From assembly GCA_003216035.1 (NCBI GenBank), contig QCJM01000001.1, positions 124,001 to 188,000 of the forward strand: a stretch of DNA of 64,000 nucleotides, given 5' to 3'. The notes beneath the pieces are model-generated. The model was not told where the DNA came from. It saw only the letters and a list, made by a program, of their open reading frames with translations, and did not search any database. Shown in pieces: positions 1 to 64,000 of this stretch (positions are counted from its first letter, which is position 1; the number at the start of each line of letters is the position of its first letter). Made by a program: the position numbers and the translations under genes. This stretch comes from Prochlorococcus sp. AG-409-B13. GTDB taxonomy: Bacteria > Cyanobacteriota > Cyanobacteriia > PCC-6307 > Cyanobiaceae.

Positions 1-70
1 TAGCAATTCACAAATATACCCTAATACGACAGAGTTAAAAGACATCGAGGAAAAGATTAATTTCAAGAAG

Positions 71-1393
71 TCATCCCGGGGACAATAAATATAAGCCATG
101 ACTTATTTTTTTAAAGGTTGGTGGCTTAGTCCCAATGATTGTTGACCATCTTTTAATCTTGGCATGAACATCATAAAAGTCTGGCGAAGGCCATTTTATT
201 GGGTCCAAATGAACTTCTGTTTTGACCTTAGGCTCTAAGGCATAAGCTCTTATAATAGAAGAAAATTTCTTTTCTTGGTTCTTATCAAGTTTTGGTGTGA
301 TTTTATCTATAATTTTAGAGAAATTTGAAGTAGTGGAATCTTTATACGGAGCAAACCAAAGATCTTGCAACTTGCCAAGATCTGTAAAGTGATCCTTTTC
401 AGCGACATCTATTGAGTTAATACTTTCAATTAACTCTTCTGTCGTCTTTACATGATAAGGAGTAAATTGTTTTGCAAGGCCAGTTAGTCTGGCACTTTCT
501 AATTCATTTTTAGATTGAATTTCTATCACAGGTGTTCCTGCCATAATTGATTGCATTCCTGTTGTACATCCCATAGAAATCAAAGCTTTTGCGGAATGTA
601 TCCAAGGCTCTACATTTAAATGGTAAATGACATGCACATTTCTAGACTTCCAAAATCTATCATTCCACCATCTAGGATCTGCTACAGGGTGAGGCCTAAG
701 AATAAAGCTTGTAGCCGGCTCTATACTTATTAATCCTTCTATAATCTCACAGTAGTTTTCTCTGCGAATCTTATTTTTTTGCTGCACTGATGCAAATTCT
801 TTAGCTGCTTTTATATTACTAATTTTATCAATACCTAAGTCTGGAGGAAGATAATTAGGTTTTCTATTCTCAATAGAGAAGTTATCATTGCATAATATAA
901 ATGAGCCAAAAAGATCCTTCATTCCCTCAGTCTCAGCTGCATAAAACTCCTTTCCTAGCTCTCCTAATAAATCTAATCTGCAATTACCTAATATTTGAAG
1001 TTTGGAAGTTAATTCAGGGATCTTTGAAAAGAATTCATAGTCATAGGAACCCCAACAAGCGTAAATATCAATACACTTAGCTCCCTTAGGGTCGACACGG
1101 TTTATCCAAGTTGCTTCAGCATCTATATGCAAGTTATTTATTCCTTCCTCATCGCTTACAATTACACTGCCCCCTCTTTCCTTACATGGTTTAATTCGTC
1201 CTTCCCACATGATTCTAGAGCAACTCTTTTCTAACAAGAAAGATGAAGGCAAGTTCAGGATTAAATGATTGAAATGTTTATCATATCCAATAATTACATT
1301 ATGGTGGTATTGACTTGCTAATCGGCATGCAAGTAATAATTTAGCATCAAACTCACGATGAAATATTTCACAAGGTAAAAGATTAATACCCAA
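71..1393 (-). CDS. Surface carbohydrate biosynthesis protein (glycosyl/glycerophosphotransferase-like)
   Basis: A 440-residue protein that resembles the 'surface carbohydrate biosynthesis protein' family of O-antigen and capsule clusters. Its second half has the hallmarks of GT-B-type capsule transferases: RPHP at residues 233-236 and a Gly/Thr-rich GCTTGMQS loop near 275-282 followed by GTPVIEI. The N-terminus (ILLP-like strand, then REFDAKLLLA) matches where family members normally begin. The start is therefore taken as the TTG at 1391-1393, which has an in-frame TGA directly upstream. It is the last gene of the minus-strand glycan operon inside the window, and its sequence is visibly AT-rich. 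The donor and acceptor cannot be told from sequence. I am confident of the role class but not of the reaction. Confidence 0.7.
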   Translation of the reverse strand: MGINLLPCEIFHREFDAKLLLACRLASQYHHNVIIGYDKHFNHLILNLPSSFLLEKSCSRIMWEGRIKPCKERGGSVIVSDEEGINNLHIDAEATWINRVDPKGAKCIDIYACWGSYDYEFFSKIPELTSKLQILGNCRLDLLGELGKEFYAAETEGMKDLFGSFILCNDNFSIENRKPNYLPPDLGIDKISNIKAAKEFASVQQKNKIRRENYCEIIEGLISIEPATSFILRPHPVADPRWWNDRFWKSRNVHVIYHLNVEPWIHSAKALISMGCTTGMQSIMAGTPVIEIQSKNELESARLTGLAKQFTPYHVKTTEELIESINSIDVAEKDHFTDLGKLQDLWFAPYKDSTTSNFSKIIDKITPKLDKNQEKKFSSIIRAYALEPKVKTEVHLDPIKWPSPDFYDVHAKIKRWSTIIGTKPPTFKKISHGLYLLSPG

Positions 1394-1504
1394 TCAATGA
1401 GCTCCAAGAAGAGATAATAATATCAGACGATCAAGGTATTATTAGAAAAATAAACAAATTCTATAAAGTCTCAATTTTACTATTGAAAAGAATTTACAAA
1501 GAAT

Positions 1505-2551
1505 CTAAAGATAACTTTGGGAGTCAATTAAATTCATTGCTGTGATCAAATTAGAAGAGTCCAAATAATACTTCTTTATTTTATCAAAAACATTCTCAAC
1601 TTGATTATTCGTTTTCTCTGAATAGTTTCTCAATAAAGAACTGAACATAATAACGCACCATTTTATACGGTATATGTCTAATAGTATGGCAATGCGACTA
1701 ATAAATATTTGCCTATCAGGGACTAGATTCACAATTCCTCTTAAAAAATTAAAAGCACTCTGAACTTCTAATAAGTTATCAGGTTGAAGAATCCAATCTA
1801 CAGTGAACTTTGCCAGGTCATCCCAACCTGCATATTCAAAATCTAAGAACACATATTGATCATCAATTCTAAGCATATTATGTATCCCAACATCAGAAGG
1901 TGAAATAATCTTCTGACTTAAAGGAATAGTCTCACTAACTAATCTTTGAGGAGCTGAGGTTAATATATTAGCTAGCGTCTTCTCTATACTCGGTCTAAGG
2001 TTCATGGATATCCACTTAGAAATTTCATGTTCAACTGGAACATTTTCTATAAGGTCCTCCAAGTCAGATAGCCTAGAAAAAACCAGATTGAAGTGGCTTT
2101 GAATTGAAAAGCAAGCCTCTGATGCGTTCGGCAAAGAGTGAGCTCTAGGATCTTTAGCTACGAATATTAATTTTTCAAGAAAATAAAGTACAGATGCAAA
2201 TAAATCATCTGTTGCAGTCTTAATAAGTTCTCCTTCTACATAATCAAATAAAGCTATCTTACTTTGAAAATTCCAACTAATTGGTCTAGAAATATTTCTA
2301 ATATCTTTTTTTCTAAGAAAATTTAATACCTGAATTTCTGTGCCAATCCTATCTCTAATGTCATAGCTTATATCTGGATATTTCTTTAACACATATCGTC
2401 TACTTGATGACTTTACAAGATAAACAATGCTGTTTCTACCGCCTTTGAGCATAAACAGTTCCGCTTTCCTAAGGTCATGTGCCTCTAGGAAACCTAATAC
2501 AGAGGAAGTAGGAGTATGATTTAAATTTTTAAGGTTCTTATATCTATCCAA
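1505..2551 (-). CDS. Aminoglycoside-phosphotransferase/choline-kinase-like protein
   Basis: A 348-residue protein-kinase-fold protein. A glycine-rich loop (GGRNSIVYLV, residues 37-46) precedes the ATP-binding Lys at about 56 (VLKKY). The Brenner-type catalytic segment is at 217-226 and the metal-binding DFE is at 237-239. The canonical HGDxxxxN has become PSDVGIHN: the catalytic Asp220 and Asn225 remain but the His is replaced. It probably phosphorylates a small hydroxylated metabolite used in surface-glycan assembly (inference). The apparent start is a TTG overlapping the upstream HAD gene by 8 nt, which suggests translational coupling. No ATG lies in frame before the glycine loop. The gene is markedly AT-rich. 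Confidence 0.6.
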   Translation of the reverse strand: MDRYKNLKNLNHTPTSSVLGFLEAHDLRKAELFMLKGGRNSIVYLVKSSSRRYVLKKYPDISYDIRDRIGTEIQVLNFLRKKDIRNISRPISWNFQSKIALFDYVEGELIKTATDDLFASVLYFLEKLIFVAKDPRAHSLPNASEACFSIQSHFNLVFSRLSDLEDLIENVPVEHEISKWISMNLRPSIEKTLANILTSAPQRLVSETIPLSQKIISPSDVGIHNMLRIDDQYVFLDFEYAGWDDLAKFTVDWILQPDNLLEVQSAFNFLRGIVNLVPDRQIFISRIAILLDIYRIKWCVIMFSSLLRNYSEKTNNQVENVFDKIKKYYLDSSNLITAMNLIDSQSYL

Positions 2552-3167
2552 AATAATCTTGATTTAATAATAGGGGCAATTCTTCCCAGTTACGCATAAT
2601 CGGGCCATCATGCCAATCAGACTTGCTATTAGGTGAATAATGAATCCTGCATATATAGTCAGGAAGTAAATTGAGTATTTCAGGAAGATCATCTATAAAA
2701 TATCTACACCCTAAATCAATTACTTTTGCAACTTTCATTTCTTTTGTAGGCTCAAAGTGTACCTCATTTTGATTGAAGCACAATCCAGTTTTAGAAAAGA
2801 AGCCATTTTTCTCTAACCATCCTCTTGCAGCATTATGCAAGTCAAAACTAGGACCCTTATATGGGGTGTGAGTCTTGTGGCTAACAATCAACAATTTCAT
2901 CTCATCCTTTTGAATAGATTTAAGAGCATTAAGCATCCCAATACAGGGATTTGCTTCCAAAATCCTTAATCCATAAACTTCTCCCTGAAGTAAGGTGAAA
3001 TTATTATCTTGACTAATTGATCTTAAATAATTACGAACGCCTAACTTTGTAGGCTCAAGTTCTTTAGGAATCAAGCCCTTCTCAAGGGCAACCTTATAAA
3101 ATAAAGCATCATAACTTATGAGTGTATTATCAAAATCCAAGCCAATCTTCATTACTTTATTACTCAT
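2544..3167 (-). CDS. HAD-superfamily hydrolase
   Basis: A 207-residue HAD phosphatase. Motif I is DFDNT with the nucleophile at Asp11 and the general acid at Asp13. A Ser/His strand (LLIVSHKT) fits motif II, Lys-containing segments follow the cap, and YFIDD near residue 160 supplies the motif IV acidic pair. The N-terminus MSNKVMKIGLDFDNT leads straight into the fold and supports the ATG start. It lies 3 nt downstream of the transketolase C-subunit gene and overlaps the kinase-like gene by 8 nt, so it is part of the same transcript. It likely dephosphorylates a sugar phosphate in the glycan pathway. The substrate is unknown. Confidence 0.6.
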   Translation of the reverse strand: MSNKVMKIGLDFDNTLISYDALFYKVALEKGLIPKELEPTKLGVRNYLRSISQDNNFTLLQGEVYGLRILEANPCIGMLNALKSIQKDEMKLLIVSHKTHTPYKGPSFDLHNAARGWLEKNGFFSKTGLCFNQNEVHFEPTKEMKVAKVIDLGCRYFIDDLPEILNLLPDYICRIHYSPNSKSDWHDGPIMRNWEELPLLLNQDYFG

Positions 3168-3170
3168 AGC

Positions 3171-4100
3171 TCAACTGCCATTAATTAATTTGTCTAACTG
3201 GTTTACAAGTCCATGAGAGTCTAGATTTAATGAGTTAAGTACAAAAGATTGGTTTCCTAAATGATGAATGAATTCATCAGGTGTGCCAAGCCTTAGTAAT
3301 GAGATTTTATCCATAAGGTTATGAGTTTGTATCCATTCAAGAAGTGTACTGCCTACTCCTCCAATCAAGCTATGCTCTTCATAACTAACCCAAGTGGAAA
3401 ATCTACAAGACATTGCCTGCAAAAAAGCAGTATCTATAGGCTTAATACCGCCTAAGCTTGCTATCGCCACTGAGCAACCTTTCGTTTCTAGGAATTGGGC
3501 AGCCTTCATTGCTTCATTCAGAATTGGTCCGACTCCTAAAACTAAAAGATCTTTACCTTCACGAATTAAATTAGCTTTTCCTATACCTAATTTAGACGTA
3601 TCGGTATGGAGTATAGGTTCACCCTTTTTACCTATCCTTATATAAGTAGGAAATTTAGATTCAAATGCTTCCTGCAATTGAGCTGATAGCTCTAGGCTAT
3701 CTACAGGCGCTAAAACGTTTAAACCTGGAATTGCACGAAGAATTGCCAAGTCTTCTAAAGAGTGATGTGTAGAGCCTAATTCTGCATAGCTTAGTCCAGA
3801 TCCAGTCCCAATAATAACAACTGGAGCCTGATGATAAGCAACACCAACTCTAATTTGTTCTAAACAACGAGTCGTTGTAAATGGAGTAATTGTATAAACC
3901 ACGGGTCTCATGCCACTAAGCGCCATGCCAGCAGCCATGCTCATCATATTCGATTCTGCTATGCCGCAATTAAGAAATCTTTGAGGTGCAATCTCCTTGA
4001 ACTTATCAAACATTCTATTCCCAATATCACCAGATAAAAGAAAGATATCCTCTCTTTTCTGGGCAATTTTAGTGATTTCACTAGCAAAAGTATTACGCAT
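3171..4100 (-). CDS. Transketolase-like enzyme, C-terminal (pyrimidine-binding) subunit
   Basis: A 309-residue subunit carrying the Pyr domain (roughly 1-160) and the C-terminal transketolase domain (about 180-300) of a split ThDP enzyme. The ThDP-activating glutamate is visible as Glu49 in CGIAESN. It overlaps its partner gene by 1 nt (TAATG), the usual sign of a stoichiometric heterodimer. Housekeeping transketolase is a single chain of about 660 residues, so this pair is a dedicated pathway enzyme. Within a heptose-type cluster a plausible role is making sedoheptulose-7-P or transferring a two-carbon unit onto a sugar (inference). A branched-sugar role is the main alternative. Confidence 0.75.
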   Translation of the reverse strand: MRNTFASEITKIAQKREDIFLLSGDIGNRMFDKFKEIAPQRFLNCGIAESNMMSMAAGMALSGMRPVVYTITPFTTTRCLEQIRVGVAYHQAPVVIIGTGSGLSYAELGSTHHSLEDLAILRAIPGLNVLAPVDSLELSAQLQEAFESKFPTYIRIGKKGEPILHTDTSKLGIGKANLIREGKDLLVLGVGPILNEAMKAAQFLETKGCSVAIASLGGIKPIDTAFLQAMSCRFSTWVSYEEHSLIGGVGSTLLEWIQTHNLMDKISLLRLGTPDEFIHHLGNQSFVLNSLNLDSHGLVNQLDKLINGS

Positions 4101-4978
4101 TAATCAACCTCAAGCTCTGCCAGGGCAGCTGAAAGCTCTTCACCATTAGGAGTTCTATAGTGCCAATTATTATCATCTTCTATAAAGGTAACTCCCTTAC
4201 CTTTAATTGTATGAGCGACAATAACACTAGGTCGATCAATTTCCTTTCTAGCATTAATAAGTGCCGAAGAGATCTCGGCAAAATTATGCCCATTAATTTC
4301 TTGCGCATGCCAGCCAAATGCTCTCCACTTATCAGCTAAAGGTTCAAGTGCCATAATTTCCTTACTGCGCCCAGTCGCCTGCCATTTATTAAAATCAATA
4401 ATGGCAGTTAATGTGTAAACTCTCTGAGCTGCTGCCAACATGGCAGCCTCCCAAATACTACCTTCGTTACATTCACCATCACTTAATAAAGCGTAGGAGC
4501 GAGCTGGCAAGTTAAAAGATCTATGTGCAATCGCCATCCCCAATGCCATAGGTAAGCCATGGCCTAGTGAGCCTGTAGCAGCTTCAACCCCTGGAATATA
4601 TCCAGGCTTAGGTGGATGTTCATGAAAGACACTACCTGCTTTCCCAAACTCGTTTAATAAGTCCAGAGAAAAAAAGCCTCGTTCTGCCAGAGCTTGAAAA
4701 AGTGCTGGGGCTCCATGCCCTTTACTAAGCACAAACCTATCTCTTTCTTTACCATTAGGGTTATTAGGGTCAACTTTCAACTCATACCAATACAAATAAA
4801 TCAACAAATCAATACAAGATAAACAAGACCCTAAATGAGGTATCTTTGCTTCTGAAGAAGTTATTAAAATTCGTCTTCTAAGAAGGTTTGCAATCTTCTT
4901 TAGTGATTCAAAATTATTCTGATGATGTTCAGTCAATTTCTTACATCCTAACTGTCTAAATGTAGATGCTTCATCCAC
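4100..4978 (-). CDS. Transketolase-like enzyme, N-terminal (ThDP-diphosphate-binding) subunit
   Basis: A 292-residue PP-domain subunit. It contains HLG (48-50), SKGHG (85-89), GSLGHG (136-141) and the ThDP/Mg site SDGECNEGS (166-174), followed by IIDFN. Together with the adjacent C-subunit it makes a complete split transketolase. The longest reading frame starts at a GTG that overlaps the upstream epimerase gene by 31 nt. A TTG at 4934-4936 preceded by AGGA is an alternative that would start the protein at LTEHHQ. Donor and acceptor are unknown. Its position inside a heptose-like nucleotide-sugar operon suggests a role in precursor supply. Confidence 0.75.
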   Translation of the reverse strand: MDEASTFRQLGCKKLTEHHQNNFESLKKIANLLRRRILITSSEAKIPHLGSCLSCIDLLIYLYWYELKVDPNNPNGKERDRFVLSKGHGAPALFQALAERGFFSLDLLNEFGKAGSVFHEHPPKPGYIPGVEAATGSLGHGLPMALGMAIAHRSFNLPARSYALLSDGECNEGSIWEAAMLAAAQRVYTLTAIIDFNKWQATGRSKEIMALEPLADKWRAFGWHAQEINGHNFAEISSALINARKEIDRPSVIVAHTIKGKGVTFIEDDNNWHYRTPNGEELSAALAELEVD

Positions 4979-5892
4979 TTAACTGTATAGCAACTATCAT
5001 CATCAAGAAGGCGGTTTTCAATATATGCTTGTTGTATTTCTGAGATTGCATCAGTCACACCTCTCGTAGGAACATAACCTGTTGCCAGCAATTTACTTGA
5101 ATCCTGGCGATATGATCTTGGATCATTACTTTTTGTTCTAAGTACCTCTGAATTTGTAATACCTTTTACCTTAGTAGCAATATCTAATATTCTGAGATTC
5201 TCGAAACCAGCATTATAGCAACCAGAGGGAAGGTCAGGCTTTGATAAGAAATGTCGATAGACATTAGCCATATCCTCAATATGTATATTAGGGCGTGTTT
5301 GTTCTCCACCAAATACTGTTATCTCTCCTTTCTTGAGAGCCTGGTAAGTTAAAAGATTTACACTTACATCTAACCTCATTCGTGGAGACAATCCACAAAC
5401 AGTTGCAGGCCTTATGCAATGAACTCTCATCCTATCTGAATAGGATAAAAACACACGCTCAGCAACCATTTTAGTTTTATTATAAACAGAAATTGGCACT
5501 AAAGGTAAATCTTCAGTAACTTTAGACTCTTCCTTAATGCCATAAACACTTCCTGAGCTTGCATATATAAAGTGCTCCACTCCAGAACGAACACATCGAT
5601 CAGCCAATTGCTGACCAGCTAAAACATTAACTTCCCAGCTCAAAGTCGGATTAAGATCAACTGCTGGATCATTTGCAATATTTGCCAAATGAATAACGGC
5701 CTGCACACCATTTAATGGTATTCCATTTGTATCACGAATATCACACTTAAGATTAGTCAATTTTGAGTGTTCTGGAAGAAAGTTACCAAACCATTGAGTA
5801 TCCAAATTTATTACTTCGTGACCATCAGCTAATAATAGTGGCACTAAAATAGAGCCTTTATATCCACAGCCACCAGTAACAAGTAATTTCAT
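4948..5892 (-). CDS. NAD-dependent epimerase/dehydratase (extended SDR)
   Basis: A 314-residue extended short-chain dehydrogenase. The Rossmann motif GGCGYKG is at 7-13, the first acidic residue after strand 2 (NLDTQ) suggests NAD, the active-site serines are in ASSGSVYG near 111-118, and the catalytic pair is Tyr137/Lys141 (VYNKTK). It resembles UDP-glucose 4-epimerase-like and dTDP-sugar enzymes of surface polysaccharide clusters, but nothing visible fixes the substrate. The ATG start begins directly with the Rossmann strand. It is 15 nt after the preceding SDR gene and overlaps the transketolase N-subunit frame. Confidence 0.7.
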   Translation of the reverse strand: MKLLVTGGCGYKGSILVPLLLADGHEVINLDTQWFGNFLPEHSKLTNLKCDIRDTNGIPLNGVQAVIHLANIANDPAVDLNPTLSWEVNVLAGQQLADRCVRSGVEHFIYASSGSVYGIKEESKVTEDLPLVPISVYNKTKMVAERVFLSYSDRMRVHCIRPATVCGLSPRMRLDVSVNLLTYQALKKGEITVFGGEQTRPNIHIEDMANVYRHFLSKPDLPSGCYNAGFENLRILDIATKVKGITNSEVLRTKSNDPRSYRQDSSKLLATGYVPTRGVTDAISEIQQAYIENRLLDDDSCYTVKWMKHLHLDS

Positions 5893-5907
5893 TCTTTTCC
5901 CTTTATC

Positions 5908-6930
5908 TCATTTTTTATGTTGATACGCCCAAGGCATAGACTTAAATATTTCAAGATGCTCATCAATCCAATTCATAGTTTCTTTTAGTCCTTGATCCAA
6001 TTCAACCAGATCGGACCATCCAAAACATTTTCTAATAGCAGAGCTATCAAGCAAATAACTCTGATCTTTTCCAAGCCGATCAGGCGCAATCTCAACCAAA
6101 GAATCAAAAGTCACACCAGCCAGACTACAAATCATTTTAACCAATTCTCGAATACTGATTGCTGTTCTTGTAGAAAGGTGCCATGTAGTTCCAGGCTCAC
6201 CAGAATAAGCAATTTGCAGAGTAGCTGAGACTACATCACTGATGTGAATGAAACTACGCTCTGAATAGCCTCCTCCATGTAATTGCATTGGTTTTCCAGT
6301 AAGTGTACTCAACATTGTGCGCGGAATAATTCGATAAAGCTGCTGTCCTGGCCCATATACATTAGCTGCTCTAGTAAATACAACTGGGAAGTCATACGCC
6401 TTTTGGAAGCTCAAAAGGTGTAGATCACAAGCAGCCCTACTCACAGCATAAGGTGTACTAGGGGAAAATTGATTATTCTCTGTAATCCATTCTCCATTAG
6501 TACTGCCATAAACCTCTGGAGTCGTAAAATGTACATATTTTTGAACAAAAGCTTTTTTTCTCAACTCATCGTGAAAAGCAACTTGAGATAGCAAGTTAGT
6601 GCGATACCAATGTGTTGGATTTGCCCAACTCTCTGCGACCATACCTTGAGCAGCAAAGTTAATAATAAGGGTAGGTTTAAAAACATCAATTATTTCAATT
6701 AACCTGCTTAGATCTTTGTTCAAATCAATAACATGATGAAAAAAATTATCTTGACTGGCTAATGGGTCTCCATTCGCATAATGAGGCCATCGGTATGGTA
6801 AAAAAGCAGCCTCAGGCTCAGGCGACCTACTAACACCACACACTGGATGTCCTGCCTCTAATGCTCCAGCAACAAAATGAGAGCCGCTAAAAGAGTTACT
6901 ACCTATTACTAAAACCTTATGAGACTTCAT
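5908..6930 (-). CDS. GDP-mannose-4,6-dehydratase-like SDR with YxxxR in place of YxxxK
   Basis: A 340-residue extended SDR. The nucleotide-binding motif GSNSFSG (10-16) is followed by NFAAQG near 91-96, the TTPEVYGS active-site strand (136-143), and PYAVSRAA at 160-167. There the usual catalytic Lys is Arg165, encoded by AGG. The sugar-nucleotide half includes NVYGPGQQLYRIIPR and GGGYSERSFIHI, typical of NDP-hexose 4,6-dehydratases. It most likely forms a 4-keto-6-deoxy intermediate or epimerizes one (inference). The stop overlaps no gene, but the start overlaps the fused kinase gene by 4 nt (ATGA). Substrate uncertain. Confidence 0.7.
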   Translation of the reverse strand: MKSHKVLVIGSNSFSGSHFVAGALEAGHPVCGVSRSPEPEAAFLPYRWPHYANGDPLASQDNFFHHVIDLNKDLSRLIEIIDVFKPTLIINFAAQGMVAESWANPTHWYRTNLLSQVAFHDELRKKAFVQKYVHFTTPEVYGSTNGEWITENNQFSPSTPYAVSRAACDLHLLSFQKAYDFPVVFTRAANVYGPGQQLYRIIPRTMLSTLTGKPMQLHGGGYSERSFIHISDVVSATLQIAYSGEPGTTWHLSTRTAISIRELVKMICSLAGVTFDSLVEIAPDRLGKDQSYLLDSSAIRKCFGWSDLVELDQGLKETMNWIDEHLEIFKSMPWAYQHKK

Positions 6931-8429
6931 TGATTAAATGCATCAAGAACACTCGAACGTAATGCTCCACTTGTAATAGGGGAATTGCCCATAGTTTCCA
7001 CTGCAAGAGCCGCCATACAGCAACCAAGAGCTGCGGTAGGCATCATTGCCTGTCCAGTAGCCAGGCCAGTAGCCATAACCGCCAATAAAGAGTCTCCAGC
7101 TCCTGCGACATCTACAGGGTTCACCGATAAAGCAGGAAAAGGCTGACTGACTAATTTTCCAGAGCTATCCCGGTCATACGCAATAAAGCCCTCAGCTCCT
7201 AGTTTCATAATCAGCCTATTGCTACCTGTAGTCTCCAACAAACGCTGGCTCAACAACTCGAGTCCTGTCTCTCGATCTTGAAGGGCAACTCTCGCTTCCC
7301 GCTCATTCGGACATAAGAGCGAAAAGTTCTGAAATTTTGTCACCGCTCCAACCTGACTACTGCATTGGAGGTCCCCAAACAACAAAAGTCCATTTTGATG
7401 CGCTATGTGTTGTACTGCTTCCAAAATCCTTTCCGTAACCACCCCATAAACAAAGTCAGAAACAACAATTGCTTGTGCTTTAGGCGCAATTTTTTCGAGT
7501 TTTTCAATCAATTTGTCTTCTACCTGAGAATCAAGGCTATGGTCCTCAAATCGACTCACTCGAAATAATTTCTGATTCTCAACCACATAGCGCTTTTTAA
7601 ACGTACTAGGCCGTGAATCATCTACTAACAAACCATCTCCTATTTCTCTAAATCGAAGTTCATTTCGCACCCAATCTGCTGTCTCATCAGTGCCAACAAC
7701 AGAAAGCAAATCACATGAAGCACCTAATGCCCTTATATGTGAAGCAACAACTCCTGCTCCACCAATAAAATTGCATTTCTGTAATTCACGAACTACCACT
7801 ACAGGCGCTTCAGCACTCATTCCTACAGCTTCACAAGCGGCATATTGATCGACAATTGTGTCTCCCAAAACAATTATATTAGACAAGCTAAATGCATCCA
7901 AAGATTTCAGCAATTCGTCTCGGCCAATTCCTTGCCTGCGGCAAGCTGCCATGAATTGATTGCGTCTCTGTTCAACGAGCTCACGTTCAGAACGACTAAG
8001 TAAATCAGTGCTTGCATAATGAATATCTCCTGCATGAAACTGAACACTATTTTTTTGTTCTCTCTGAAGATCTATAGCAATATTAACTTCTTCATTATCA
8101 GAGTTCTGGAATTCCTTTCCTAATACTAATAAAGCAGGATTTAATTGCCTGATAATATCACATAATTGCTCACCTTGAAGTAAAATAATAGCATCAACTA
8201 TGCCTAAAAGAGCCAATGCTTCTGCACGCTCACCTTGAAGAAATTGAAAAAGTTGAGGTTGATCAGGGGGAGAATCACCTATCAATGCAACTACAAGATG
8301 CTCACCCTGCTCACGGGCATTTCTCAGGTAACGAATATGTCCAGGATGAATTGTATTGAAGTGTCCATAAGCCAAAACACAACCTTCTAAATGCTGAGCA
8401 TCTTTAAGCGAATAAATAGATGTTCTCAC
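6927..8429 (-). CDS. Bifunctional nucleotidyltransferase-PfkB sugar kinase (HldE-like, reversed domain order)
   Basis: A 500-residue fusion. The N-terminal cytidylyltransferase-like domain (about 15-140) has the nucleotide-binding HPGH at 28-31 within YGHFNTIHPGH. The C-terminal PfkB/ribokinase-type kinase (about 180-500) shows the sugar-binding GGAGVVA segment and the catalytic DVAGAGD, with its Asp near 446. E. coli HldE has the kinase first and the nucleotidyltransferase second, so the order here is inverted. By analogy it would phosphorylate a heptose-7-P or related sugar at C1 and later activate the sugar-1-P. The GTG start overlaps the dehydrogenase stop as GTGA, a coupled arrangement. 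Confidence 0.75.
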   Translation of the reverse strand: MRTSIYSLKDAQHLEGCVLAYGHFNTIHPGHIRYLRNAREQGEHLVVALIGDSPPDQPQLFQFLQGERAEALALLGIVDAIILLQGEQLCDIIRQLNPALLVLGKEFQNSDNEEVNIAIDLQREQKNSVQFHAGDIHYASTDLLSRSERELVEQRRNQFMAACRRQGIGRDELLKSLDAFSLSNIIVLGDTIVDQYAACEAVGMSAEAPVVVVRELQKCNFIGGAGVVASHIRALGASCDLLSVVGTDETADWVRNELRFREIGDGLLVDDSRPSTFKKRYVVENQKLFRVSRFEDHSLDSQVEDKLIEKLEKIAPKAQAIVVSDFVYGVVTERILEAVQHIAHQNGLLLFGDLQCSSQVGAVTKFQNFSLLCPNEREARVALQDRETGLELLSQRLLETTGSNRLIMKLGAEGFIAYDRDSSGKLVSQPFPALSVNPVDVAGAGDSLLAVMATGLATGQAMMPTAALGCCMAALAVETMGNSPITSGALRSSVLDAFNQ

Positions 8430-9478
8430 AAGCTGATCAAGACTCGACCTGCTGTAGATCCATCCTGCATAACCTTAATAGCATCATTAATTTGAGATAG
8501 TGGGAATCGCGCGCTAAACAATTGATTAAATTCAAATTTTCTATTCTGTAATAATCTCATGTATCGAGGAATGTCGCTCTCAGGCTTACATTCACCTCCA
8601 TGAGATCCAGTAATTACTTTACCAAAATGTAACGGTAAAGAATGAATGGATAAATCTGCACCATCTTTTGGGACACCAACCAAAATAATACGACCTGCTC
8701 CATGAGTGATTCTATATCCCAATTCAATCACTGAAGGCAAGCCTGTATTATCGATAAACACATCTAAGGCTTGCCCTGACAAGGCATCAAGAATTCCAGA
8801 TTCAGCATTTGATTGAACACTATTTATCATATGAGTAGCGCCTAAATTCTTTGCAAGTTCAAGGCGTTTGTCAAATAAATCTACAGCCACAATAGGGAAA
8901 GCAGATACCAAAGAAGCAGCCTGAATAATATTTAACCCAATACCTCCAGCTCCATACACTACAACCGATTCACCAATCTTAATTTTTGCATTATTTTCAA
9001 CAACCCCAAAGCCAGTCGTCAGGGCACATCCAAATAATGCGGCGACTTCAGGATTCATATTTGAGGGAACTTTAGTACAGCGATTCTCACTAACTACAGC
9101 ATGGGTATTAAAAGTAGTGACCCAACCAGCATTAAGTGGCTTACCTCTCCAGCGATATTGTGGAGTTGCAGCCTGAATGCCCTTACTTTTCCTCCAATGT
9201 AAAACCACCAAATCTCCTATCTTTACGTGCTCCACACCAGGACCTACATCTAGAACCAACCCACATCCCTCATGGCCCATCAGATGAGGGAGATAAGGGT
9301 CCGGTCCTTTTAAACCGGCAATTTCACCCAATTGAGAACCGCAAATTCCACTGACATGTAACTTGACCAGAACCTGACCAACCTCAAGTTGGTCAGGCAG
9401 TTCTACAGTATCAACAACCAATGGTTGGTTTAAAGCCACCAAAATGGCAGCTTGCATAGTCTTTGGTCTTTCAATCAT
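8426..9478 (-). CDS. Zinc-binding alcohol dehydrogenase family protein (MDR)
   Basis: A 350-residue medium-chain dehydrogenase. The catalytic zinc ligands are visible as Cys46 (ICGSQ), His69/Glu70 (GHEG) and a later Cys in FGCALTTG. The NAD(P) motif is VYGAGGIGLN. The four-cysteine structural zinc lobe of classical alcohol dehydrogenases is absent: the segment after GDLVVLHWR has no CxxCxxC. It probably oxidizes or reduces a hydroxyl or keto group of a sugar or polyol intermediate in the glycan pathway (inference). ATG at 9478 is used, and Met8 is a possible alternative. It overlaps the following kinase fusion by 4 nt. Confidence 0.7.
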   Translation of the reverse strand: MIERPKTMQAAILVALNQPLVVDTVELPDQLEVGQVLVKLHVSGICGSQLGEIAGLKGPDPYLPHLMGHEGCGLVLDVGPGVEHVKIGDLVVLHWRKSKGIQAATPQYRWRGKPLNAGWVTTFNTHAVVSENRCTKVPSNMNPEVAALFGCALTTGFGVVENNAKIKIGESVVVYGAGGIGLNIIQAASLVSAFPIVAVDLFDKRLELAKNLGATHMINSVQSNAESGILDALSGQALDVFIDNTGLPSVIELGYRITHGAGRIILVGVPKDGADLSIHSLPLHFGKVITGSHGGECKPESDIPRYMRLLQNRKFEFNQLFSARFPLSQINDAIKVMQDGSTAGRVLISL

Positions 9479-9481
9479 TGA

Positions 9482-10156
9482 TTAATCATCAAAATAAATA
9501 AAAGAATAATCTCCACTGTAACCAGTTTGATTAAACCACCATTGCCACTCTTTAGGTGTATTAAAAGCTTCACAAGTCACCTGCCAATAAAGTAAATTAG
9601 TTTTTTCATTTTCATTTCGATAGCTCTCAACGCATAGGTACTTATTAGACTTACCCACTCGCTCCATTTCTTTAAGAGCGTCAAAAAGGTCATAAGAAGG
9701 CAAATTATGAAGCGTCGTAATAGAAATTACAAGATCAAAATAATCATCAGCCCAAGGCAAGTTAGTCGCATTTCCTAAATATAATCTTTCACGTATTTCT
9801 TCCTTTGAATTTGAAATTGCATAATTAGAAATATCTATACCATATATCTCAGCATCAGGAATAACTTTCAAAAAATCATAGAGCAAGTACCCCTTTCCAC
9901 ATCCGATATCAAGTATCTTAGGCTTATCCGGAAGCATGTAATGATTTGCAATTGCCCTCGCAACCTTTTCCCAGCGACCTTCTATATATTTATAACCACC
10001 ATAACAAATTCTTCTATCGCCATCCCAATAGTCAAAATCAAATTGCTTAGCAAGCTCTGCAGCTCTAGCTTTTGGAAATTCTGAATCATTCACGCGTGCC
10101 AGATAATCACGCTTAGTGCTCTTGTGTAATGCACTCATAAAGTCAATCTCAATCAT
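9482..10156 (-). CDS. Class I SAM-dependent methyltransferase
   Basis: A 224-residue methyltransferase. Motif I is ILDIGCGKG (about 75-83), the acidic motif II region is AEIYGIDIS, and motif IV is DYFDLVISITTLHNL. The C-terminal third (WQVTCEAFNTPKEWQWWF) is rich in aromatic residues and may form the acceptor pocket. A likely role is O-methylation of a sugar in the surface glycan (inference). Methyltransferases tailoring small molecules have this size. It overlaps the SIS isomerase frame by 4 nt and sits 3 nt before the dehydrogenase gene, so it is clearly within the operon. Confidence 0.7.
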   Translation of the reverse strand: MIEIDFMSALHKSTKRDYLARVNDSEFPKARAAELAKQFDFDYWDGDRRICYGGYKYIEGRWEKVARAIANHYMLPDKPKILDIGCGKGYLLYDFLKVIPDAEIYGIDISNYAISNSKEEIRERLYLGNATNLPWADDYFDLVISITTLHNLPSYDLFDALKEMERVGKSNKYLCVESYRNENEKTNLLYWQVTCEAFNTPKEWQWWFNQTGYSGDYSFIYFDD

Positions 10157-10770
10157 TGTTCCAATTCCGTGAGTTTTGAAGGCTTATTTAAATTCAGCCA
10201 TTGCATGCACAAATGACCAACTATCAATTGTGTATCTTCAGCAATCTGCATATCATCAACAGCAAAATGAATAGGTACATCGGCAAGCTCAAGGCATTTG
10301 CCACCTGAAAAAGCAAGGATGGCATAACTACGTATTTTTCTAGCCCTGGCAATGCTTAATGCTCTGACTACATTCAAAGAGTTACCACTTCCTGAAAGAA
10401 CTATAAGAAGATCACCTTCACGAGCTTTAACTACTAATTGATGAGCAAAAATATTTTCATAGCCAGTATCATTAGCCAAGCAAGTAATTATTCCTGAATT
10501 AGCTGGTAATGCCTCCACTCTTAATCCAGCTATTTTGGGCGCGGGACCACAAGCCCCAATTCCATAATGGAAATCATTAGCTAGATGGATTGCATTTGCA
10601 GCACTTCCTCCATTCCCGCAAATAAAAACTTGCTTATCATTAAGCCAAGCATTTCTAAGATCTAAAGCAAGTAATTCAATAGCCTCCAATATTTCTTGCT
10701 TAAAGCAAGTATCAAGGCAGTTTAAATAAGATCTTGCCTTTAAAACAAAGGTGGAGTGTTTGCTTATCAT
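10153..10770 (-). CDS. SIS-domain phosphosugar isomerase, GmhA-like
   Basis: A single SIS domain of about 205 residues related to sedoheptulose-7-phosphate isomerase. The phosphate loop CGNGGSAANA is followed by HLANDFHYG, and later LSGSGNS and the AEDTQLIVGH helix are present. In E. coli GmhA the position after HFAE is the catalytic Glu. Here the helix reads ND, so Glu appears replaced by Asp. The longest frame begins at a TTG. The ATG at 10768-10770 (MISKHSTF) is preferred. It belongs with the HddC-like and GmhB-like genes as a heptose-type sugar-activation set, with the exact sugar unknown. Confidence 0.75.
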   Translation of the reverse strand: MISKHSTFVLKARSYLNCLDTCFKQEILEAIELLALDLRNAWLNDKQVFICGNGGSAANAIHLANDFHYGIGACGPAPKIAGLRVEALPANSGIITCLANDTGYENIFAHQLVVKAREGDLLIVLSGSGNSLNVVRALSIARARKIRSYAILAFSGGKCLELADVPIHFAVDDMQIAEDTQLIVGHLCMQWLNLNKPSKLTELEQ

Positions 10771-10782
10771 AAATCTATACAA

Positions 10783-11502
10783 CTAATTGTCATAAGATAT
10801 TATCTGTTGCGCTTTCACTAGACTTTGAGGAGTCCCAATGTCAATAAAGAAATCATTGGTATGCCATGACTGAATGCGTCCCATCAGCTTTGGAATTACA
10901 TGCGTACTGAAGTCAATCACATGTGGATCCAACGTTTGCAGCCAATCAAGGAAAGGAGCATCAAATAAATAAATCGCTCCATTAGCCTTGTTTGTAGGTG
11001 GTTTTTGAACCTTCTCGTAAAAAGAAGTCACAACACCATTAGGATCAGTTTCTACAATGCCGCAACTGCTAGGAGTGGAAGTCGTGAAAGTAAGCATAGT
11101 TAGCAAACAATTAGTTGGCCGATTCTGATGAGCATCGATCAAACCTGACAAATCTGCAGTTGTAACATTATCAGCATGAATCAATATGCCAGTGGCATCA
11201 GTGAAATATTCCCGATTAGTTAACAGAGTGGCAGCAGTGCCTAGCAAAACCGACTCATGAACTATATCCAATCTTAGTTGCCTACCCTTCCAACTTTTTG
11301 CAAAGACCTGAACCTGTTCAGCAAGATAGTGAGTATTTACTAAAGCAGCTCGACAACCAAGTAATTCCAATTGATCCAACCAACGAGCCAAAAGAGGCTC
11401 TCCATTAATTGGGACAAGACATTTAGGAGTATTTTCAGTAAGAGGGCGTAGTCGTGTACCAAAACCAGCGGCTAAAAGAAGAGCTCTCAAAGGTTTAGTC
11501 AT
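10783..11502 (-). CDS. Sugar-1-phosphate nucleotidyltransferase (HddC/RfbA-like)
   Basis: A 239-residue nucleotidyltransferase. The signature LAAGFGTRLRPLTENTPKCL at the N-terminus binds the nucleotide and sugar phosphate, HADN (about 128-131) supplies the metal-binding Asp, and EKVQKP and FFIDIGTP complete the substrate pocket. It is close to the short GDP-mannose-pyrophosphorylase-like enzymes such as HddC that make GDP-heptose. It could equally use another nucleotide or sugar. It overlaps the FAD-oxidase stop by 4 nt and is followed 12 nt later by the SIS isomerase. Confidence 0.75.
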   Translation of the reverse strand: MTKPLRALLLAAGFGTRLRPLTENTPKCLVPINGEPLLARWLDQLELLGCRAALVNTHYLAEQVQVFAKSWKGRQLRLDIVHESVLLGTAATLLTNREYFTDATGILIHADNVTTADLSGLIDAHQNRPTNCLLTMLTFTTSTPSSCGIVETDPNGVVTSFYEKVQKPPTNKANGAIYLFDAPFLDWLQTLDPHVIDFSTHVIPKLMGRIQSWHTNDFFIDIGTPQSLVKAQQIISYDN

Positions 11503-12728
11503 AGGTCATTTAGCCTCAAATCTATTTTTTCAATAATCAAATCAGCCAAAGCAAAACTTGCTGTAAAAGCTGGAGAAATAGCGTTCAAGACATGAGTACT
11601 ACTTGGGCCAGGCAAGCAGAGAAAATCATCTTCCAGGCTCTGTGTGTTGTGGTTGAACAACTGGGAGCGAATACCTACCTTCTTACTTAATTCAATATGA
11701 TCAATCCTTACATTAGGAATTAATTCCTGCGCAGCCCTCAAGAGAAATGGTTGCATAACCATTAATGATTGCTCGTTTACATAGCGACGGAATCCACCTC
11801 GGTTTAGCAAATACTGCCTAGCAAGCAAAGTCAAATTCGCTGCAGTCAAGACGGGCTCAAATTTTTGAAAGCCTCGATAATTTTCTCTCCCTAAGGCAGG
11901 AGTAGCAGTTGGACCAATACTTACTACCGGTCTCGAATCAGCGCTGGGAGTGAAATGAATACCAAGAAAAGGCATATTCAAATCAGGAACGGGATATAAA
12001 TTAGCTACTGGCTTCAAATCACATTCTCTCTTGAGATCCCAATAAAGACCTTTAAAAGGAATCAAACTATAGTTCCTACCAACATCAAAACAATGTGCTA
12101 CTCGATCCGCCTGAAGTCCAGCACAATTAATCAAATGTCCATAGCTCAAATAGTCACCTTCTGAGAAATATAGTTTTCTTTTATCAGAGTCAAAGTTTAA
12201 GCAATTTCTTTCTTTCAATATTTTAATACCTTTGAGCTCAAGCTCTTCCTGCAGCCTTCGAATAATAGTGATCGGTTTAACAACAGATGTAGAAGGGACC
12301 CATATTGCTCTTCCTGAACTAGTTCTAGCCTGTGGAATAAGTTCCTTTAATTGCTGCTCATCCCAAAGTTCAACCTCTACAGAATTACTTTTTGCACGAT
12401 TTAGTAGAAGATCCAATTGAGAATCTAGTTCAATCTTTTGGGGGACAATCACCTTCCCACAAGCATTAATTGGAAGCCCACGTTCCTCTACCCATTCTCT
12501 TAAACGTCTAGCACCTTCAACAGAAACCTTAGCTTTTAAGGAACCAGGTTTGTAATAAAGACCAGAATGTAAAACTCCACTATTCCTACCAGAGCTATGC
12601 AGGCCTAGCGCAAATTCTTTATCAAGGACTGCAATATTTGATGTAATCCCTTTGACTTGAAGTTGGTTAGCCACACAAAGGCCAACTATTCCACCACCTA
12701 CGATTAAAACGTCGTAGGTCTTTCTCAT
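11499..12728 (-). CDS. FAD-dependent oxidoreductase, L-2-hydroxyglutarate oxidase (LhgO)-like
   Basis: A 409-residue DAO-family flavoprotein. The FAD dinucleotide motif VGGGIVGL is at about 9-16, with the GRNSGVLHSGLYY segment following. It also has FKGLYWDL and the C-terminal GPSSTHVLNA loop typical of LhgO/YgaF. The family oxidizes L-2-hydroxyglutarate or related 2-hydroxyacids with quinone or oxygen as acceptor. Its place in a glycan operon is unexpected, and it may oxidize a sugar-derived hydroxyacid instead (inference). The ATG start is 4 residues before the Rossmann strand. It lies between the HAD phosphatase and the nucleotidyltransferase gene. Confidence 0.75.
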   Translation of the reverse strand: MRKTYDVLIVGGGIVGLCVANQLQVKGITSNIAVLDKEFALGLHSSGRNSGVLHSGLYYKPGSLKAKVSVEGARRLREWVEERGLPINACGKVIVPQKIELDSQLDLLLNRAKSNSVEVELWDEQQLKELIPQARTSSGRAIWVPSTSVVKPITIIRRLQEELELKGIKILKERNCLNFDSDKRKLYFSEGDYLSYGHLINCAGLQADRVAHCFDVGRNYSLIPFKGLYWDLKRECDLKPVANLYPVPDLNMPFLGIHFTPSADSRPVVSIGPTATPALGRENYRGFQKFEPVLTAANLTLLARQYLLNRGGFRRYVNEQSLMVMQPFLLRAAQELIPNVRIDHIELSKKVGIRSQLFNHNTQSLEDDFLCLPGPSSTHVLNAISPAFTASFALADLIIEKIDLRLNDL

Positions 12729-12747
12729 AAGCCTCTACCTTAATTAG

Positions 12748-13440
12748 TTATTTCATTTTAGTTAGGAGCGCTAAAGGTAACTCTTCTAATGAGGGTATCA
12801 GCAATATTCTAGGTTCATAAGCTTCACCAATAAAACAAGAACTGCAATTAATTCGTTTCTCTATAGAGGCACGCTCCTTTATTCCATGACCATTAAGCAC
12901 ATGCACTAAATTTTCCAAGCCAGCCCTCGCGCCAGCAATCAAATCTGTTAAACGGTCACCTATCAAAAGGGAGCGACTAAGATCAAGGTTTAAATCCTTA
13001 GCAGCTGAAAACAGCATTGCAGGACTTGGCTTCCGCCAACTATGATCCAATGCACCCGGACCATAACTATTGGCATAAATAGCAGAGATTGGTGATGGAT
13101 TACCAATCTGATCAAGCAGATAATTAGTTACTGCATCATAATCATCCCACTGAAAGTAACCTCTTGATATCCCTGATTGGTTTGTAATAATAACTATTGG
13201 TATTTTTAAAGTCAGAGCCTTTCTAAGTATAGGCCGAATTCCCTTACATAATCTCACCTGTTCAGGTTTAGAAATATAATTTACATCTTCAATGATAACT
13301 CCATCTCGATCCAAGAAAATGGCAGGCCTACACGCAAGGCCTGGTTGAATCAGCAGTCGTCTTCTCTCATGGAAATTACCCACAACCCCTAATTCAGCTA
13401 GCTTAAGAAAGTCCTCATATTCTATTTTAATCGAATTCAA
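12748..13440 (-). CDS. HAD-IIIA phosphatase, GmhB-like, lacking the zinc-loop cysteines
   Basis: A 230-residue histidinol/heptose-bisphosphatase-type HAD enzyme. Motif I is FLDRDGVI, motif II is IITNQSGI, the motif III Lys is in SWRKPSPAM, and motif IV is LIGDRLTD. E. coli GmhB holds zinc with Cys/His ligands in the loop before the RKP segment. Here that loop reads ANSYGPGALDHSW, so the cysteines are missing. About 40 residues precede motif I, starting at a TTG with no convincing ribosome-binding site, so the true start may be further in. It is the first gene of the minus-strand glycan operon and probably dephosphorylates a sugar bisphosphate. Confidence 0.7.
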   Translation of the reverse strand: MNSIKIEYEDFLKLAELGVVGNFHERRRLLIQPGLACRPAIFLDRDGVIIEDVNYISKPEQVRLCKGIRPILRKALTLKIPIVIITNQSGISRGYFQWDDYDAVTNYLLDQIGNPSPISAIYANSYGPGALDHSWRKPSPAMLFSAAKDLNLDLSRSLLIGDRLTDLIAGARAGLENLVHVLNGHGIKERASIEKRINCSSCFIGEAYEPRILLIPSLEELPLALLTKMK

Positions 13441-13628
13441 CCTTTATTACTATTTATTTTCAAAACCCTCATTCTTAGTCAGATTAAGGGTAGCCGAAAA
13501 TAATACAAAGCCAACCTTGCATTATTTTTCATATTTACAAAAGGCTATCTTGCCAATTGTACATAGTCACTCAGGAAGAAATCCCCTATTACTGCCAACA
13601 TCAACTACATGTAACCCATACCAAAATA
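13441..13628. promoter_or_regulatory. Divergent intergenic region upstream of the glycan operon and the GT4 gene
   Basis: This AT-rich gap separates the first gene of the minus-strand glycan operon from a plus-strand glycosyltransferase gene, so it must hold promoters for both directions. On the minus strand a TATTAT hexamer (in GTATTATTTTC) is a candidate -10 element. I see no convincing -35 box or operator. Confidence 0.3.
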
Positions 13629-15284
13629 ATGCTTTTACATTCTTCAACTAAACACCCATTTCCATTAGCGATTTTACTTTCCTTAAATGCGTATGCTCAA
13701 AGCATAAAGCAACCGATTGGACGTCTATCTGCAGGTGAAGGCTGGTTAGAAGCATATTTACGTTTTAGTGGTAATCAAGATCATTGTCTGGTAGTCCCAA
13801 GCAATAAAGATGCCTCTTGGTTTCATGAAAAGGCTTGTAAATTTAATGCTAAAGCAAACACGCATGCGTTTCACTTGGCTCAATGGGGCCAAGCCGCAAA
13901 CAAATCAGGAGCCTTCTTGTTACCTGGGCCTGGAATAGATGAATGGGCCTGGAAAAGAATGCCTTGGGGAGATGGGCAGGCCTCACTAATTGGACTAGTA
14001 CATACGCTTTGCAGTCGCAATGTGCAATGGGGTTTAGGGCAATTCATGTCATCACCTGTTAGAAACTGGGATGCACTGATTTGCACCTCTCATGCCTCTC
14101 GATCTGTAGTAGAAGGCTTCTTAAATCGCCAAGAATACTGGTATAGAAAAAGATTTGATGCAAAGAAATTTGAAAGACCCCAGCTACCTATTATTCCTCT
14201 AGGTGTTCACCCTGAAGTCTGGGCTCCCCCTGAAAATGATCTTGCCAAAGCTCGTACCAAATCAAGAGAAGAATTAAGAATTCCCCAAGATGCATTAGTC
14301 GTATTACTGGCTGGGCGCCTCGACGCTCTAACCAAAAATCATCCAGGAGCTAGCTTCAAAATGCTTGGAGAGCTCCAACAAAGATTTTCAAAACTACGAG
14401 TTTTAATTTATGGAGAAGCACCCAATGAAATTCAACATGATCTATGGGAAAAAGGAATTGAAGTAGCTGCTCCTGGTTTACCTGTTCATTGGATACCTGG
14501 TAGTGAAAGAAAATGGTCTGCTGCTGTTCGTTGGGCAGCAGATATATTCTTAAGCCTTTCAGACAATCCACAAGAAACTTTTGGTATAACTCCCCTAGAA
14601 GCAATGGCAGCAAGTTTGCCATGTGTAGTCAGCGACTGGGATGGATACCGAGACACAGTTATTCAACCAAATGAAAGTTCGCAACCTTGTGGATTCAGAA
14701 TCGCGACCAGTTTTGTAGAAGGACTTGGCAAACAGCAGGCCCATAAGATGCTTCAACAATGTATTAATTATGACCAGGCTGTTGGGCAAATTTCACAAGG
14801 AATAGCAATCGATATTCCTTCACTAAGAAAGAATTTAATTCAACTATTAGAAGAAGAGAGCCTCCGTAAAAGTATGGGTCAAAATGGAAGGGCAAGAATT
14901 CTTGAAAAATATAGCTGGAAAATAATAATTTCTCAATGGCAAGAGCTTATTCAAGAACTAGCTTCCATCCGTAATCATGCAATCAATCAGGGCTCAAACT
15001 TAGCCCCCCAAATGCCCAGTTGGCTGCCGAGCACTGATGAATCATTTGAGCCTTTTGTTAGCGAAAAGCTTGATATGAATAGGCGTTTATATTGGTCTGG
15101 TGAGCTACAAGGTTTAACAAGCGCAAGAAGAGAAGAATTAATAAGGAATCGCCTTCTTGAGCCTTTGGAGGGATGGAGCTCAGATGGAGTTGGGTCAAGC
15201 ATTGAAGCCATGGCAAATGACCCTCAAAAGTTACCTGCAAGAGCAAAAGGTTGGCTAATAAAACAAGGGTGGCTTCAAAAATGA
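13629..15284 (+). CDS. GT4-family glycosyltransferase
   Basis: A glycosyltransferase of about 551 residues with a GT-B fold. The C-terminal GT1 domain has LAGRLDALTKNHPG for the nucleotide-binding strand and the retaining-GT4 signature ETFGITPLE (E-x7-E), followed by AMAASLPCVVSDWDGYRD. The last 100 residues are an extra tail with no recognised motif. The frame is open from a TTG at 13557, but ATG at 13629 is preferred because the 24 residues before it show no family pattern. It stands alone on the plus strand between the heptose-like operon and kdsA. The acceptor is unknown. Confidence 0.75.
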   Translation: MLLHSSTKHPFPLAILLSLNAYAQSIKQPIGRLSAGEGWLEAYLRFSGNQDHCLVVPSNKDASWFHEKACKFNAKANTHAFHLAQWGQAANKSGAFLLPGPGIDEWAWKRMPWGDGQASLIGLVHTLCSRNVQWGLGQFMSSPVRNWDALICTSHASRSVVEGFLNRQEYWYRKRFDAKKFERPQLPIIPLGVHPEVWAPPENDLAKARTKSREELRIPQDALVVLLAGRLDALTKNHPGASFKMLGELQQRFSKLRVLIYGEAPNEIQHDLWEKGIEVAAPGLPVHWIPGSERKWSAAVRWAADIFLSLSDNPQETFGITPLEAMAASLPCVVSDWDGYRDTVIQPNESSQPCGFRIATSFVEGLGKQQAHKMLQQCINYDQAVGQISQGIAIDIPSLRKNLIQLLEEESLRKSMGQNGRARILEKYSWKIIISQWQELIQELASIRNHAINQGSNLAPQMPSWLPSTDESFEPFVSEKLDMNRRLYWSGELQGLTSARREELIRNRLLEPLEGWSSDGVGSSIEAMANDPQKLPARAKGWLIKQGWLQK

Positions 15285-15306
15285 AGGGATTGAAAAAGCT
15301 GATTAA

Positions 15307-15325
15307 AATATTCGACCAGAATATT
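15307..15325. terminator. Possible bidirectional hairpin between convergent genes
   Basis: A perfect 7-bp inverted repeat (AATATTC, five-base loop, GAATATT) lies between the convergent GT4 gene and kdsA. It is AT-rich and lacks a long T-run, so terminator function is only a suggestion from its position. Confidence 0.3.
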
Positions 15326-15347
15326 ACCTGTCTTCAAAATTGCAGAT

Positions 15348-16503
<1,156 letters not shown>

Positions 16504-16953
16504 ATGCAAACTTCTGAATGCAGCATATGTACACTTCATAAAAGACAAAAAGCACGAGAAAAGTGGGAGATTTTTCGCAACGATTTATGGTTACTAAGGC
16601 ATCATCCCGACCCTGCTCCAATTGCGGGTTGGCTTCTCCTAGATTCAAGAAGGCATCTAGGGGGGCCAGTCGACTTCAACGAAAGTGAGGCATCATCCTG
16701 GGGATTAATCGTTCAGCAAGCATCAGAATTAACACGAAAAATTACTAACTGTGATCGTATTTATGCCATAGCTTTTGGTGAAGGAGCGCAACATCTCCAT
16801 TTGCATCTCATCCCTCGATTTGCGACAGATTATTCTACTGAGGCATGGGCAGTAGCTGACCATTATCGCTCAGTCATTCATGGCGAAACAAAAGCAGTAA
16901 ATTCCTACAAGGTTACCGCTCTTGTAGAAGAAGCTCGTACCCTCTGGAAATGA
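16504..16953 (+). CDS. HIT-family (histidine triad) protein
   Basis: A 149-residue HIT-domain protein. The histidine triad HLHLHLIPR lies near residues 98-106 and the fold begins with a CSICxLH metal-binding-like segment. HIT proteins hydrolyse or transfer nucleoside monophosphates from phosphoramidates, dinucleoside polyphosphates or nucleotide sugars. The gene overlaps the next glycosyltransferase gene by 4 nt (ATGA), and kdsB follows, so it is co-transcribed with envelope genes. A role in nucleotide-sugar or nucleotide clean-up is possible (inference). The ATG at 16504 gives the usual HIT length. Confidence 0.8.
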   Translation: MQTSECSICTLHKRQKAREKWEIFRNDLWLLRHHPDPAPIAGWLLLDSRRHLGGPVDFNESEASSWGLIVQQASELTRKITNCDRIYAIAFGEGAQHLHLHLIPRFATDYSTEAWAVADHYRSVIHGETKAVNSYKVTALVEEARTLWK

Positions 16954-17648
16954 CAAAACCAATCTCAATTTTCATAGGCGTAGATCCGCGAGAGCGAGCA
17001 GCAACAAATGTGCTAATCGACAGCCTCTATCAACACAGCAACACTCCTCTTGCAATTACACCACTAGTCACACCTCAACTAGAGAAACAAGGGCTGTATT
17101 GGCGTGCAAAGGACCCCAAACAAAGTACAGCCTTCTCTTTTACTCGTTTCTTAGTGCCTCACCTAATGAATTACCAAGGCTGGGCAATTTTCATGGATTG
17201 CGACATGCTCTGCCGTGGAAGTATCTCAGAGCTATGGGATCAACAGGATGAGAGCTTCTCATTGATGTGTGTTAAACACCAACATATTCCTGAAGAAATG
17301 GTCAAATTCCAAGGAGAAGTTCAAAGCGCCTATCCCAAAAAAAACTGGAGTTCTTTAATGCTCTTGAATTGCAATAAATGCTCTGCCCTCACTCCAGAAT
17401 TTGTTAATACTGCCAGTGGCCTGGAACTCCACCGCTTCCATTGGCTCTCAGGAGACCATGAAATTGGCGCCTTAGCCGACAGTTGGAATCATCTTGTAGG
17501 AGTTCAAAAGCCTGAAAAAGGTCGAGAAGCTTCTATGTTGCACTGGACTCTGGGAGGGCCATGGTTTCATGATCAACGAACCATGGGAGCAGTGCTTGCT
17601 GCCGAATGGTTCGCAGCCCGCGACGAAGCATTCAAGCTATGGGATTAA
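16950..17648 (+). CDS. GT8-like glycosyltransferase
   Basis: A 232-residue protein beginning IFIGVDPRE, with a DxD metal/nucleotide-sugar motif in MDCDMLCRG (about 85-93) and a WLSGDHEIG segment near residue 170. These features fit GT-A-fold, GT8-like transferases. It overlaps the HIT gene by 4 nt and is followed by kdsB after 18 nt, so it probably works in lipopolysaccharide or capsule assembly along with Kdo. Donor and acceptor are unknown. Family assignment is moderate because only the DxD region is strongly diagnostic. Confidence 0.6.
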   Translation: MTKPISIFIGVDPRERAATNVLIDSLYQHSNTPLAITPLVTPQLEKQGLYWRAKDPKQSTAFSFTRFLVPHLMNYQGWAIFMDCDMLCRGSISELWDQQDESFSLMCVKHQHIPEEMVKFQGEVQSAYPKKNWSSLMLLNCNKCSALTPEFVNTASGLELHRFHWLSGDHEIGALADSWNHLVGVQKPEKGREASMLHWTLGGPWFHDQRTMGAVLAAEWFAARDEAFKLWD

Positions 17649-17666
17649 GCAAGAAAAACTAGTCCT

Positions 17667-18488
17667 ATGAAGACCCCTATCAGAACTATCGTTGCCATTC
17701 CTGCTCGACTCAAGTCAAGCAGATTGCCTAACAAAGTGCTCGCAAAAATAGGTGGCAAGCCAATGTTGCAACATGTTCTCGAAAGATGTTCCCTTGCCAC
17801 CAAACCAATAGCTGTGGCGTTATGTACAGATGACGAAAATCTTATTGCCCTAGCAAATAGCTTAGGGTTTCCGGCTCTTATCACTAGTCCAGAATGTCAA
17901 TCAGGCAGCGAAAGAATTGCGTCAATCACCAAGCAACTGTTAAAACTTCACGCTGATCCAAATAAGACTATTGATGCAGAGGATTTAGATTCAGAGCTCA
18001 AGCGATATCTCATAATTAATGTACAAGGAGATCAACCATTTATAGATCCCCATATCATAGATACAATGGCAAAAGAATTCTCTAATAGAAATCCAACGCC
18101 AGATGTCCTTACTCCTGTTTACAAACTAGGTGCAAACAAAATACACAATCCAAATATTGTCAAGACATTACTTGCAAATGATGGACACGCTATTTATTTC
18201 TCCAGGTCAGCCCTGCCATATGTGAGGGGTGTAGCTCCAGAAAACTGGCATGAGCACTCTGATTTCTGGGGGCATGTAGGTATTTATGGATACCGTGCCG
18301 ATATATTAAGCAAATGGTCAACTTTACCTTATTCACCATTGGAGCATAAAGAAAAGCTGGAACAACTTCGACTTATAGAAGCTGGCATCAAGATAGGCAC
18401 ATTCAAGGTAGAAGGTGAATCCTTATCAGTAGATACAGCGGAGCAATTAGAGCAAGCAAGAGAGATTGCTAAGCAAATTCAATCTTAA
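17667..18488 (+). CDS. kdsB: 3-deoxy-manno-octulosonate cytidylyltransferase (CMP-Kdo synthetase)
   Basis: A 273-residue nucleotidyltransferase that activates Kdo with CTP to CMP-Kdo. The N-terminal signature IPARLKSSRLPNKVL binds CTP, and NVQGDQPF, YFSRSALPYVR, GIYGYR and the C-terminal SVDTAEQLEQAR match KdsB. It is slightly longer than the E. coli enzyme (248), mainly through an insertion around residues 93-110. The ATG at 17667 is the only sensible start. It is the last gene of the HIT-GT-kdsB run and converges on kdsC. Confidence 0.92.
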   Translation: MKTPIRTIVAIPARLKSSRLPNKVLAKIGGKPMLQHVLERCSLATKPIAVALCTDDENLIALANSLGFPALITSPECQSGSERIASITKQLLKLHADPNKTIDAEDLDSELKRYLIINVQGDQPFIDPHIIDTMAKEFSNRNPTPDVLTPVYKLGANKIHNPNIVKTLLANDGHAIYFSRSALPYVRGVAPENWHEHSDFWGHVGIYGYRADILSKWSTLPYSPLEHKEKLEQLRLIEAGIKIGTFKVEGESLSVDTAEQLEQAREIAKQIQS

Positions 18489-18583
18489 ATTTAGCTTATT
18501 CAAAAGGCTTCTTTTTAAAGAGCAGTGAGAATAATATTTAATTAATCAACTTAGATGAAAGGCTAAATCAGGAAGCAAGTAGT

Positions 18584-19165
18584 TTAAACATTTTGATCTC
18601 TCCATCCATAACTAGCTAGCCTTAACCATGTGCCTCTTGATTGAAGTAATTGTTCAGCAAGTTCTCTTACTGCGCCATTCCCACCTGAGTGTTTTAAAAC
18701 AATATCCGAATTAAGTCTTAAAGCATCTGTGGCATCTGCCGTTGCAATCAAAATAGAAACTTGCCCTTTTAAAGCCAAGTCATTTAAATCATCCCCAACA
18801 AAGAGCATTTTTTGAGGTGAAGTAGAAAGCTCATTACACAGCCTTGCCAAGGCTAAAGGTTTATCCTTCTCACCAGTGAGGCAATATTTAATGCCCAAAT
18901 CCTTAGCACGAGCTTCCGTTGCCCCTCCTCTTCCACCACTAAGAAAAACAACCTCAACACCCTCTTTTTGCATAAGGCGGATACCCAGCCCATCTCTAAC
19001 ATCAAAACGTTTAGTTAATTCACCGTTAGCCCCATAAAAAAGACCTCCATCAGTCAAAACACCATCAACATCAAGGATAACGACATTAATCAGGGCAAGT
19101 TTCTTACGAAATCTCCACCAAGCAAATGCACCTTTTAAAGCAAGCCTAAGGCTTTTAAAGCTCAT
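18584..19165 (-). CDS. kdsC: 3-deoxy-D-manno-octulosonate 8-phosphate phosphatase
   Basis: A HAD phosphatase of about 193 residues of the KdsC type. The nucleophile motif is LDVDGVLTDG, and FDVRDGLGIRLMQ, FLSGGRGG, FVGDDLNDL and a C-terminal RELAEQLL helix follow. It converts Kdo-8-P to Kdo and normally forms a tetramer. The longest frame starts at a TTG immediately before an ATG, and the ATG at 19163-19165 is chosen. It lies 16 nt after kdsD, so the two form an operon. Confidence 0.92.
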   Translation of the reverse strand: MSFKSLRLALKGAFAWWRFRKKLALINVVILDVDGVLTDGGLFYGANGELTKRFDVRDGLGIRLMQKEGVEVVFLSGGRGGATEARAKDLGIKYCLTGEKDKPLALARLCNELSTSPQKMLFVGDDLNDLALKGQVSILIATADATDALRLNSDIVLKHSGGNGAVRELAEQLLQSRGTWLRLASYGWRDQNV

Positions 19166-19181
19166 CAAAACTATCTATCCT

Positions 19182-20180
19182 TTAATCTTTTATTTTAGTA
19201 AGACCTGCTTCTACAAGATCATGCAATCTTAAAAGACCTAACATATTCTTCTCCTGATCCACAACAGGCAACACTCCGATAGATTTCCTTCGATTACGTT
19301 CCATTTGCTCAAGTGCATCAATCGCCAAAGTAAATCCAAAGACTGTAATTGGATCAACAGTCATAAAGTCATGAGCCTTCAAGTCGTCCCAATCAGTAGG
19401 GGAATGAGTTTGAAGAGCTCGGCGCAAATCACCATCAGTAATTAAACCTTGAATCCGCTTTTCATCATCCTTTCGTGAGACCCAACACGCACCCACCCCA
19501 TCAGTTGTGAGATGAGCTACTACATCAGGCAAAGCTGTATTTGATTCCAAAGGGCTCAACTTCCCTACAGGCACCATTAAATCTGCAGCTGTAAGAGTCA
19601 ACTGTTTACCCAACGAACCAGCTGGATGATTAAGCGCAAAGTCTTCGGGTGAAATTCCTCGCCGTTCCATCCATACTGCTGCAAGGGCATCACCAATTGC
19701 CATAGCTACAGCTGTACTAGCAGTAGGAGCAAGATTTAACGGGCAAACTTCCTTATCAACACCAGCATCTAAAACAACATCACATTGATGCGCAAGACTG
19801 GACTGGGTTTTACCTACTAAAGCAATCCTGCTAGTTCCTCGACGTTTGATGTGAGGCAATATTTGAAGAAGCTCTTCTGTTTCTCCACTATTTGATAAAA
19901 GCAATACAACATCATCTGGCGCCACAACCCCTAAATCACCATGAAGTGCATCAAGAGGGTTGAGATAAATAGCCATTAAGCCAATTGAAGAAAAAGTCGC
20001 CGCAATTTTTCTGGCGACAATTCCACTCTTCCCAACACCTGTAAGTACTAATTTACTTTTGTTTTGAGCACATTTTTCTAACAAAGTCAAAGCAGCCTCG
20101 ACTTGATCATCAGGCAAGCGTTTGGCTACAGCATCAATTGCTGCAGCTTCTTCTTTCAAGCAATTAGTCAGAGCCGACAT
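19182..20180 (-). CDS. kdsD: D-arabinose 5-phosphate isomerase (KpsF/GutQ family)
   Basis: A 332-residue isomerase that converts ribulose-5-P to arabinose-5-P for Kdo synthesis. An N-terminal SIS domain (about 35-170; GVGKSGIVARK, LSNSGETEE, PTASTA) is followed by two CBS domains (about 205-330; LMVPVGKLSP, GLITDGDLRRAL, DFMTVDP). This is the full architecture of KdsD/KpsF. The ATG at 20180 gives the family length. The gene leads the kdsD-kdsC pair and is preceded by a 111-bp gap after rfbB. Confidence 0.92.
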   Translation of the reverse strand: MSALTNCLKEEAAAIDAVAKRLPDDQVEAALTLLEKCAQNKSKLVLTGVGKSGIVARKIAATFSSIGLMAIYLNPLDALHGDLGVVAPDDVVLLLSNSGETEELLQILPHIKRRGTSRIALVGKTQSSLAHQCDVVLDAGVDKEVCPLNLAPTASTAVAMAIGDALAAVWMERRGISPEDFALNHPAGSLGKQLTLTAADLMVPVGKLSPLESNTALPDVVAHLTTDGVGACWVSRKDDEKRIQGLITDGDLRRALQTHSPTDWDDLKAHDFMTVDPITVFGFTLAIDALEQMERNRRKSIGVLPVVDQEKNMLGLLRLHDLVEAGLTKIKD

Positions 20181-20291
20181 GAGAAGTCAATTTCCCCTCT
20201 TTGACTTTATTGCGCCCACAGGGCACTGAAATGAATATCTAAAATATATGAACCTCTTTTAATTTTTTGAAGAACTACTAATCAAAGCGAT

Positions 20292-21398
20292 TTAACAGTT
20301 ACTAAGACCAATTCTCTCACAATTATACTTAGCCCTCTTTAGCAAAGCCGCGCACCATTCCTGCCTCTGCATATACCAAGAAACTGTGGCAAATAACCCA
20401 GCGTCAAAACTATGCCTCGGCTGCCAACCGAGTTCTTTAGTAATTCGAGTTGAATCAATAGAATAACGATGGTCATGCCCTGGTCGATCAACAACATTTT
20501 GAATTAGTCGTGCATGAGGAGCACCTTTAGGTTTTAATCCATCAAGAAGTTCACAAATCTGCTCTACAACCTGTCTATTAGTATGTTCTCCATGACCACC
20601 AACGCAATAGCTTGTCCCAAGTTCGCCCCTTGTAGATGCAACTAACAAAGCATCCACATGGTCATCTACGTACAACCAATCACGAACATTTTTCCCATCG
20701 CCATAAAGTGGAATCGGTTCTGAAGCTAGAGCCTTGAGAATCACAACAGGAATCAATTTCTCTGGAAATTGCCACGGGCCGTAATTATTAGAACAATTAC
20801 TCAAAACTACAGGCAACCCATAAGTGTGATGCCAAGCACTCACTAAGTGATCACTTGCAGCCTTAGTCGCAGAATATGGCGAACGTGGATCATATGGTGT
20901 GGATTCATTAAAAAAGCCTGTATCACCAAGAGATCCAAACACCTCATCTGTAGAAATGTGATGAAAGCGAAAGCAATCCCTTCGCTCAGGTTTGAGTTGC
21001 TGCCAATGAGTTCGAACAGCCTGTAGCAAATTGAAAGTGCCAATCACATTGCTTGTTATGAATAAATCTGGTCCATCAATAGAGCGATCAACATGACTCT
21101 CTGCTGCTAAATGAAAAACAAGATCTGGATCGACAAATCGCACAGCCTGATCAATCTCAGCTGAATTACAAAGATCACTCTTCAAGAAAAAATATCGCTC
21201 ATTAGCAGCATTGCCTAATTGACCCAAGACATGGTCAATGCTTGTCAAGTCACTTGCATATCCCAATTTATCGAGGTTGAAAACCTGAACATTCGTTTCA
21301 AGCAATAATCTACGAACCAAGGTGCCACCAATGAAGCCTGCTCCACCTGTGACGAGAACTCGTCGAATTCCATCAGGCAACAAGAATGAGCTCAACAC
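20292..21398 (-). CDS. rfbB: dTDP-glucose 4,6-dehydratase
   Basis: A 368-residue extended SDR. The Rossmann motif is VTGGAGFIGG, the active-site segment STDEVFGS carries the Asp-Glu pair used for dehydration, the catalytic Tyr/Lys is in SPYSATKAASDH, and NCSNNYGPWQFPEKLIP is diagnostic for RmlB. It makes dTDP-4-keto-6-deoxyglucose. The start is GTG at 21398. It is the last gene of rfbA-rfbC-rfbD-rfbB, the dTDP-L-rhamnose set, with 29 nt after rfbD. Confidence 0.95.
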   Translation of the reverse strand: MLSSFLLPDGIRRVLVTGGAGFIGGTLVRRLLLETNVQVFNLDKLGYASDLTSIDHVLGQLGNAANERYFFLKSDLCNSAEIDQAVRFVDPDLVFHLAAESHVDRSIDGPDLFITSNVIGTFNLLQAVRTHWQQLKPERRDCFRFHHISTDEVFGSLGDTGFFNESTPYDPRSPYSATKAASDHLVSAWHHTYGLPVVLSNCSNNYGPWQFPEKLIPVVILKALASEPIPLYGDGKNVRDWLYVDDHVDALLVASTRGELGTSYCVGGHGEHTNRQVVEQICELLDGLKPKGAPHARLIQNVVDRPGHDHRYSIDSTRITKELGWQPRHSFDAGLFATVSWYMQRQEWCAALLKRAKYNCERIGLSNC

Positions 21399-21427
21399 AG
21401 TGACTTCAATAATGCTTAATTCTCACA

Positions 21428-22330
21428 TCAACTGTGAGTTCTTAGCCTCTCCAGAACTTGAACCAAGGCTTTTCGCCAATGAATGGAATGTAAGCCCAAT
21501 AGCTTTCTACTTTGACTTACATCTAAAAGTGAGTAAGCAGGTCTAGAAGCAGCCGTAGGGTATTCAACTGTAGAAAGGGGTTGAACCAAAGCAGCCTTAT
21601 CTAACAAGCCTGTGGCTACGCCAAGTTCTCCGATAGCACAGGCAAAGTCATACCAACTGGCAACTCCTGCATCGCTCCAATGCAAGATAGGTTCAAAAAT
21701 CTTTTCTTCCCGTGAAAGACTAATTAAGCGCCAACATGCTTCTGCAAGGGTATGGGTTGAGGTTGGACAACCAACCTGATCCACAACCACTCCCAAAACT
21801 TCTCCGGTCTGAGCTTTAGCAGCATGTAACTTCAACATTGTGAGGCAAAAATTGTGCCCTACAGGCCCATAAATCCAACTGGTACGCAAAATATGAGCAC
21901 GTCGTTCCTTCCCCAGTTTCTCTAATACAATTTTTTCACCTAAGGCCTTGCTTTTGCCATAAACGCCCAAAGGGTCTACAGACTGCTCTGGTGAATATGG
22001 ATGACCCTGTAAACCATTAAAAACAAAATCTGTGCTGATTTGTAAAAGGCAACCACCGTTTTGAGCAAGTACTTCTGCAAATGCAGCTGGTGCCGCAGCA
22101 TTAATAGCCATAGCAAGATCTACCTCCTTCTCAGCCTTATCTACAGCTGTATAAGCCCCCGCATTGATAACCCAATCTGGCTTTAATCGTTCAATGTATT
22201 TTTTACATGCATCAGGGTCCGAAAGATCTAAATCCTTCCTAGTACTTGTAATCAAATCAAATTCATAGGGTGCGACTGCTTGTAAGGATTGACCTAACTG
22301 TCCATTCGAGCCAGTAAGCAATATTTTCAT
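21428..22330 (-). CDS. rfbD: dTDP-4-dehydrorhamnose reductase
   Basis: A 300-residue reductase for the last step to dTDP-L-rhamnose. The nucleotide-binding motif is GSNGQLGQSL, followed by NAGAYTAVDKAE, STDFVFNG and the catalytic YGKSKALGE, then the RTSWIYG strand. All are characteristic of RmlD. The ATG at 22330 overlaps the rfbC stop by one base (TAATG). The length matches the family. It probably supplies rhamnose for the O-antigen or related envelope polymer. Confidence 0.95.
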   Translation of the reverse strand: MKILLTGSNGQLGQSLQAVAPYEFDLITSTRKDLDLSDPDACKKYIERLKPDWVINAGAYTAVDKAEKEVDLAMAINAAAPAAFAEVLAQNGGCLLQISTDFVFNGLQGHPYSPEQSVDPLGVYGKSKALGEKIVLEKLGKERRAHILRTSWIYGPVGHNFCLTMLKLHAAKAQTGEVLGVVVDQVGCPTSTHTLAEACWRLISLSREEKIFEPILHWSDAGVASWYDFACAIGELGVATGLLDKAALVQPLSTVEYPTAASRPAYSLLDVSQSRKLLGLHSIHWRKALVQVLERLRTHS

Positions 22331-22926
22331 TAAAACAATTCTCCAGATGAAAGCTCAGAGATTCTCAAAGCATTTGCATCCTTGGTTGAAAGCTGAGGAG
22401 ACAAGTCTTGAAGTTGATCTAAAGGCCAATTTATAGAAAGATCCATATCATCCCAAAGAATAGAGCGCTCACAATCCCTACTCCAAAAATCCGTTGTTTT
22501 ATAAAGCACTTCTGCTTTTTCAGAAAGAGTTAAAAAACCATGTGCGAAGCCAATAGGTACCCACAACTGCCAACAATTCTCATCGCTCAACTTACATCCC
22601 ACCCACTGACCAAAAGTAGAAGAATCCACTCGTAGGTCTACCACTACATCAAAGATCTCACCCTGCACACATCTAACCAATTTTGCCTGAGGATGTGGTG
22701 GCAATTGATAATGCAAACCTCTTAAAACTCCTCTATTTGACCGAGAATGATTGTCCTGTACAAATTCAAGTGACTCCTGACCATGCTTAGCCAATAAATT
22801 CTTCCAAGAAATTTGGTTCCAGCTTTCAAAAAAGAAGCCCCTATCATCCTCAAATAGTTTTGGCTTACAAACCAATGGTCCTAAGAGATTCAGACCAGTA
22901 TTTGTAGAAAGTAAATCAGCTTGCAT
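22330..22926 (-). CDS. rfbC: dTDP-4-dehydrorhamnose 3,5-epimerase
   Basis: A cupin-fold epimerase of about 198 residues. [10 protein letters not shown] near the N-terminus, the catalytic His in [22 protein letters not shown], and [10 protein letters not shown] are all RmlC hallmarks. The frame is open to 22953, but the ATG at 22926 (MQADLLST) gives the normal length and an 11-nt overlap with rfbA. It interconverts the 4-keto sugar before RfbD reduction. It sits in the rfbACDB operon. Confidence 0.94.
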
Positions 22927-23815
22927 AAGTAAACGATGAATCAGGATGCTCAATTACTTGCAAGAGATAGTCTCCGTAACCACTTTTAAGTAATGGGATT
23001 GCCAAAGCAGCCAACTCATCTCCAGTAATCCATCCCAATCGCCATGCAACCTCCTCAGGACAGCCAACCTTTAATCCCTGTCGATGTTCAAGAGTACGTA
23101 TATAAGCAGCAGCTTCATGCAATGAATCACATGTTCCAGTGTCAAGCCAAGCCATACCCCTACCCATCAATTCCACATGGAGAGAATCTTCTTTTAAATA
23201 TTGAAGATTGAGATCAGTAATTTCCAATTCACCTCGAGAAGAAGGTTTCACTGCTCGAGCCCTTTCAACAACAGTATCGTCATAGAAATAAAGGCCAGTT
23301 ACAACATATCGACTCTTAGGGTTTGCGGGCTTTTCTTCAATACTCAAAGCCTTTCCATTATCGGCAAATTCAACCACCCCATACCGCTCAGGATCTTTAA
23401 CTGGGTAAGCAAACACAGTTGCACCATCCAAAACAGTATTACTTGCCTTTAACTGAGGTACAAGTTCATGTCCATGAAAAAGATTGTCTCCCAAAATCAA
23501 AACCACAGGAGAGCCTGCTAAAAAATCTGAACCAATCAGAAAGGCTTGTGCCAACCCACCAGGACTAGGCTGCTCTGCGTAGTTAATACTCATTCCCAAT
23601 GAGGTTCCATCTCCAAGAAGACGTTTAAAAGCCTCCAAGTCTTGGGGAGTGGTAATAATCAAAACTTCTCTAATCCCCGCCAGCATTAGAGTTGTTAAAG
23701 GGTAAAAAATCATAGGCTTGTCATAAACAGGAAGCAACTGCTTACTTACAGCCCTCGTAATTGGATGCAGCCGCGTTCCACTGCCACCAGCGAGAATGAT
23801 GCCCTTGCGTGTCAT
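22916..23815 (-). CDS. rfbA: Glucose-1-phosphate thymidylyltransferase
   Basis: A thymidylyltransferase of about 299 residues that starts the dTDP-rhamnose pathway. The signature [22 protein letters not shown] is at the N-terminus, followed by [18 protein letters not shown] and [10 protein letters not shown]. The frame is open to 23845, but the ATG at 23815 ([11 protein letters not shown]) is the canonical start. The 42-bp gap to the divergent GNAT gene must hold the promoter. It is the first gene of rfbACDB. Confidence 0.95.
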
Positions 23816-23857
23816 AACGCCTAGTCGCTGAGAGGATGCTGCCATGGAGCTTATGAA

Positions 23858-24316
23858 ATGGTTGCCATCCGTCTAATCCAACACAAAAAAGGTGCACCAG
23901 GTCTCAGATGGTTAGGACTAGGCCCTGACCTGATTCCTTGTAGGGGCCTGCTCAAATTAAAGAGTCTTCTCGAAAAGCACGCGTTTTGGGCTAAAGGACG
24001 GACTAAAAAACAACTTAGACGTCTCTTGGCAGGTAGCAGCGTGGTAGTAAGCCTATGGCATGGGAAAAGGATGGTTGGATTTGGTCGCGCAACCAGTGAT
24101 GGAATATATCGAGCAGTGCTTTGGGACATTGTGGTAGCCGATGACCTGCAAGGCCAAGGCTTAGGGAGCAAAGTGGTAGAAGCACTATTAAAAGCTCGGG
24201 AGGTCTCTGGAGTTGAACGGGTATATCTAATGACTAGCAATAGTGCAAGTTTTTATAACCAACTAGGTTTTCGCAACGTTGGCCATCAGCAATTGCTTTT
24301 ATTTGATCGCATTTAG
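23858..24316 (+). CDS. GNAT acetyltransferase, plastid Ycf52/NSI-like
   Basis: A 152-residue GNAT-fold N-acetyltransferase. Motif [19 protein letters not shown], contains the acetyl-CoA loop QGQGLG, and motif B is the FYNQLGF segment near the C-terminus. The stretch [11 protein letters not shown] is typical of the cyanobacterial and plastid Ycf52/NSI branch. Known plant relatives acetylate plastid proteins, and the bacterial substrate is unknown. It is the only plus-strand gene between rfbA and tRNA-Gly. The ATG at 23858 is chosen because the basic N-terminus continues into the fold. Confidence 0.75.
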
Positions 24317-24335
24317 TCAAATAAACAATCATTAA

Positions 24336-24407
24336 AGCGGATGAAGAGATTCGAACTCTCGACCCTCTCCTTGGCAAGGAGATGCTCTACCACTGAGCTA
24401 CATCCGC
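24336..24407 (-). tRNA. tRNA-Gly (anticodon GCC)
   Basis: A 72-nt minus-strand cloverleaf. The acceptor stem pairs GCGGATG with CATCCGC and the discriminator is U. The D-arm (GCTCAGTGGTAGAGC), the anticodon loop CTTGCCAAG with GCC, and the T-arm with GTTCGAATC are all present. No CCA is encoded. It lies between the GNAT gene and ribH. Confidence 0.95.
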
Positions 24408-24483
24408 ATTCAGCCAGATAAAGAATGCTTTCTGACTTGAGCAGCATGCCCTAAAAAAGGGGACCTGGTCAAATATGAACTTT

Positions 24484-24978
24484 TCAACTAGAAACCGTTG
24501 AATTATTTAAATCGCCCATCAAAGAACCCATTTCTAGAGCTTGCAATGCATAAGTCCAGCCCAAATTACTTTTAATTCCTGCTCTCTCTAGAGCTTGTTG
24601 CATTGTGTCAGTAGTTAAAACTCCAAAAATTACAGGGACGCCAGTCTCACGGGAAACGGTAGCTATGCCCTTACTTGCCTCAGATACCACAACATCAAAA
24701 TGGGGAGTATCGCCTCTAATAACCGCCCCAAGAGTAATTAAAACTTGGTATTTCCCACTACGTGCAAGAGATTGAGCAACTATAGGTAACTCAAAAGAGC
24801 CCGGCACCCAAGCCACATCCAATTGTTTGCTTTTTTCTGTAATGTCAACACCGTGCCTAGATAAACAATCCAAGCAACCACTAAGCAACTTTGCGGTAAC
24901 CAAATCATTGAACCTGGCTACAACAACAGCTATGCGTAAAGCTGAAGCTCCTGTAAACCTTCCTTCAATAGTGGCCAT
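24484..24978 (-). CDS. ribH: 6,7-dimethyl-8-ribityllumazine synthase
   Basis: A 164-residue lumazine synthase of the riboflavin pathway. It joins 5-amino-6-ribitylamino-uracil and dihydroxybutanone phosphate. Characteristic segments are [32 protein letters not shown] (phosphate-binding, with the catalytic His) and VIFGVLTTD. The length is normal. It lies 115 nt downstream of psbZ on the same strand, an adjacency I recall from other cyanobacteria. The ATG at 24978 is clear. Confidence 0.95.
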
Positions 24979-25093
24979 TATTTCGTGGGAGTAATGCTTT
25001 CATAATCCCACTACGGTATAAGCCAAGTGGTTTTTTAGGCCACAAAGATTGATTAAAGCTATTGATCAGACCCTTTGTTGGGGCAAAACGCAC

Positions 25094-25303
25094 CTAAAGC
25101 TGGTGCGTAATATATTCACCAACAAAAGCATTGAGGAGTACCAGGTGGAACCAAACCCCACCAATGATCTCAATGATCCGAATCTCTCTGTTGCGACGAT
25201 CGCCTGGATTGGATTGGGCCATATAAAGCACTGGGACCCCGACTACCAATATTAATGAGGCGAATAAAAGTGCGTTCGCGGTGATGAAGCTAATGAACTG
25301 CAT
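25094..25303 (-). CDS. psbZ: Photosystem II reaction-centre protein Z
   Basis: A 69-residue protein with two transmembrane helices. The first contains LLFASLILVVGVPVLY, closely matching the PsbZ LVVGVPV signature, and the second is the GGVWFHLVLLNAFVG segment. PsbZ is a small core subunit of photosystem II near CP43. The open frame runs upstream to 25420, but the extension is Cys/His-rich and unlike PsbZ. The ATG at 25301-25303 (MQFISFIT) is therefore the start. It is upstream of ribH and divergent from mutS. Confidence 0.75.
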   Translation of the reverse strand: MQFISFITANALLFASLILVVGVPVLYMAQSNPGDRRNREIRIIEIIGGVWFHLVLLNAFVGEYITHQL

Positions 25304-25376
25304 GGGGAAAGGGCGACAGAGCCAATGCTCACAGCATGCACAAATTCTCCCATGGAGTAGTGGCCAATAACTAAAA

Positions 25377-25408
25377 GCATGCCTCGTGTGTCGCGAGGCT
25401 TCACATGC
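25377..25408. promoter_or_regulatory. GC-rich inverted repeat in the psbZ-mutS intergenic region
   Basis: The stem GCCTCG (25381-25386) pairs with CGAGGC (25394-25399) around a 7-nt loop. Outer arms GCAT and ATGC extend it across a small bulge. It lies about 75 nt upstream of the psbZ start and 52 nt upstream of mutS. It could be a 5'-UTR structure of psbZ or a small-RNA terminator. Confidence 0.4.
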
Positions 25409-25449
25409 AAAAAAAATCAACCCCCTTACTATGCGATCTATTCACGGGT

Positions 25450-25455
25450 AGGAGG
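25450..25455 (+). promoter_or_regulatory. Shine-Dalgarno sequence of mutS
   Basis: AGGAGG lies 5 nt before the ATG at 25461. A strong site like this is uncommon in the window, and it fixes the mutS start, including its long N-terminal extension. Confidence 0.7.
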
Positions 25456-25460
25456 CAACC

Positions 25461-28238
25461 ATGACTTCCGACGCTGAACCGCTGCAAGGCAGCTTGTTTG
25501 GAGATAAAACGACGGTGCCTGAGAGCATCAAATCTGCTCAAAAAGACTATGAACCATCCAACAAAGCCCTATCAGAAGCAGAACTAGTTGCGGATGCCAA
25601 AAGCCGACCTAGGCCAAGAAAAATAGACACAAACGAGAATCCTGGGCCATCTACCTGCTCTCAAGCTGAAGGGAAAAATATCCTCAGCTCAGACTTACCA
25701 AGATGGTCTCACCACAAGCTTGTCGATAAAGAACAACTAACACCCGTCCTCCGTCATTACGTAGATCTCAAATCTGCCAATCCAGACAGGGTTTTGCTTT
25801 ATAGGCTCGGGGATTTCTTTGAATGTTTTTTTGAAGATGCAATAAAGCTTTCAAAGTTATTAGAAATAACACTCACTGGGAAAGACGGTGGCAAGACATT
25901 AGGAAGAGTGCCTATGGCGGGGATCCCTCATCATGCCTCCGATCGCTACTGCGCAGATCTCATTAAGCATGGATTGAGCGTCGCAATATGTGACCAATTA
26001 GAAGCCATCCCTACCAAAGGGTCTCTACTGAAAAGAGGAATCACCCGAGTTCTTACTCCTGGAACAGTTATTGAAGAAGGAATGTTGCAATCACGAAGAA
26101 ACAATTGGTTAGCAGCAGTTATCGCAGAACCAGCTAAAGAGAACAAACCCTTTAGCTGGGGCCTTGCCACTGCAGATATCAGCACAGGAGAGTTCGTTGT
26201 CTCAGAAGGTAAAGAAAGTCGATTACTGCATCAAGAACTCTCAAAGCTCGAAGCTTCTGAAGTTATTTGGAGTAACTCTTCAGAGCTCAACAATCAAAAA
26301 AATTGGTGTCCTGAACGACTAGAAATCAAGTCAATAGCTAGTACGCCATTCAGCCATCCTGAAGCGGAAATGATGCTGAAAAAACATTTTCAACTAAACA
26401 CTATTAATGGCCTAGGTCTTCAAGATTTGCCATTTGCCCTAAGAGCTTCTGGAGGACTGCTTGCTTATTTGAAGGACACCAAAGCCATTAACTCAAGAAG
26501 CTCGGAAGAAAAAAGGGAACAATCTGTCCCCCTCGATTTTCCAAAAATCACTTTTCCAGGAGATTCATTAGTACTAGATGCACAAACTCGCCGCAATTTG
26601 GAATTAACCGCGACCCAAAAAGATAATCAATTTCAAGGTTCACTCTTGTGGGCTATAGACCGAACCCTGACCGCAATGGGTGGCCGCTGTCTGAGACGTT
26701 GGATAGAAGCTCCACTTCTAGATGTTGTTGAAATCCGAGCACGTCAAACAGTTGTTAGCAACTTGGTAGCAAAAAAAGCTCTTCGCCATGAGCTTCGTCG
26801 CATTCTTCGAGCGATGAGTGATCTAGAAAGACTGGCTGGGCGTGCAGGAGCAGGCCAAGCAGGAGCACGAGATATTGTCGCGATTGCAGATGGACTAGAA
26901 AGACTGCCGCAATTAGCTCAAAAACTCCAAGCGATTCGAAATGATTCGCCTAATTGGTTTTTACCACTGCTTGATACAGATCAAGATCTAATTCAATTAG
27001 CAACCACAATTCGCCATGACTTAATTAGCAATCCTCCCTTAAGTCTTAGTGAAGGAGGACTAATTCATGATGGAATAGACCCAATTCTTGATGGACTCAG
27101 AAATCAACTTGATGATCAAGATAGCTGGTTACGTAATCAAGAAATTTTAGAGCGTAAATTAAGTGGAAATGCAAATCTACGGCTCCAACATCACAGAACC
27201 TTTGGCTATTTCATAGCTGTAAGCAAAGCAAAATCTGAAAATGTACCTGATCATTGGATTAGACGGCAAACACTGGCCAATGAAGAGCGCTTTATAACTC
27301 CTTCACTTAAAGCGAGAGAAGGCAAGATTTTTGAAGCAAAAGCAAGAGCAAGTGAGCGGGAATATGAACTCTTCTGCAAGCTTCGGGAAATAGTTGGAAC
27401 TAAAGCATCAGCAATTAGAAAAGCAGCTCGTGCAGTTGCTGGGTTAGATGCTTTAACAGGTTTAGCAGAAGTAGCAGCAACAAACTCATATTGTCAACCT
27501 GAAATTCTCGACACGGAAACTGCATCAAATAGCAGAAAAATTCACATCCAAGGATCTAGGCATCCAGTTGTCGAGCAAATCTTGGCAGACGAGTTATTCC
27601 AACCAAACGATGTCCTCCTGGGTGCAGATACTGATTTAATAATTTTAACTGGGCCTAATGCTAGTGGGAAAAGCTGTTATCTACGCCAAGTTGGATTGGT
27701 TCAGTTGTTAGCACAAATTGGCAGTTGGGTCCCTGCAAATAAAGCTTGTGTAAGCATCACAGATCAGATATTCACACGTGTAGGCGCAGTAGATGATTTG
27801 GCAGCAGGTCAGTCAACATTTATGGTCGAGATGACCGAGACAGCATATATTCTCAATCAAGCAACTAGTCAATCTTTAGTGCTGCTTGACGAAATAGGCA
27901 GAGGTACTGCAACATTTGACGGCCTTTCAATCGCATGGGCAGTAAGTGAATTTTTAGCCCATGAAGTTAAATGCAGGAGTATATTTGCAACGCATTATCA
28001 CGAACTGAACGAGCTATCAAAATCATTCAATAATGTCTCTAATTTTCAAGTCTTAGTAGAAGAAACTGGTAAAGATCTCCTATTCCTTCACAAAATTACA
28101 CCTGGAGGTGCGAGTAGGAGTTATGGAATAGAAGCTGCACGTTTAGCTGGCGTACCTTCCAAGGTCATCCAAAGATCACGCCAAATACTTGAGAAGCTAC
28201 AACAACCAAATAACAAAGAGATTCCTAATGCTGCATGA
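25461..28238 (+). CDS. mutS: DNA mismatch repair protein MutS
   Basis: A 925-residue MutS. The mismatch-reading Phe-x-Glu is present as Phe119-Phe120-Glu121 ([11 protein letters not shown]). The core and lever domains follow, and the ATPase has Walker A GPNASGKS, the [18 protein letters not shown] switch region, the Walker B strand LLDEIGRG and the ATHYHEL signature. E. coli MutS is 853 residues. The excess is an N-terminal tail of about 90 residues, low in complexity, with QGSLF at residues 9-13, which resembles a beta-clamp-binding pentapeptide. The C-terminal region ends soon after the ATPase. A strong SD supports the start. It is divergent from psbZ and convergent with cobH, 12 nt away. 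Confidence 0.95.
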
Positions 28239-28250
28239 GTAATTCGTTCG

Positions 28251-28898
28251 TTATTGATCTCTCATTGAAGCCCTCAATAATGCATTTATAGCTGCCGCCG
28301 CAAGGCCAGCTCCCCCACGAGTACCGTCAATACTTATATAAGGCAAAGTGCTGTTAATTAATTTGTGCTTACTATCAAGTACACCTACAAAACCTACCGG
28401 CATACCAATAATCAAGCTTGGAGCCAAGGCCCCTTCGAGGACTAAGTCCAAAAGAGAACTTAAAGCCATGGGTGCACTACCAATCAAAACAATCGGAGAC
28501 CGATCACCTTTAAATTCTGATGAAAGCTCTAGCCAAGCCCGCCTCATCCCTATAGCAGTTCGAGTAGATCCTTGCGGGGCGTGTTCTGGAGCCCAATCAA
28601 GCACGCATCTAACAATGGAATTAAGTGTGCGACCAGCCATGGGCTTAACACCAGCCAATGCCATTGCGGTATCAGTCAAAATTGGAGCACCTTGACACAG
28701 AGCAAACACTCCTGATTGGCAGGCTCCATTACTAAACCTCAACAAATACTGAATACCAAAATCTCCGCTACTGTGAACTATTCTCTCGAGAACTTGCTGT
28801 TGCAAAGGATCGAGATCAGTTACATCCAATTGCGCCTTAATGCGGCGAATGCTCTCAATAAAAATCGGATGATCCAATTTGGAAAATTGTTCTGTCAT
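28251..28898 (-). CDS. cobH: Precorrin-8X/cobalt-precorrin-8 methylmutase
   Basis: A 215-residue methylmutase that moves a methyl group from C11 to C12 in corrin-ring synthesis for cobalamin. The catalytic His lies in RIVHSSGDF, and MVLAG-like TAMALAGV, GSAPMAL, GMPVGFVG and GTRGGAGLAAA match CobH/CbiC. Marine picocyanobacteria make pseudocobalamin, so this gene is expected. The ATG at 28898 is taken. The gene is convergent with mutS and divergent from holA across 53 nt. Confidence 0.93.
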   Translation of the reverse strand: MTEQFSKLDHPIFIESIRRIKAQLDVTDLDPLQQQVLERIVHSSGDFGIQYLLRFSNGACQSGVFALCQGAPILTDTAMALAGVKPMAGRTLNSIVRCVLDWAPEHAPQGSTRTAIGMRRAWLELSSEFKGDRSPIVLIGSAPMALSSLLDLVLEGALAPSLIIGMPVGFVGVLDSKHKLINSTLPYISIDGTRGGAGLAAAAINALLRASMRDQ

Positions 28899-28951
28899 GA
28901 ACCAACTCTATTAAGTCATCATCTAGTTAATCCCTCTAGTCTGCTGAGAAT

Positions 28952-29959
28952 ATGCCGATACATCTGATTTGGGGCGATGATATCGCTGCTAGCGAAAGAG
29001 AAATAACCAAGTTAATCAATGAACTAATTGATCCTGCCTGGAAAAACATCAATCTAAGTCGACTTGATGGAACAAATTCCTTACAAGTCAATCAAGCTCT
29101 TACAGAAGCGCGTACTCCTCCATTCGGGAATGGAGCAAGATTAATTTTGCTAAAACAAAGTCCGATTTGCAATAATTGTTCTAACGAAATTGCAAAATCA
29201 TTCGAAGATTTGCTGGAATTAATCCCTAAAAATACACACTTAATTCTAGTAAATACGAACAAGCCTGACGGTCGATTAAAAACTACCAAAACCCTGCAAA
29301 AGCTCATTAAAAACAAACAAGCTACAGAAAAAAATTATACCCTACCAACAGCATGGGATGGCGCTGGCCAAAGAGATTTAGTGATAAGAACAGCATCTGA
29401 TCTAAATTTAGAGCTTGAGCCAGAAGCTATTTCATTTCTAATTGAAGCAATTGGGAATGACAGTAGCAGGCTTAGCTCCGAGCTAAAGAAACTTGCACTT
29501 CATGCAGAAACAAACAAACAAAAGATTTCAGAAAAAAATCATCTTTTAATTACTCTAAAAACCGCTCAGGCACTAATCGATGGGATGGCAACCAATGCAC
29601 TAGAAATTGGCAACTCGCTATTAAATGAAGAGATTGGAGATGCAATTGCCCGCCTAGACTCACTACTAGATAGTGGGGAACCAGCTCTGCGCATTCTTGC
29701 AACACTCACCGGCCAAATTAGAGGCTGGCTATGGGTCAGCCTCTTGGAGCTGCAAGGAGAGCGAAACGTATCCGTCATCGCAGAAGCTGCAGGCATAGGA
29801 AATCCCAAACGGATATATATCATGCGTAAGCAACTAAAAGGCAGGCCTCCAAAACAATTCCTAAACTTGTTAAGCCGAATGTTAGAAATAGAAGCTTCCC
29901 TTAAAAAGGGTGTACTTCCTAAAGATGCTTTTCGAGATGGTCTAATCAACCAAAACTAA
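28952..29959 (+). CDS. holA: DNA polymerase III delta subunit
   Basis: A 335-residue clamp-loader delta subunit. It begins IHLIWGDD, the family's typical N-terminus, and has the ILLKQSP-like strand 2 region, the long helical middle domain, and a C-terminal collar domain (LARLDSLLDSGEPALRILATL-type pattern) conserved in HolA. Delta opens the beta clamp during loading. The dnaX partner is encoded 14 kb away in this window. The ATG start is 3 residues before the first strand. lysC follows after 47 nt on the same strand. Confidence 0.85.
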   Translation: MPIHLIWGDDIAASEREITKLINELIDPAWKNINLSRLDGTNSLQVNQALTEARTPPFGNGARLILLKQSPICNNCSNEIAKSFEDLLELIPKNTHLILVNTNKPDGRLKTTKTLQKLIKNKQATEKNYTLPTAWDGAGQRDLVIRTASDLNLELEPEAISFLIEAIGNDSSRLSSELKKLALHAETNKQKISEKNHLLITLKTAQALIDGMATNALEIGNSLLNEEIGDAIARLDSLLDSGEPALRILATLTGQIRGWLWVSLLELQGERNVSVIAEAAGIGNPKRIYIMRKQLKGRPPKQFLNLLSRMLEIEASLKKGVLPKDAFRDGLINQN

Positions 29960-30006
29960 TTTGCTACTTCACACTGAAAGAATCAAAACCTCCCTTGTGA
30001 CTTTGA

Positions 30007-31776
30007 ATGGCTTTGCTGGTGCAAAAATTTGGTGGTACATCCGTAGGGAATGTACAGCGGATACAAGCCGTAGCAAAGCGAATTGCGTTCAGCAAAGACT
30101 TAGGGAACGACTTAGTGATAGTTGTCTCTGCAATGGGACATACAACCGATGAGCTAACTGACTTAGCAAAAACCATTAGCAGCAATCCACCGCAACGTGA
30201 AATGGACATGCTGCTTGCAACAGGAGAGCAAGTCTCCATTGCATTGCTTTCAATAGCCCTTCACAAGCTCGGAGTGCCTGCGATATCAATGACTGGCACC
30301 CAAGTCGGAATCGTTACAGAGTCCTCCCATGGGCGCGCAAGAATTTTGGAAGTAAGGACTGAACGCATAAAGGCACGCCTTAACGAAGGCCAAGTTGTAG
30401 TGGTTGCAGGATTCCAAGGAACTAGTCAAAGCAGTGGCGGCACTGCAGAGATAACAACACTAGGGAGAGGTGGGTCAGATACATCTGCCGTGGCATTAGC
30501 GACGGCCTTATCTGCAGAAGCATGTGAGATTTACACCGATGTTCCTGGTGTACTTACAACCGATCCACGCAAAGTTGCAGATGCGCAATTAATGCCAGAA
30601 CTTAGCTGCGACGAAATGCTTGAATTAGCAAGCCTTGGAGCATCTGTCCTACATCCAAGAGCCGTAGAAATAGCAAGAAACTATGGAGTAACCCTAGTAG
30701 TTCGTTCAAGCTGGAACGAAGATCCTGGAACTACTCTCACCAGTCGCCCAGCTCGCCCACTAGGTAGAGAAGGACTGGAGCTTGGTCGGCCAGTAGATGG
30801 GTTAGAGCTCTTAGAAAAGCAAGCAGTATTTGGCTTATCTCATGTGCCAGATCAACCAGGAATGGCAGCAACACTATTCGAAGCGCTTTCAAATGGTGGG
30901 GTGAATGTCGACCTGATTATTCAAGCGACCCATGAAGAGAATACAAATGACATCACATTCACAGTGTCCGAAAATGAACTATCCAACGCTCAAATTCTCT
31001 GCGAAAGCCTGATAGCAACTCTGGGAGGAAAACTCACTATTCAAAAAAATATGACCAAGCTGAGCATTAGCGGTGCAGGAATTATGGGCAGACCTGGCAT
31101 CGCTGCAAACCTCTTCGATACTCTATCAAGAGCTGGTATTAACCTCCGACTTATAGCTACTAGTGAAGTAAAAGTAAGCTGTGTTATTGATGCATCCCTT
31201 GGGACAAAAGCGTTGCGTGTAGCTAGCGAAGCGTTTGAGCTAAATGATAGTCAAATCAGCCTCAATCCTCCAATTCATGGAAAAGGTCAACCTGAAGTCA
31301 GAGGAGTAGCAATGGATCCAGACCAAGCACAATTAAGCGTGAGAAAAGTCCCAGATAAACCTGGAACAGCAGCAGCTCTTTGTGCAGCCCTAGCTGATCA
31401 AGGTATAAGCATAGATGCAATTGTTCAATCAGAAAGACACCATCCAGATGGAACACGAGACATTAGCTTTATGCTGAAAAAAGAGGATCGGGAAAAAGCA
31501 GATAATGCACTGGCACCTCTTCTAGCTCAATGGTTGGGTGCCTACTTAGAAGATGGACCTGAAATAACACGTATAAGTGCTGTAGGAGCTGGCATGCCAG
31601 CAACTGCAGGAACCGCAGCTCGCATGTTTAGAGCAATAGCCGATGCTGATATAAATATCGCAATGATTGCCACTAGCGAAATACGCACAAGCTGTGTGGT
31701 TACAGCAACTGCAGGAATCACAGCTTTGCAAGCGGTTCACTCTTGCTTTGGCCTAGGTAAAAAAAGCGCCCTATAA
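30007..31776 (+). CDS. lysC: Aspartate kinase (four-ACT-domain cyanobacterial type)
   Basis: A 589-residue aspartokinase that makes aspartyl phosphate for the lysine, threonine and methionine branch. The kinase domain (about 1-250) has VQKFGGTSVGN, TLGRGGSDTSAV and YTDVPGVLTTDPR. The rest is four ACT repeats in two tandem pairs, recognisable by GMAATLFEALS, GIAANLFDTLS, GTAAALCAALAD and GTAARMFRAIAD with paired LIATSEVK/MIATSEIR strands. Four ACT domains on one chain is usual in cyanobacteria and implies feedback by lysine and threonine. It lies downstream of holA and converges on uvrB. Confidence 0.95.
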   Translation: MALLVQKFGGTSVGNVQRIQAVAKRIAFSKDLGNDLVIVVSAMGHTTDELTDLAKTISSNPPQREMDMLLATGEQVSIALLSIALHKLGVPAISMTGTQVGIVTESSHGRARILEVRTERIKARLNEGQVVVVAGFQGTSQSSGGTAEITTLGRGGSDTSAVALATALSAEACEIYTDVPGVLTTDPRKVADAQLMPELSCDEMLELASLGASVLHPRAVEIARNYGVTLVVRSSWNEDPGTTLTSRPARPLGREGLELGRPVDGLELLEKQAVFGLSHVPDQPGMAATLFEALSNGGVNVDLIIQATHEENTNDITFTVSENELSNAQILCESLIATLGGKLTIQKNMTKLSISGAGIMGRPGIAANLFDTLSRAGINLRLIATSEVKVSCVIDASLGTKALRVASEAFELNDSQISLNPPIHGKGQPEVRGVAMDPDQAQLSVRKVPDKPGTAAALCAALADQGISIDAIVQSERHHPDGTRDISFMLKKEDREKADNALAPLLAQWLGAYLEDGPEITRISAVGAGMPATAGTAARMFRAIADADINIAMIATSEIRTSCVVTATAGITALQAVHSCFGLGKKSAL

Positions 31777-31811
31777 TTAAAGGAGCAAATATAAACTAAA
31801 GCAATTCACAA

Positions 31812-33854
31812 TCACTTTTTACCTAGCATCCTTTTTCTTAAATATTTAATTCTATCTCTAATTTTTGCAGCTTCTTCAAAATCCAAACCCTTCGCAGCTT
31901 CTTTCATCTTAATCTCTAATTGTTCAATCAAATCAGGCAACATCTCAAGTGCCAACCCTGCATCCATATTTTCCTTAAAAGCATCTGCAGTCTCTCCAGC
32001 AATCTTAATCAAGTCATGGCCTTCTACTTCATTTTGTAACCGCCTAGAAATCTCAAGAAAAGAAAGGATAGAATTTGTAGACTTCTTACCTGCAGGCTTA
32101 GGAGTAATTCCATTCTCCTTATTATAAGTTTCCTGAATAAAGCGACGTCTTTCAGTTTCATTTATAGCTTTCGACATCGATTTCGTAAGGTTATCTGCAT
32201 ATAAAATAGCCAAACCTTCAATATGCCTTGCAGCTCTACCTATTGTCTGAATCAATGATCTTTCAGCTCTAAGGAACCCCTCTTTATCGGCATCAAGAAT
32301 AACTACCAGAGAAACTTCCGGTAAATCCAATCCCTCTCGAAGTAAGTTAACCCCTACCAGAACATCATATTCACCTAATCTAAGGTCTTGAATAATCTCA
32401 ATTCTCTCAATTGAATGAATCTCAGAGTGTAAATAACGTACTCTAACTCCATTGTCAGCAAGATAATCTGTCAAGTCTTCAGCCATCCTCTTTGTCAAAG
32501 TAGTTACTAAAACTCTTTGTTTTTTTAAAGCTCTTTTATTGATCTCACCCAATAAGTCTTCAACTTGCCCTTCGGTGGGTCTCACTTCAACCAAAGGGTC
32601 TAGTACTCCAGTTGGTCGAATTACTTGTTCAGCTACATCGCCATTACTTTTTTGTAGCTCCCAATCACCAGGCGTCGCACTAATAAAAACTGTTTGCTTA
32701 GCTTTTTCCCAAAACTCTTCACTCTTCAATGGACGGTTGTCAGCAGCACTTGGCAATCTAAAACCATGTTCTATTAAAACCTTCTTTCTAGCCTGATCGC
32801 CATTGTACATAGCCTGCAATTGAGAACAAGTTACATGACTTTCATCCACAACTAATAACCAATTATCTGGAAAATAATCAATTAAGCATTCGGGGGGTGT
32901 CCCTGCAGGCCGTCCAGCTAAATGACGAGCATAATTCTCAACTCCATTGCAATAACCAACTTCGCGCAACATTTCTAAGTCATAAGATGTACGTTGTTGC
33001 AACCTCTGAGATTCCAACAGTCTTCCCTCATTGTTTAATTCTTCCAAACGAAGCTTTAACTCTTGACTAATTGCATTTATGGCTGATTGAAGACGCTCCT
33101 TAGGTGTCACAAAATGCTTGGCCGGATAAATATTAATTGCCTGAAGACTCTGAAGTATTTCTCCTGTGATGGGATCTATATAGCGAATAGCCTCAACCTC
33201 ATCACCAAAAAGCTCTATCCTCACTAATCGGTCTTCATATGCTGGTCCAATTTCGAGAACATCTCCCTTTACACGGAATCGGCCTCGCGCTATCTCAACA
33301 TCATTCCGCATATACTGATTATTCACTAATTCCCGCAAGGATTGACGCAATTCAATAGACTCACCCACCCTAAATTTAACGGACGCCTTAAGGTATTCAC
33401 TTGGAATACCCAACCCATATATACAACTAATTGATGCAACTACTATGACATCATTTCTTTCAAATAAAGATCTAGTAGCAGAGTGACGCAACATATCAAT
33501 TTCTTCATTGATAGATGCTGTCTTCGCAATATAAGTATCACTTACAGGGACATACGCTTCTGGCTGATAATAATCATAATACGATATAAAATATTCCACT
33601 GCATTCTCAGGGAAAAATTCTCTCAACTCATTACATAGCTGAGCTGCGAGTGTCTTATTATGTGCCAACACAAGTGCTGGCCGCCCTGTCTGAGCAATTA
33701 CATTAGCAATAGTAAATGTCTTTCCTGTGCCTGTCGCGCCCAAAAGAGTCTGAAAACGTTTACCTCCATTAACACCATCAACCAAGCTAGCGATTGCATT
33801 AGGTTGGTCACCCTGAGGACTATAAGGGGCCTGGATATGATAGCTAGGCGTCAC
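31812..33854 (-). CDS. uvrB: Excinuclease ABC subunit B
   Basis: A 680-residue UvrB, the damage-verifying helicase-like subunit of nucleotide excision repair. It has Walker [11 protein letters not shown], the beta-hairpin region [29 protein letters not shown], the helicase motifs [13 protein letters not shown] and QTIGRAARH, and a C-terminal UVR domain ([22 protein letters not shown]) that contacts UvrC. Length matches the family. The start is GTG ([21 protein letters not shown]). It is monocistronic and convergent with lysC. Confidence 0.97.
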
Positions 33855-34023
33855 AGTCCTGACCTGTAATCATTAATCTTATTCTGGGAAGGAATAAAAA
33901 TCAATTCAAGATAATAATACGATGGCATAATAATTACTCATACATCTTTTCAATCTAAAAGCATTAAAATCAATGTCCTATTAAGCTTGTTATAATTTGC
34001 TTCACATTTAACAATTCTCTCTG

Positions 34024-34800
34024 TCATAAAGAATCTATAAACATCTTTTTAGAAGCTGTAAATGATTCGCGAAGTCTCCTAACCACAGCAATCATTTCTA
34101 GCTCATCATTCAGACGGTTAATTTCAGAACCAACTCCCACTCCTGCTGCCCCTACAGAGATTGCCATCGGTAACGTCACGGATGAGAGTCCTGATGCGCA
34201 AAATACTGGAACATTAAGGTCTGCTTGTTGAATCACTGCGGCAATAGTATGCGCTGCAGCCAGCGTTGGTGCAGCTTTTTCAATTAGACCTAATACGCCT
34301 GGACTTATAGGTCTTGCACTAGTACCACCCTCGGTCTGAATAAAATTAGCTCCTGCATCAATCAATTCCAAAGCCAACTCAGCCTGTTCATCAAGTGCCA
34401 AAGGGTGAGGTACTGTCACGGATAAAGGCACTTCAGGCAATAACCAGCGAGTGTGCTTAGTTAGTTGAAGTACTTCATCTGCATTAAAAATTCGGCCTTG
34501 AGAGTAAAAAGAATCAAAATTCCCAATTTCAACCATTGCAGCCCCAGCAGAAATGGCTGCTGGGAAACAATCTGGCTCAACAGAACTCACACACACTGGA
34601 AGACCAGAAGCATCTAACGCCAACCGAACAAGATCTGGATCACATGCCACATCAAGCAAATCCGCACCCCCTCTGCCAGCAGCAGTGGCAATCCGCTTTA
34701 CAGAAGATGGGTCAAAATTGCTTAACCCAGAAATCACCTTCAGGAGAGAATGCCGCTCCAGGCTGCGCTTGAATTCAGAAGGCAAATTAAGGCTGTTCAT
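34024..34800 (-). CDS. ycf23: Ycf23/DUF561 family protein
   Basis: A 258-residue TIM-barrel-like protein of the DUF561/Ycf23 family, which is conserved in cyanobacteria and red-algal plastids. Recognisable segments are KVISGLSNF, AAGRGGADLLDVACD, CVSSVEP, FIQTEGGTS and FCASGLSSVTLPMAISVGAAGVGVGS, which recall phosphate-binding barrel enzymes. No reaction is established. The gene is alone on the minus strand between uvrB and tilS, preceded by an 84-nt divergent gap. The ATG at 34800 is taken. Confidence 0.85.
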   Translation of the reverse strand: MNSLNLPSEFKRSLERHSLLKVISGLSNFDPSSVKRIATAAGRGGADLLDVACDPDLVRLALDASGLPVCVSSVEPDCFPAAISAGAAMVEIGNFDSFYSQGRIFNADEVLQLTKHTRWLLPEVPLSVTVPHPLALDEQAELALELIDAGANFIQTEGGTSARPISPGVLGLIEKAAPTLAAAHTIAAVIQQADLNVPVFCASGLSSVTLPMAISVGAAGVGVGSEINRLNDELEMIAVVRRLRESFTASKKMFIDSL

Positions 34801-34884
34801 CGAAACAACAAGGAATAATGTGATTCTCCCACTAATCCCAGCCTAGATCTAACAAACTGTTGTTAGGTCGGTAAACCAATAGAT

Positions 34885-35901
34885 ATGTCCCAAGCAGCCT
34901 CCAGTCCAATTACCTGGAGCCAATGGCACAATCGCTTGCACAAACAATTGCTGGCTAATCCAGATCTACTACCAAAAGGAGCTTCCCTACTTTTGTCCAT
35001 CTCTGGAGGGCAAGACTCCATGGTGCTTCTTCAATTAATAATGGACCTCCAAAGAATTTATAAATGGAATTTACAGGTATGGCATGGAGACCATAGATGG
35101 CACCCGAAATCTCCACAAATAGCAACTGAACTCGGAGACTGGTGCAAAACAAAGAGATTATCTTTCTACTGTGACTGCGCAAAAATAAATCAAAAAAAAA
35201 ATGAAGCAAATGCAAGAGATTGGCGATATAAGAATCTGATGAAGAAAGCATCAGAATTAACTAGGATTAACCCTTCAACTCCCTGCAATCATGTATTAAC
35301 TGGGCATACAGGAAGTGATCGTGCAGAAACGCTTTTAATGAATATAGCCAGAGGTGCAGACTTGGCAGGGTTAAGCAGTCTCCGTGAATGCAGAGTGCTC
35401 CAAGGAGATGTGAAATTAGTACGCCCATTATTGAGCTTCAGTCGAAAAGAAACAGCCCAATTATGCAAAAAATTCAATCTGCCTATATGGATTGACCCTT
35501 CGAATGCCAATCACAAATTTAGTCGCAATCGTATTCGTGAAGAAGTGATTCCAGTCCTCGAGGCCTTACATCCAGGATCCAGTCTGCGTATGGCATCTCT
35601 TGCAGAACGACTTAATCATTACAAAAGCAATCAGGATGATCTTGCGATATTTGCAATCAATGTAATTCGCAGCCAGGAAGGATTGTGTCGACTAAGTCTT
35701 TCTAAGCTCTCATCAAAATCCAGGGCAATATTATTAGCAAAATGGTTAAGGGAAGAAGGTGCCCCTAACTTAACTGCTGCTCAAATAGAAATGCTGAGCA
35801 GAAAAATTGGACCCAAACAACCACCTGGATCCTTAAACTTAGCCAAAGGGTGGCAAGTTCACTGGATCAAAAATCTAGTCAAACTAATTCAAACGAATTA
35901 A
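34885..35901 (+). CDS. tilS: tRNA(Ile)-lysidine synthase
   Basis: A 338-residue N-type ATP-pyrophosphatase that modifies C34 of tRNA-Ile(CAU) to lysidine. The PP-loop SISGGQDSM is at about 32-40, followed by VWHGDHRW, LTGHTGSDRAET and RPLLSFSRKE, and by NRIREEVIPVLE. It is shorter than E. coli TilS (432) and lacks most of the C-terminal domain, as in many cyanobacteria. A run of ten A residues at 35192-35201 lies in frame in the N-domain. The start is ATG at 34885. It converges on rnj. Confidence 0.93.
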   Translation: MSQAASSPITWSQWHNRLHKQLLANPDLLPKGASLLLSISGGQDSMVLLQLIMDLQRIYKWNLQVWHGDHRWHPKSPQIATELGDWCKTKRLSFYCDCAKINQKKNEANARDWRYKNLMKKASELTRINPSTPCNHVLTGHTGSDRAETLLMNIARGADLAGLSSLRECRVLQGDVKLVRPLLSFSRKETAQLCKKFNLPIWIDPSNANHKFSRNRIREEVIPVLEALHPGSSLRMASLAERLNHYKSNQDDLAIFAINVIRSQEGLCRLSLSKLSSKSRAILLAKWLREEGAPNLTAAQIEMLSRKIGPKQPPGSLNLAKGWQVHWIKNLVKLIQTN

Positions 35902-35941
35902 AGATACACAACAAATTAAGCCTAATTATCATTAATTTCCT

Positions 35942-37942
35942 TTAAGCCACTGCTGATCTTCTTCGGCGAGTTCTCCCAGCAGGCATCTCAGATTTCGATT
36001 CAGGATTAGGAGAACCGACAGCCTTAGAAGCATCAGTCTTTTCATTCAAAGCATCACCATCAGATGCCACAGTCTTAACAGGATTGGGAGAAGCCGAGCT
36101 AGATGAATTGCGAGAAGAATCTCTACCTTTAGGAAGAGTTCTAGTTTCAGAGGAAACGTCTTCTCTTAATTTGTAGGCGGGAGTTCCCCCTGGAGCAGGT
36201 TGAACTAAACAAAGAATTAAAGGTTCAACTTGCAATTCTCGACGCATACGACGAGCTAGCCCAACTTCTACTTCTCGCTGAACCCCCATCCAGTCGACTT
36301 CCATAGTCTTCCCTCCACTTTGACGTGTGAGTTGCTTCCATCGATTTTCTAAAACCCAACTAATTTCTCTTTCCGTCCAAAAGGACATCTTTTTAGCATC
36401 AACCGTAGTGACTACTCCTCGAAGATTTACACGTGGAGGAGCGACCATAACTCCATCAGTACTAATTGCAGCAAGGACTGTCACCACTCCATCTTCAGCC
36501 AACTGTTGGCGTTCTTTTAAAACACGAGCATCAACAATACCGTTCCTAGAGGCATCAAGAAGTTCAATGCCAGCTTTCACCGGATCGCCTTTGCAAATTG
36601 AATCAGCCCTCAACTCAACTACATCACCATTCTCAAGAATCAAAATATTGTCGGCTGGTACCCCCATGGATTGAGCACTCTTACTATGGCAAACAAGCAT
36701 CCTGTGCTCTCCATGAACAGGTACGAAAAACTTGGGTTTTGTTAAAGCCAACATCAATTTCTGATCCTCTTGAAATCCATGCCCAGATACATGAATACCT
36801 TCTGTTTTCCCATAAACAACCTTTGCCCCCAACTTCATCAAGCGGTCAATGGTATTAACAACTGAAATTGTGTTTCCTGGGATAGGGCTAGCAGAGAAAA
36901 TTACTGTATCTGTGCTTTTTAATTGAACATGTTGGTGCTCACCACGCGAAATACGACTTAAAGCTGCCAACGGCTCACCTTGACTACCAGTCATCAACAA
37001 TAAAGTTTCACGATCCGGTAAATCTCTTATTTGTTTAATTGGAACAAATAGATCATCTGGAACACGCATATATCCAATCTCTCGGGCTTTCGCAATTACA
37101 TTGAGCATTGATCGGCCAAGTAAGCCAACCTTACGGCCATTCTTTAATGCCAACTCAAGAATCATAGAAACCCGATGCACTGAACTAGCAAAAGTTGTAA
37201 TAATTACTCGTCCATCAGCTTGGGCAATATGCCGATCCAAAGCCGGGAAAACTGAGCGTTCAGGCGGACAAAAACCTGGCACTTCTGCATTGGTAGAGTC
37301 ACTAAAGAGGCAAAGAACACCTTGCTCCCCATGATGCGCTAGGCGCGCAAGATCAAACTTTTCTCCATCTACAGGTGTGTGATCAAACTTAAAATCTCCT
37401 GTAAAAATTACAGTCCCAACTGGAGTAGTTATGGCAAGTGAGAAGCTATCGGCAATCGAATGCGTATTTCTAATAAATTCAACAGAAAAATGTTGGCCAA
37501 TTTTGACCACATCCCTAGGAGAAACAGTCTGAATTGTGGTCCGATCAGTAACACCAGCTTCTTCCATTTTTCCCTGAAGCATTGACATAGCCAAACGTGG
37601 GCCATGAATCACAGGAATATTGAAATTCTTGAGATGATGTGAAATGCCTCCAATATGATCTTCATGCCCATGAGTAACAATCATTCCACGAATTCTTTGC
37701 TGGTTCTCACGTAAATAACTTGTATCTGGCATCACAACATTTACCCCATGCATTCCATCACTAGGGAAAGCGAGGCCAGCATCAACAAGCATGATGTCAT
37801 CGCCATACTCAAAGACACAAGTATTCTTGCCAATCTCATGAAGACCGCCAAGAGGAATTACACGTAAACAAGGCTGTTTAGCCTTGCCATTACCAGATGA
37901 ATTTTGCCTGGTATTGGTGGAGCTGATAGAACTAGACGTCAT
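35942..37942 (-). CDS. rnj: Ribonuclease J
   Basis: A 666-residue metallo-beta-lactamase/beta-CASP ribonuclease. The zinc motif is THGHEDHIGG, with FTGDFKFDH, FSDSTNAEVPG, MTGSQGEP and FVPVHGEHRML (the RNase J motif). The core extends to about residue 570. The last 90 residues are a low-complexity Ser/Pro/Lys tail ending in an Arg-rich RTRRRRSAVA. RNase J processes and degrades RNA with endo- and 5'-exo activity. The ATG at 37942 begins a short disordered lead. It lies 86 nt after dapA and may be co-transcribed with asd-dapA. Confidence 0.95.
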   Translation of the reverse strand: MTSSSISSTNTRQNSSGNGKAKQPCLRVIPLGGLHEIGKNTCVFEYGDDIMLVDAGLAFPSDGMHGVNVVMPDTSYLRENQQRIRGMIVTHGHEDHIGGISHHLKNFNIPVIHGPRLAMSMLQGKMEEAGVTDRTTIQTVSPRDVVKIGQHFSVEFIRNTHSIADSFSLAITTPVGTVIFTGDFKFDHTPVDGEKFDLARLAHHGEQGVLCLFSDSTNAEVPGFCPPERSVFPALDRHIAQADGRVIITTFASSVHRVSMILELALKNGRKVGLLGRSMLNVIAKAREIGYMRVPDDLFVPIKQIRDLPDRETLLLMTGSQGEPLAALSRISRGEHQHVQLKSTDTVIFSASPIPGNTISVVNTIDRLMKLGAKVVYGKTEGIHVSGHGFQEDQKLMLALTKPKFFVPVHGEHRMLVCHSKSAQSMGVPADNILILENGDVVELRADSICKGDPVKAGIELLDASRNGIVDARVLKERQQLAEDGVVTVLAAISTDGVMVAPPRVNLRGVVTTVDAKKMSFWTEREISWVLENRWKQLTRQSGGKTMEVDWMGVQREVEVGLARRMRRELQVEPLILCLVQPAPGGTPAYKLREDVSSETRTLPKGRDSSRNSSSSASPNPVKTVASDGDALNEKTDASKAVGSPNPESKSEMPAGRTRRRRSAVA

Positions 37943-38028
37943 GGAAAAAGGTTATGTAAAAGCTAACTAAAGAGATGTTTAATACGCCAAAATTGAACGC
38001 ATCTACAACTCGGGAAGAAGCCGTGGCA

Positions 38029-38937
38029 TCAGGTTTGACGCAAGGCGAAAAGGATCTTGGATAGTTCGTCTTTCATTTCAGAGTTAAGAGAGATCAAAGG
38101 ACTGCGTGGAGGTCCGACAGGCCAGCCAGAGAGCTCAAGAGCTGCTTTAACAGGTATCGGATTTGTAGTGGCAAAGAGAGCTTGAAAAAGAGGTTGCAAA
38201 TTCTCGTGATAACCAAGGGCAACTGCCACCTGACCGCTGAGATAAGCCTCAATCATGGCCCTGATACGTCGGCCCACAATATGACTAGCCACACTAACTA
38301 CTCCTACAGCCCCTACAGACAACATTGGTAAAAGTAATCCATCATCACCGCTATAAATTGCCAAACGAGATCCACAAAGGCTCCTTAGTTGTGTCACCTC
38401 ATCGGTATTCCCACTAGCAGCTTTAAAACTGACCACATTCGAGCATTCCATCAACCTTGCAACGGTACTTGGAGCCAAGGAGCACCCTGTTCTGCCAGGG
38501 ATGTTGTAAAGCATCAGCGGTAAATCAGGTGCCGAAGCTGCAACAGCTCGAAAATGAGATTCCAATCCATCCTGGGGTGGTTTGTTGTAATAAGGGACAA
38601 CCACTAAGGCACCATCCACCCCAGCATCAGCAGCCTCACGTGTAGCTTCACTTGCTTCTGCAGTGCTATTGCTTCCTGTTCCAGCCAAGACCTTCACAGC
38701 TGATCCAACTGACTGCCGAACCGTTTCGATTAATTGATGCTGCTCCTTCCAACTAAGAGTAGGAGACTCACCAGTGGTGCCACATACAACAATTCCATCA
38801 GAACCTTCTTCCACAAGGTGGCGAGCCAATCTGCCTGCCAAGGCAAAATCAACTCTTCCTTCATTATCAAATGGCGTAACCATCGCTGTTAGCAAACGAC
38901 CAAAAGGTATTGGAGATAAAGAAGCTGAAACACTCAT
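38029..38937 (-). CDS. dapA: 4-hydroxy-tetrahydrodipicolinate synthase
   Basis: A 302-residue DHDPS, a TIM barrel that condenses pyruvate with aspartate semialdehyde for lysine and diaminopimelate. Key residues visible are [10 protein letters not shown], the catalytic Tyr in [11 protein letters not shown], and the Schiff-base Lys in [10 protein letters not shown]. The start overlaps the asd stop by 4 nt (ATGA), so the two enzymes acting in sequence are translationally coupled. The length is normal. Confidence 0.96.
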
Positions 38938-40007
38938 GAGATGGGTAACAGAAGTTCAGCAATTTGGATTGCATTTAAAGCAGCCCCTTTTCGAATTTGA
39001 TCACCACAAAGCCATAGTTCTAAAGCATTTGGATCACTAATATCTTGACGGATCCGGCCAACGGCAACAGGATCTCTACCAGCCACATCTATTGGCATAG
39101 GGAAACGATTTGCATCAAAATCTTCAATCAAATCAACTCCAGGAGCTGCATCTAAAATTTGACGTGCTTTCTGCACAGGGAAAGGCTCAACAAACTCAAT
39201 ATTTACAGCCTCAGAATGAGCTCTGAGGACTGGGACTCGAACACAAGTCGCAGTAAATAATAATTCTGGAAGAGCCAAAATTTTACGAGTTTCATTAACC
39301 ATTTTCATTTCCTCTTCGCAATAGTTATTTGATTGAAGTGGGGAGTTATGAAGAAATAAATTAAATGCAAGGGAATAAGGCAATACTTCACTCCTAGGAG
39401 ACCGGCCATCTAAAACCTGTTGACTTAAATTTTTCAACTCATCCATAGCTCTTGCACCTGCACCACTTGCTGACTGATAAGTAGAGACAACAACCCTTCT
39501 GATTGGCACCCGAGCACCTAATGGCGCCAATGCCAATACAAGCAAAATGGTTGTGCAATTTGGATTGGCTATCACTCCCTCATGTCTTAACGCTGCGGAA
39601 GGGTTAACTTCTGGCACAACTAATGGAACATCAGGATCCAGGCGAAATGCACTGGAATTGTCAATCATTACAGCCCCTGCAGAATTGATTACCTGACGCC
39701 AATTGCGTGAAACTGAACCACCAGCTGAAGCGAAAACAAGATCCACTCCCTGAAAACTCGACTCACTTACCTCCTGAACTTTGATCTTTGTAGATTTCCA
39801 AACTTGCGATGATCCAGCTGAACGCGATGAAGCCAATAAACGCAGTTCCTGAACCGGAAAAGCTCTCTCATCAAGAAGGCTTAGGAGCTCATGACCGACT
39901 GCACCGCTGGCTCCAAGGACAGCGACTACAAGGGGGCGATCAGGAAAGAGGGGTGTAGCTAACAAGCGACCTGAGCAGGTATATACGGGGAAAAGGGTTG
40001 ATGTCAC
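38934..40007 (-). CDS. asd: Aspartate-semialdehyde dehydrogenase
   Basis: A 357-residue dehydrogenase that reduces aspartyl phosphate to aspartate semialdehyde. The NADP-binding motif is [13 protein letters not shown], the nucleophilic Cys is in NPNCTTI, and the QSASGAG and [14 protein letters not shown] segments are diagnostic. It is a little longer than usual because about 25 residues precede the Rossmann strand, starting at a GTG (40005-40007). No ATG lies in frame. It leads the asd-dapA pair and is divergent from tig. Confidence 0.95.
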
Positions 40008-40054
40008 AGAAAAACTTCCGTTTTCCTGAGATCAATAACTAAAAGCTGATATTG

Positions 40055-40079
40055 ACAATACGTTGAAGCCACAATACGT
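40055..40079. repeat. Tandem 9-bp direct repeat in the asd/tig divergent region
   Basis: ACAATACGT occurs at 40055-40063 and again at 40071-40079, a 16-bp period, in the 129-bp region between the divergent asd and tig starts. Paired sites like this often bind a regulator, but I cannot name one. Confidence 0.45.
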
Positions 40080-40136
40080 GGTAAGTGTTTGACTGCTGCT
40101 TTCTTAATGTGATTCGCTGGTTCTATTAGCTGATCA

Positions 40137-41567
40137 ATGAGTGATGTGACCCTGCAGGTAAATACGAAAGCCCTTCCTAACAGCCGTCTTGCGGTAACCA
40201 TAGAAATACCAGCTGAGCGGTGTCAAAAAAGTTATAACGAGGCAGTGTCTCGTTTAAGTCGCTCCGTCAAGCTTCCTGGCTTCCGAAAAGGGAAGGTCCC
40301 CAAAGCAGTAATTCTTCAACAAATTGGCATTCCTCAAATCAATGCAACTGCTCTGGAATCACTTATTGAGGGAGTTTGGAGAGAAGCACTACAAAAAGAA
40401 GAAATCGAACCACTAAGTGAACCAGAGTTAATAAATGGATTTGAGAACCTACTAACACAGTTCCAACCTGGAAAAACACTGAATCTGACACTAGAAACTG
40501 ACATAGCTCCTAATCCAGAACTAAAAACCACAAAAGGACTAAAAGCAGAAGTGGAACATATAGCTTTTAATCCCAAGAAAGTAGAAGAATTAATCGAGCA
40601 ATCTCGTAAACAACTTGCAACACTCATACCAATAGAAAATCGTCCTGCAGAAATTGGTGATGTAGCTGTTGTTAGCTTTAAGGGTAATTATGTCGATGAT
40701 GGCAGCGAAATCGAAGGAGGAAGTTCAGAGTCTATGGATATTGATTTAGAAGAAGGTCGCATGATTCCTGGATTTATAGAAGGGATTATAGGTATGGGAA
40801 TAGGCGATGAAAAGCTTTTGCAATGTGAATTTCCACAAGACTATTCTCAAAAAGATGCTCAAGGAAGAAAAGCTAATTTCAAAGTCAAGATAAAGGATCT
40901 AAAAACCAGAGAATTACCTGAGCTAGATGATTCATTTGCAAAGCAAGCTGGAGATAAAGCCAACATGGCAGAGCTAAGAAAAGACTTAGAGACAAGGCTT
41001 AAAGAAGACAATGAACAACAAAATAAAAACAATCGCCAAGAAGCTTTAATTCAGGCATTAATGAAAGAGTTAAAAGTAGATTTACCAAAAAGTCTTATTG
41101 ATCAAGAAGTACGGCACTTAATCGAACAGACTGCTAGAAAATTTGCACAACAGGGCATGGATGTTAAATCCATGTTCACCTCAGAATTGGTTAAATCTCT
41201 AATGGACTCCTCCCGGCCAGAAGCAGAAACTAACCTTCGTCGCAAACTAGCGCTAAATGCACTGGCAAAAGAAGAGAAAATAGAGCTAGACAATCAAAAA
41301 ATAGAGGCAAAGTTCAAAGAAGTCCAACAGCAACTTGCTAGTGAAAAAAATATTGATCCTCAAAAATTGCGAGAAGCCGTGGTCGAGGACCTATTACAAG
41401 AAAAGCTTTTGACCTGGCTAGAAGAAAATTGCTCCATCATAGAAAGGTCTTCTGACAAACCATCCATAACAGATGAATCCAGCCCTCAAAAAACAACATC
41501 AAAAAAACATTCCTCTAAAAACAAAGCTAAGAATGAAAAAGACACGAGCCAAACTCCCAAGTCCTAA
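40137..41567 (+). CDS. tig: Trigger factor (ribosome-associated chaperone)
   Basis: A 476-residue trigger factor. The N-terminal ribosome-binding domain carries the signature GFRKGKVPKAV (about 45-55). The FKBP-type prolyl isomerase domain follows (about 160-250; GDVAVVSFKGNYVD, FIEGIIGM), then the helical C-domain. The last 45 residues are a Ser/Lys-rich low-complexity tail (PSITDESSPQK...) not seen in E. coli. It is the first gene of tig-clpP-clpX, a common bacterial arrangement for folding and degradation. The start is ATG at 40137. Confidence 0.96.
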   Translation: MSDVTLQVNTKALPNSRLAVTIEIPAERCQKSYNEAVSRLSRSVKLPGFRKGKVPKAVILQQIGIPQINATALESLIEGVWREALQKEEIEPLSEPELINGFENLLTQFQPGKTLNLTLETDIAPNPELKTTKGLKAEVEHIAFNPKKVEELIEQSRKQLATLIPIENRPAEIGDVAVVSFKGNYVDDGSEIEGGSSESMDIDLEEGRMIPGFIEGIIGMGIGDEKLLQCEFPQDYSQKDAQGRKANFKVKIKDLKTRELPELDDSFAKQAGDKANMAELRKDLETRLKEDNEQQNKNNRQEALIQALMKELKVDLPKSLIDQEVRHLIEQTARKFAQQGMDVKSMFTSELVKSLMDSSRPEAETNLRRKLALNALAKEEKIELDNQKIEAKFKEVQQQLASEKNIDPQKLREAVVEDLLQEKLLTWLEENCSIIERSSDKPSITDESSPQKTTSKKHSSKNKAKNEKDTSQTPKS

Positions 41568-41619
41568 GTTCTAGAAATAGATTGATTTAATCAACCTTCT
41601 ACTGTCTGTACCCTTTCGC

Positions 41620-42267
41620 GTGATCAACGCCAACTACTACTACCCAATTCGAAACCACTGGTACGGGTCAAGGCCCATTTCTAGTCAGGTTGTGCTGCCA
41701 ACAGTCATTGAACAATCTGGACGTGGTGATCGGGCATTTGACATTTACTCCAGACTCCTTCGTGAAAGGATCATCTTTTTAGGAACAGATGTAAATGACC
41801 AAATTTCGGATGCTCTTGTAGCCCAAATGCTTTTTCTTGAAGCAGAAGACCCTGAAAAAGATATCCAGATCTATATCAACTCACCGGGAGGTTCTGTGAC
41901 AGCCGGTTTAGCCATTTACGACACCATGCAGCAAATCAGTCCTGATGTAATAACCATCTGCTATGGATTAGCGGCAAGCATGGGGGCTTTTCTCCTCTCC
42001 GGAGGAACTAAAGGGAAAAGACTTGCACTACCAAATTCTCGAATAATGATTCACCAACCACTTGGTGGAGCACAAGGACAAGCTGTAGAAATCGAAATCC
42101 AAGCTAAAGAAATTCTGTTTCTTAAAGAAACCCTCAACGGATTGCTAGCTGACCACACAGGCCAACCCATCGAAAAAATTGCTGAGGACACAGACCGTGA
42201 CCACTTCCTTTCGCCGGAAGAAGCGGTTGAATATGGCTTGATCGACAAAGTGCTCACTAGCCACTAA
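41620..42267 (+). CDS. clpP: ATP-dependent Clp protease proteolytic subunit
   Basis: A 215-residue serine peptidase. The catalytic Ser is in AASMGAFLL, the His in IMIHQPLGG, and the Asp lies in the downstream [10 protein letters not shown] region. [21 protein letters not shown] is the usual ClpP start. About 30 residues precede it, beginning with a GTG at 41620, and these may be a removable propeptide. It lies 52 nt after tig and 116 nt before clpX. Cyanobacteria have several clpP paralogues, and this is the one partnered with clpX. Confidence 0.95.
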
Positions 42268-42383
42268 GACCGGAGGAATCGTTAAGGAAGGCTGACGAAG
42301 ACCTTATCCCGAACGATCCTGTTAGTTAAGGCTTACAGCATTAGTTAGGTCCTGTTCCCCTTCATTGAAACGCTAAGCGCCCG

Positions 42384-43742
42384 ATGGCAAAGTTCGACGC
42401 CCATCTGAAGTGCTCCTTTTGTGGGAAATCCCAAGATCAGGTGCGAAAATTAATTGCTGGTCCAGGTGTCTACATCTGTGATGAATGCATAGATCTCTGC
42501 AATGAGATCTTGGATGAAGAGCTGATAGATAACCAAAACAACCCTAGACAAAGCACAGAAGGAAATAGAAAAGGTGTCCCGCCCGCTCGCAATAGTGGGA
42601 AACCAGCTCCGACACTTGCCTCTATACCAAAACCATTAGAAATTAAAAGCTTTCTTGATCAACAAGTAGTTGGTCAGGAAGAAGCTAAAAAAGTGCTTTC
42701 AGTCGCTGTATACAACCACTACAAACGTCTCGCCTGGCAAGGAGATGGCAAAGCTGAAGCTGATCGAACAGCTACCAAATTACATAAATCAAACATTTTG
42801 CTAATTGGACCTACAGGCTGTGGCAAAACACTTCTGGCACAAACTCTCGCGGAACTTCTTGATGTCCCATTTGCAGTTGCAGATGCAACCACTCTTACTG
42901 AAGCTGGTTATGTCGGTGAAGACGTAGAAAACATTCTTCTAAGGCTTCTACAAAAGGCCGAAATGGATGTCGACCAAGCTCAGAGAGGAATTATTTACAT
43001 AGATGAAATAGATAAAATTGCACGAAAAAGCGAAAATCCCTCGATTACTAGAGATGTATCAGGAGAGGGTGTACAACAAGCTCTTCTTAAAATGTTAGAG
43101 GGCACTGTTGCAAATGTTCCTCCTCAAGGAGGACGTAAACACCCATACCATGACTGCATTCAAATAGATACAAGCCAAATACTCTTTATATGTGGAGGGG
43201 CATTTGTTGGTCTTGACGAAGTAGTCCAAAGAAGACTTGGGCGTAATTCTATAGGCTTCATGCCTAGTGATAACCGTGGAAGAAGTCGTAGCAGCAGAGA
43301 TTTAAAAGCAAGCCAAGTCTTAAATCAATTAGAACCCGATGATCTAGTGCGTTATGGCCTTATCCCTGAATTTATTGGAAGAATGCCGGTTAGCGCTGTG
43401 CTAGAGCCATTAGATGCCCAAGCACTGGAATCAATACTCACAGAGCCTAGAGATGCATTAGTAAAACAATTTCGCACCTTATTAAGTATGGACAATGTTC
43501 AACTTGAGTTTGAAACAACTGCAGTAGAAGCAATTGCAGAAGAAGCTCATCGAAGAAAAACTGGAGCGAGGGCTTTAAGAGGCATCGTTGAAGAGTTAAT
43601 GCTTAATGTTATGTACGATTTACCATCACAAAAAGATATTAAAACTTTCACTGTAACTAGAGCAATGGTAGATGCTCATACTGGTGGGAAAGTGCTGCCG
43701 CTTCCTGCAAACGACGATTTATCTCAAAAAGAATCAGCTTAA
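42384..43742 (+). CDS. clpX: ATP-dependent Clp protease ATP-binding subunit ClpX
   Basis: A 452-residue AAA+ unfoldase. The N-terminal zinc-binding domain has CSFCGKSQ and ICDECIDLC (four Cys). Walker A is GPTGCGKT, Walker B is [10 protein letters not shown], the pore loop region is GYVGEDVE, and sensor II is GARALRGI. The insertion between the zinc domain and AAA core is somewhat longer than in E. coli (424). The start is ATG at 42384, and the NC-domain gene follows after only 5 nt. Confidence 0.97.
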
Positions 43743-43747
43743 GAATT

Positions 43748-44458
43748 ATGGGTGCTGCTGATCATCTTCAGGTGCCAAGGCAGCACGGTCTTTTTCAACA
43801 TCACGGCATAGACCTAGGAGATGGAACAGTCGCTCATTACCTAGAAGGTCGTGAGATTCTTCGAAGTCCATTAAAAGAATTCTGCTGCAATCAACCCATC
43901 GAGATAATAAAACATGAAAATTGTTGTGCAAAAAGTGTGACACTAAGACGCGCAATGAGCCGAATTGGCGAGCAAAGGTATAACTTACTTTTCAACAATT
44001 GTGAGCACTTCGCAAACTGGTGCAAAACAGGCCGGTATCGTAGCCCTCAAGTGGAGAACTTACTCCACAAAACCAGCCTAGGTGCAATAGTTATTGGCCA
44101 GCTAATGCCTGCTGCAAGCCTCATAGGATTAAGACTCATCTTAGAAAAAGGTTTAATTGATGAAGCATCTCGAGATAAGGCAAAGCAAGGTCTAGAAATG
44201 CTTAAAAAGCTCCGCTTAAAACTCATAGAAAATCTCGAAACAGCCTTGAAGAAAATTGATACTTGGCTGGAAGTTGAACAAAAAGCGAATGGAATGAAGC
44301 ATAAAAATACCTACCCAAAAAAACTTTTGTTGCAAGGGCAAAACATTGCAGATGAACTCAGTGCTGTAGAAGATCTCGAAGAAAGTGTTGCTGCAATGCT
44401 TAGCAGCTTTGAAATGAAATCAGAACCTAGTCTCAGCAACCCACAAAGCAGAACATGA
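43748..44458 (+). CDS. LRAT/NC-domain protein (NlpC/P60-superfamily papain-like fold)
   Basis: A 236-residue protein. The N-terminal half is an LRAT-like NC domain: HHGIDLGDGTVAHY (the His is 18 or 19) and the NCEHFANWC active-site segment with Cys85. Characterised members are acyltransferases or phospholipases that use a Cys/His dyad. A hydrophobic stretch at about 115-135 could be a membrane or amphipathic segment, and the rest is charged and helical. It begins 5 nt after clpX and overlaps dnaX by 4 nt (ATGA), so it is embedded in an essential operon. The substrate is unknown. Confidence 0.75.
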   Translation: MGAADHLQVPRQHGLFQHHGIDLGDGTVAHYLEGREILRSPLKEFCCNQPIEIIKHENCCAKSVTLRRAMSRIGEQRYNLLFNNCEHFANWCKTGRYRSPQVENLLHKTSLGAIVIGQLMPAASLIGLRLILEKGLIDEASRDKAKQGLEMLKKLRLKLIENLETALKKIDTWLEVEQKANGMKHKNTYPKKLLLQGQNIADELSAVEDLEESVAAMLSSFEMKSEPSLSNPQSRT

Positions 44459-46236
44459 TTGAGAACTATCAACCACTTCATCACAAATATCGACCACAAA
44501 ACTTTGATGGTCTAATAGGGCAAGAAGCAATTGCGGCAACACTCAAGCAGGCATTGATCACCAATCGAATAGCACCGGCATATCTATTTAGTGGCCCAAG
44601 AGGGACAGGAAAAACTTCCAGCGCAAGAATCCTGGCACGTTCACTTAATTGCACCAAAAACACAAATCCATCCCCTACCCCATGTGGCAATTGTGATCTA
44701 TGCACATCCATTTCAAGTGGATCATGCTTAGACGTCATAGAAATTGACGCAGCTTCAAACACAGGGGTAGACAACATCAGGGAACTAATCGAACGTTCGC
44801 GATTTGCACCTGTTCAAGCACGCTGGAAAGTTTATGTAGTGGACGAATGCCACATGCTCTCAACAGCAGCATTCAATGCCCTCCTAAAAACGCTCGAAGA
44901 GCCCCCCCCTAGAGTGGTTTTCATACTCGCGACAACAGACCCACAAAGAGTTCTTCCAACAATTCTGAGTCGTTGTCAAAGATTTGATTTTCGCAGAATC
45001 CCTCTAACAGCCTTATTCAAACATCTAGAAATGATTGCCTCACAAGAGGCTATTGCCATTCAACCAGAGGCTTTGCATCTCGTAGCACAAAGAGCCCAAG
45101 GAGGACTAAGAGATGCGGAAAGCATGCTCGACCAATTAAGTCTGCTGCCTGAGCCAATTCAGATTGAATCAGTTTGGAACTTGTTAGGGGCAGTACCAGA
45201 GCAAGAACTACTCAAACTTACCTCTGCCTTATGTGAAAAGGATCCACTCAACCTTTTGGAAACTAGTCGCGGACTTCTGAACCAAGGTCGAGATCCCATT
45301 GCTGTACTGCAAGGATTAACATCAATACTTAGAGACTTAGTCCTCATCCATGCCGCACCTAATAGACCCGAATTATCAAATTTATCAAAAGACTTATATA
45401 CACAACTAACCAAAATTGCAAGTCAATTAAAGATTGAGCAATTACTTCAATGGCAATATCAACTCAAAGGGTCTGAGATCCAATTGAAACAAAGCATGCA
45501 ACCAGATCTTTGGTTAGAAGTTTTACTCCTAAGCATCCTGGCTGAACCCATTAATGAATCCAAGAAAAAAATTATTTCAACCAGAGAAGATAGCCAAGAG
45601 GAGTCAAAACAAGAGTTGAGTATTTACTCAGGGAAGAAGCTGACAACAAGAGAAACTAAATTAGATGATCAGTCAGGAAAAACAAATGAAATCTCAAATG
45701 ATATAAATGTCAGTCATATTCCCTCAACGAATCAAACAAAAGAGGCAAAAGAAAACTTATCGGAATTGTGGCAACAAATTCTTGGAAGGCTAGAATTACC
45801 TTCTACTAAGATGTTACTCTCTCAACAAGCCAAGTTAATAAAGCTTACCCCAGACAAAGTAGTGGTTCAAGTTGCAAGTAACTGGATCGGAATGGTTCAA
45901 AGTCGAAGCAAACTTTTAGAAGAAGCAATTAACAAAGTTCTTGAAAGTCCAAGGCAATTAGTTATAGATAATCAAATTGAAACAAACTTAGGCATTGAAG
46001 CAAATTCAACAGTGCAAGTTAAATCTAACCAAATATCCTCTTTAGACTCAAACCCCAATCAATTAAAGCCTACCAAGGAAATTATCACAAAAAAGAATGC
46101 AACTATCAATAATAAGTCAAATAAAGTAGAAAATCCTGATTTAGAAGATCATTCGTCAAGCGTTAATTCAATTGAAAGCAAAGCAAAGAAACTGGCTGAT
46201 TTTTTCAACGGGCAAGTATTAGACATAGATAATTAA
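44455..46236 (+). CDS. dnaX: DNA polymerase III subunits gamma and tau
   Basis: A 593-residue clamp-loader ATPase. Walker A is GPRGTGKTSS, the zinc site cysteines are in CTKN...CGNCDLC, Walker B/DExx is VVDECHMLS, and sensor I is ATTDPQRVL. Domain III follows to about residue 365. The remainder is a low-complexity region and a C-terminal tau-like part. A run of seven A residues at 45565-45571 lies at the end of domain III, and both alternate frames stop within about 16 codons, so a short gamma form is conceivable. The start overlaps the NC-domain gene. Confidence 0.95.
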   Translation: MIENYQPLHHKYRPQNFDGLIGQEAIAATLKQALITNRIAPAYLFSGPRGTGKTSSARILARSLNCTKNTNPSPTPCGNCDLCTSISSGSCLDVIEIDAASNTGVDNIRELIERSRFAPVQARWKVYVVDECHMLSTAAFNALLKTLEEPPPRVVFILATTDPQRVLPTILSRCQRFDFRRIPLTALFKHLEMIASQEAIAIQPEALHLVAQRAQGGLRDAESMLDQLSLLPEPIQIESVWNLLGAVPEQELLKLTSALCEKDPLNLLETSRGLLNQGRDPIAVLQGLTSILRDLVLIHAAPNRPELSNLSKDLYTQLTKIASQLKIEQLLQWQYQLKGSEIQLKQSMQPDLWLEVLLLSILAEPINESKKKIISTREDSQEESKQELSIYSGKKLTTRETKLDDQSGKTNEISNDINVSHIPSTNQTKEAKENLSELWQQILGRLELPSTKMLLSQQAKLIKLTPDKVVVQVASNWIGMVQSRSKLLEEAINKVLESPRQLVIDNQIETNLGIEANSTVQVKSNQISSLDSNPNQLKPTKEIITKKNATINNKSNKVENPDLEDHSSSVNSIESKAKKLADFFNGQVLDIDN

Positions 46237-46254
46237 CTTCCCAAGTCTTCCAAA

Positions 46255-47562
46255 CTATTTTCCATGATGACTAGTTTTTGCCCAAACAAGCTTCTTTGGA
46301 AGTAATGCCATTCTTAAAGTTACCCAAGGTATCACTACAAACCAATGCGCCAAATATGTTATGGCCAAAAATAAAGTGACCGGTTTAGGTGATGGCAAGG
46401 AAGGTCCCTCACTATAACTTTTGCAACCTCTCCAATATGCCAAGCCTGAAACACTAAAAGCAACTATCGAAAGAGGCCAGTAAGTCGGAATAGTTCTAGT
46501 CAAAAGTGTTGTGAGAAGGTCGACTAAAGAAATAACTGGGAGAGCATATTGAAGTAAAAAGAAGCAAGTCAAGTCAAAGTGCTGTGGAAAAGTTAACTGA
46601 GAAGATGTCAACAAAGGCCAGTAATCAAAAAAGCGCTGAAGTCCACCTTCAGCCCAACGTTGTCTTTGTCTCCAAAGCGCAGGGATTGTTGCAACAGCCT
46701 CCTCCATAACAGGAGGATCCCAAAGAATTCCAACCAAAGCTCCTGCAGTAAGAAAACGAAAACTTAAATCAAGATCATCTGTAACGGTATCTTCATTAAA
46801 ACCACCACATTTATCAAGCATTCGGCGTTCTAAAAATTGACCATTTCCACGCAACTCGACAACCCCTCCACCTGCCTGTCGTCCCTGCTGAATTACCGCA
46901 TCCATGGCCATTTCCATCGCTTGGAAGCGAGTAAGAGAATTCTGCTGGGGATTGATAACTGCTTTCCTCAATTGCACAGCTGACCATTCGCCTTCCTCTG
47001 TAAATGAAACAAGACGTTGAAGCACATCCTCCTGTAATTGAGCATCTGCATCAAGTATCAATAGCCACTCACCATCAACTCGACTCAAAGCCTCATTAAG
47101 TGCACCTGACTTGCCTCCCCCAGCTGTCCTCGAACGTCTAATGACATGAAGGTTAGGAAATTGATGAGTTAATTCTTCTAATAAAGCTGGAGAACGATCT
47201 TGACTACCGTCATCAATAATCCAAGTTGAAAGTTTCTGCTTCGGATAACGAAGAGCTGCAAGATGCTCAACCAATCTCCTAAGTACTGCTTCTTCATCCC
47301 TTGCCGCAACTAGCACATCAACCTTTGGCAAAAATTCATCTCCCCGCTTAGAAACTTGCTGAATCGACTCAGAAATATTCTTTCTGTCACGCAAGACCGT
47401 TCGCAAACCATATCCTCCAAGCACAATGGCCAGAGTGATTGCAGGCAAAAGACTTTTTATTGGTTCCAACCAATGCGTTACAGCGCCTGCCCAGCCACAA
47501 GCTATCAAGAACACGGCTGTCTTGGCGCGTCGATGCTTCCCAATCACAACAGCCGCGGCCAT
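46255..47562 (-). CDS. GT2-family membrane glycosyltransferase
   Basis: A processive-type GT2 enzyme of about 435 residues. N-terminal hydrophobic helices lead to the GT-A domain (VDVLVAARDEE, IIDDGSQDRS, LILDADAQ with a DxD-like triad, TDDLDL, and the QRQRWAEGG motif that binds the growing chain). Three to four C-terminal transmembrane helices follow. The frame is open from a TTG at 47601 that overlaps the SpoIID gene. The ATG at 47562 is preferred. It resembles cellulose-synthase and N-acetylglucosaminyltransferase-like enzymes, but the product is unknown. Confidence 0.8.
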   Translation of the reverse strand: MAAAVVIGKHRRAKTAVFLIACGWAGAVTHWLEPIKSLLPAITLAIVLGGYGLRTVLRDRKNISESIQQVSKRGDEFLPKVDVLVAARDEEAVLRRLVEHLAALRYPKQKLSTWIIDDGSQDRSPALLEELTHQFPNLHVIRRSRTAGGGKSGALNEALSRVDGEWLLILDADAQLQEDVLQRLVSFTEEGEWSAVQLRKAVINPQQNSLTRFQAMEMAMDAVIQQGRQAGGGVVELRGNGQFLERRMLDKCGGFNEDTVTDDLDLSFRFLTAGALVGILWDPPVMEEAVATIPALWRQRQRWAEGGLQRFFDYWPLLTSSQLTFPQHFDLTCFFLLQYALPVISLVDLLTTLLTRTIPTYWPLSIVAFSVSGLAYWRGCKSYSEGPSLPSPKPVTLFLAITYLAHWFVVIPWVTLRMALLPKKLVWAKTSHHGK

Positions 47563-47585
47563 AGATGTTCGCGAGTTCAGCGACT

Positions 47586-49142
47586 CTAAGGGGCTTTCCA
47601 AAAGTCAGGCAAAGACCCATACATTGTCCCTGGATAATAATGCTGAAAAATCTTTTCCAACGTCCACCCCTTATTAGCTAAATCAATAGCCCCAGCCTGA
47701 GAAAGGCCAGCACCATGCCCAAACCCTCCTCCATAAAACTGCCAAATACCTTTACCTAATTGATTCACAACAAATAAAGTGCTGGGTAATTTTGGCAAAG
47801 TTCTTCGGATACCATCCAACCGCAAGACAATGGGAGGGTGATTTCCCTCTGCACTAATTTCTAAACTCAAGACCCTCCCACTAATGCCTCTTTCAAGAAC
47901 AGTTACCTGATCAGGGATAAACAAAGAATTTTTAGGGGAATACAAAGCACTCTTTAACTCCTGAGCACTGATAACCCGCGTCCATCTAAAACGGGGATGT
48001 CTATTGCCATATGCCTCCTCTCCAGAATCAAGTAATGACTTGAGCAAAAAACTCTTATTAATAGGTAGGCGAAATCGTTCTCTAAATTCAGCTGGGCCGT
48101 CTAATTGAGCTTTGAGATAAGGGACTGGCTCCATTGACCATGCCTCAGTCCCAATCGCCATGACACCCCCATTACTCGCGTGATAAACAGCATGAATTGG
48201 CTGGTTATTCCAAGTCAGAACCTTGCCAGCAGTACTCCTAATTGCTTGCCTGACTTCTGGACTTACTTGCAAAGGATCCTTATAAACCTGACATTGAGTA
48301 TTACTGCATAGATGGTATCCATCCACCGAGAAACGATGACTATTGGCTAAGGCCCAAGTACGAGCAAGTACTGCCTGAGCAGCCAATGCAGTTGGAGGTG
48401 AACCAGCTCCTATCTCATAAGGCACAACTCCATTGAGATAGCGCTCAAGAGGTACCAGCTCCACCAAAGTCCAACTTCCATAAGCATCAGTCTGCAAACG
48501 AAAGGGTCCTTGATAGATCCCACCCTTCAATCGCAATCCATCAGGAGCCTCAATATCTAATGGGCCCTCTAAAGGGATCTCACCATGAAGTCCTTTTAAA
48601 AATGGCTGAACCTTCTCAGTACTAATTTCAGTCCACTCCAAGGCGCTCATGCCCTCAGGGAGCTTGACTCCAAGAGGAAACCAGACTTCCCAATCTTGAG
48701 GATGAGCTACTACAGCTTGAATGCCTAGTTGCCTCAATTTCAAAGCGAAGCGATTAGCAGACTCAAAGCTGGCGAATGGACCAGATACCTGACGAGAAAA
48801 GCGTTTCGGCTCTCGCAAAACCACCTTCCGCCAAGCAAGGCTAATCTCCTCCGCCTGATGGATTACTCCTTGTGCATCCTTCAAAGACAAAGGTTGGCCA
48901 GAGCTTTTAAGAAGCAAATCAGGCGGTGCAAAACCATCCTTTTGGTCTCGTCCCAAGTAAGGCTCTATACCAACCCAGAGGACTGAATCTCCAATCTTGA
49001 AGTCAGGAGGTTTTGGGACTTGTCTATGAGTAAGCCCATTAGATGCCTCTGAAGCAACAAAATGCCTGGCATGACAACCGAATAAAAGTCCTGGAATCAA
49101 TACACAACAACCCTTTTTGAATAACCAAGAAACCTCATTCAT
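47586..49142 (-). CDS. SpoIID/LytB-domain protein, putative lipoprotein
   Basis: A 518-residue protein. A signal region (WLFKKGCCVLIPGLLFGC) ends in a lipobox-like LFGC, suggesting an outer or plasma membrane lipoprotein. The SpoIID domain occupies about 215-510 (YLNGVVPYEIG, AQAVLARTWAL, CQVYKD, GFGHGAGLSQAGAI). In Bacillus SpoIID is a lytic transglycosylase, while cyanobacterial homologues have no established role. An N-terminal region of about 180 residues may include an SPOR-like fold. It is upstream of and close to the GT2 gene, consistent with wall-related function (inference). Confidence 0.8.
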   Translation of the reverse strand: MNEVSWLFKKGCCVLIPGLLFGCHARHFVASEASNGLTHRQVPKPPDFKIGDSVLWVGIEPYLGRDQKDGFAPPDLLLKSSGQPLSLKDAQGVIHQAEEISLAWRKVVLREPKRFSRQVSGPFASFESANRFALKLRQLGIQAVVAHPQDWEVWFPLGVKLPEGMSALEWTEISTEKVQPFLKGLHGEIPLEGPLDIEAPDGLRLKGGIYQGPFRLQTDAYGSWTLVELVPLERYLNGVVPYEIGAGSPPTALAAQAVLARTWALANSHRFSVDGYHLCSNTQCQVYKDPLQVSPEVRQAIRSTAGKVLTWNNQPIHAVYHASNGGVMAIGTEAWSMEPVPYLKAQLDGPAEFRERFRLPINKSFLLKSLLDSGEEAYGNRHPRFRWTRVISAQELKSALYSPKNSLFIPDQVTVLERGISGRVLSLEISAEGNHPPIVLRLDGIRRTLPKLPSTLFVVNQLGKGIWQFYGGGFGHGAGLSQAGAIDLANKGWTLEKIFQHYYPGTMYGSLPDFWKAP

Positions 49143-49253
49143 GCGACTAAAAAATTGCTTGAGAAAATCACTAATTGCTAAACATCCAGCTTGCCTAATT
49201 TGGCTTCTGGCAGGTCAAGGTCGTAGGGTTGTAGTTTGTGAGCGCAGTAAGAC

Positions 49254-49451
49254 ATGCCAAAGCTAAAGACCCGCAAAGCTGCAGCCAAGCGGTTCAAAGC
49301 TACTGGTACAGGCAAATTCATGCGACGCCGCGCCTTCCGCAACCACTTGCTCGACCATAAGAGTCCAAAACTAAAGCGACATCTGGCAACTAAAGCAGTT
49401 GTAGATGAACGCGATGCGGAAAACGTTAGCTTAATGCTCCCCTACGCCTAA
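49254..49451 (+). CDS. rpmI: 50S ribosomal protein L35
   Basis: A 65-residue basic protein: [30 protein letters not shown] and RHL patterns are the L35 hallmarks. It is followed by rplT after 58 nt, the usual rpmI-rplT operon. infC is not adjacent upstream, which is the normal situation in cyanobacteria. The start is ATG at 49254. Confidence 0.96.
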
Positions 49452-49509
49452 TTCATTACTGGCAAAAACAGTTCACTTACCTTGAGTTTCACTTAATTAA
49501 TTTCTCCCC

Positions 49510-49857
49510 ATGGCCCGCGTCAAGAGAGGCAATGTTGCCCGAAAACGTAGAAATAAGATCCTTCGACTTGCTCGCGGCTTCAGAGGCAGCAACGGAAGTC
49601 TTTTCCGAACAGCAAATCAGCGCGTAATGAAGGCTCTATGCAATGCATATAGAGATCGTAGAAGACGCAAGCGTGACTTCCGCCGTCTTTGGATTGCGCG
49701 CATTAATGCCGCAGCAAGACTGAATGGCTCAAGTTATAGCCGTCTTATGGGAGGTCTTAAAAAAGCCAATATAGGTCTAAACAGAAAAATGTTAGCTCAA
49801 CTTGCATTGATAGATCCAAAAAGTTTCACCACTCTGGTTACTTCAGCCACAAAATGA
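49510..49857 (+). CDS. rplT: 50S ribosomal protein L20
   Basis: A 115-residue L20: [35 protein letters not shown] and [15 protein letters not shown] are diagnostic. The N-terminal extension binds 23S rRNA and the protein helps early 50S assembly. It is co-transcribed with rpmI. The length is as expected (about 115-118). The start is ATG at 49510. Confidence 0.96.
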
Positions 49858-49999
49858 TTCTTTGCACTATAAAATGCATCTTTGCTGCCTAAATATCTAA
49901 ATTTTTTCATAATAGAACCCTTCTCCTCATATAACTTCTTTTACTAATAGGGTAATTCCTAACTAATCTTCCAATAGCAAAGCTTTGTTGATATATCGT

Positions 50000-50017
50000 G
50001 TAAGCAAGCACTTACAA
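50000..50017. promoter_or_regulatory. Inverted repeat upstream of the TPR gene
   Basis: TGTAAG and CTTACA are perfect inverted arms separated by six bases, in the 267-bp gap between rplT and the TPR gene. The symmetry fits a dimeric regulator. It is close to, but not, an NtcA site, because the GTA-TAC spacing is ten rather than eight. The rest of the gap shows no gene. Confidence 0.35.
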
Positions 50018-50124
50018 TCTAATTTATTGGTCAATGCCTTTTATCAGTACCTCTAGCATGACCTCCAAAACAGTGAACTCAATACCAATAACCAATTCAA
50101 TTACAGCAACATCTTAATGTCATC

Positions 50125-50682
50125 ATGAACAGTGTTCTCCCTCAAACGTATCTCATAGGCCTCATAGGCTTATTAGCAATCGTTGCAGTATTAGTAGGGC
50201 GACAGCTCCTAAGAGTTAGGCGAGACGAAATCAATCTATTAAAACTTGAAAAAATTGGAACAAATTCATCTAAGGAAGCATCTGCACTTTATGAACTTGC
50301 TTCTGTTCAACTACGCAAAAGACTATATCCTCAAGCTACTACAACACTGCGAAAAGCCTTAAAGCAACTATATGATGAGCCAGATGAAGCTAAAGCCATC
50401 ATTGAAAATGCCCTTGGGTTTGCACTGGCCGCACAAGATGATTTTGAATCAGCAGTTGGTCACTACAAAACTGCACTAAAAGCAAAGTCTGACTACCCAG
50501 TAGCCCTTAATAATCTTGCATTCGCACAACAACGCTTAAAACAAGATGATGAAGCGGAAAAGCTATATCAAGAAGTTTTAACTATTGATTCCGCAAATCA
50601 AACTGCCCTAAAGCAACTTAAAGCGATCGAAAAAAGGAAGAGCGATAAGTCACCAAATAGTTCTGACAGCAGGGGGTTTTGA
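50125..50682 (+). CDS. Membrane-anchored TPR protein, Ycf37-like
   Basis: A 185-residue protein with one N-terminal transmembrane helix (YLIGLIGLLAIVAVLVG, about 9-25), a basic stop-transfer segment (RQLLRVRRDE), and then three or more TPR helices (ALYELASVQLRKRLYPQA, NALGFALAAQDDFESAV, ALNNLAFAQQRLKQDDEA). Length and layout resemble Ycf37, a thylakoid TPR protein linked to photosystem I stability, but this is a resemblance only. The C-terminus is charged and overlaps the convergent gene by 33 nt. The start is ATG at 50125. Confidence 0.65.
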   Translation: MNSVLPQTYLIGLIGLLAIVAVLVGRQLLRVRRDEINLLKLEKIGTNSSKEASALYELASVQLRKRLYPQATTTLRKALKQLYDEPDEAKAIIENALGFALAAQDDFESAVGHYKTALKAKSDYPVALNNLAFAQQRLKQDDEAEKLYQEVLTIDSANQTALKQLKAIEKRKSDKSPNSSDSRGF

Positions 50683-51222
50683 GACTTTGCCATCACATTC
50701 TTCTTGAATGAGAAGTTTCCCCCCTAAATTCTGCAAGCTAGTAGCTTTCCATCCGAAAATTTGTGATCCTTGTAATCCCATAAAAATCCCTCCTGGTTTC
50801 ATTCCAGGCAGCAATATGTCTGCTAAAGGTATCAATTCCAACTGATCCGACTTCGCATTTAAATATCCATTGATGGGGGTTTGAATATTACCAATACGCA
50901 TTTCTCCACTCAAAGAAATAATTTGCCCTTTAGGTGTCACTTTAGAGAATAGTAATTTCACGTCATGGTCTAATTCATCATCAAAGAATCTAAAAGTTCC
51001 ACACCATCTACGAGGCATTGTCTTTGCTAACTCTTTTGCACGAGCTACAGGATCAAAACTCTCGACAGAGCCCTCAAGCACATAAGGAATTATTTTGAAT
51101 TCTGAATCAATAAGAAATGGATCTTCATCGAGTGCCTTTTCACCAGTGGCTTTCAAAGGCATGGTTTGCTCTAGAGAAGGCTCATTAGCAATCCAAACAT
51201 CCATTACTGGCAAGAAAAGCAT
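50650..51222 (-). CDS. Conserved-looking protein of unknown function
   Basis: A 190-residue protein that I do not recognise. The middle (WCGTFRFFDDELDHDVKLLF, GEMRIGNIQTPINGYLNAKSD) and end (GGIFMGLQGSQIFGW, NLGGKLLIQEEC) have a regular alternation of strands and glycines that suggests a small beta-rich domain. No obvious signal peptide or helix-turn-helix is present. The first Met is at 51222, and Met7 or Met21 are alternatives. It overlaps the 3' end of the TPR gene tail to tail and is divergent from thiG. Confidence 0.6.
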   Translation of the reverse strand: MLFLPVMDVWIANEPSLEQTMPLKATGEKALDEDPFLIDSEFKIIPYVLEGSVESFDPVARAKELAKTMPRRWCGTFRFFDDELDHDVKLLFSKVTPKGQIISLSGEMRIGNIQTPINGYLNAKSDQLELIPLADILLPGMKPGGIFMGLQGSQIFGWKATSLQNLGGKLLIQEECDGKVSKPPAVRTIW

Positions 51223-51250
51223 TGAACCGCATGATGATGAGAACAGGCTA

Positions 51251-51262
51251 AGCCAATTGGCT
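51251..51262. promoter_or_regulatory. 12-bp perfect palindrome between divergent genes
   Basis: AGCCAATTGGCT is a perfect palindrome in the 99-bp gap between thiG and the divergent unknown gene. It could be an operator. I recognise no regulator with this site and see no TPP riboswitch before thiG. Confidence 0.35.
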
Positions 51263-51321
51263 CAATAAGAACCCCTATGTAAGACGCTCCTCAAACCTCT
51301 CCAGAAGTACTAATTGTTCAG

Positions 51322-52134
51322 ATGCCAAACACCCCAGATATCCTCACAATCGGCAATCGCAGCTTCAACAGCAGGCTTTTTACAGGCACAGGAAAATATC
51401 CAAGCCCTGAAGTTATGCAAAAAAGTCTGGTCAAGTCAGGTTGTGAAATGGTTACAGTCGCAATACGAAGAGTACAAACTCAACAGTTAGGACATCAAGG
51501 TTTAATGGAAGCAATTGATTGGAACGCTTTCTGGATGCTTCCGAACACTGCAGGGTGTTCTAATGCTGATGAAGCAATTCGAGTAGCTAAACTTGGAAGA
51601 GAGCTAGCAAAAGTCGCAGGTCAGATCGACAATACATTTATCAAACTTGAGGTTATACCTGACAAACGCCATTTACTACCAGATCCATTTGGAACACTTC
51701 AAGCAGCAGAAAAACTAGTTAAAGAAGGTTTTACTGTCTTGCCTTACATCAATGCAGAACCATTACTTGCAAAAAGGTTAGAAGAAGTAGGTTGTGCGAC
51801 TGTTATGCCTCTAGGGTCTCCCATTGGATCTGGTCAAGGCTTACAGAACTTCGCCAATATTGCTCTAATCATCGAGAACGCAAATGTGCCTGTTGTTATT
51901 GATGCAGGCATAGGTGTGCCCAGTGAAGCCTGCCAAGCCATGGAAATGGGGGCCGATGCAGTGTTAGTCAATAGTGCAATTGCAATGGCTGGAAAGCCAG
52001 CCGAAATGGCCGAGGCGATGGCTAAAGCAGTGGAGTCAGGAAGACAAGCTTTCCTAGCTGGTCGATTACCCAAAAGAACACAGGCTTCTCCAAGCTCCCC
52101 CCAAACTGGCCTTGTTCATGCAAAACAAGAGTAA
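51322..52134 (+). CDS. thiG: Thiazole synthase
   Basis: A 270-residue TIM-barrel enzyme that builds the thiazole ring of thiamin from deoxyxylulose phosphate, ThiS-thiocarboxylate and dehydroglycine. Recognisable are [25 protein letters not shown], the Schiff-base Lys in [19 protein letters not shown], and [30 protein letters not shown]. The length is typical. The start is ATG at 51322. No thiS or thiO is nearby. A tiny membrane-protein gene follows 76 nt later. Confidence 0.96.
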
Positions 52135-52210
52135 CGAGGCACAAAAGAAATTAACGGAGTAAGGTTTAGCCGCATCAAATCCATCAGGTCCGCCGAGAGG
52201 AACACAACTC

Positions 52211-52378
52211 ATGTCGGTTACAGAAGAAGAAGGTGGTCGGCTAAATGCCTTCGCAAAAGAGCCAAAAATTGAAGTGATTGATCAAACAAGCAGTTATGGC
52301 AATAGTTTTTGGTTACTGATTGTTGCTGGAGGACTGCTTCTAATAGGACTAATTGCCTTCACGATTAGCATCAGCTGA
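52211..52378 (+). CDS. Small single-transmembrane protein (possible photosystem assembly factor)
   Basis: A 55-residue frame of its own (MSVTEEEGGRLN..., stop TGA at 52376). The soluble N-terminal half contains NAFAKEPKIEV, and the C-terminal half is a single hydrophobic helix (FWLLIVAGGLLLIGLIAF) ending TISIS. The arrangement recalls small thylakoid proteins such as Psb35 (Ssl2148), but I cannot confirm this. It lies between thiG and sqdB on the same strand, 58 nt before sqdB. No good Shine-Dalgarno is visible. Confidence 0.55.
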   Translation: MSVTEEEGGRLNAFAKEPKIEVIDQTSSYGNSFWLLIVAGGLLLIGLIAFTISIS

Positions 52379-52436
52379 AAAGCCTGTAGTAGCTTGCATT
52401 AATAGAGTAAATGCTCTTTATCTGTAGGAGTTTGGG

Positions 52437-53633
52437 GTGAAAGTTCTTGTTCTTGGCGGTGATGGCTTCTGCGGATGGCCCTGTGCCGTGAACTTGGCGG
52501 ATCAAGGACACGATGTTTTGATCGTGGACAATCTGAGCCGCCGAAAAATAGATATTGATCTTGAAGTGGAGTCCTTAACTCCAATCTCAAGCATGGGAGA
52601 TCGTCTCAAAGCTTGGGGCGAAACAGGTGGCAAGCCAATGCGTTTTGAACACCTCGACATAGCTCAAGAGTACGACCGGCTTGTGAACTTGCTACTAAGC
52701 GAGAAACCAAATGCCGTAGTTCACTTTGCTGAGCAACGAGCTGCTCCATACTCAATGAAGAGCAGTGCTACTAAGCGCTACACCGTTGACAATAATGTCA
52801 ATGGAACTCATAACTTGCTCGCTGCAATTGTCGAATGTGGATTAGATATTCACATCGTGCACCTTGGGACGATGGGTGTTTACGGCTATGGATCCCATCG
52901 CGGAGCAACCATTCCTGAAGGTTATTTAAAGGTTGAAGTGCCTCAACCAGATGGCAGTCGTTTTGAAGAAGAAATCCTCCATCCAGCTAGTCCTGGCAGT
53001 GTGTACCACATGACCAAGACGCTAGATCAACTTCTATTTCTCTACTACAACAAAAACGACAACATCCGTATTACCGATCTGCACCAAGGAATCGTTTGGG
53101 GAACCAATACAGCAGCCACCAGCAAAGACCTGCGGCTGACAAACCGATTCGATTACGATGGAGACTATGGGACAGTGCTGAATCGCTTCCTAATGCAAGC
53201 TGCGATCGGCTATCCACTTACAGTGCACGGAACGGGGGGCCAAACACGTGCCTTCATCCATATCCAAGACTCAGTGAAGTGTGTTCAACTCGCACTAGAA
53301 AATCCACCTGAGCAGGGAGAGCGAGTGAAAATTTTTAATCAAATGACTGAAAGTCACCAAGTTGGTGAATTAGCAAAGAAAGTAGCTGCTCTAACTGGAG
53401 CCACACTCAATTACCTGCCCAATCCCAGGAATGAAGCGGTAGAAAACGATTTAATCGTGGATAACCGTTGTTTTTTAGAACTAGGGTTAAAACCAACCAC
53501 ACTTGATGATGGTCTACTAGCTGAAGTAGTAGATGTAGCCCGTAAATGGGCTGATCGCTGCGATCACAAACGAATTCCATGCATATCAGCATGGACTTCC
53601 ACCCAAGCCAAAGCAATCAATAAGGCTTCTTAG
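52437..53633 (+). CDS. sqdB: UDP-sulfoquinovose synthase
   Basis: A 398-residue extended SDR that makes UDP-sulfoquinovose from UDP-glucose and sulfite for the thylakoid sulfolipid SQDG. The NAD motif is GGDGFCGWP, and the segments DNLSRRKID, FAEQRAAPYSMKS, TMGVYGYG and YHMTKTLDQ (catalytic Tyr/Lys) are diagnostic. The start is GTG at 52437 with GTAGGAG 6 nt before it. It is followed after 28 nt by sqdX. SQDG replaces phospholipid in phosphate-poor oceans. Confidence 0.96.
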   Translation: MKVLVLGGDGFCGWPCAVNLADQGHDVLIVDNLSRRKIDIDLEVESLTPISSMGDRLKAWGETGGKPMRFEHLDIAQEYDRLVNLLLSEKPNAVVHFAEQRAAPYSMKSSATKRYTVDNNVNGTHNLLAAIVECGLDIHIVHLGTMGVYGYGSHRGATIPEGYLKVEVPQPDGSRFEEEILHPASPGSVYHMTKTLDQLLFLYYNKNDNIRITDLHQGIVWGTNTAATSKDLRLTNRFDYDGDYGTVLNRFLMQAAIGYPLTVHGTGGQTRAFIHIQDSVKCVQLALENPPEQGERVKIFNQMTESHQVGELAKKVAALTGATLNYLPNPRNEAVENDLIVDNRCFLELGLKPTTLDDGLLAEVVDVARKWADRCDHKRIPCISAWTSTQAKAINKAS

Positions 53634-53661
53634 TAGGCCTACTCTCTCGACCCTTAACCCA

Positions 53662-54807
53662 GTGAAGATAGCCTTTTTCACAGAGACTTTCCTGCCCAAA
53701 GTAGATGGGATAGTTACAAGGCTGACTAAAACGGTGCAGCATCTGATTCATTCAGGGGAAGAGGTTGTTGTCTTCTGTCCAGAAGGAGGTCCAAGCCACT
53801 ACATGGGTGCAAAAGTTGTCGGGGTACCGGCCATGCCCTTACCTTTATATCCAGAACTAAAACTTGGTCTTCCCGGCCCTGCAGTATCTGAAGCACTCGA
53901 AGATTTTCAGCCAGATTTAATTCATGTTGTCAACCCTGCAGTACTTGGCCTAGGTGGTATTTGGCTGGCAAAAACCAATGGTATTCCCTTAGTTGCTAGC
54001 TATCACACACACCTGCCGAAATACCTAGAGCATTACGGCATGGGAATGCTTGAACCTCTGCTCTGGGAGCTTTTAAAAGCTGCGCATAACCAAGCAGTTT
54101 TAAATCTCTGCACCTCCACCGCAATGGTGCGTGAATTGAGCGAAAAAGGGATTCAACACACAGCTCTTTGGCAAAGAGGCGTTGATACAGAAACATTTCG
54201 TCCAGACTTAAAAAACGATGCGATGAGAAAGCGCCTTCTTGGAGAACATAGTGACGAAGGCGCACTACTTATTTATGTAGGAAGACTCTCAGCCGAAAAA
54301 CAAATCGAAAGGATTAAACCAGTACTAGAATCACTGCCTCAAACCCGCCTAGCTCTGGTCGGGGATGGGCCTCATAGACAGCAACTGGAAAAAACCTTTG
54401 AAAATACAGCCACAACTTTCGTAGGTTATCTCTGTGGAGAAGAACTAGCGAGTGCTTATGCCAGTGGCGATGCTTTTCTCTTCCCTTCAAGTACAGAAAC
54501 TTTAGGATTAGTCCTGCTAGAAGCCATGGCAGCAGGTTGTCCTGTGGTAGGAGCTAATAGAGGAGGTATTCCTGACATCATTAGTGACGGAAAAAACGGA
54601 TGCCTCTACAACCCTGATGGAGACAATGAAGGTTCAGCCAGTTTAATCAATGCAACTCAAAGACTGCTTGGGAATGATCTAGAACGCCAAACGATGCGCA
54701 AAGCCGCCAGAGAAGAAGCTGAAAGATGGGGATGGGCAGCTGCAACAAACCAATTAAGAAACTATTACAACCAAGTTCTTGAGAAATCCATAAATATTGC
54801 CGCCTAA
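53662..54807 (+). CDS. sqdX: Sulfoquinovosyltransferase
   Basis: A 381-residue GT4 transferase that moves sulfoquinovose from its UDP form onto diacylglycerol to give SQDG. KIAFFTETFLPKVDGI is the usual start, YHTHLPKY and QRGVDTETFRP follow, YVGRLSAEKQI marks the GT1 domain, and ETLGLVLLE is the E-x7-E retaining motif. The start is GTG at 53662. It forms an operon with sqdB. The downstream hypothetical gene is convergent, 4 nt away. Confidence 0.95.
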   Translation: MKIAFFTETFLPKVDGIVTRLTKTVQHLIHSGEEVVVFCPEGGPSHYMGAKVVGVPAMPLPLYPELKLGLPGPAVSEALEDFQPDLIHVVNPAVLGLGGIWLAKTNGIPLVASYHTHLPKYLEHYGMGMLEPLLWELLKAAHNQAVLNLCTSTAMVRELSEKGIQHTALWQRGVDTETFRPDLKNDAMRKRLLGEHSDEGALLIYVGRLSAEKQIERIKPVLESLPQTRLALVGDGPHRQQLEKTFENTATTFVGYLCGEELASAYASGDAFLFPSSTETLGLVLLEAMAAGCPVVGANRGGIPDIISDGKNGCLYNPDGDNEGSASLINATQRLLGNDLERQTMRKAAREEAERWGWAAATNQLRNYYNQVLEKSINIAA

Positions 54808-54811
54808 CAAA

Positions 54812-55072
54812 TCAGGCTGCCTGGGGTGGAGGTGTAGGAGAGCCTAAGGGTTGAAAAGGCAAGACCAAAGTCGCCAATCTTTCAGGTCTGTGAGGACGCT
54901 GTTTACGTGGTTGACGTATACCAAATGGAACACGTACCACATTGGTGCCATCTACAGATAACGACCTGCCAGTACTCAAAGCAGATTGCAAACCTTCAGA
55001 AAAAGAAGGCAAGTTCAACTCATCATGCCCAAACTTTTCTTTGTCTTGGACAAATGATTTGTCTCTACCCAT
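54812..55072 (-). CDS. Small hypothetical protein
   Basis: An 86-residue protein that I do not recognise. The first half is acidic to neutral (KFGHDELNLPSFSEGLQ), and the second is basic and Pro-rich (FGIRQPRKQRPHRPERL), ending in PPPQAA. No transmembrane helix or known motif is seen. A strong AGGGGG sequence lies 5 nt before the ATG at 55072, which supports translation. It sits alone between sqdX (convergent) and gcvP (same strand, upstream gcvP stop at 55213). Confidence 0.5.
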   Translation of the reverse strand: MGRDKSFVQDKEKFGHDELNLPSFSEGLQSALSTGRSLSVDGTNVVRVPFGIRQPRKQRPHRPERLATLVLPFQPLGSPTPPPQAA

Positions 55073-55212
55073 GCTGTCCCCCTATAAATGAGAACCGCTG
55101 CCGTACAGAGTAGTGAAAAAACTCGAAAGGACAGCGAATCAAAACCAAAAATTCGGTTTTCAGTGAAAATTTACCTCCAATACAGCTTTTAGACCAGTCC
55201 TAAAAATTTTCC

Positions 55213-58131
55213 CTATTCATCCATAAAGTCTTGGATAGTGCTACAAGTGCACACGAGATTGCGATCGCCAAAAGCATTATCTATTCGAGAAACTGCTGGC
55301 CAGAACTTGTCTTGGCGCTGATGAGGCAATGGAAACGCTGCCTTCTCTCGGGAATAGGGACGATCCCAAGCGTCATTAGTTACAGCGTCCAAGGTATGAG
55401 GGGAGCGCCTCAATGGGTTGTTCTCTAAATCCATCTTCCCCTGCTCAATGCTCTTTGCTTCGGCCCTTATTGCAATCATTGCGTCACAAAAGCGGTTTAA
55501 TTCTGCAAGACTCTCGCTCTCAGTAGGCTCAACCATCAAAGTCCCAGGAACAGGCCAACTAATAGTTGGAGCATGAAAGCCATAATCCATCAATCTTTTT
55601 GCGATATCTTCAACCTGAATGCCTGCACTCTGCTTCAAAGGCCGCACATCCAAAATGCACTCATGAGCCACAAGGCCATTCAAACCCCTAAACAAAACTC
55701 GGTAGTAGGGGTCTAGTCGATGGGCAAGGTAATTTGCAGAAAGCAAAGCAACAGAACTAGCCTTTCTTAAACCTTTAAGGCCCATCATTCGTAAATACAT
55801 CCAACTTATTGGCAAGATGCCTGCACTCCCCCAAGGAGCAGCAGAAATAGCACCAATCGCTTTATTGCCGCCACAATTAACAACAGGATGACCTGGTAAA
55901 TAAGGAATTAAATGAGAAGCAACTGCTATAGGGCCAGCCCCAGGGCCACCCCCACCATGTGGTATGCAAAATGTCTTATGGAGATTAAGGTGACATACAT
56001 CAGCCCCATAGTGCCCAGGGCGACAAAGACCAACCTGTGCATTGAGATTAGCGCCATCTAAATAGACTTGACCACCATGCCTATGAACCAACTCACACAT
56101 CTCTCTTATCTTTGGTTCAAATACTCCATGTGTTGAAGGGTAAGTAACCATCAAAGCCGCAAGTTCAGAAGAGTAATGCTCAGCTTTAACTTGCAAATCT
56201 TCTAAATCAACATTTCCCTCATTATCGCATGAGACAGAAACAACTCTCATGCCTGCCATAACAGAACTGGCCGGATTAGTGCCATGAGCACTGGCTGGGA
56301 TTAAACAGATATTTCTAAAATCTTCCCCACGAGACTTATGCCATTCCTTAATTACTAAAAGACCAGCAAGTTCTCCCTGAGATCCAGCATTTGGCTGCAA
56401 GGAAACCCCAGCAAAGCCAGTCAAATCACCCAGCCATAATTCCAGGTTTTTTATTAAGTATTGATAACCTTTTACTTGCTCTGCTGGAGCAAAAGGATGA
56501 ACTAAAGAAAACTCACGCCAACTAATTGGGAGGAGCTCAGCTGTTGCATTCAGCTTCATAGTGCAACTACCTAAAGGGATCATCCCATGCACAAGGGAAA
56601 AATCCTTATTAGTCAAACGATGGATATAACGAAGCAACTCTGTTTCACTCCGATAAAGATGAAAGACGGGTTGCTGTAACCATGATCTTTTCCTTAAAGG
56701 GATTTTCTCAATTTCTCCAGGAGAATCTAGATTGATAACCTCAAAAGGTTGAACTGTCTTACCCACCGCTTTTGCCAAGATCTGATAAAGATTACATATT
56801 TCTTTTTCTGTACTTAATTCATCCAAAGTAATACCAAAACCTTCTGCTTTTTCCGGGGAAACTCCTATAGGTAAAACACGCAAGTTAAACCCTGCCAATG
56901 TTGCTAATTGGTGAACTTTAGGAGCCTCCACACATTTCACTTCAACCGAATCAAAGCGTCCAATTAACTTCAATGGAAAACCAAGTTGCAACAAACCAGC
57001 TTCAAGTTTTTTTCGCAAGCGAACAACTCTACGAGCAATCTTTTCTAAACCCTCAGGACCATGATGAACGGCATAAAAAGAGGCCATTACAGCCAATAAA
57101 ACCTGCGCAGTACATATATTGCTGGTGGCCTTATCCCTCCGAATATGTTGTTCCCTTGTCTGCAAAGCCAACCTCAAAGCCTTTCGTCCTTCTGAATCCA
57201 ATGATTGACCGACTAGCCGTCCAGGGATCTGTCGTTTAAAAGCCTGACGGGTTGAAAAAAAAGCTGCATGTGGACCTCCAAAACCCATTGGAACTCCTAG
57301 GCGTTGGGCACTCCCTACCGCAATATCAACACCAAGATCTCCCACTGGTGTCATCAAAACCTGGGCCAAAGGGTCAATGGCCACTGTCACGAGCGCATCT
57401 ACTTCATGAGCAGCATCAATACAAGAGGAAGGATCCCAAAAATGCCCGCTACATCCAGGCAGTTGCAGAAATAGACCAAAAACACTTTCATCTAAATGAA
57501 AAGTATTTGGGTTGAACAATTCCACCTGTATTCCTAAAGGCTCTGCGCGAGTCAGCAGTATTGCGAAAGTCTGAGGCAAGACATCCTCATCAACTAAAAA
57601 CCGCCGGGCGTCAGGCCTCTTCTTGACAGAGAAACACAGGCTCATCGCTTCTGCGGCAGCAGTCCCCTCGTCCAACAAAGAAGCATTCGATATAGGCAAG
57701 CCTGTTAATTCGCTGATCAAAGTCTGAAAGTTAAACAGTGCCTCAAGCCTCCCTTGAGAAATTTCTGCTTGATAAGGCGTATATGCCGTATACCAACAAG
57801 GGTTTTCAAACACATGTCTCTGGAGCAATGCTGGAGTTGCTGTACCGTGATACCCAAGCCCAATTAATGAACGCTGAACTGAATTTTTGCTTGCGATTTC
57901 ACGCAATTCTTCAAGCGCAACAATTTCACTGCAACCTTCTGGCAGAGTTTCAGAAGGCTGGGTTTCATCAAGAATTTCCTTAGGGATAACTGCTGAGACA
58001 AAATTCTCCAAGTCTGGATAATTAATCGTTTGCAGCATCTGGTCTTGATCCTCGGTAGTAGGACCTATATGACGTTGATGAAACTCACTAGCCTCAATGC
58101 TTGAAGCCTCTATCAGCTGTTTGTCAAGCAA
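55213..58131 (-). CDS. gcvP: Glycine dehydrogenase (decarboxylating), P-protein
   Basis: A 972-residue homodimeric-type P-protein of the glycine cleavage system, needed for photorespiratory glycine and one-carbon units. FHQRHIGP begins the N-half, [13 protein letters not shown] and NPNAGSQGE-like [14 protein letters not shown] are conserved, and the PLP-binding Lys is in [16 protein letters not shown]. The length is typical (about 960). The start is TTG at 58129-58131, because an in-frame stop lies just upstream and no ATG is available. It is 83 nt downstream of gcvH. No glycine-riboswitch fold was recognised. Confidence 0.97.
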
Positions 58132-58214
58132 TTTGGATCGATTTCATGGGTGTGGGGAAGGCTAGAAAAACTTTGCCTAAATTGTCGACTAACAAAGTTT
58201 CAAAGTGAATTGAG

Positions 58215-58604
58215 TTAACTAGCGGTCACTTTGCTCGCATAAGAAGCTGCATCCATCAACTCCTGCAATTGGCCAAGGTCAGCAGGTCTCACAAGCAATA
58301 ACCAGCCTTCACCATGAGGATCATTTTGCAACTCTTCTGGACTTGATAAAACCGATTCATTGCGCTGAACTACTTCACCTGTAATTGGGGAATACATTTC
58401 TTCAACAGCCTTCACAGATTCAACCGAACCGAAACTCGTACCCCTATTCACGGAAACCCCCACTTCAGGCAAATCAACAAAAACTATGTCTCCCAACTGA
58501 TCAACAGCAAAGGCACTAATTCCCAACCTCACCAAATCTCCCTCCAAGAGGGCATATTCATGGGAGTCAGCGAATCGAAAGTTGTCTGGAAAATTAAAGG
58601 CCAT
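58215..58604 (-). CDS. gcvH: Glycine cleavage system H protein
   Basis: A 129-residue lipoyl carrier. FRFADSHEYALLEG opens the fold, and the lipoylated Lys lies in ESVKAVEEMYSP. The open frame extends to a TTG at 58628 that overlaps the upstream gene, but the ATG at 58604 (MAFNFPDN) fits the family start. It receives the aminomethyl group from GcvP and hands it to GcvT. The gcvT gene is not in the window. Confidence 0.95.
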   Translation of the reverse strand: MAFNFPDNFRFADSHEYALLEGDLVRLGISAFAVDQLGDIVFVDLPEVGVSVNRGTSFGSVESVKAVEEMYSPITGEVVQRNESVLSSPEELQNDPHGEGWLLLVRPADLGQLQELMDAASYASKVTAS

Positions 58605-58624
58605 CGAGATGGGCCAAGCAAAGG

Positions 58625-59926
58625 TCAAACAGTTTGGGGGAAATCTAGGAATCTCGCTTTTACAAGCTCCACTAAGGCTCTTTCAAGAGCAATTTTAATG
58701 TGGGTGCGATGCGTTCCTCCTTGAATATAAATATTGTAAGGAGGCTTCAAGGGAGCATCAGCAGAAAACTCACTAGTGCTTCCATCAATAAATGTACCTC
58801 CAGCCATAACCAATGGATTGGAGTAGCCAGGCATCGAAGAAGGAACAGGTTCTAGATAATGAGCCACAGGTGACGAATTTTGAAAAGCCTTACAAACCAC
58901 TTTCACTATGTCTGGATCACCTAATTGCACTGCCTGAATAATGTCCGAACGATAGTTGCCTAACGATGGCTTAACGGCAAAACCAAGTTCGGCAAACACA
59001 CCAGCAACTAGATCGGCACCAATCAATGCTTCAGCAATCATCTGCGGGGCCAAAAACAAGCCCTGCAAAACAAGTCGGTGAAGGTCAAACCCAGTACCTC
59101 CTGCAGCACCAATACCCGGCGCAGTAAGGCGGCAACAAGCCTTCTCTACTAAATCAGCACGACCAGCGACATAACCTCCTGTTGGAACTATTGTTCCCCC
59201 TAAATTTTTTATCAAAGAGCCCGCTATCAAATCTGCGCCTACCTCAACAGGCTCCTGATCCTCAACCAACTCGCCATAACAATTGTCAACAAAACAGACT
59301 GTCTGAGGCTGCCTTCTATGAATGGAGTCACAAATTTCTCCTATTTGTTCAATAGTTAATGAGGGCCTCCAGGCATAACCACAACTACGTTGAATAAAAG
59401 CCATTCGGATTGGAGTATCCAAAGCTCTTTCCAATTGCTCAAACTGCCAACCTCCTTCAGGGGAAAGAGGCAATTCTTCATAACAAATGCCAAAGTCAGC
59501 AAGAGAACCTTGCCCAGACCCACGCAAACCAATTACTTCCTGAAGAGTGTCGTAAGGCTTACCAGTAACCGAAAGCAATTTATCCCCAGGCCTTAATACT
59601 CCGAATAAAGCAGCAGTTATTGCGTGCGTTCCACTAACGAATTGCATACGAACAGCTGCTTTCTCCGCTCCTAATACCCTTGCAAAAACTCGATCTATTA
59701 CCTTCCTACCCTCATCTCCATGGCCATAACCAGTCACAGAAGCAAAATGCTGAGTACCTAAATGCTCTTGAGCAAAAGCCTTTAAAACTTTTTCGAGACG
59801 ATGCCTCACCGTTTCCGTACGTTGTTCCGCAATCCACTGCAGTCGCTCGGAAACTAAGGAAATTTGCTCCTTAGCCCATAATTGAACTAGTTGTTCATCA
59901 ACTACATCTGGATTGAATTTCTGCAC
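58625..59926 (-). CDS. PLP-dependent methionine gamma-lyase family (aluminum-resistance-type) protein
   Basis: A 433-residue PLP fold-type I enzyme. Conserved parts are FASVTGYGHGDEGRKVIDRVFA near the N-terminus, QFVSGTHAI, FVDNCYGELVE, and the Lys in AGSLIKNLGGTIVPTGGYVAG that probably binds PLP. This is the 'Met gamma-lyase' family once annotated aluminum-resistance protein. The physiological substrate is not settled. The start is GTG at 59926. The gcvH frame begins right at its end, so glycine-cleavage genes and this enzyme form one transcript. Confidence 0.8.
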   Translation of the reverse strand: MQKFNPDVVDEQLVQLWAKEQISLVSERLQWIAEQRTETVRHRLEKVLKAFAQEHLGTQHFASVTGYGHGDEGRKVIDRVFARVLGAEKAAVRMQFVSGTHAITAALFGVLRPGDKLLSVTGKPYDTLQEVIGLRGSGQGSLADFGICYEELPLSPEGGWQFEQLERALDTPIRMAFIQRSCGYAWRPSLTIEQIGEICDSIHRRQPQTVCFVDNCYGELVEDQEPVEVGADLIAGSLIKNLGGTIVPTGGYVAGRADLVEKACCRLTAPGIGAAGGTGFDLHRLVLQGLFLAPQMIAEALIGADLVAGVFAELGFAVKPSLGNYRSDIIQAVQLGDPDIVKVVCKAFQNSSPVAHYLEPVPSSMPGYSNPLVMAGGTFIDGSTSEFSADAPLKPPYNIYIQGGTHRTHIKIALERALVELVKARFLDFPQTV

Positions 59927-59963
59927 AAAAAAGCAAGGACGAGGTTTACAGTTCCTTTAGATT

Positions 59964-59973
59964 TAAACGTTTA
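59964..59973. promoter_or_regulatory. 10-bp palindrome in a divergent promoter region
   Basis: TAAACGTTTA is a perfect palindrome in the short gap between the divergent PLP-enzyme and desaturase genes. It may be an operator. No other element can be placed. Confidence 0.25.
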
Positions 59974-60012
59974 CTGGATCTATTTCTCATTCCGCTCTAA
60001 TTGAAAGCCTTA

Positions 60013-60966
60013 ATGAGCGGTTTTCGCCATCTCTTGGAGTACATCTTGGTTTCCAATATTCCTTCAACTGCATCTTCCTCCCGTGAGCTTCGCTTAAGAG
60101 CAGGCATTGTGGCTCCCCGTGAACCACTCCCTCCGACTCAGCGTCGCTTTAGAGCCGGAACAACTTTTTTCATGTTGATAATGCATGTTGGAGCCTGCTT
60201 TGCGTTACTGCCTCGTTTTTGGAGTTGGCAAGGGATAGCAGCTTTTGGAGTGCTCTATTGGATCACTGTCTTAGGGGTAACACTTGGATTACATCGACTG
60301 GTAGCCCATCGGAGCTTTGTAGCTCCAAATTGGGTTGAAAAAATTTTAGTTATCATGGGCTCTCTTGCCTGCCAGAGTGGGCCCATAGAATGGGTTGCTC
60401 TTCATAGACACCATCATAAATTTTCCGACCAACCAAACGACCATCACGATGCAGGTCGAGGGTTTTGGTGGAGCCATAGTGAATGGATGCTGCATGAGAT
60501 TCCAGCCCTAAGACATAGCTATAAGCTCGCAACAGACCTTGTTGCGGATCCATTCTTTCGATGGCTAGACCATTGGTTCTTACTGCTACAAATACCCTTA
60601 GGCCTATCGCTCTACTGGTTTGGGGAAGTCAATCAAATTCATGGCGGAGGAACGGGGCTAGTGCTTTGGGCCATTCCACTACGTCTTGTAATCGTCTACC
60701 ACGTAACCTGGCTTGTTAATTCTGCAACCCATACTTTTGGATACAGAAACTTTGATTGTCCTGACCTTTCAAGAAATTGTTGGTGGGTAGCCTTTCTTTC
60801 TTTCGGTGAAGGCTGGCATAACAACCACCATGCTTATCCACAAAGCGCTCGGCATGGACTTAGATGGTTTGAATTTGACCTAACCTGGCAGCATATAAAA
60901 CTTCTCAAGCGTCTTGGGCTTGCCAAACAAATTCGACAAGCTCGATACGTTGGGAGGACTGCCTAA
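60013..60966 (+). CDS. Acyl-lipid/acyl-CoA-type fatty acid desaturase, copy 1
   Basis: A membrane desaturase of about 317 residues. The three histidine boxes that hold the di-iron centre are HRLVAHRSF, HRHHHKFSD and HNNHHAYP, with hydrophobic helices between them. It is of the delta-9 (DesC-like) family that puts the first double bond into membrane lipid acyl chains. TTG at 60001 is an in-frame alternative, and ATG at 60013 (MSGFRHLLEY) is preferred. Its stop overlaps the convergent hypothetical gene by 4 nt. Confidence 0.88.
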   Translation: MSGFRHLLEYILVSNIPSTASSSRELRLRAGIVAPREPLPPTQRRFRAGTTFFMLIMHVGACFALLPRFWSWQGIAAFGVLYWITVLGVTLGLHRLVAHRSFVAPNWVEKILVIMGSLACQSGPIEWVALHRHHHKFSDQPNDHHDAGRGFWWSHSEWMLHEIPALRHSYKLATDLVADPFFRWLDHWFLLLQIPLGLSLYWFGEVNQIHGGGTGLVLWAIPLRLVIVYHVTWLVNSATHTFGYRNFDCPDLSRNCWWVAFLSFGEGWHNNHHAYPQSARHGLRWFEFDLTWQHIKLLKRLGLAKQIRQARYVGRTA

Positions 60967-61697
60967 GACTTCAAACTTGAAGCACAACTTCGAAGATCCT
61001 CCAGAAAACGATCAGGTCCATTGATAGCACTACCTCCAAGTACTTTATAAGTTGAATACAAATCGATCAATTCGCCATCCAATTCCTCAGCGCTGTAATC
61101 CCTGAGGCCTGCCATCACCGCTGCAAATCGTTCTCTGCGCAAAGCTTTCGTCGCTGGATAGGCCTCCATCACCTGTTCACGACATTGACGCCAAGGCAAG
61201 CCTTGGCAAAAACGATCTGCTAAAGCTGCACTAAGTGATATCGCTTCACCATCCTCTATAAACCAATCAAAAGATGCAGGCAAAGGCATCAAGCCAACAA
61301 AAATCTCAAACAATTCGCCTGCGCCTAATGGCTCCCCATCGTTTCCTTGTATTGGTAAAGCAGATTCGAGTAGAACCCTAAGCAATTCAGGATGACTCTC
61401 CTTTAGAACAGATCTAATAGGCTCTATACCGTAATGCAATAAAGCATTTGCCTGGGCAAGCGCTAAAAACACTTCCGGGCCAGGTGAAGCAAGCTTGGCA
61501 TTACGAAGATTAGAAATTTGAGAGCTATGTAGCCGCCCTAGATCTAGACAATCCGACAAAGCAGGAAGAACTTTGTGCGACCAACCATTCTGCTCATGCC
61601 AAACATGAATCAAATGAGCCATAGCTCTACGCCCATCAACCAGCCTGTCGCGATAGCCACTATTCGGAAAATCATGTAGCAGATCATTACCTTTCAC
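60963..61697 (-). CDS. Hypothetical protein with a possible helix-turn-helix
   Basis: A 244-residue, mostly helical, soluble protein. Residues 48-85 (CLDLGRLHSSQISNLRNAKL then ALAQANALL) resemble an XRE-type helix-turn-helix, though I cannot score it. No transmembrane segment or catalytic motif is seen. It lies minus-strand between two desaturase genes, is convergent with the first, and is divergent from the second across 63 nt. A regulator of lipid desaturation is possible (inference). The start is GTG at 61697. Confidence 0.55.
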   Translation of the reverse strand: MKGNDLLHDFPNSGYRDRLVDGRRAMAHLIHVWHEQNGWSHKVLPALSDCLDLGRLHSSQISNLRNAKLASPGPEVFLALAQANALLHYGIEPIRSVLKESHPELLRVLLESALPIQGNDGEPLGAGELFEIFVGLMPLPASFDWFIEDGEAISLSAALADRFCQGLPWRQCREQVMEAYPATKALRRERFAAVMAGLRDYSAEELDGELIDLYSTYKVLGGSAINGPDRFLEDLRSCASSLKS

Positions 61698-61760
61698 TGA
61701 TATTAATCCTGATCGGCTAAGCTAGGAGAACATTTAGAAGATCACTAAAGGTTTCCCATA

Positions 61761-62681
61761 GTGATAAATCATACTGCTCATCAACAAAAACCAATACCCT
61801 CGAAAGAAGCTATCAAGGTCTCATCAAGACTTCAAAGACCTCTCAAGACTGATTGCATCTACCCCAACAAGGAACAACGCCGATGGGGAACGATCGGATT
61901 CATGATCACTATTCACAGCTTAACGATATATGCTCTTCAGCCAAAATTCTGGAATTGGCAGGTTCTTTCAGCCTTATTAATCCTTTACTGGATAACTGCT
62001 TGTCTTGGAGTCACGCTTGGTTATCACCGACTTCTATCTCATCGCTCATTTCGGGCACCTAAATGGCTAGAACGTTTCTTTGCAACATGTGGAGCTTTAA
62101 GTTGCCAACACGGCCCAATTGACTGGGTAGGACTACATAGACATCATCACTCGTTTTCGGATACTGACGCAGATCACCACAACAGTAAGAAAGGGTTTTG
62201 GTGGAGTCATATGGGTTGGATGTTCGAGCCTATTCCTGCAATGCAAGCGGTCCCACGCCTCAGTGGAGATTTAAATAAAGACAGTTATTACCGTTGGCTA
62301 AATAAAAACTTCCTACTCCTTCAAATACCCCTAGGCGCAACCCTTTTTTGGATTGGGAACTTGATGGGAATTAGTGGTTGGGCAATGATTTTATGGGGAA
62401 TACCTGTTCGCTTGGTATTGGTTTATCACGTGACTTGGCTTGTCAATTCAGCAACCCACTGCTGGGGATCAGTCGCTTTTGATAGTGGCGACGATTCAAA
62501 AAATAATCCTTGGGTCGCAGCACTAACTTTTGGAGAGGGATGGCATAACAACCACCATGCTTTCCCTAACTCGGCCAAACAAGGCCTTCAATCTGGCCAA
62601 ATTGATCTAACCTGGGAACATATTCGTTTGTTGAAGGCACTAGGTTTGGCAACCAAAATTAGGTTGCCCATAACGTCGTAA
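61761..62681 (+). CDS. Acyl-lipid/acyl-CoA-type fatty acid desaturase, copy 2
   Basis: A 306-residue paralogue of the desaturase 1.7 kb upstream, with the same boxes HRLLSHRSF, HRHHHSFSD and HNNHHAFP and a similar helix pattern. It lacks the longer N-terminal lead of copy 1. The start is GTG at 61761. Two copies suggest division of labour by chain position or acyl substrate, or temperature response. It is followed by rplI after 44 nt. Confidence 0.88.
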   Translation: MINHTAHQQKPIPSKEAIKVSSRLQRPLKTDCIYPNKEQRRWGTIGFMITIHSLTIYALQPKFWNWQVLSALLILYWITACLGVTLGYHRLLSHRSFRAPKWLERFFATCGALSCQHGPIDWVGLHRHHHSFSDTDADHHNSKKGFWWSHMGWMFEPIPAMQAVPRLSGDLNKDSYYRWLNKNFLLLQIPLGATLFWIGNLMGISGWAMILWGIPVRLVLVYHVTWLVNSATHCWGSVAFDSGDDSKNNPWVAALTFGEGWHNNHHAFPNSAKQGLQSGQIDLTWEHIRLLKALGLATKIRLPITS

Positions 62682-62725
62682 GGTTATGGATCAAAACTAA
62701 ATAGTCTTCTCTTCAATTAATTACC

Positions 62726-63184
62726 ATGGCAAAGCGCGTACAAGTGGTTCTGAACGAAGATGTTCTCAGTCTTGGCAAAGACGGAGATTTAGTAGAAGTG
62801 TCTCCCGGATATGCACGAAACTTCCTATTGCCTTATGGGAAAGCATTACCAGTGACTCCTGCTGTCATGAAGCAGGTAACACATCGACGCGCCAAGCAAG
62901 CTGAACATGAAGCAGCCTTAAAACAAGCAGCAGTGGACTTCCAAACTGCCCTCGTCACGATTGGGAGGTTCACAGTGAAAAAACAAATTGGCGAGGACGA
63001 GGTTTTATTCGGAACAGTAACCAATGGAGATGTTGCAGAAGCTATTGAAGAAGCAACAAAAAAAGAAATCGATCGACGTAACATAACTGTTCCAGAAATC
63101 CACCGTACTGGCAAATACAAAGTTCAAGTCAAGCTGCACAGCGAAGTAACTGCTGAAATCAATCTTGAAGTTATTAGCTATTAA
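62726..63184 (+). CDS. rplI: 50S ribosomal protein L9
   Basis: A 152-residue two-domain ribosomal protein. [36 protein letters not shown] forms the N-domain rRNA-binding sheet, a helical linker follows, and [30 protein letters not shown] ends the C-domain. The length is normal. It precedes dnaB by 61 nt, an order found in many bacteria and cyanobacteria. Confidence 0.96.
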
Positions 63185-63245
63185 ATAAGTTGCAAGTTTT
63201 TAGGAATCGGCCAAACTTCAACCCCAATAAACACTTCTCCTTGCA

Positions 63246-64000
63246 ATGGTGAGTATCCCACTTCCAAACAATGGAGATGCTTCTCAAGGTGAAGCTCGCA
63301 ACTCAGAAAAAGTTTCCAATTCACGTGGCCCAAGCTTTGAAGCCAACCCAGACTCAATCCCTCCACAAAACCTGGAAGCAGAGGAAGCAGTTTTAGGCGG
63401 CATACTTTTAGATCCAGAAGCTATCAGCCGAGTAGCGGATTTTCTACAACCAGAAGCGTTTTATCTCAACGCACATAAAGAGATTTACCGCACAGCCATA
63501 ATGCTCCATAGCCAAGGAAAACCAACTGATTTAACAGCAATGAGCGCCTGGTTAGCTGACACAGGTTCCCTCGAGAAAGTTGGAGGTAGCAACCGATTGG
63601 TTGAACTAGTTGAAAGAGTTGCCTCTACCTCTTCCATTGAGCAAGTAGCGCGATTGGTGATGGACAAGTTCCTTCGCCGCCAACTCATCCGCTCCGGGAA
63701 TGAAGTCATCCGACTCGGCTTTGATCAAAGCTTGGCTATGGAACAAGTGCTAGATCAAGCAGAGCAAAAAATATTCGCCATTAGCCAAGAGAAGCCCTCC
63801 AAAGGCCTTACTCCTACTTCAGAAATTCTTACCAGCACATTTAACGAAATCGAGAGCCGCTCCCTAGGGACATCTGTTGCAGGTATTCCAGTTAATTTCT
63901 ACGACCTGGATGCAATGACCCAAGGTCTACAACGCAGTGACCTGATCATCGTCGCAGGTCGACCCGCCATGGGGAAAACCTCCATAGTGCTGAATTTGGC
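63246..64000 (+). CDS. dnaB: Replicative DNA helicase DnaB (5' part, runs off the window)
   Basis: The first 251 codons of DnaB. After a 36-residue lead, PPQNLEAEEAVLGGIL opens the N-terminal primase-interaction domain. Walker A GRPAMGKT begins at about residue 239, near the window edge. The translation runs straight through the Walker A site, so no intein is inserted there. The ATG at 63246 is followed by a GTG codon, either of which could start the protein. The gene continues past 64000. Confidence 0.95.
   Translation, partial: MVSIPLPNNGDASQGEARNSEKVSNSRGPSFEANPDSIPPQNLEAEEAVLGGILLDPEAISRVADFLQPEAFYLNAHKEIYRTAIMLHSQGKPTDLTAMSAWLADTGSLEKVGGSNRLVELVERVASTSSIEQVARLVMDKFLRRQLIRSGNEVIRLGFDQSLAMEQVLDQAEQKIFAISQEKPSKGLTPTSEILTSTFNEIESRSLGTSVAGIPVNFYDLDAMTQGLQRSDLIIVAGRPAMGKTSIVLNL

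Follow-up and report, generated by a model that had tools for sequence, protein, structure and literature searches.

A picocyanobacterial operon, probably for an unusual cell-surface sugar, carries a split transketolase in a slot shared with E1-type enzymes

The systems closest to the operon analyzed here are routes to activated heptoses and enzymes that attach two-carbon branches to sugars. The Campylobacter jejuni capsule pathway to GDP-D-glycero-D-manno-heptose is accompanied by Cj1427, a GDP-heptose 4-dehydrogenase that yields a C4 ketone while converting alpha-ketoglutarate to L-2-hydroxyglutarate (PMC10680097), and the ADP-heptose pathway comprises GmhA, HldE and GmhB. The LPS of cyanobacteria has been reported to be without heptose (PMC4515613). 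Among branching enzymes, E1-type aKADH2 pairs add acetyl groups to keto sugars, and split transketolases have been proposed to add hydroxyacetyl groups to ketones, a role not yet demonstrated in vitro (PMC12247030). The former include AviB1/AviB2 and Pau11/Pau12, which act in acetyl-branching of antibiotic deoxysugars; the latter occur in the miharamycin and amipurimycin clusters, with proposed hydroxyacetylation of a keto sugar. YerE makes yersiniose, a constituent of O-antigens, by attaching a C2 branch to a nucleotide sugar at C4.

We analyzed a window of 64,000 nucleotides from Prochlorococcus sp. AG-409-B13, which contains a single tight operon of 13 genes on the minus strand, from 13440 down to 1505 (Table 1). 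Like the C. jejuni system, it brings together GmhA-, GmhB-, HddC- and Cj1427-like genes, and it may share the alpha-ketoglutarate/L-2-hydroxyglutarate redox logic of the Cj1427 branch. In contrast to C. jejuni, however, its kinase is a PfkB domain fused to a cytidylyltransferase-like domain rather than the GHMP kinase HddA, its GmhA and GmhB sites are altered, and a ThDP enzyme, a ZnADH and an LhgO homolog are added. As in the ADP-heptose pathway, an HldA-like kinase and a nucleotidylyltransferase domain lie in one chain, but the domain order is opposite to that of HldE (cytidylyltransferase-like first, PfkB kinase second), a second nucleotidylyltransferase is present, and scores fall below the equivalog cut-offs. 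The operon resembles aKADH2 systems in having a two-subunit ThDP enzyme beside keto-sugar genes, and the enzymes of the E1-type sister loci belong to the superfamily of aKADH2; unlike those systems, it is a probable cyanobacterial surface-sugar operon, not an antibiotic cluster, and the window carries the transketolase type. The miharamycin and amipurimycin clusters can be likened to it by description, whereas all 13 published split-transketolase candidates are from Streptomycetes (PMC12247030). The operon would work like YerE in placing a C2 branch on a surface polysaccharide sugar, but YerE belongs to the decarboxylase superfamily, of which no gene was found in the operon.

Table 1. Genes of the operon in order of transcription, with window coordinates
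Assignment	Coordinates	Strand	Matches
GmhB/HisB-N-like HAD phosphatase, opening the operon	12748..13440	-	TIGR01656, TIGR00213, PDB matches
FAD oxidase, L-2-hydroxyglutarate oxidase (LhgO) family	11499..12728	-	NF008726
Sugar-1-phosphate nucleotidylyltransferase, GDP-mannose pyrophosphorylase/HddC-like	10783..11502	-	PDB matches
GmhA-like SIS-domain isomerase, altered metal site (H66, D70, E182, H190; N63)	10153..10782	-	
SAM-dependent methyltransferase	9482..10156	-	domain match
Zinc-dependent (MDR) alcohol dehydrogenase (ZnADH)	8426..9478	-	domain/family match
Fusion: N-terminal cytidylyltransferase-like domain, C-terminal HldA-like PfkB kinase	6927..8429	-	
SDR1, dTDP-glucose 4,6-dehydratase-like; TPE motif	5908..6930	-	
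SDR2, Cj1427-like (GDP-heptose 4-dehydrogenase-like) SDR; SPRMRLD motif	4948..5892	-	
TktN, split transketolase half binding ThDP	4100..4978	-	
TktC, split transketolase half: pyrimidine-binding and C-terminal	3171..4100	-	
HAD phosphatase, nucleotidase-like fold	2544..3167	-	predicted fold and structure match
APH-like kinase	1505..2551	-	

A preliminary description of positions 13440 to 3171 had placed heptose-activation genes and a split transketolase in one operon. Coordinates, Pfam and NCBIfam bear this out: every gene it named lies on the minus strand within that range, no overlap or gap between neighbors exceeds 31 bases, and TktN and TktC belong to the same operon as the activation genes. 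The LhgO homolog at 11499-12728 played no part in the argument of that description. Beyond 3171, the operon continues through the second HAD phosphatase to 2544 and through the APH-like kinase to 1505. The gene set was also sought in other genomes, as the description had proposed, and the gene order recurs in about 30 Prochlorococcus and Synechococcus genomes at 55-80% identity. The fusion gene is present in 33 of 400 genomes of the same family, mostly with identical neighbors in identical order, so the arrangement is far beyond chance.

The strongest argument for a heptose comes from the apparent kinship of SDR2 to Cj1427. Cj1427 is its nearest solved relative (6vo6, 7e-34; the next is at 9e-20) and leads its profile search (2.4e-45, against 1.8e-30 for the next); with this homology and its SPRMRLD and YxxxK motifs, SDR2 is a candidate Cj1427-type NDP-heptose 4-dehydrogenase. 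SDR1 resembles a 4,6-dehydratase but has Arg in place of the YxxxK lysine; a 6-deoxy step, one of the options in the preliminary description, is possible. Neither SDR scores high enough to pass the ADP-heptose 6-epimerase cut-off. The LhgO homolog, just short of the family cut-off (NF008726, 289.4 bits against 299), occurs in 13 of 14 SDR2-positive good genomes, compared with 14 of 237 SDR2-negative ones, and could recycle any L-2-hydroxyglutarate that SDR2 forms. This co-occurrence lends indirect support to a Cj1427-type reaction of SDR2. In some loci it also lies near WbpB-like genes. We count this neighborhood as weak rather than clean extra support, because the product of Pseudomonas WbpB is D-2-hydroxyglutarate (PMC8651671) rather than the L form.

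The preliminary description further read the isomerase, fusion, first-gene phosphatase and nucleotidylyltransferase as the classical heptose-activation chain. The families fit, and a heptose reading is strengthened by the Cj1427-like SDR2 and the LhgO homolog; "classical" does not stand, given the altered isomerase metal site and the fact that no operon member attains its heptose-specific curated cut-off. The zinc ligands of GmhA (H64, E68, Q175 and H183) are reported as "completely conserved" (PMC5705639). The isomerase departs from this ligand set at E68 and Q175, differs from GmhA at three key residues in all (D61N, E68D and Q175E), and scores 96.6 bits with TIGR00441 (cut-off 209). E68 is replaced by D70 and Q175 by E182 in 23/23 aligned relatives, while H66 and H190 are retained (H190 in 21/23). 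No SIS relative was found in G305 or G201, both nearly complete, fusion-bearing genomes. The fusion retains both HxGH histidines and the GAGD motif in 31/31 sequences; it scores 188.6 bits with the HldE model TIGR02198 (cut-off 345), and its PfkB domain matches HldA (4e84, 5e-19). The first-gene phosphatase retains the HAD motifs and lacks the GmhB zinc-loop cysteines in 6/6 sequences; it scores above the cut-off of TIGR01656 (100.5 bits) and below that of the GmhB model TIGR00213 (97 bits; cut-off 149.6), with 2o2x and GmhB 2gmw as top PDB matches. For the nucleotidylyltransferase, the top PDB match is 7d72 (3e-20), HddC 6jq8 follows at 9e-14, and the HddC equivalog NF049965 gives 56 bits (cut-off 300). 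On these sequences, a heptose-type but non-canonical activation chain is plausible.

The position after SDR2 is occupied by different ThDP enzymes in different strains. A TktN ortholog is found in 16 of 400 genomes, all 16 of them SDR2-positive (nominal p = 4e-21, the genomes being related), and adjoins SDR2 in 11 of 15 other loci. Nine other SDR2-positive sister genomes instead carry an E1 alpha/beta pair, directly after SDR2 in seven. Transketolase and E1 loci intermingle in the SDR2 tree, which shows 12 changes of type where 2 would be the minimum; well-supported branches force at least 4 for the transketolase type and at least 3 for the E1 type. Of 13 genomes checked, 12 have one separate, full-length housekeeping transketolase, which was not found in one assembly that is 74% complete, and each of 12/12 genomes has one separate housekeeping PDH E1 alpha; the operon transketolase and the slot E1 pair are thus extra paralogs, apart from the housekeeping copies. 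No lipoyl E2 was recognized among the neighbors listed at the E1-type loci L006 and L010. By these features, and being distinct from the housekeeping PDH, the sister-locus E1 pairs are candidate aKADH2 enzymes. In L084-L086 the methyltransferase accompanies the ThDP genes, and ZnADH likewise moves with them.

Because related strains have another two-carbon-transfer enzyme in the same place, we read the transketolase as grafting a branch rather than supplying a sugar. The operon probably builds an unusual cell-surface sugar, and we lean, by a little, towards an activated, C2-branched, O-methylated surface-glycan sugar, most likely heptose-derived, with the branch added by the ThDP enzyme. What is observed is the gene set, its conservation and paralogy, the changed residues, the shared slot and the co-occurrence; we infer the heptose identity and the following chemical steps and their order. 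The SIS isomerase would yield an aldose phosphate, the PfkB kinase would phosphorylate C1, the HAD phosphatase would take off the distal phosphate, and a nucleotidylyltransferase would activate the sugar. SDR2 would then oxidize C4 with alpha-ketoglutarate as terminal acceptor, the LhgO homolog reoxidizing L-2-hydroxyglutarate. The split transketolase could take hydroxyacetyl from a ketose and add it at the C4 ketone, leaving a tertiary alcohol; in sister strains, the E1 alpha/beta enzyme would add a pyruvate-derived acetyl instead. ZnADH might reduce the branch ketone or else make a ketone, and the methyltransferase would cap a hydroxyl. Such branching, if true, would give a reason for an L-2-hydroxyglutarate-oxidase homolog inside a glycan operon. 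Counted against it are SDR1, to which the scheme gives no step; the second HAD phosphatase and the APH-like kinase, which occur with the transketolase type only and which the scheme leaves unexplained; G305 and G201, which have the fusion and no SIS relative; G121, with an E1 pair but no SDR2; and G218 (70% complete), where SDR2 is present and an extra ThDP enzyme was not found.

The preliminary description had the split transketolase supply sedoheptulose-7-phosphate, or a related ketose phosphate, to the isomerase, making the heptose pathway self-sufficient. Transketolase does produce sedoheptulose-7-phosphate in the Calvin and pentose-phosphate pathways, both genes share the operon, and residues corresponding to R318 and H258 of human TK have been retained. 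With E. coli numbering, TktN and TktC also retain the ThDP-site residues H26, H66, H100, GDG (reading SDG) and E411. In TktC, however, the substrate residues are changed, S385 to Arg, H461 to Gly, D469 to Leu and R520 to Lys, in all slot-type homologs aligned; the active split enzyme ChTK keeps the H461 and D469 equivalents, and in E. coli TK, D469 borders the acceptor pocket and S385 is a phosphate contact (PMC5073344). Furthermore, a housekeeping transketolase is at hand in all but one of the genomes checked, the operon enzyme follows SDR2 in position rather than the isomerase, other genomes have isomerase and fusion without any operon-transketolase ortholog, and G305 has the transketolase without an isomerase relative. 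An E1 alpha/beta pair repeatedly replaces the transketolase, and we know of no chemistry by which such a pair yields sedoheptulose-7-phosphate. These observations argue against the supply role, which we regard as quite improbable.

It is also unlikely, in our view, that the ThDP enzyme serves to make or lengthen another sugar, one that joins the same glycan and has no connection with the sugar of the core genes. In G244, G305 and G362 some 10-24 kb do separate the core from the transketolase, methyltransferase and ZnADH, the operon's two nucleotidylyltransferase domains suffice for two sugars, and the HAD and APH-like enzymes could act on a separate phosphorylated intermediate; the 16/16 co-occurrence with SDR2 and direct adjacency in most genomes nevertheless favor a shared substrate. 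More weight attaches to a core sugar other than heptose: the altered SIS, kinase and HAD enzymes would use another sugar phosphate, and C4 oxidation and branching would take place on that sugar, a reading compatible with ThDP branching. The invariant E68 and Q175 changes, the uniformly sub-threshold heptose equivalogs and the reported heptose-free LPS all point that way, yet heptose enzymes are the nearest solved relatives of the SIS protein, the PfkB domain and SDR2, those of the HAD phosphatase include GmhB, and some clusters in the same family combine an HddA-like kinase with LhgO. We rate it a serious possibility, short of the expected outcome.

More tentatively, the branching proposal may extend to variation between strains: picocyanobacteria might vary one surface sugar by exchanging ThDP carboligase modules, with transketolase adding hydroxyacetyl and E1 enzymes acetyl to a 4-keto NDP-heptose. 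If true, no earlier transketolase would have been shown to use a ketone acceptor in a cell-surface polysaccharide, the product would be a C-branched nonose, and ketone-accepting transketolases would be available for testing from natural sources other than Streptomyces. It would also mean strain-level surface-sugar variation by swapping carbon-carbon-bond-forming enzymes in very abundant phototrophs, which might in turn affect how phages recognize them.

In the plasmid records searched, none carries the fusion gene, and a promoter and terminator scan gave fewer sites than in shuffles. Phage matches to TktN are all below 60% identity and fall mostly in unannotated records or in ones labeled as bacterial genomes.

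Thirteen consecutive minus-strand genes run from 13440 down to 1505 in the window, neighbouring genes overlapping or lying apart by no more than 31 bases; Pfam and NCBIfam confirmed their families. The HAD protein following the transketolase halves TktN and TktC has no family match; its predicted structure adopts a nucleotidase-like HAD fold (pLDDT 91) nearest to 3bwv and 5′(3′)-deoxyribonucleotidases. As the preliminary description proposed, we sought this gene set in other genomes, and it recurs: the cytidylyltransferase-PfkB fusion is present in 33/400 same-family genomes, with the order HAD-LhgO-NTP-SIS-MT-ZnADH-fusion-SDR1-SDR2 retained around it in most of the 33. Relatives of the window are Prochlorococcus and Synechococcus. 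At a few fusion loci (L009, L058 and L066), the ZnADH position is taken by a gene without a family match, probably a 2-oxoglutarate-dependent oxygenase. The operon is also present, at 43-81% identity, on the L009 contig, which is labelled as a Rhodopirellula MAG and seems to be picocyanobacterial DNA binned in error. Similar ~440-aa proteins, adjacent to each other at the island end, are encoded in the window (a copy without a Pfam match) and in L073.

Operon genes in order of transcription, followed by other features
Feature	Locus	Coordinates
GmhB/HisB-like HAD phosphatase	window	from 13440
LhgO-like FAD oxidase	window	11499-12728
Nucleotidylyltransferase (NTP)	window	
SIS isomerase	window	
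Methyltransferase (MT)	window	
Zinc alcohol dehydrogenase (ZnADH)	window	
Cytidylyltransferase-PfkB fusion	window	6927-8429
SDR1	window	5908-6930
SDR2	window	4948-5892
TktN	window	4100-4978
TktC	window	3171-4100
HAD phosphatase	window	2544-3167
APH-like kinase	window	to 1505
~440-aa protein	window	71-1393
~440-aa protein	L073	12623-13951
Putative KDO genes	window	15348-20180
Second split transketolase	L003	1315-3129
Fused E1, split transketolase	L062	12664-16469
E1 pair near fusion	L048	8573-14239
ZnADH replacement	L009	7735-8583
Operon	L009	3822-12385

The split transketolase had been proposed to supply sedoheptulose-7-P (S7P) to the GmhA-like isomerase. Its distribution argues against this role: a separate housekeeping transketolase exists in 12 of 13 genomes checked (none was seen in G041, 74% complete), the operon enzyme tracks SDR2, and E1 alpha/beta pairs replace it. 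The window's own genome encodes the full-length housekeeping enzyme and a second split transketolase (L003) in a different gene neighbourhood. TktN orthologues occur in 16 genomes, all SDR2-positive (16/16), though these share ancestry. TktN directly follows SDR2 in 11/15 other loci; in three it lies ~10-24 kb distant, together with the methyltransferase and ZnADH. In nine other SDR2-positive genomes an E1 alpha/beta pair takes its place; in seven it occupies the very slot of TktN, and in two of them the subunits are fused into a single chain of 686-688 residues; housekeeping PDH E1 alpha is present once in each of 12 genomes checked. A divergent split transketolase is encoded in two further SDR2-positive genomes (G010, G201), and G218 (70% complete) is the sole one in which no extra ThDP enzyme was found; a contig stub, G318, was left out of this survey. 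The HAD phosphatase of the 2544-3167 type accompanies 15/15 transketolase-type but 0/9 E1-type loci, and the APH-like kinase 11/15 versus 0/9. On the SDR2 tree the two types are interleaved: they change 12 times, where 2 changes would be the minimum. No E1 enzyme is known to make S7P, and the slot therefore seems to require C2 transfer rather than a heptose precursor. L062 holds both ThDP types in one cluster, where a different split transketolase comes after a fused E1 of 688 aa; in L048, which lacks SDR2, the genes beside an E1 pair near the fusion encode a radical-SAM-like protein and another SDR of the YxxxK kind.

Every slot-type transketolase aligned retains the ThDP residues and replaces E. 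coli S385, H461, D469 and R520 with Arg, Gly, Leu and Lys. S385 contacts phosphate, and D469 faces the acceptor pocket, and its mutation gives access to new acceptors (PMC5073344). By alignment, the His and Asp are retained in ChTK, an active split transketolase (PMC7661550). Leu also occupies the D469 position in the remaining split transketolases from these genomes (L003, L062); on these alignments the change is therefore a mark of a wider group rather than specific to the operon.

ThDP enzymes described as adding C2 branches to keto sugars are YerE, acting on LPS sugars, aKADH2 pairs and, as proposed, split transketolases (PMC12247030; PMC4753412). The aKADH2 pairs install acetyl branches on antibiotic sugars, and the split transketolases, 13 putative enzymes, all from Streptomycetes and none tested, would install hydroxyacetyl branches (PMC12247030). 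Given these precedents, and judged from its genes, the operon would work like a branched-sugar pathway.

The nearest solved relatives agree with the proposed heptose-activation chain (GmhA for the SIS protein, HldA for the PfkB domain, Cj1427 for SDR2, and GmhB for the first HAD, ranked behind an uncharacterised HAD protein). Heptose would be our best single guess for the base sugar, and stays a guess because no operon protein reached a heptose-specific NCBIfam model (all fall short by a wide margin), GmhA metal residues are changed, the zinc cysteines of GmhB are absent from the operon phosphatase, and no SIS relative was found in two nearly complete fusion-bearing genomes. In GmhA, residues H64, E68, Q175 and H183 are described as invariant and required (PMC5705639); 23/23 relatives aligned have Asp for E68 and Glu for Q175, and the window protein also has Asn for D61. 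The YxxxK lysine of SDR1 is Arg in 21/29. Within the same family, the L082 and L088 clusters pair an LhgO homologue with a GHMP HddA-like kinase, and one of the two also has a Cj1427-like SDR.

In a profile search of structures, SDR2 matched Cj1427 at 2.4e-45, the next structure scoring 1.8e-30. Cj1427 oxidises C4 of GDP-heptose, passing electrons to alpha-ketoglutarate to form L-2-hydroxyglutarate (L-2-HG) (PMC10680097). The FAD oxidase scores 289 against the L-2-hydroxyglutarate oxidase NCBIfam cut-off of 299. LhgO occurs in 13/14 good SDR2-positive genomes (two with distant homologues only) versus 14/237 SDR2-negative ones, though genomes share ancestry. Recycling by the LhgO homologue of L-2-HG formed by SDR2 would be the natural reading of its presence. 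In clusters without SDR2 (L075, L076, L077, L079, L083), an LhgO homologue lies near a WbpB-like GFO/IDH dehydrogenase; the Pseudomonas WbpB product is D-2-HG (PMC8651671), which places the stereochemistry of this pairing in question.

Marine Synechococcus LPS has been reported to lack KDO. Beside the operon, a gene run reads as a complete putative KDO pathway (kdsA, kdsB, kdsC, kdsD).
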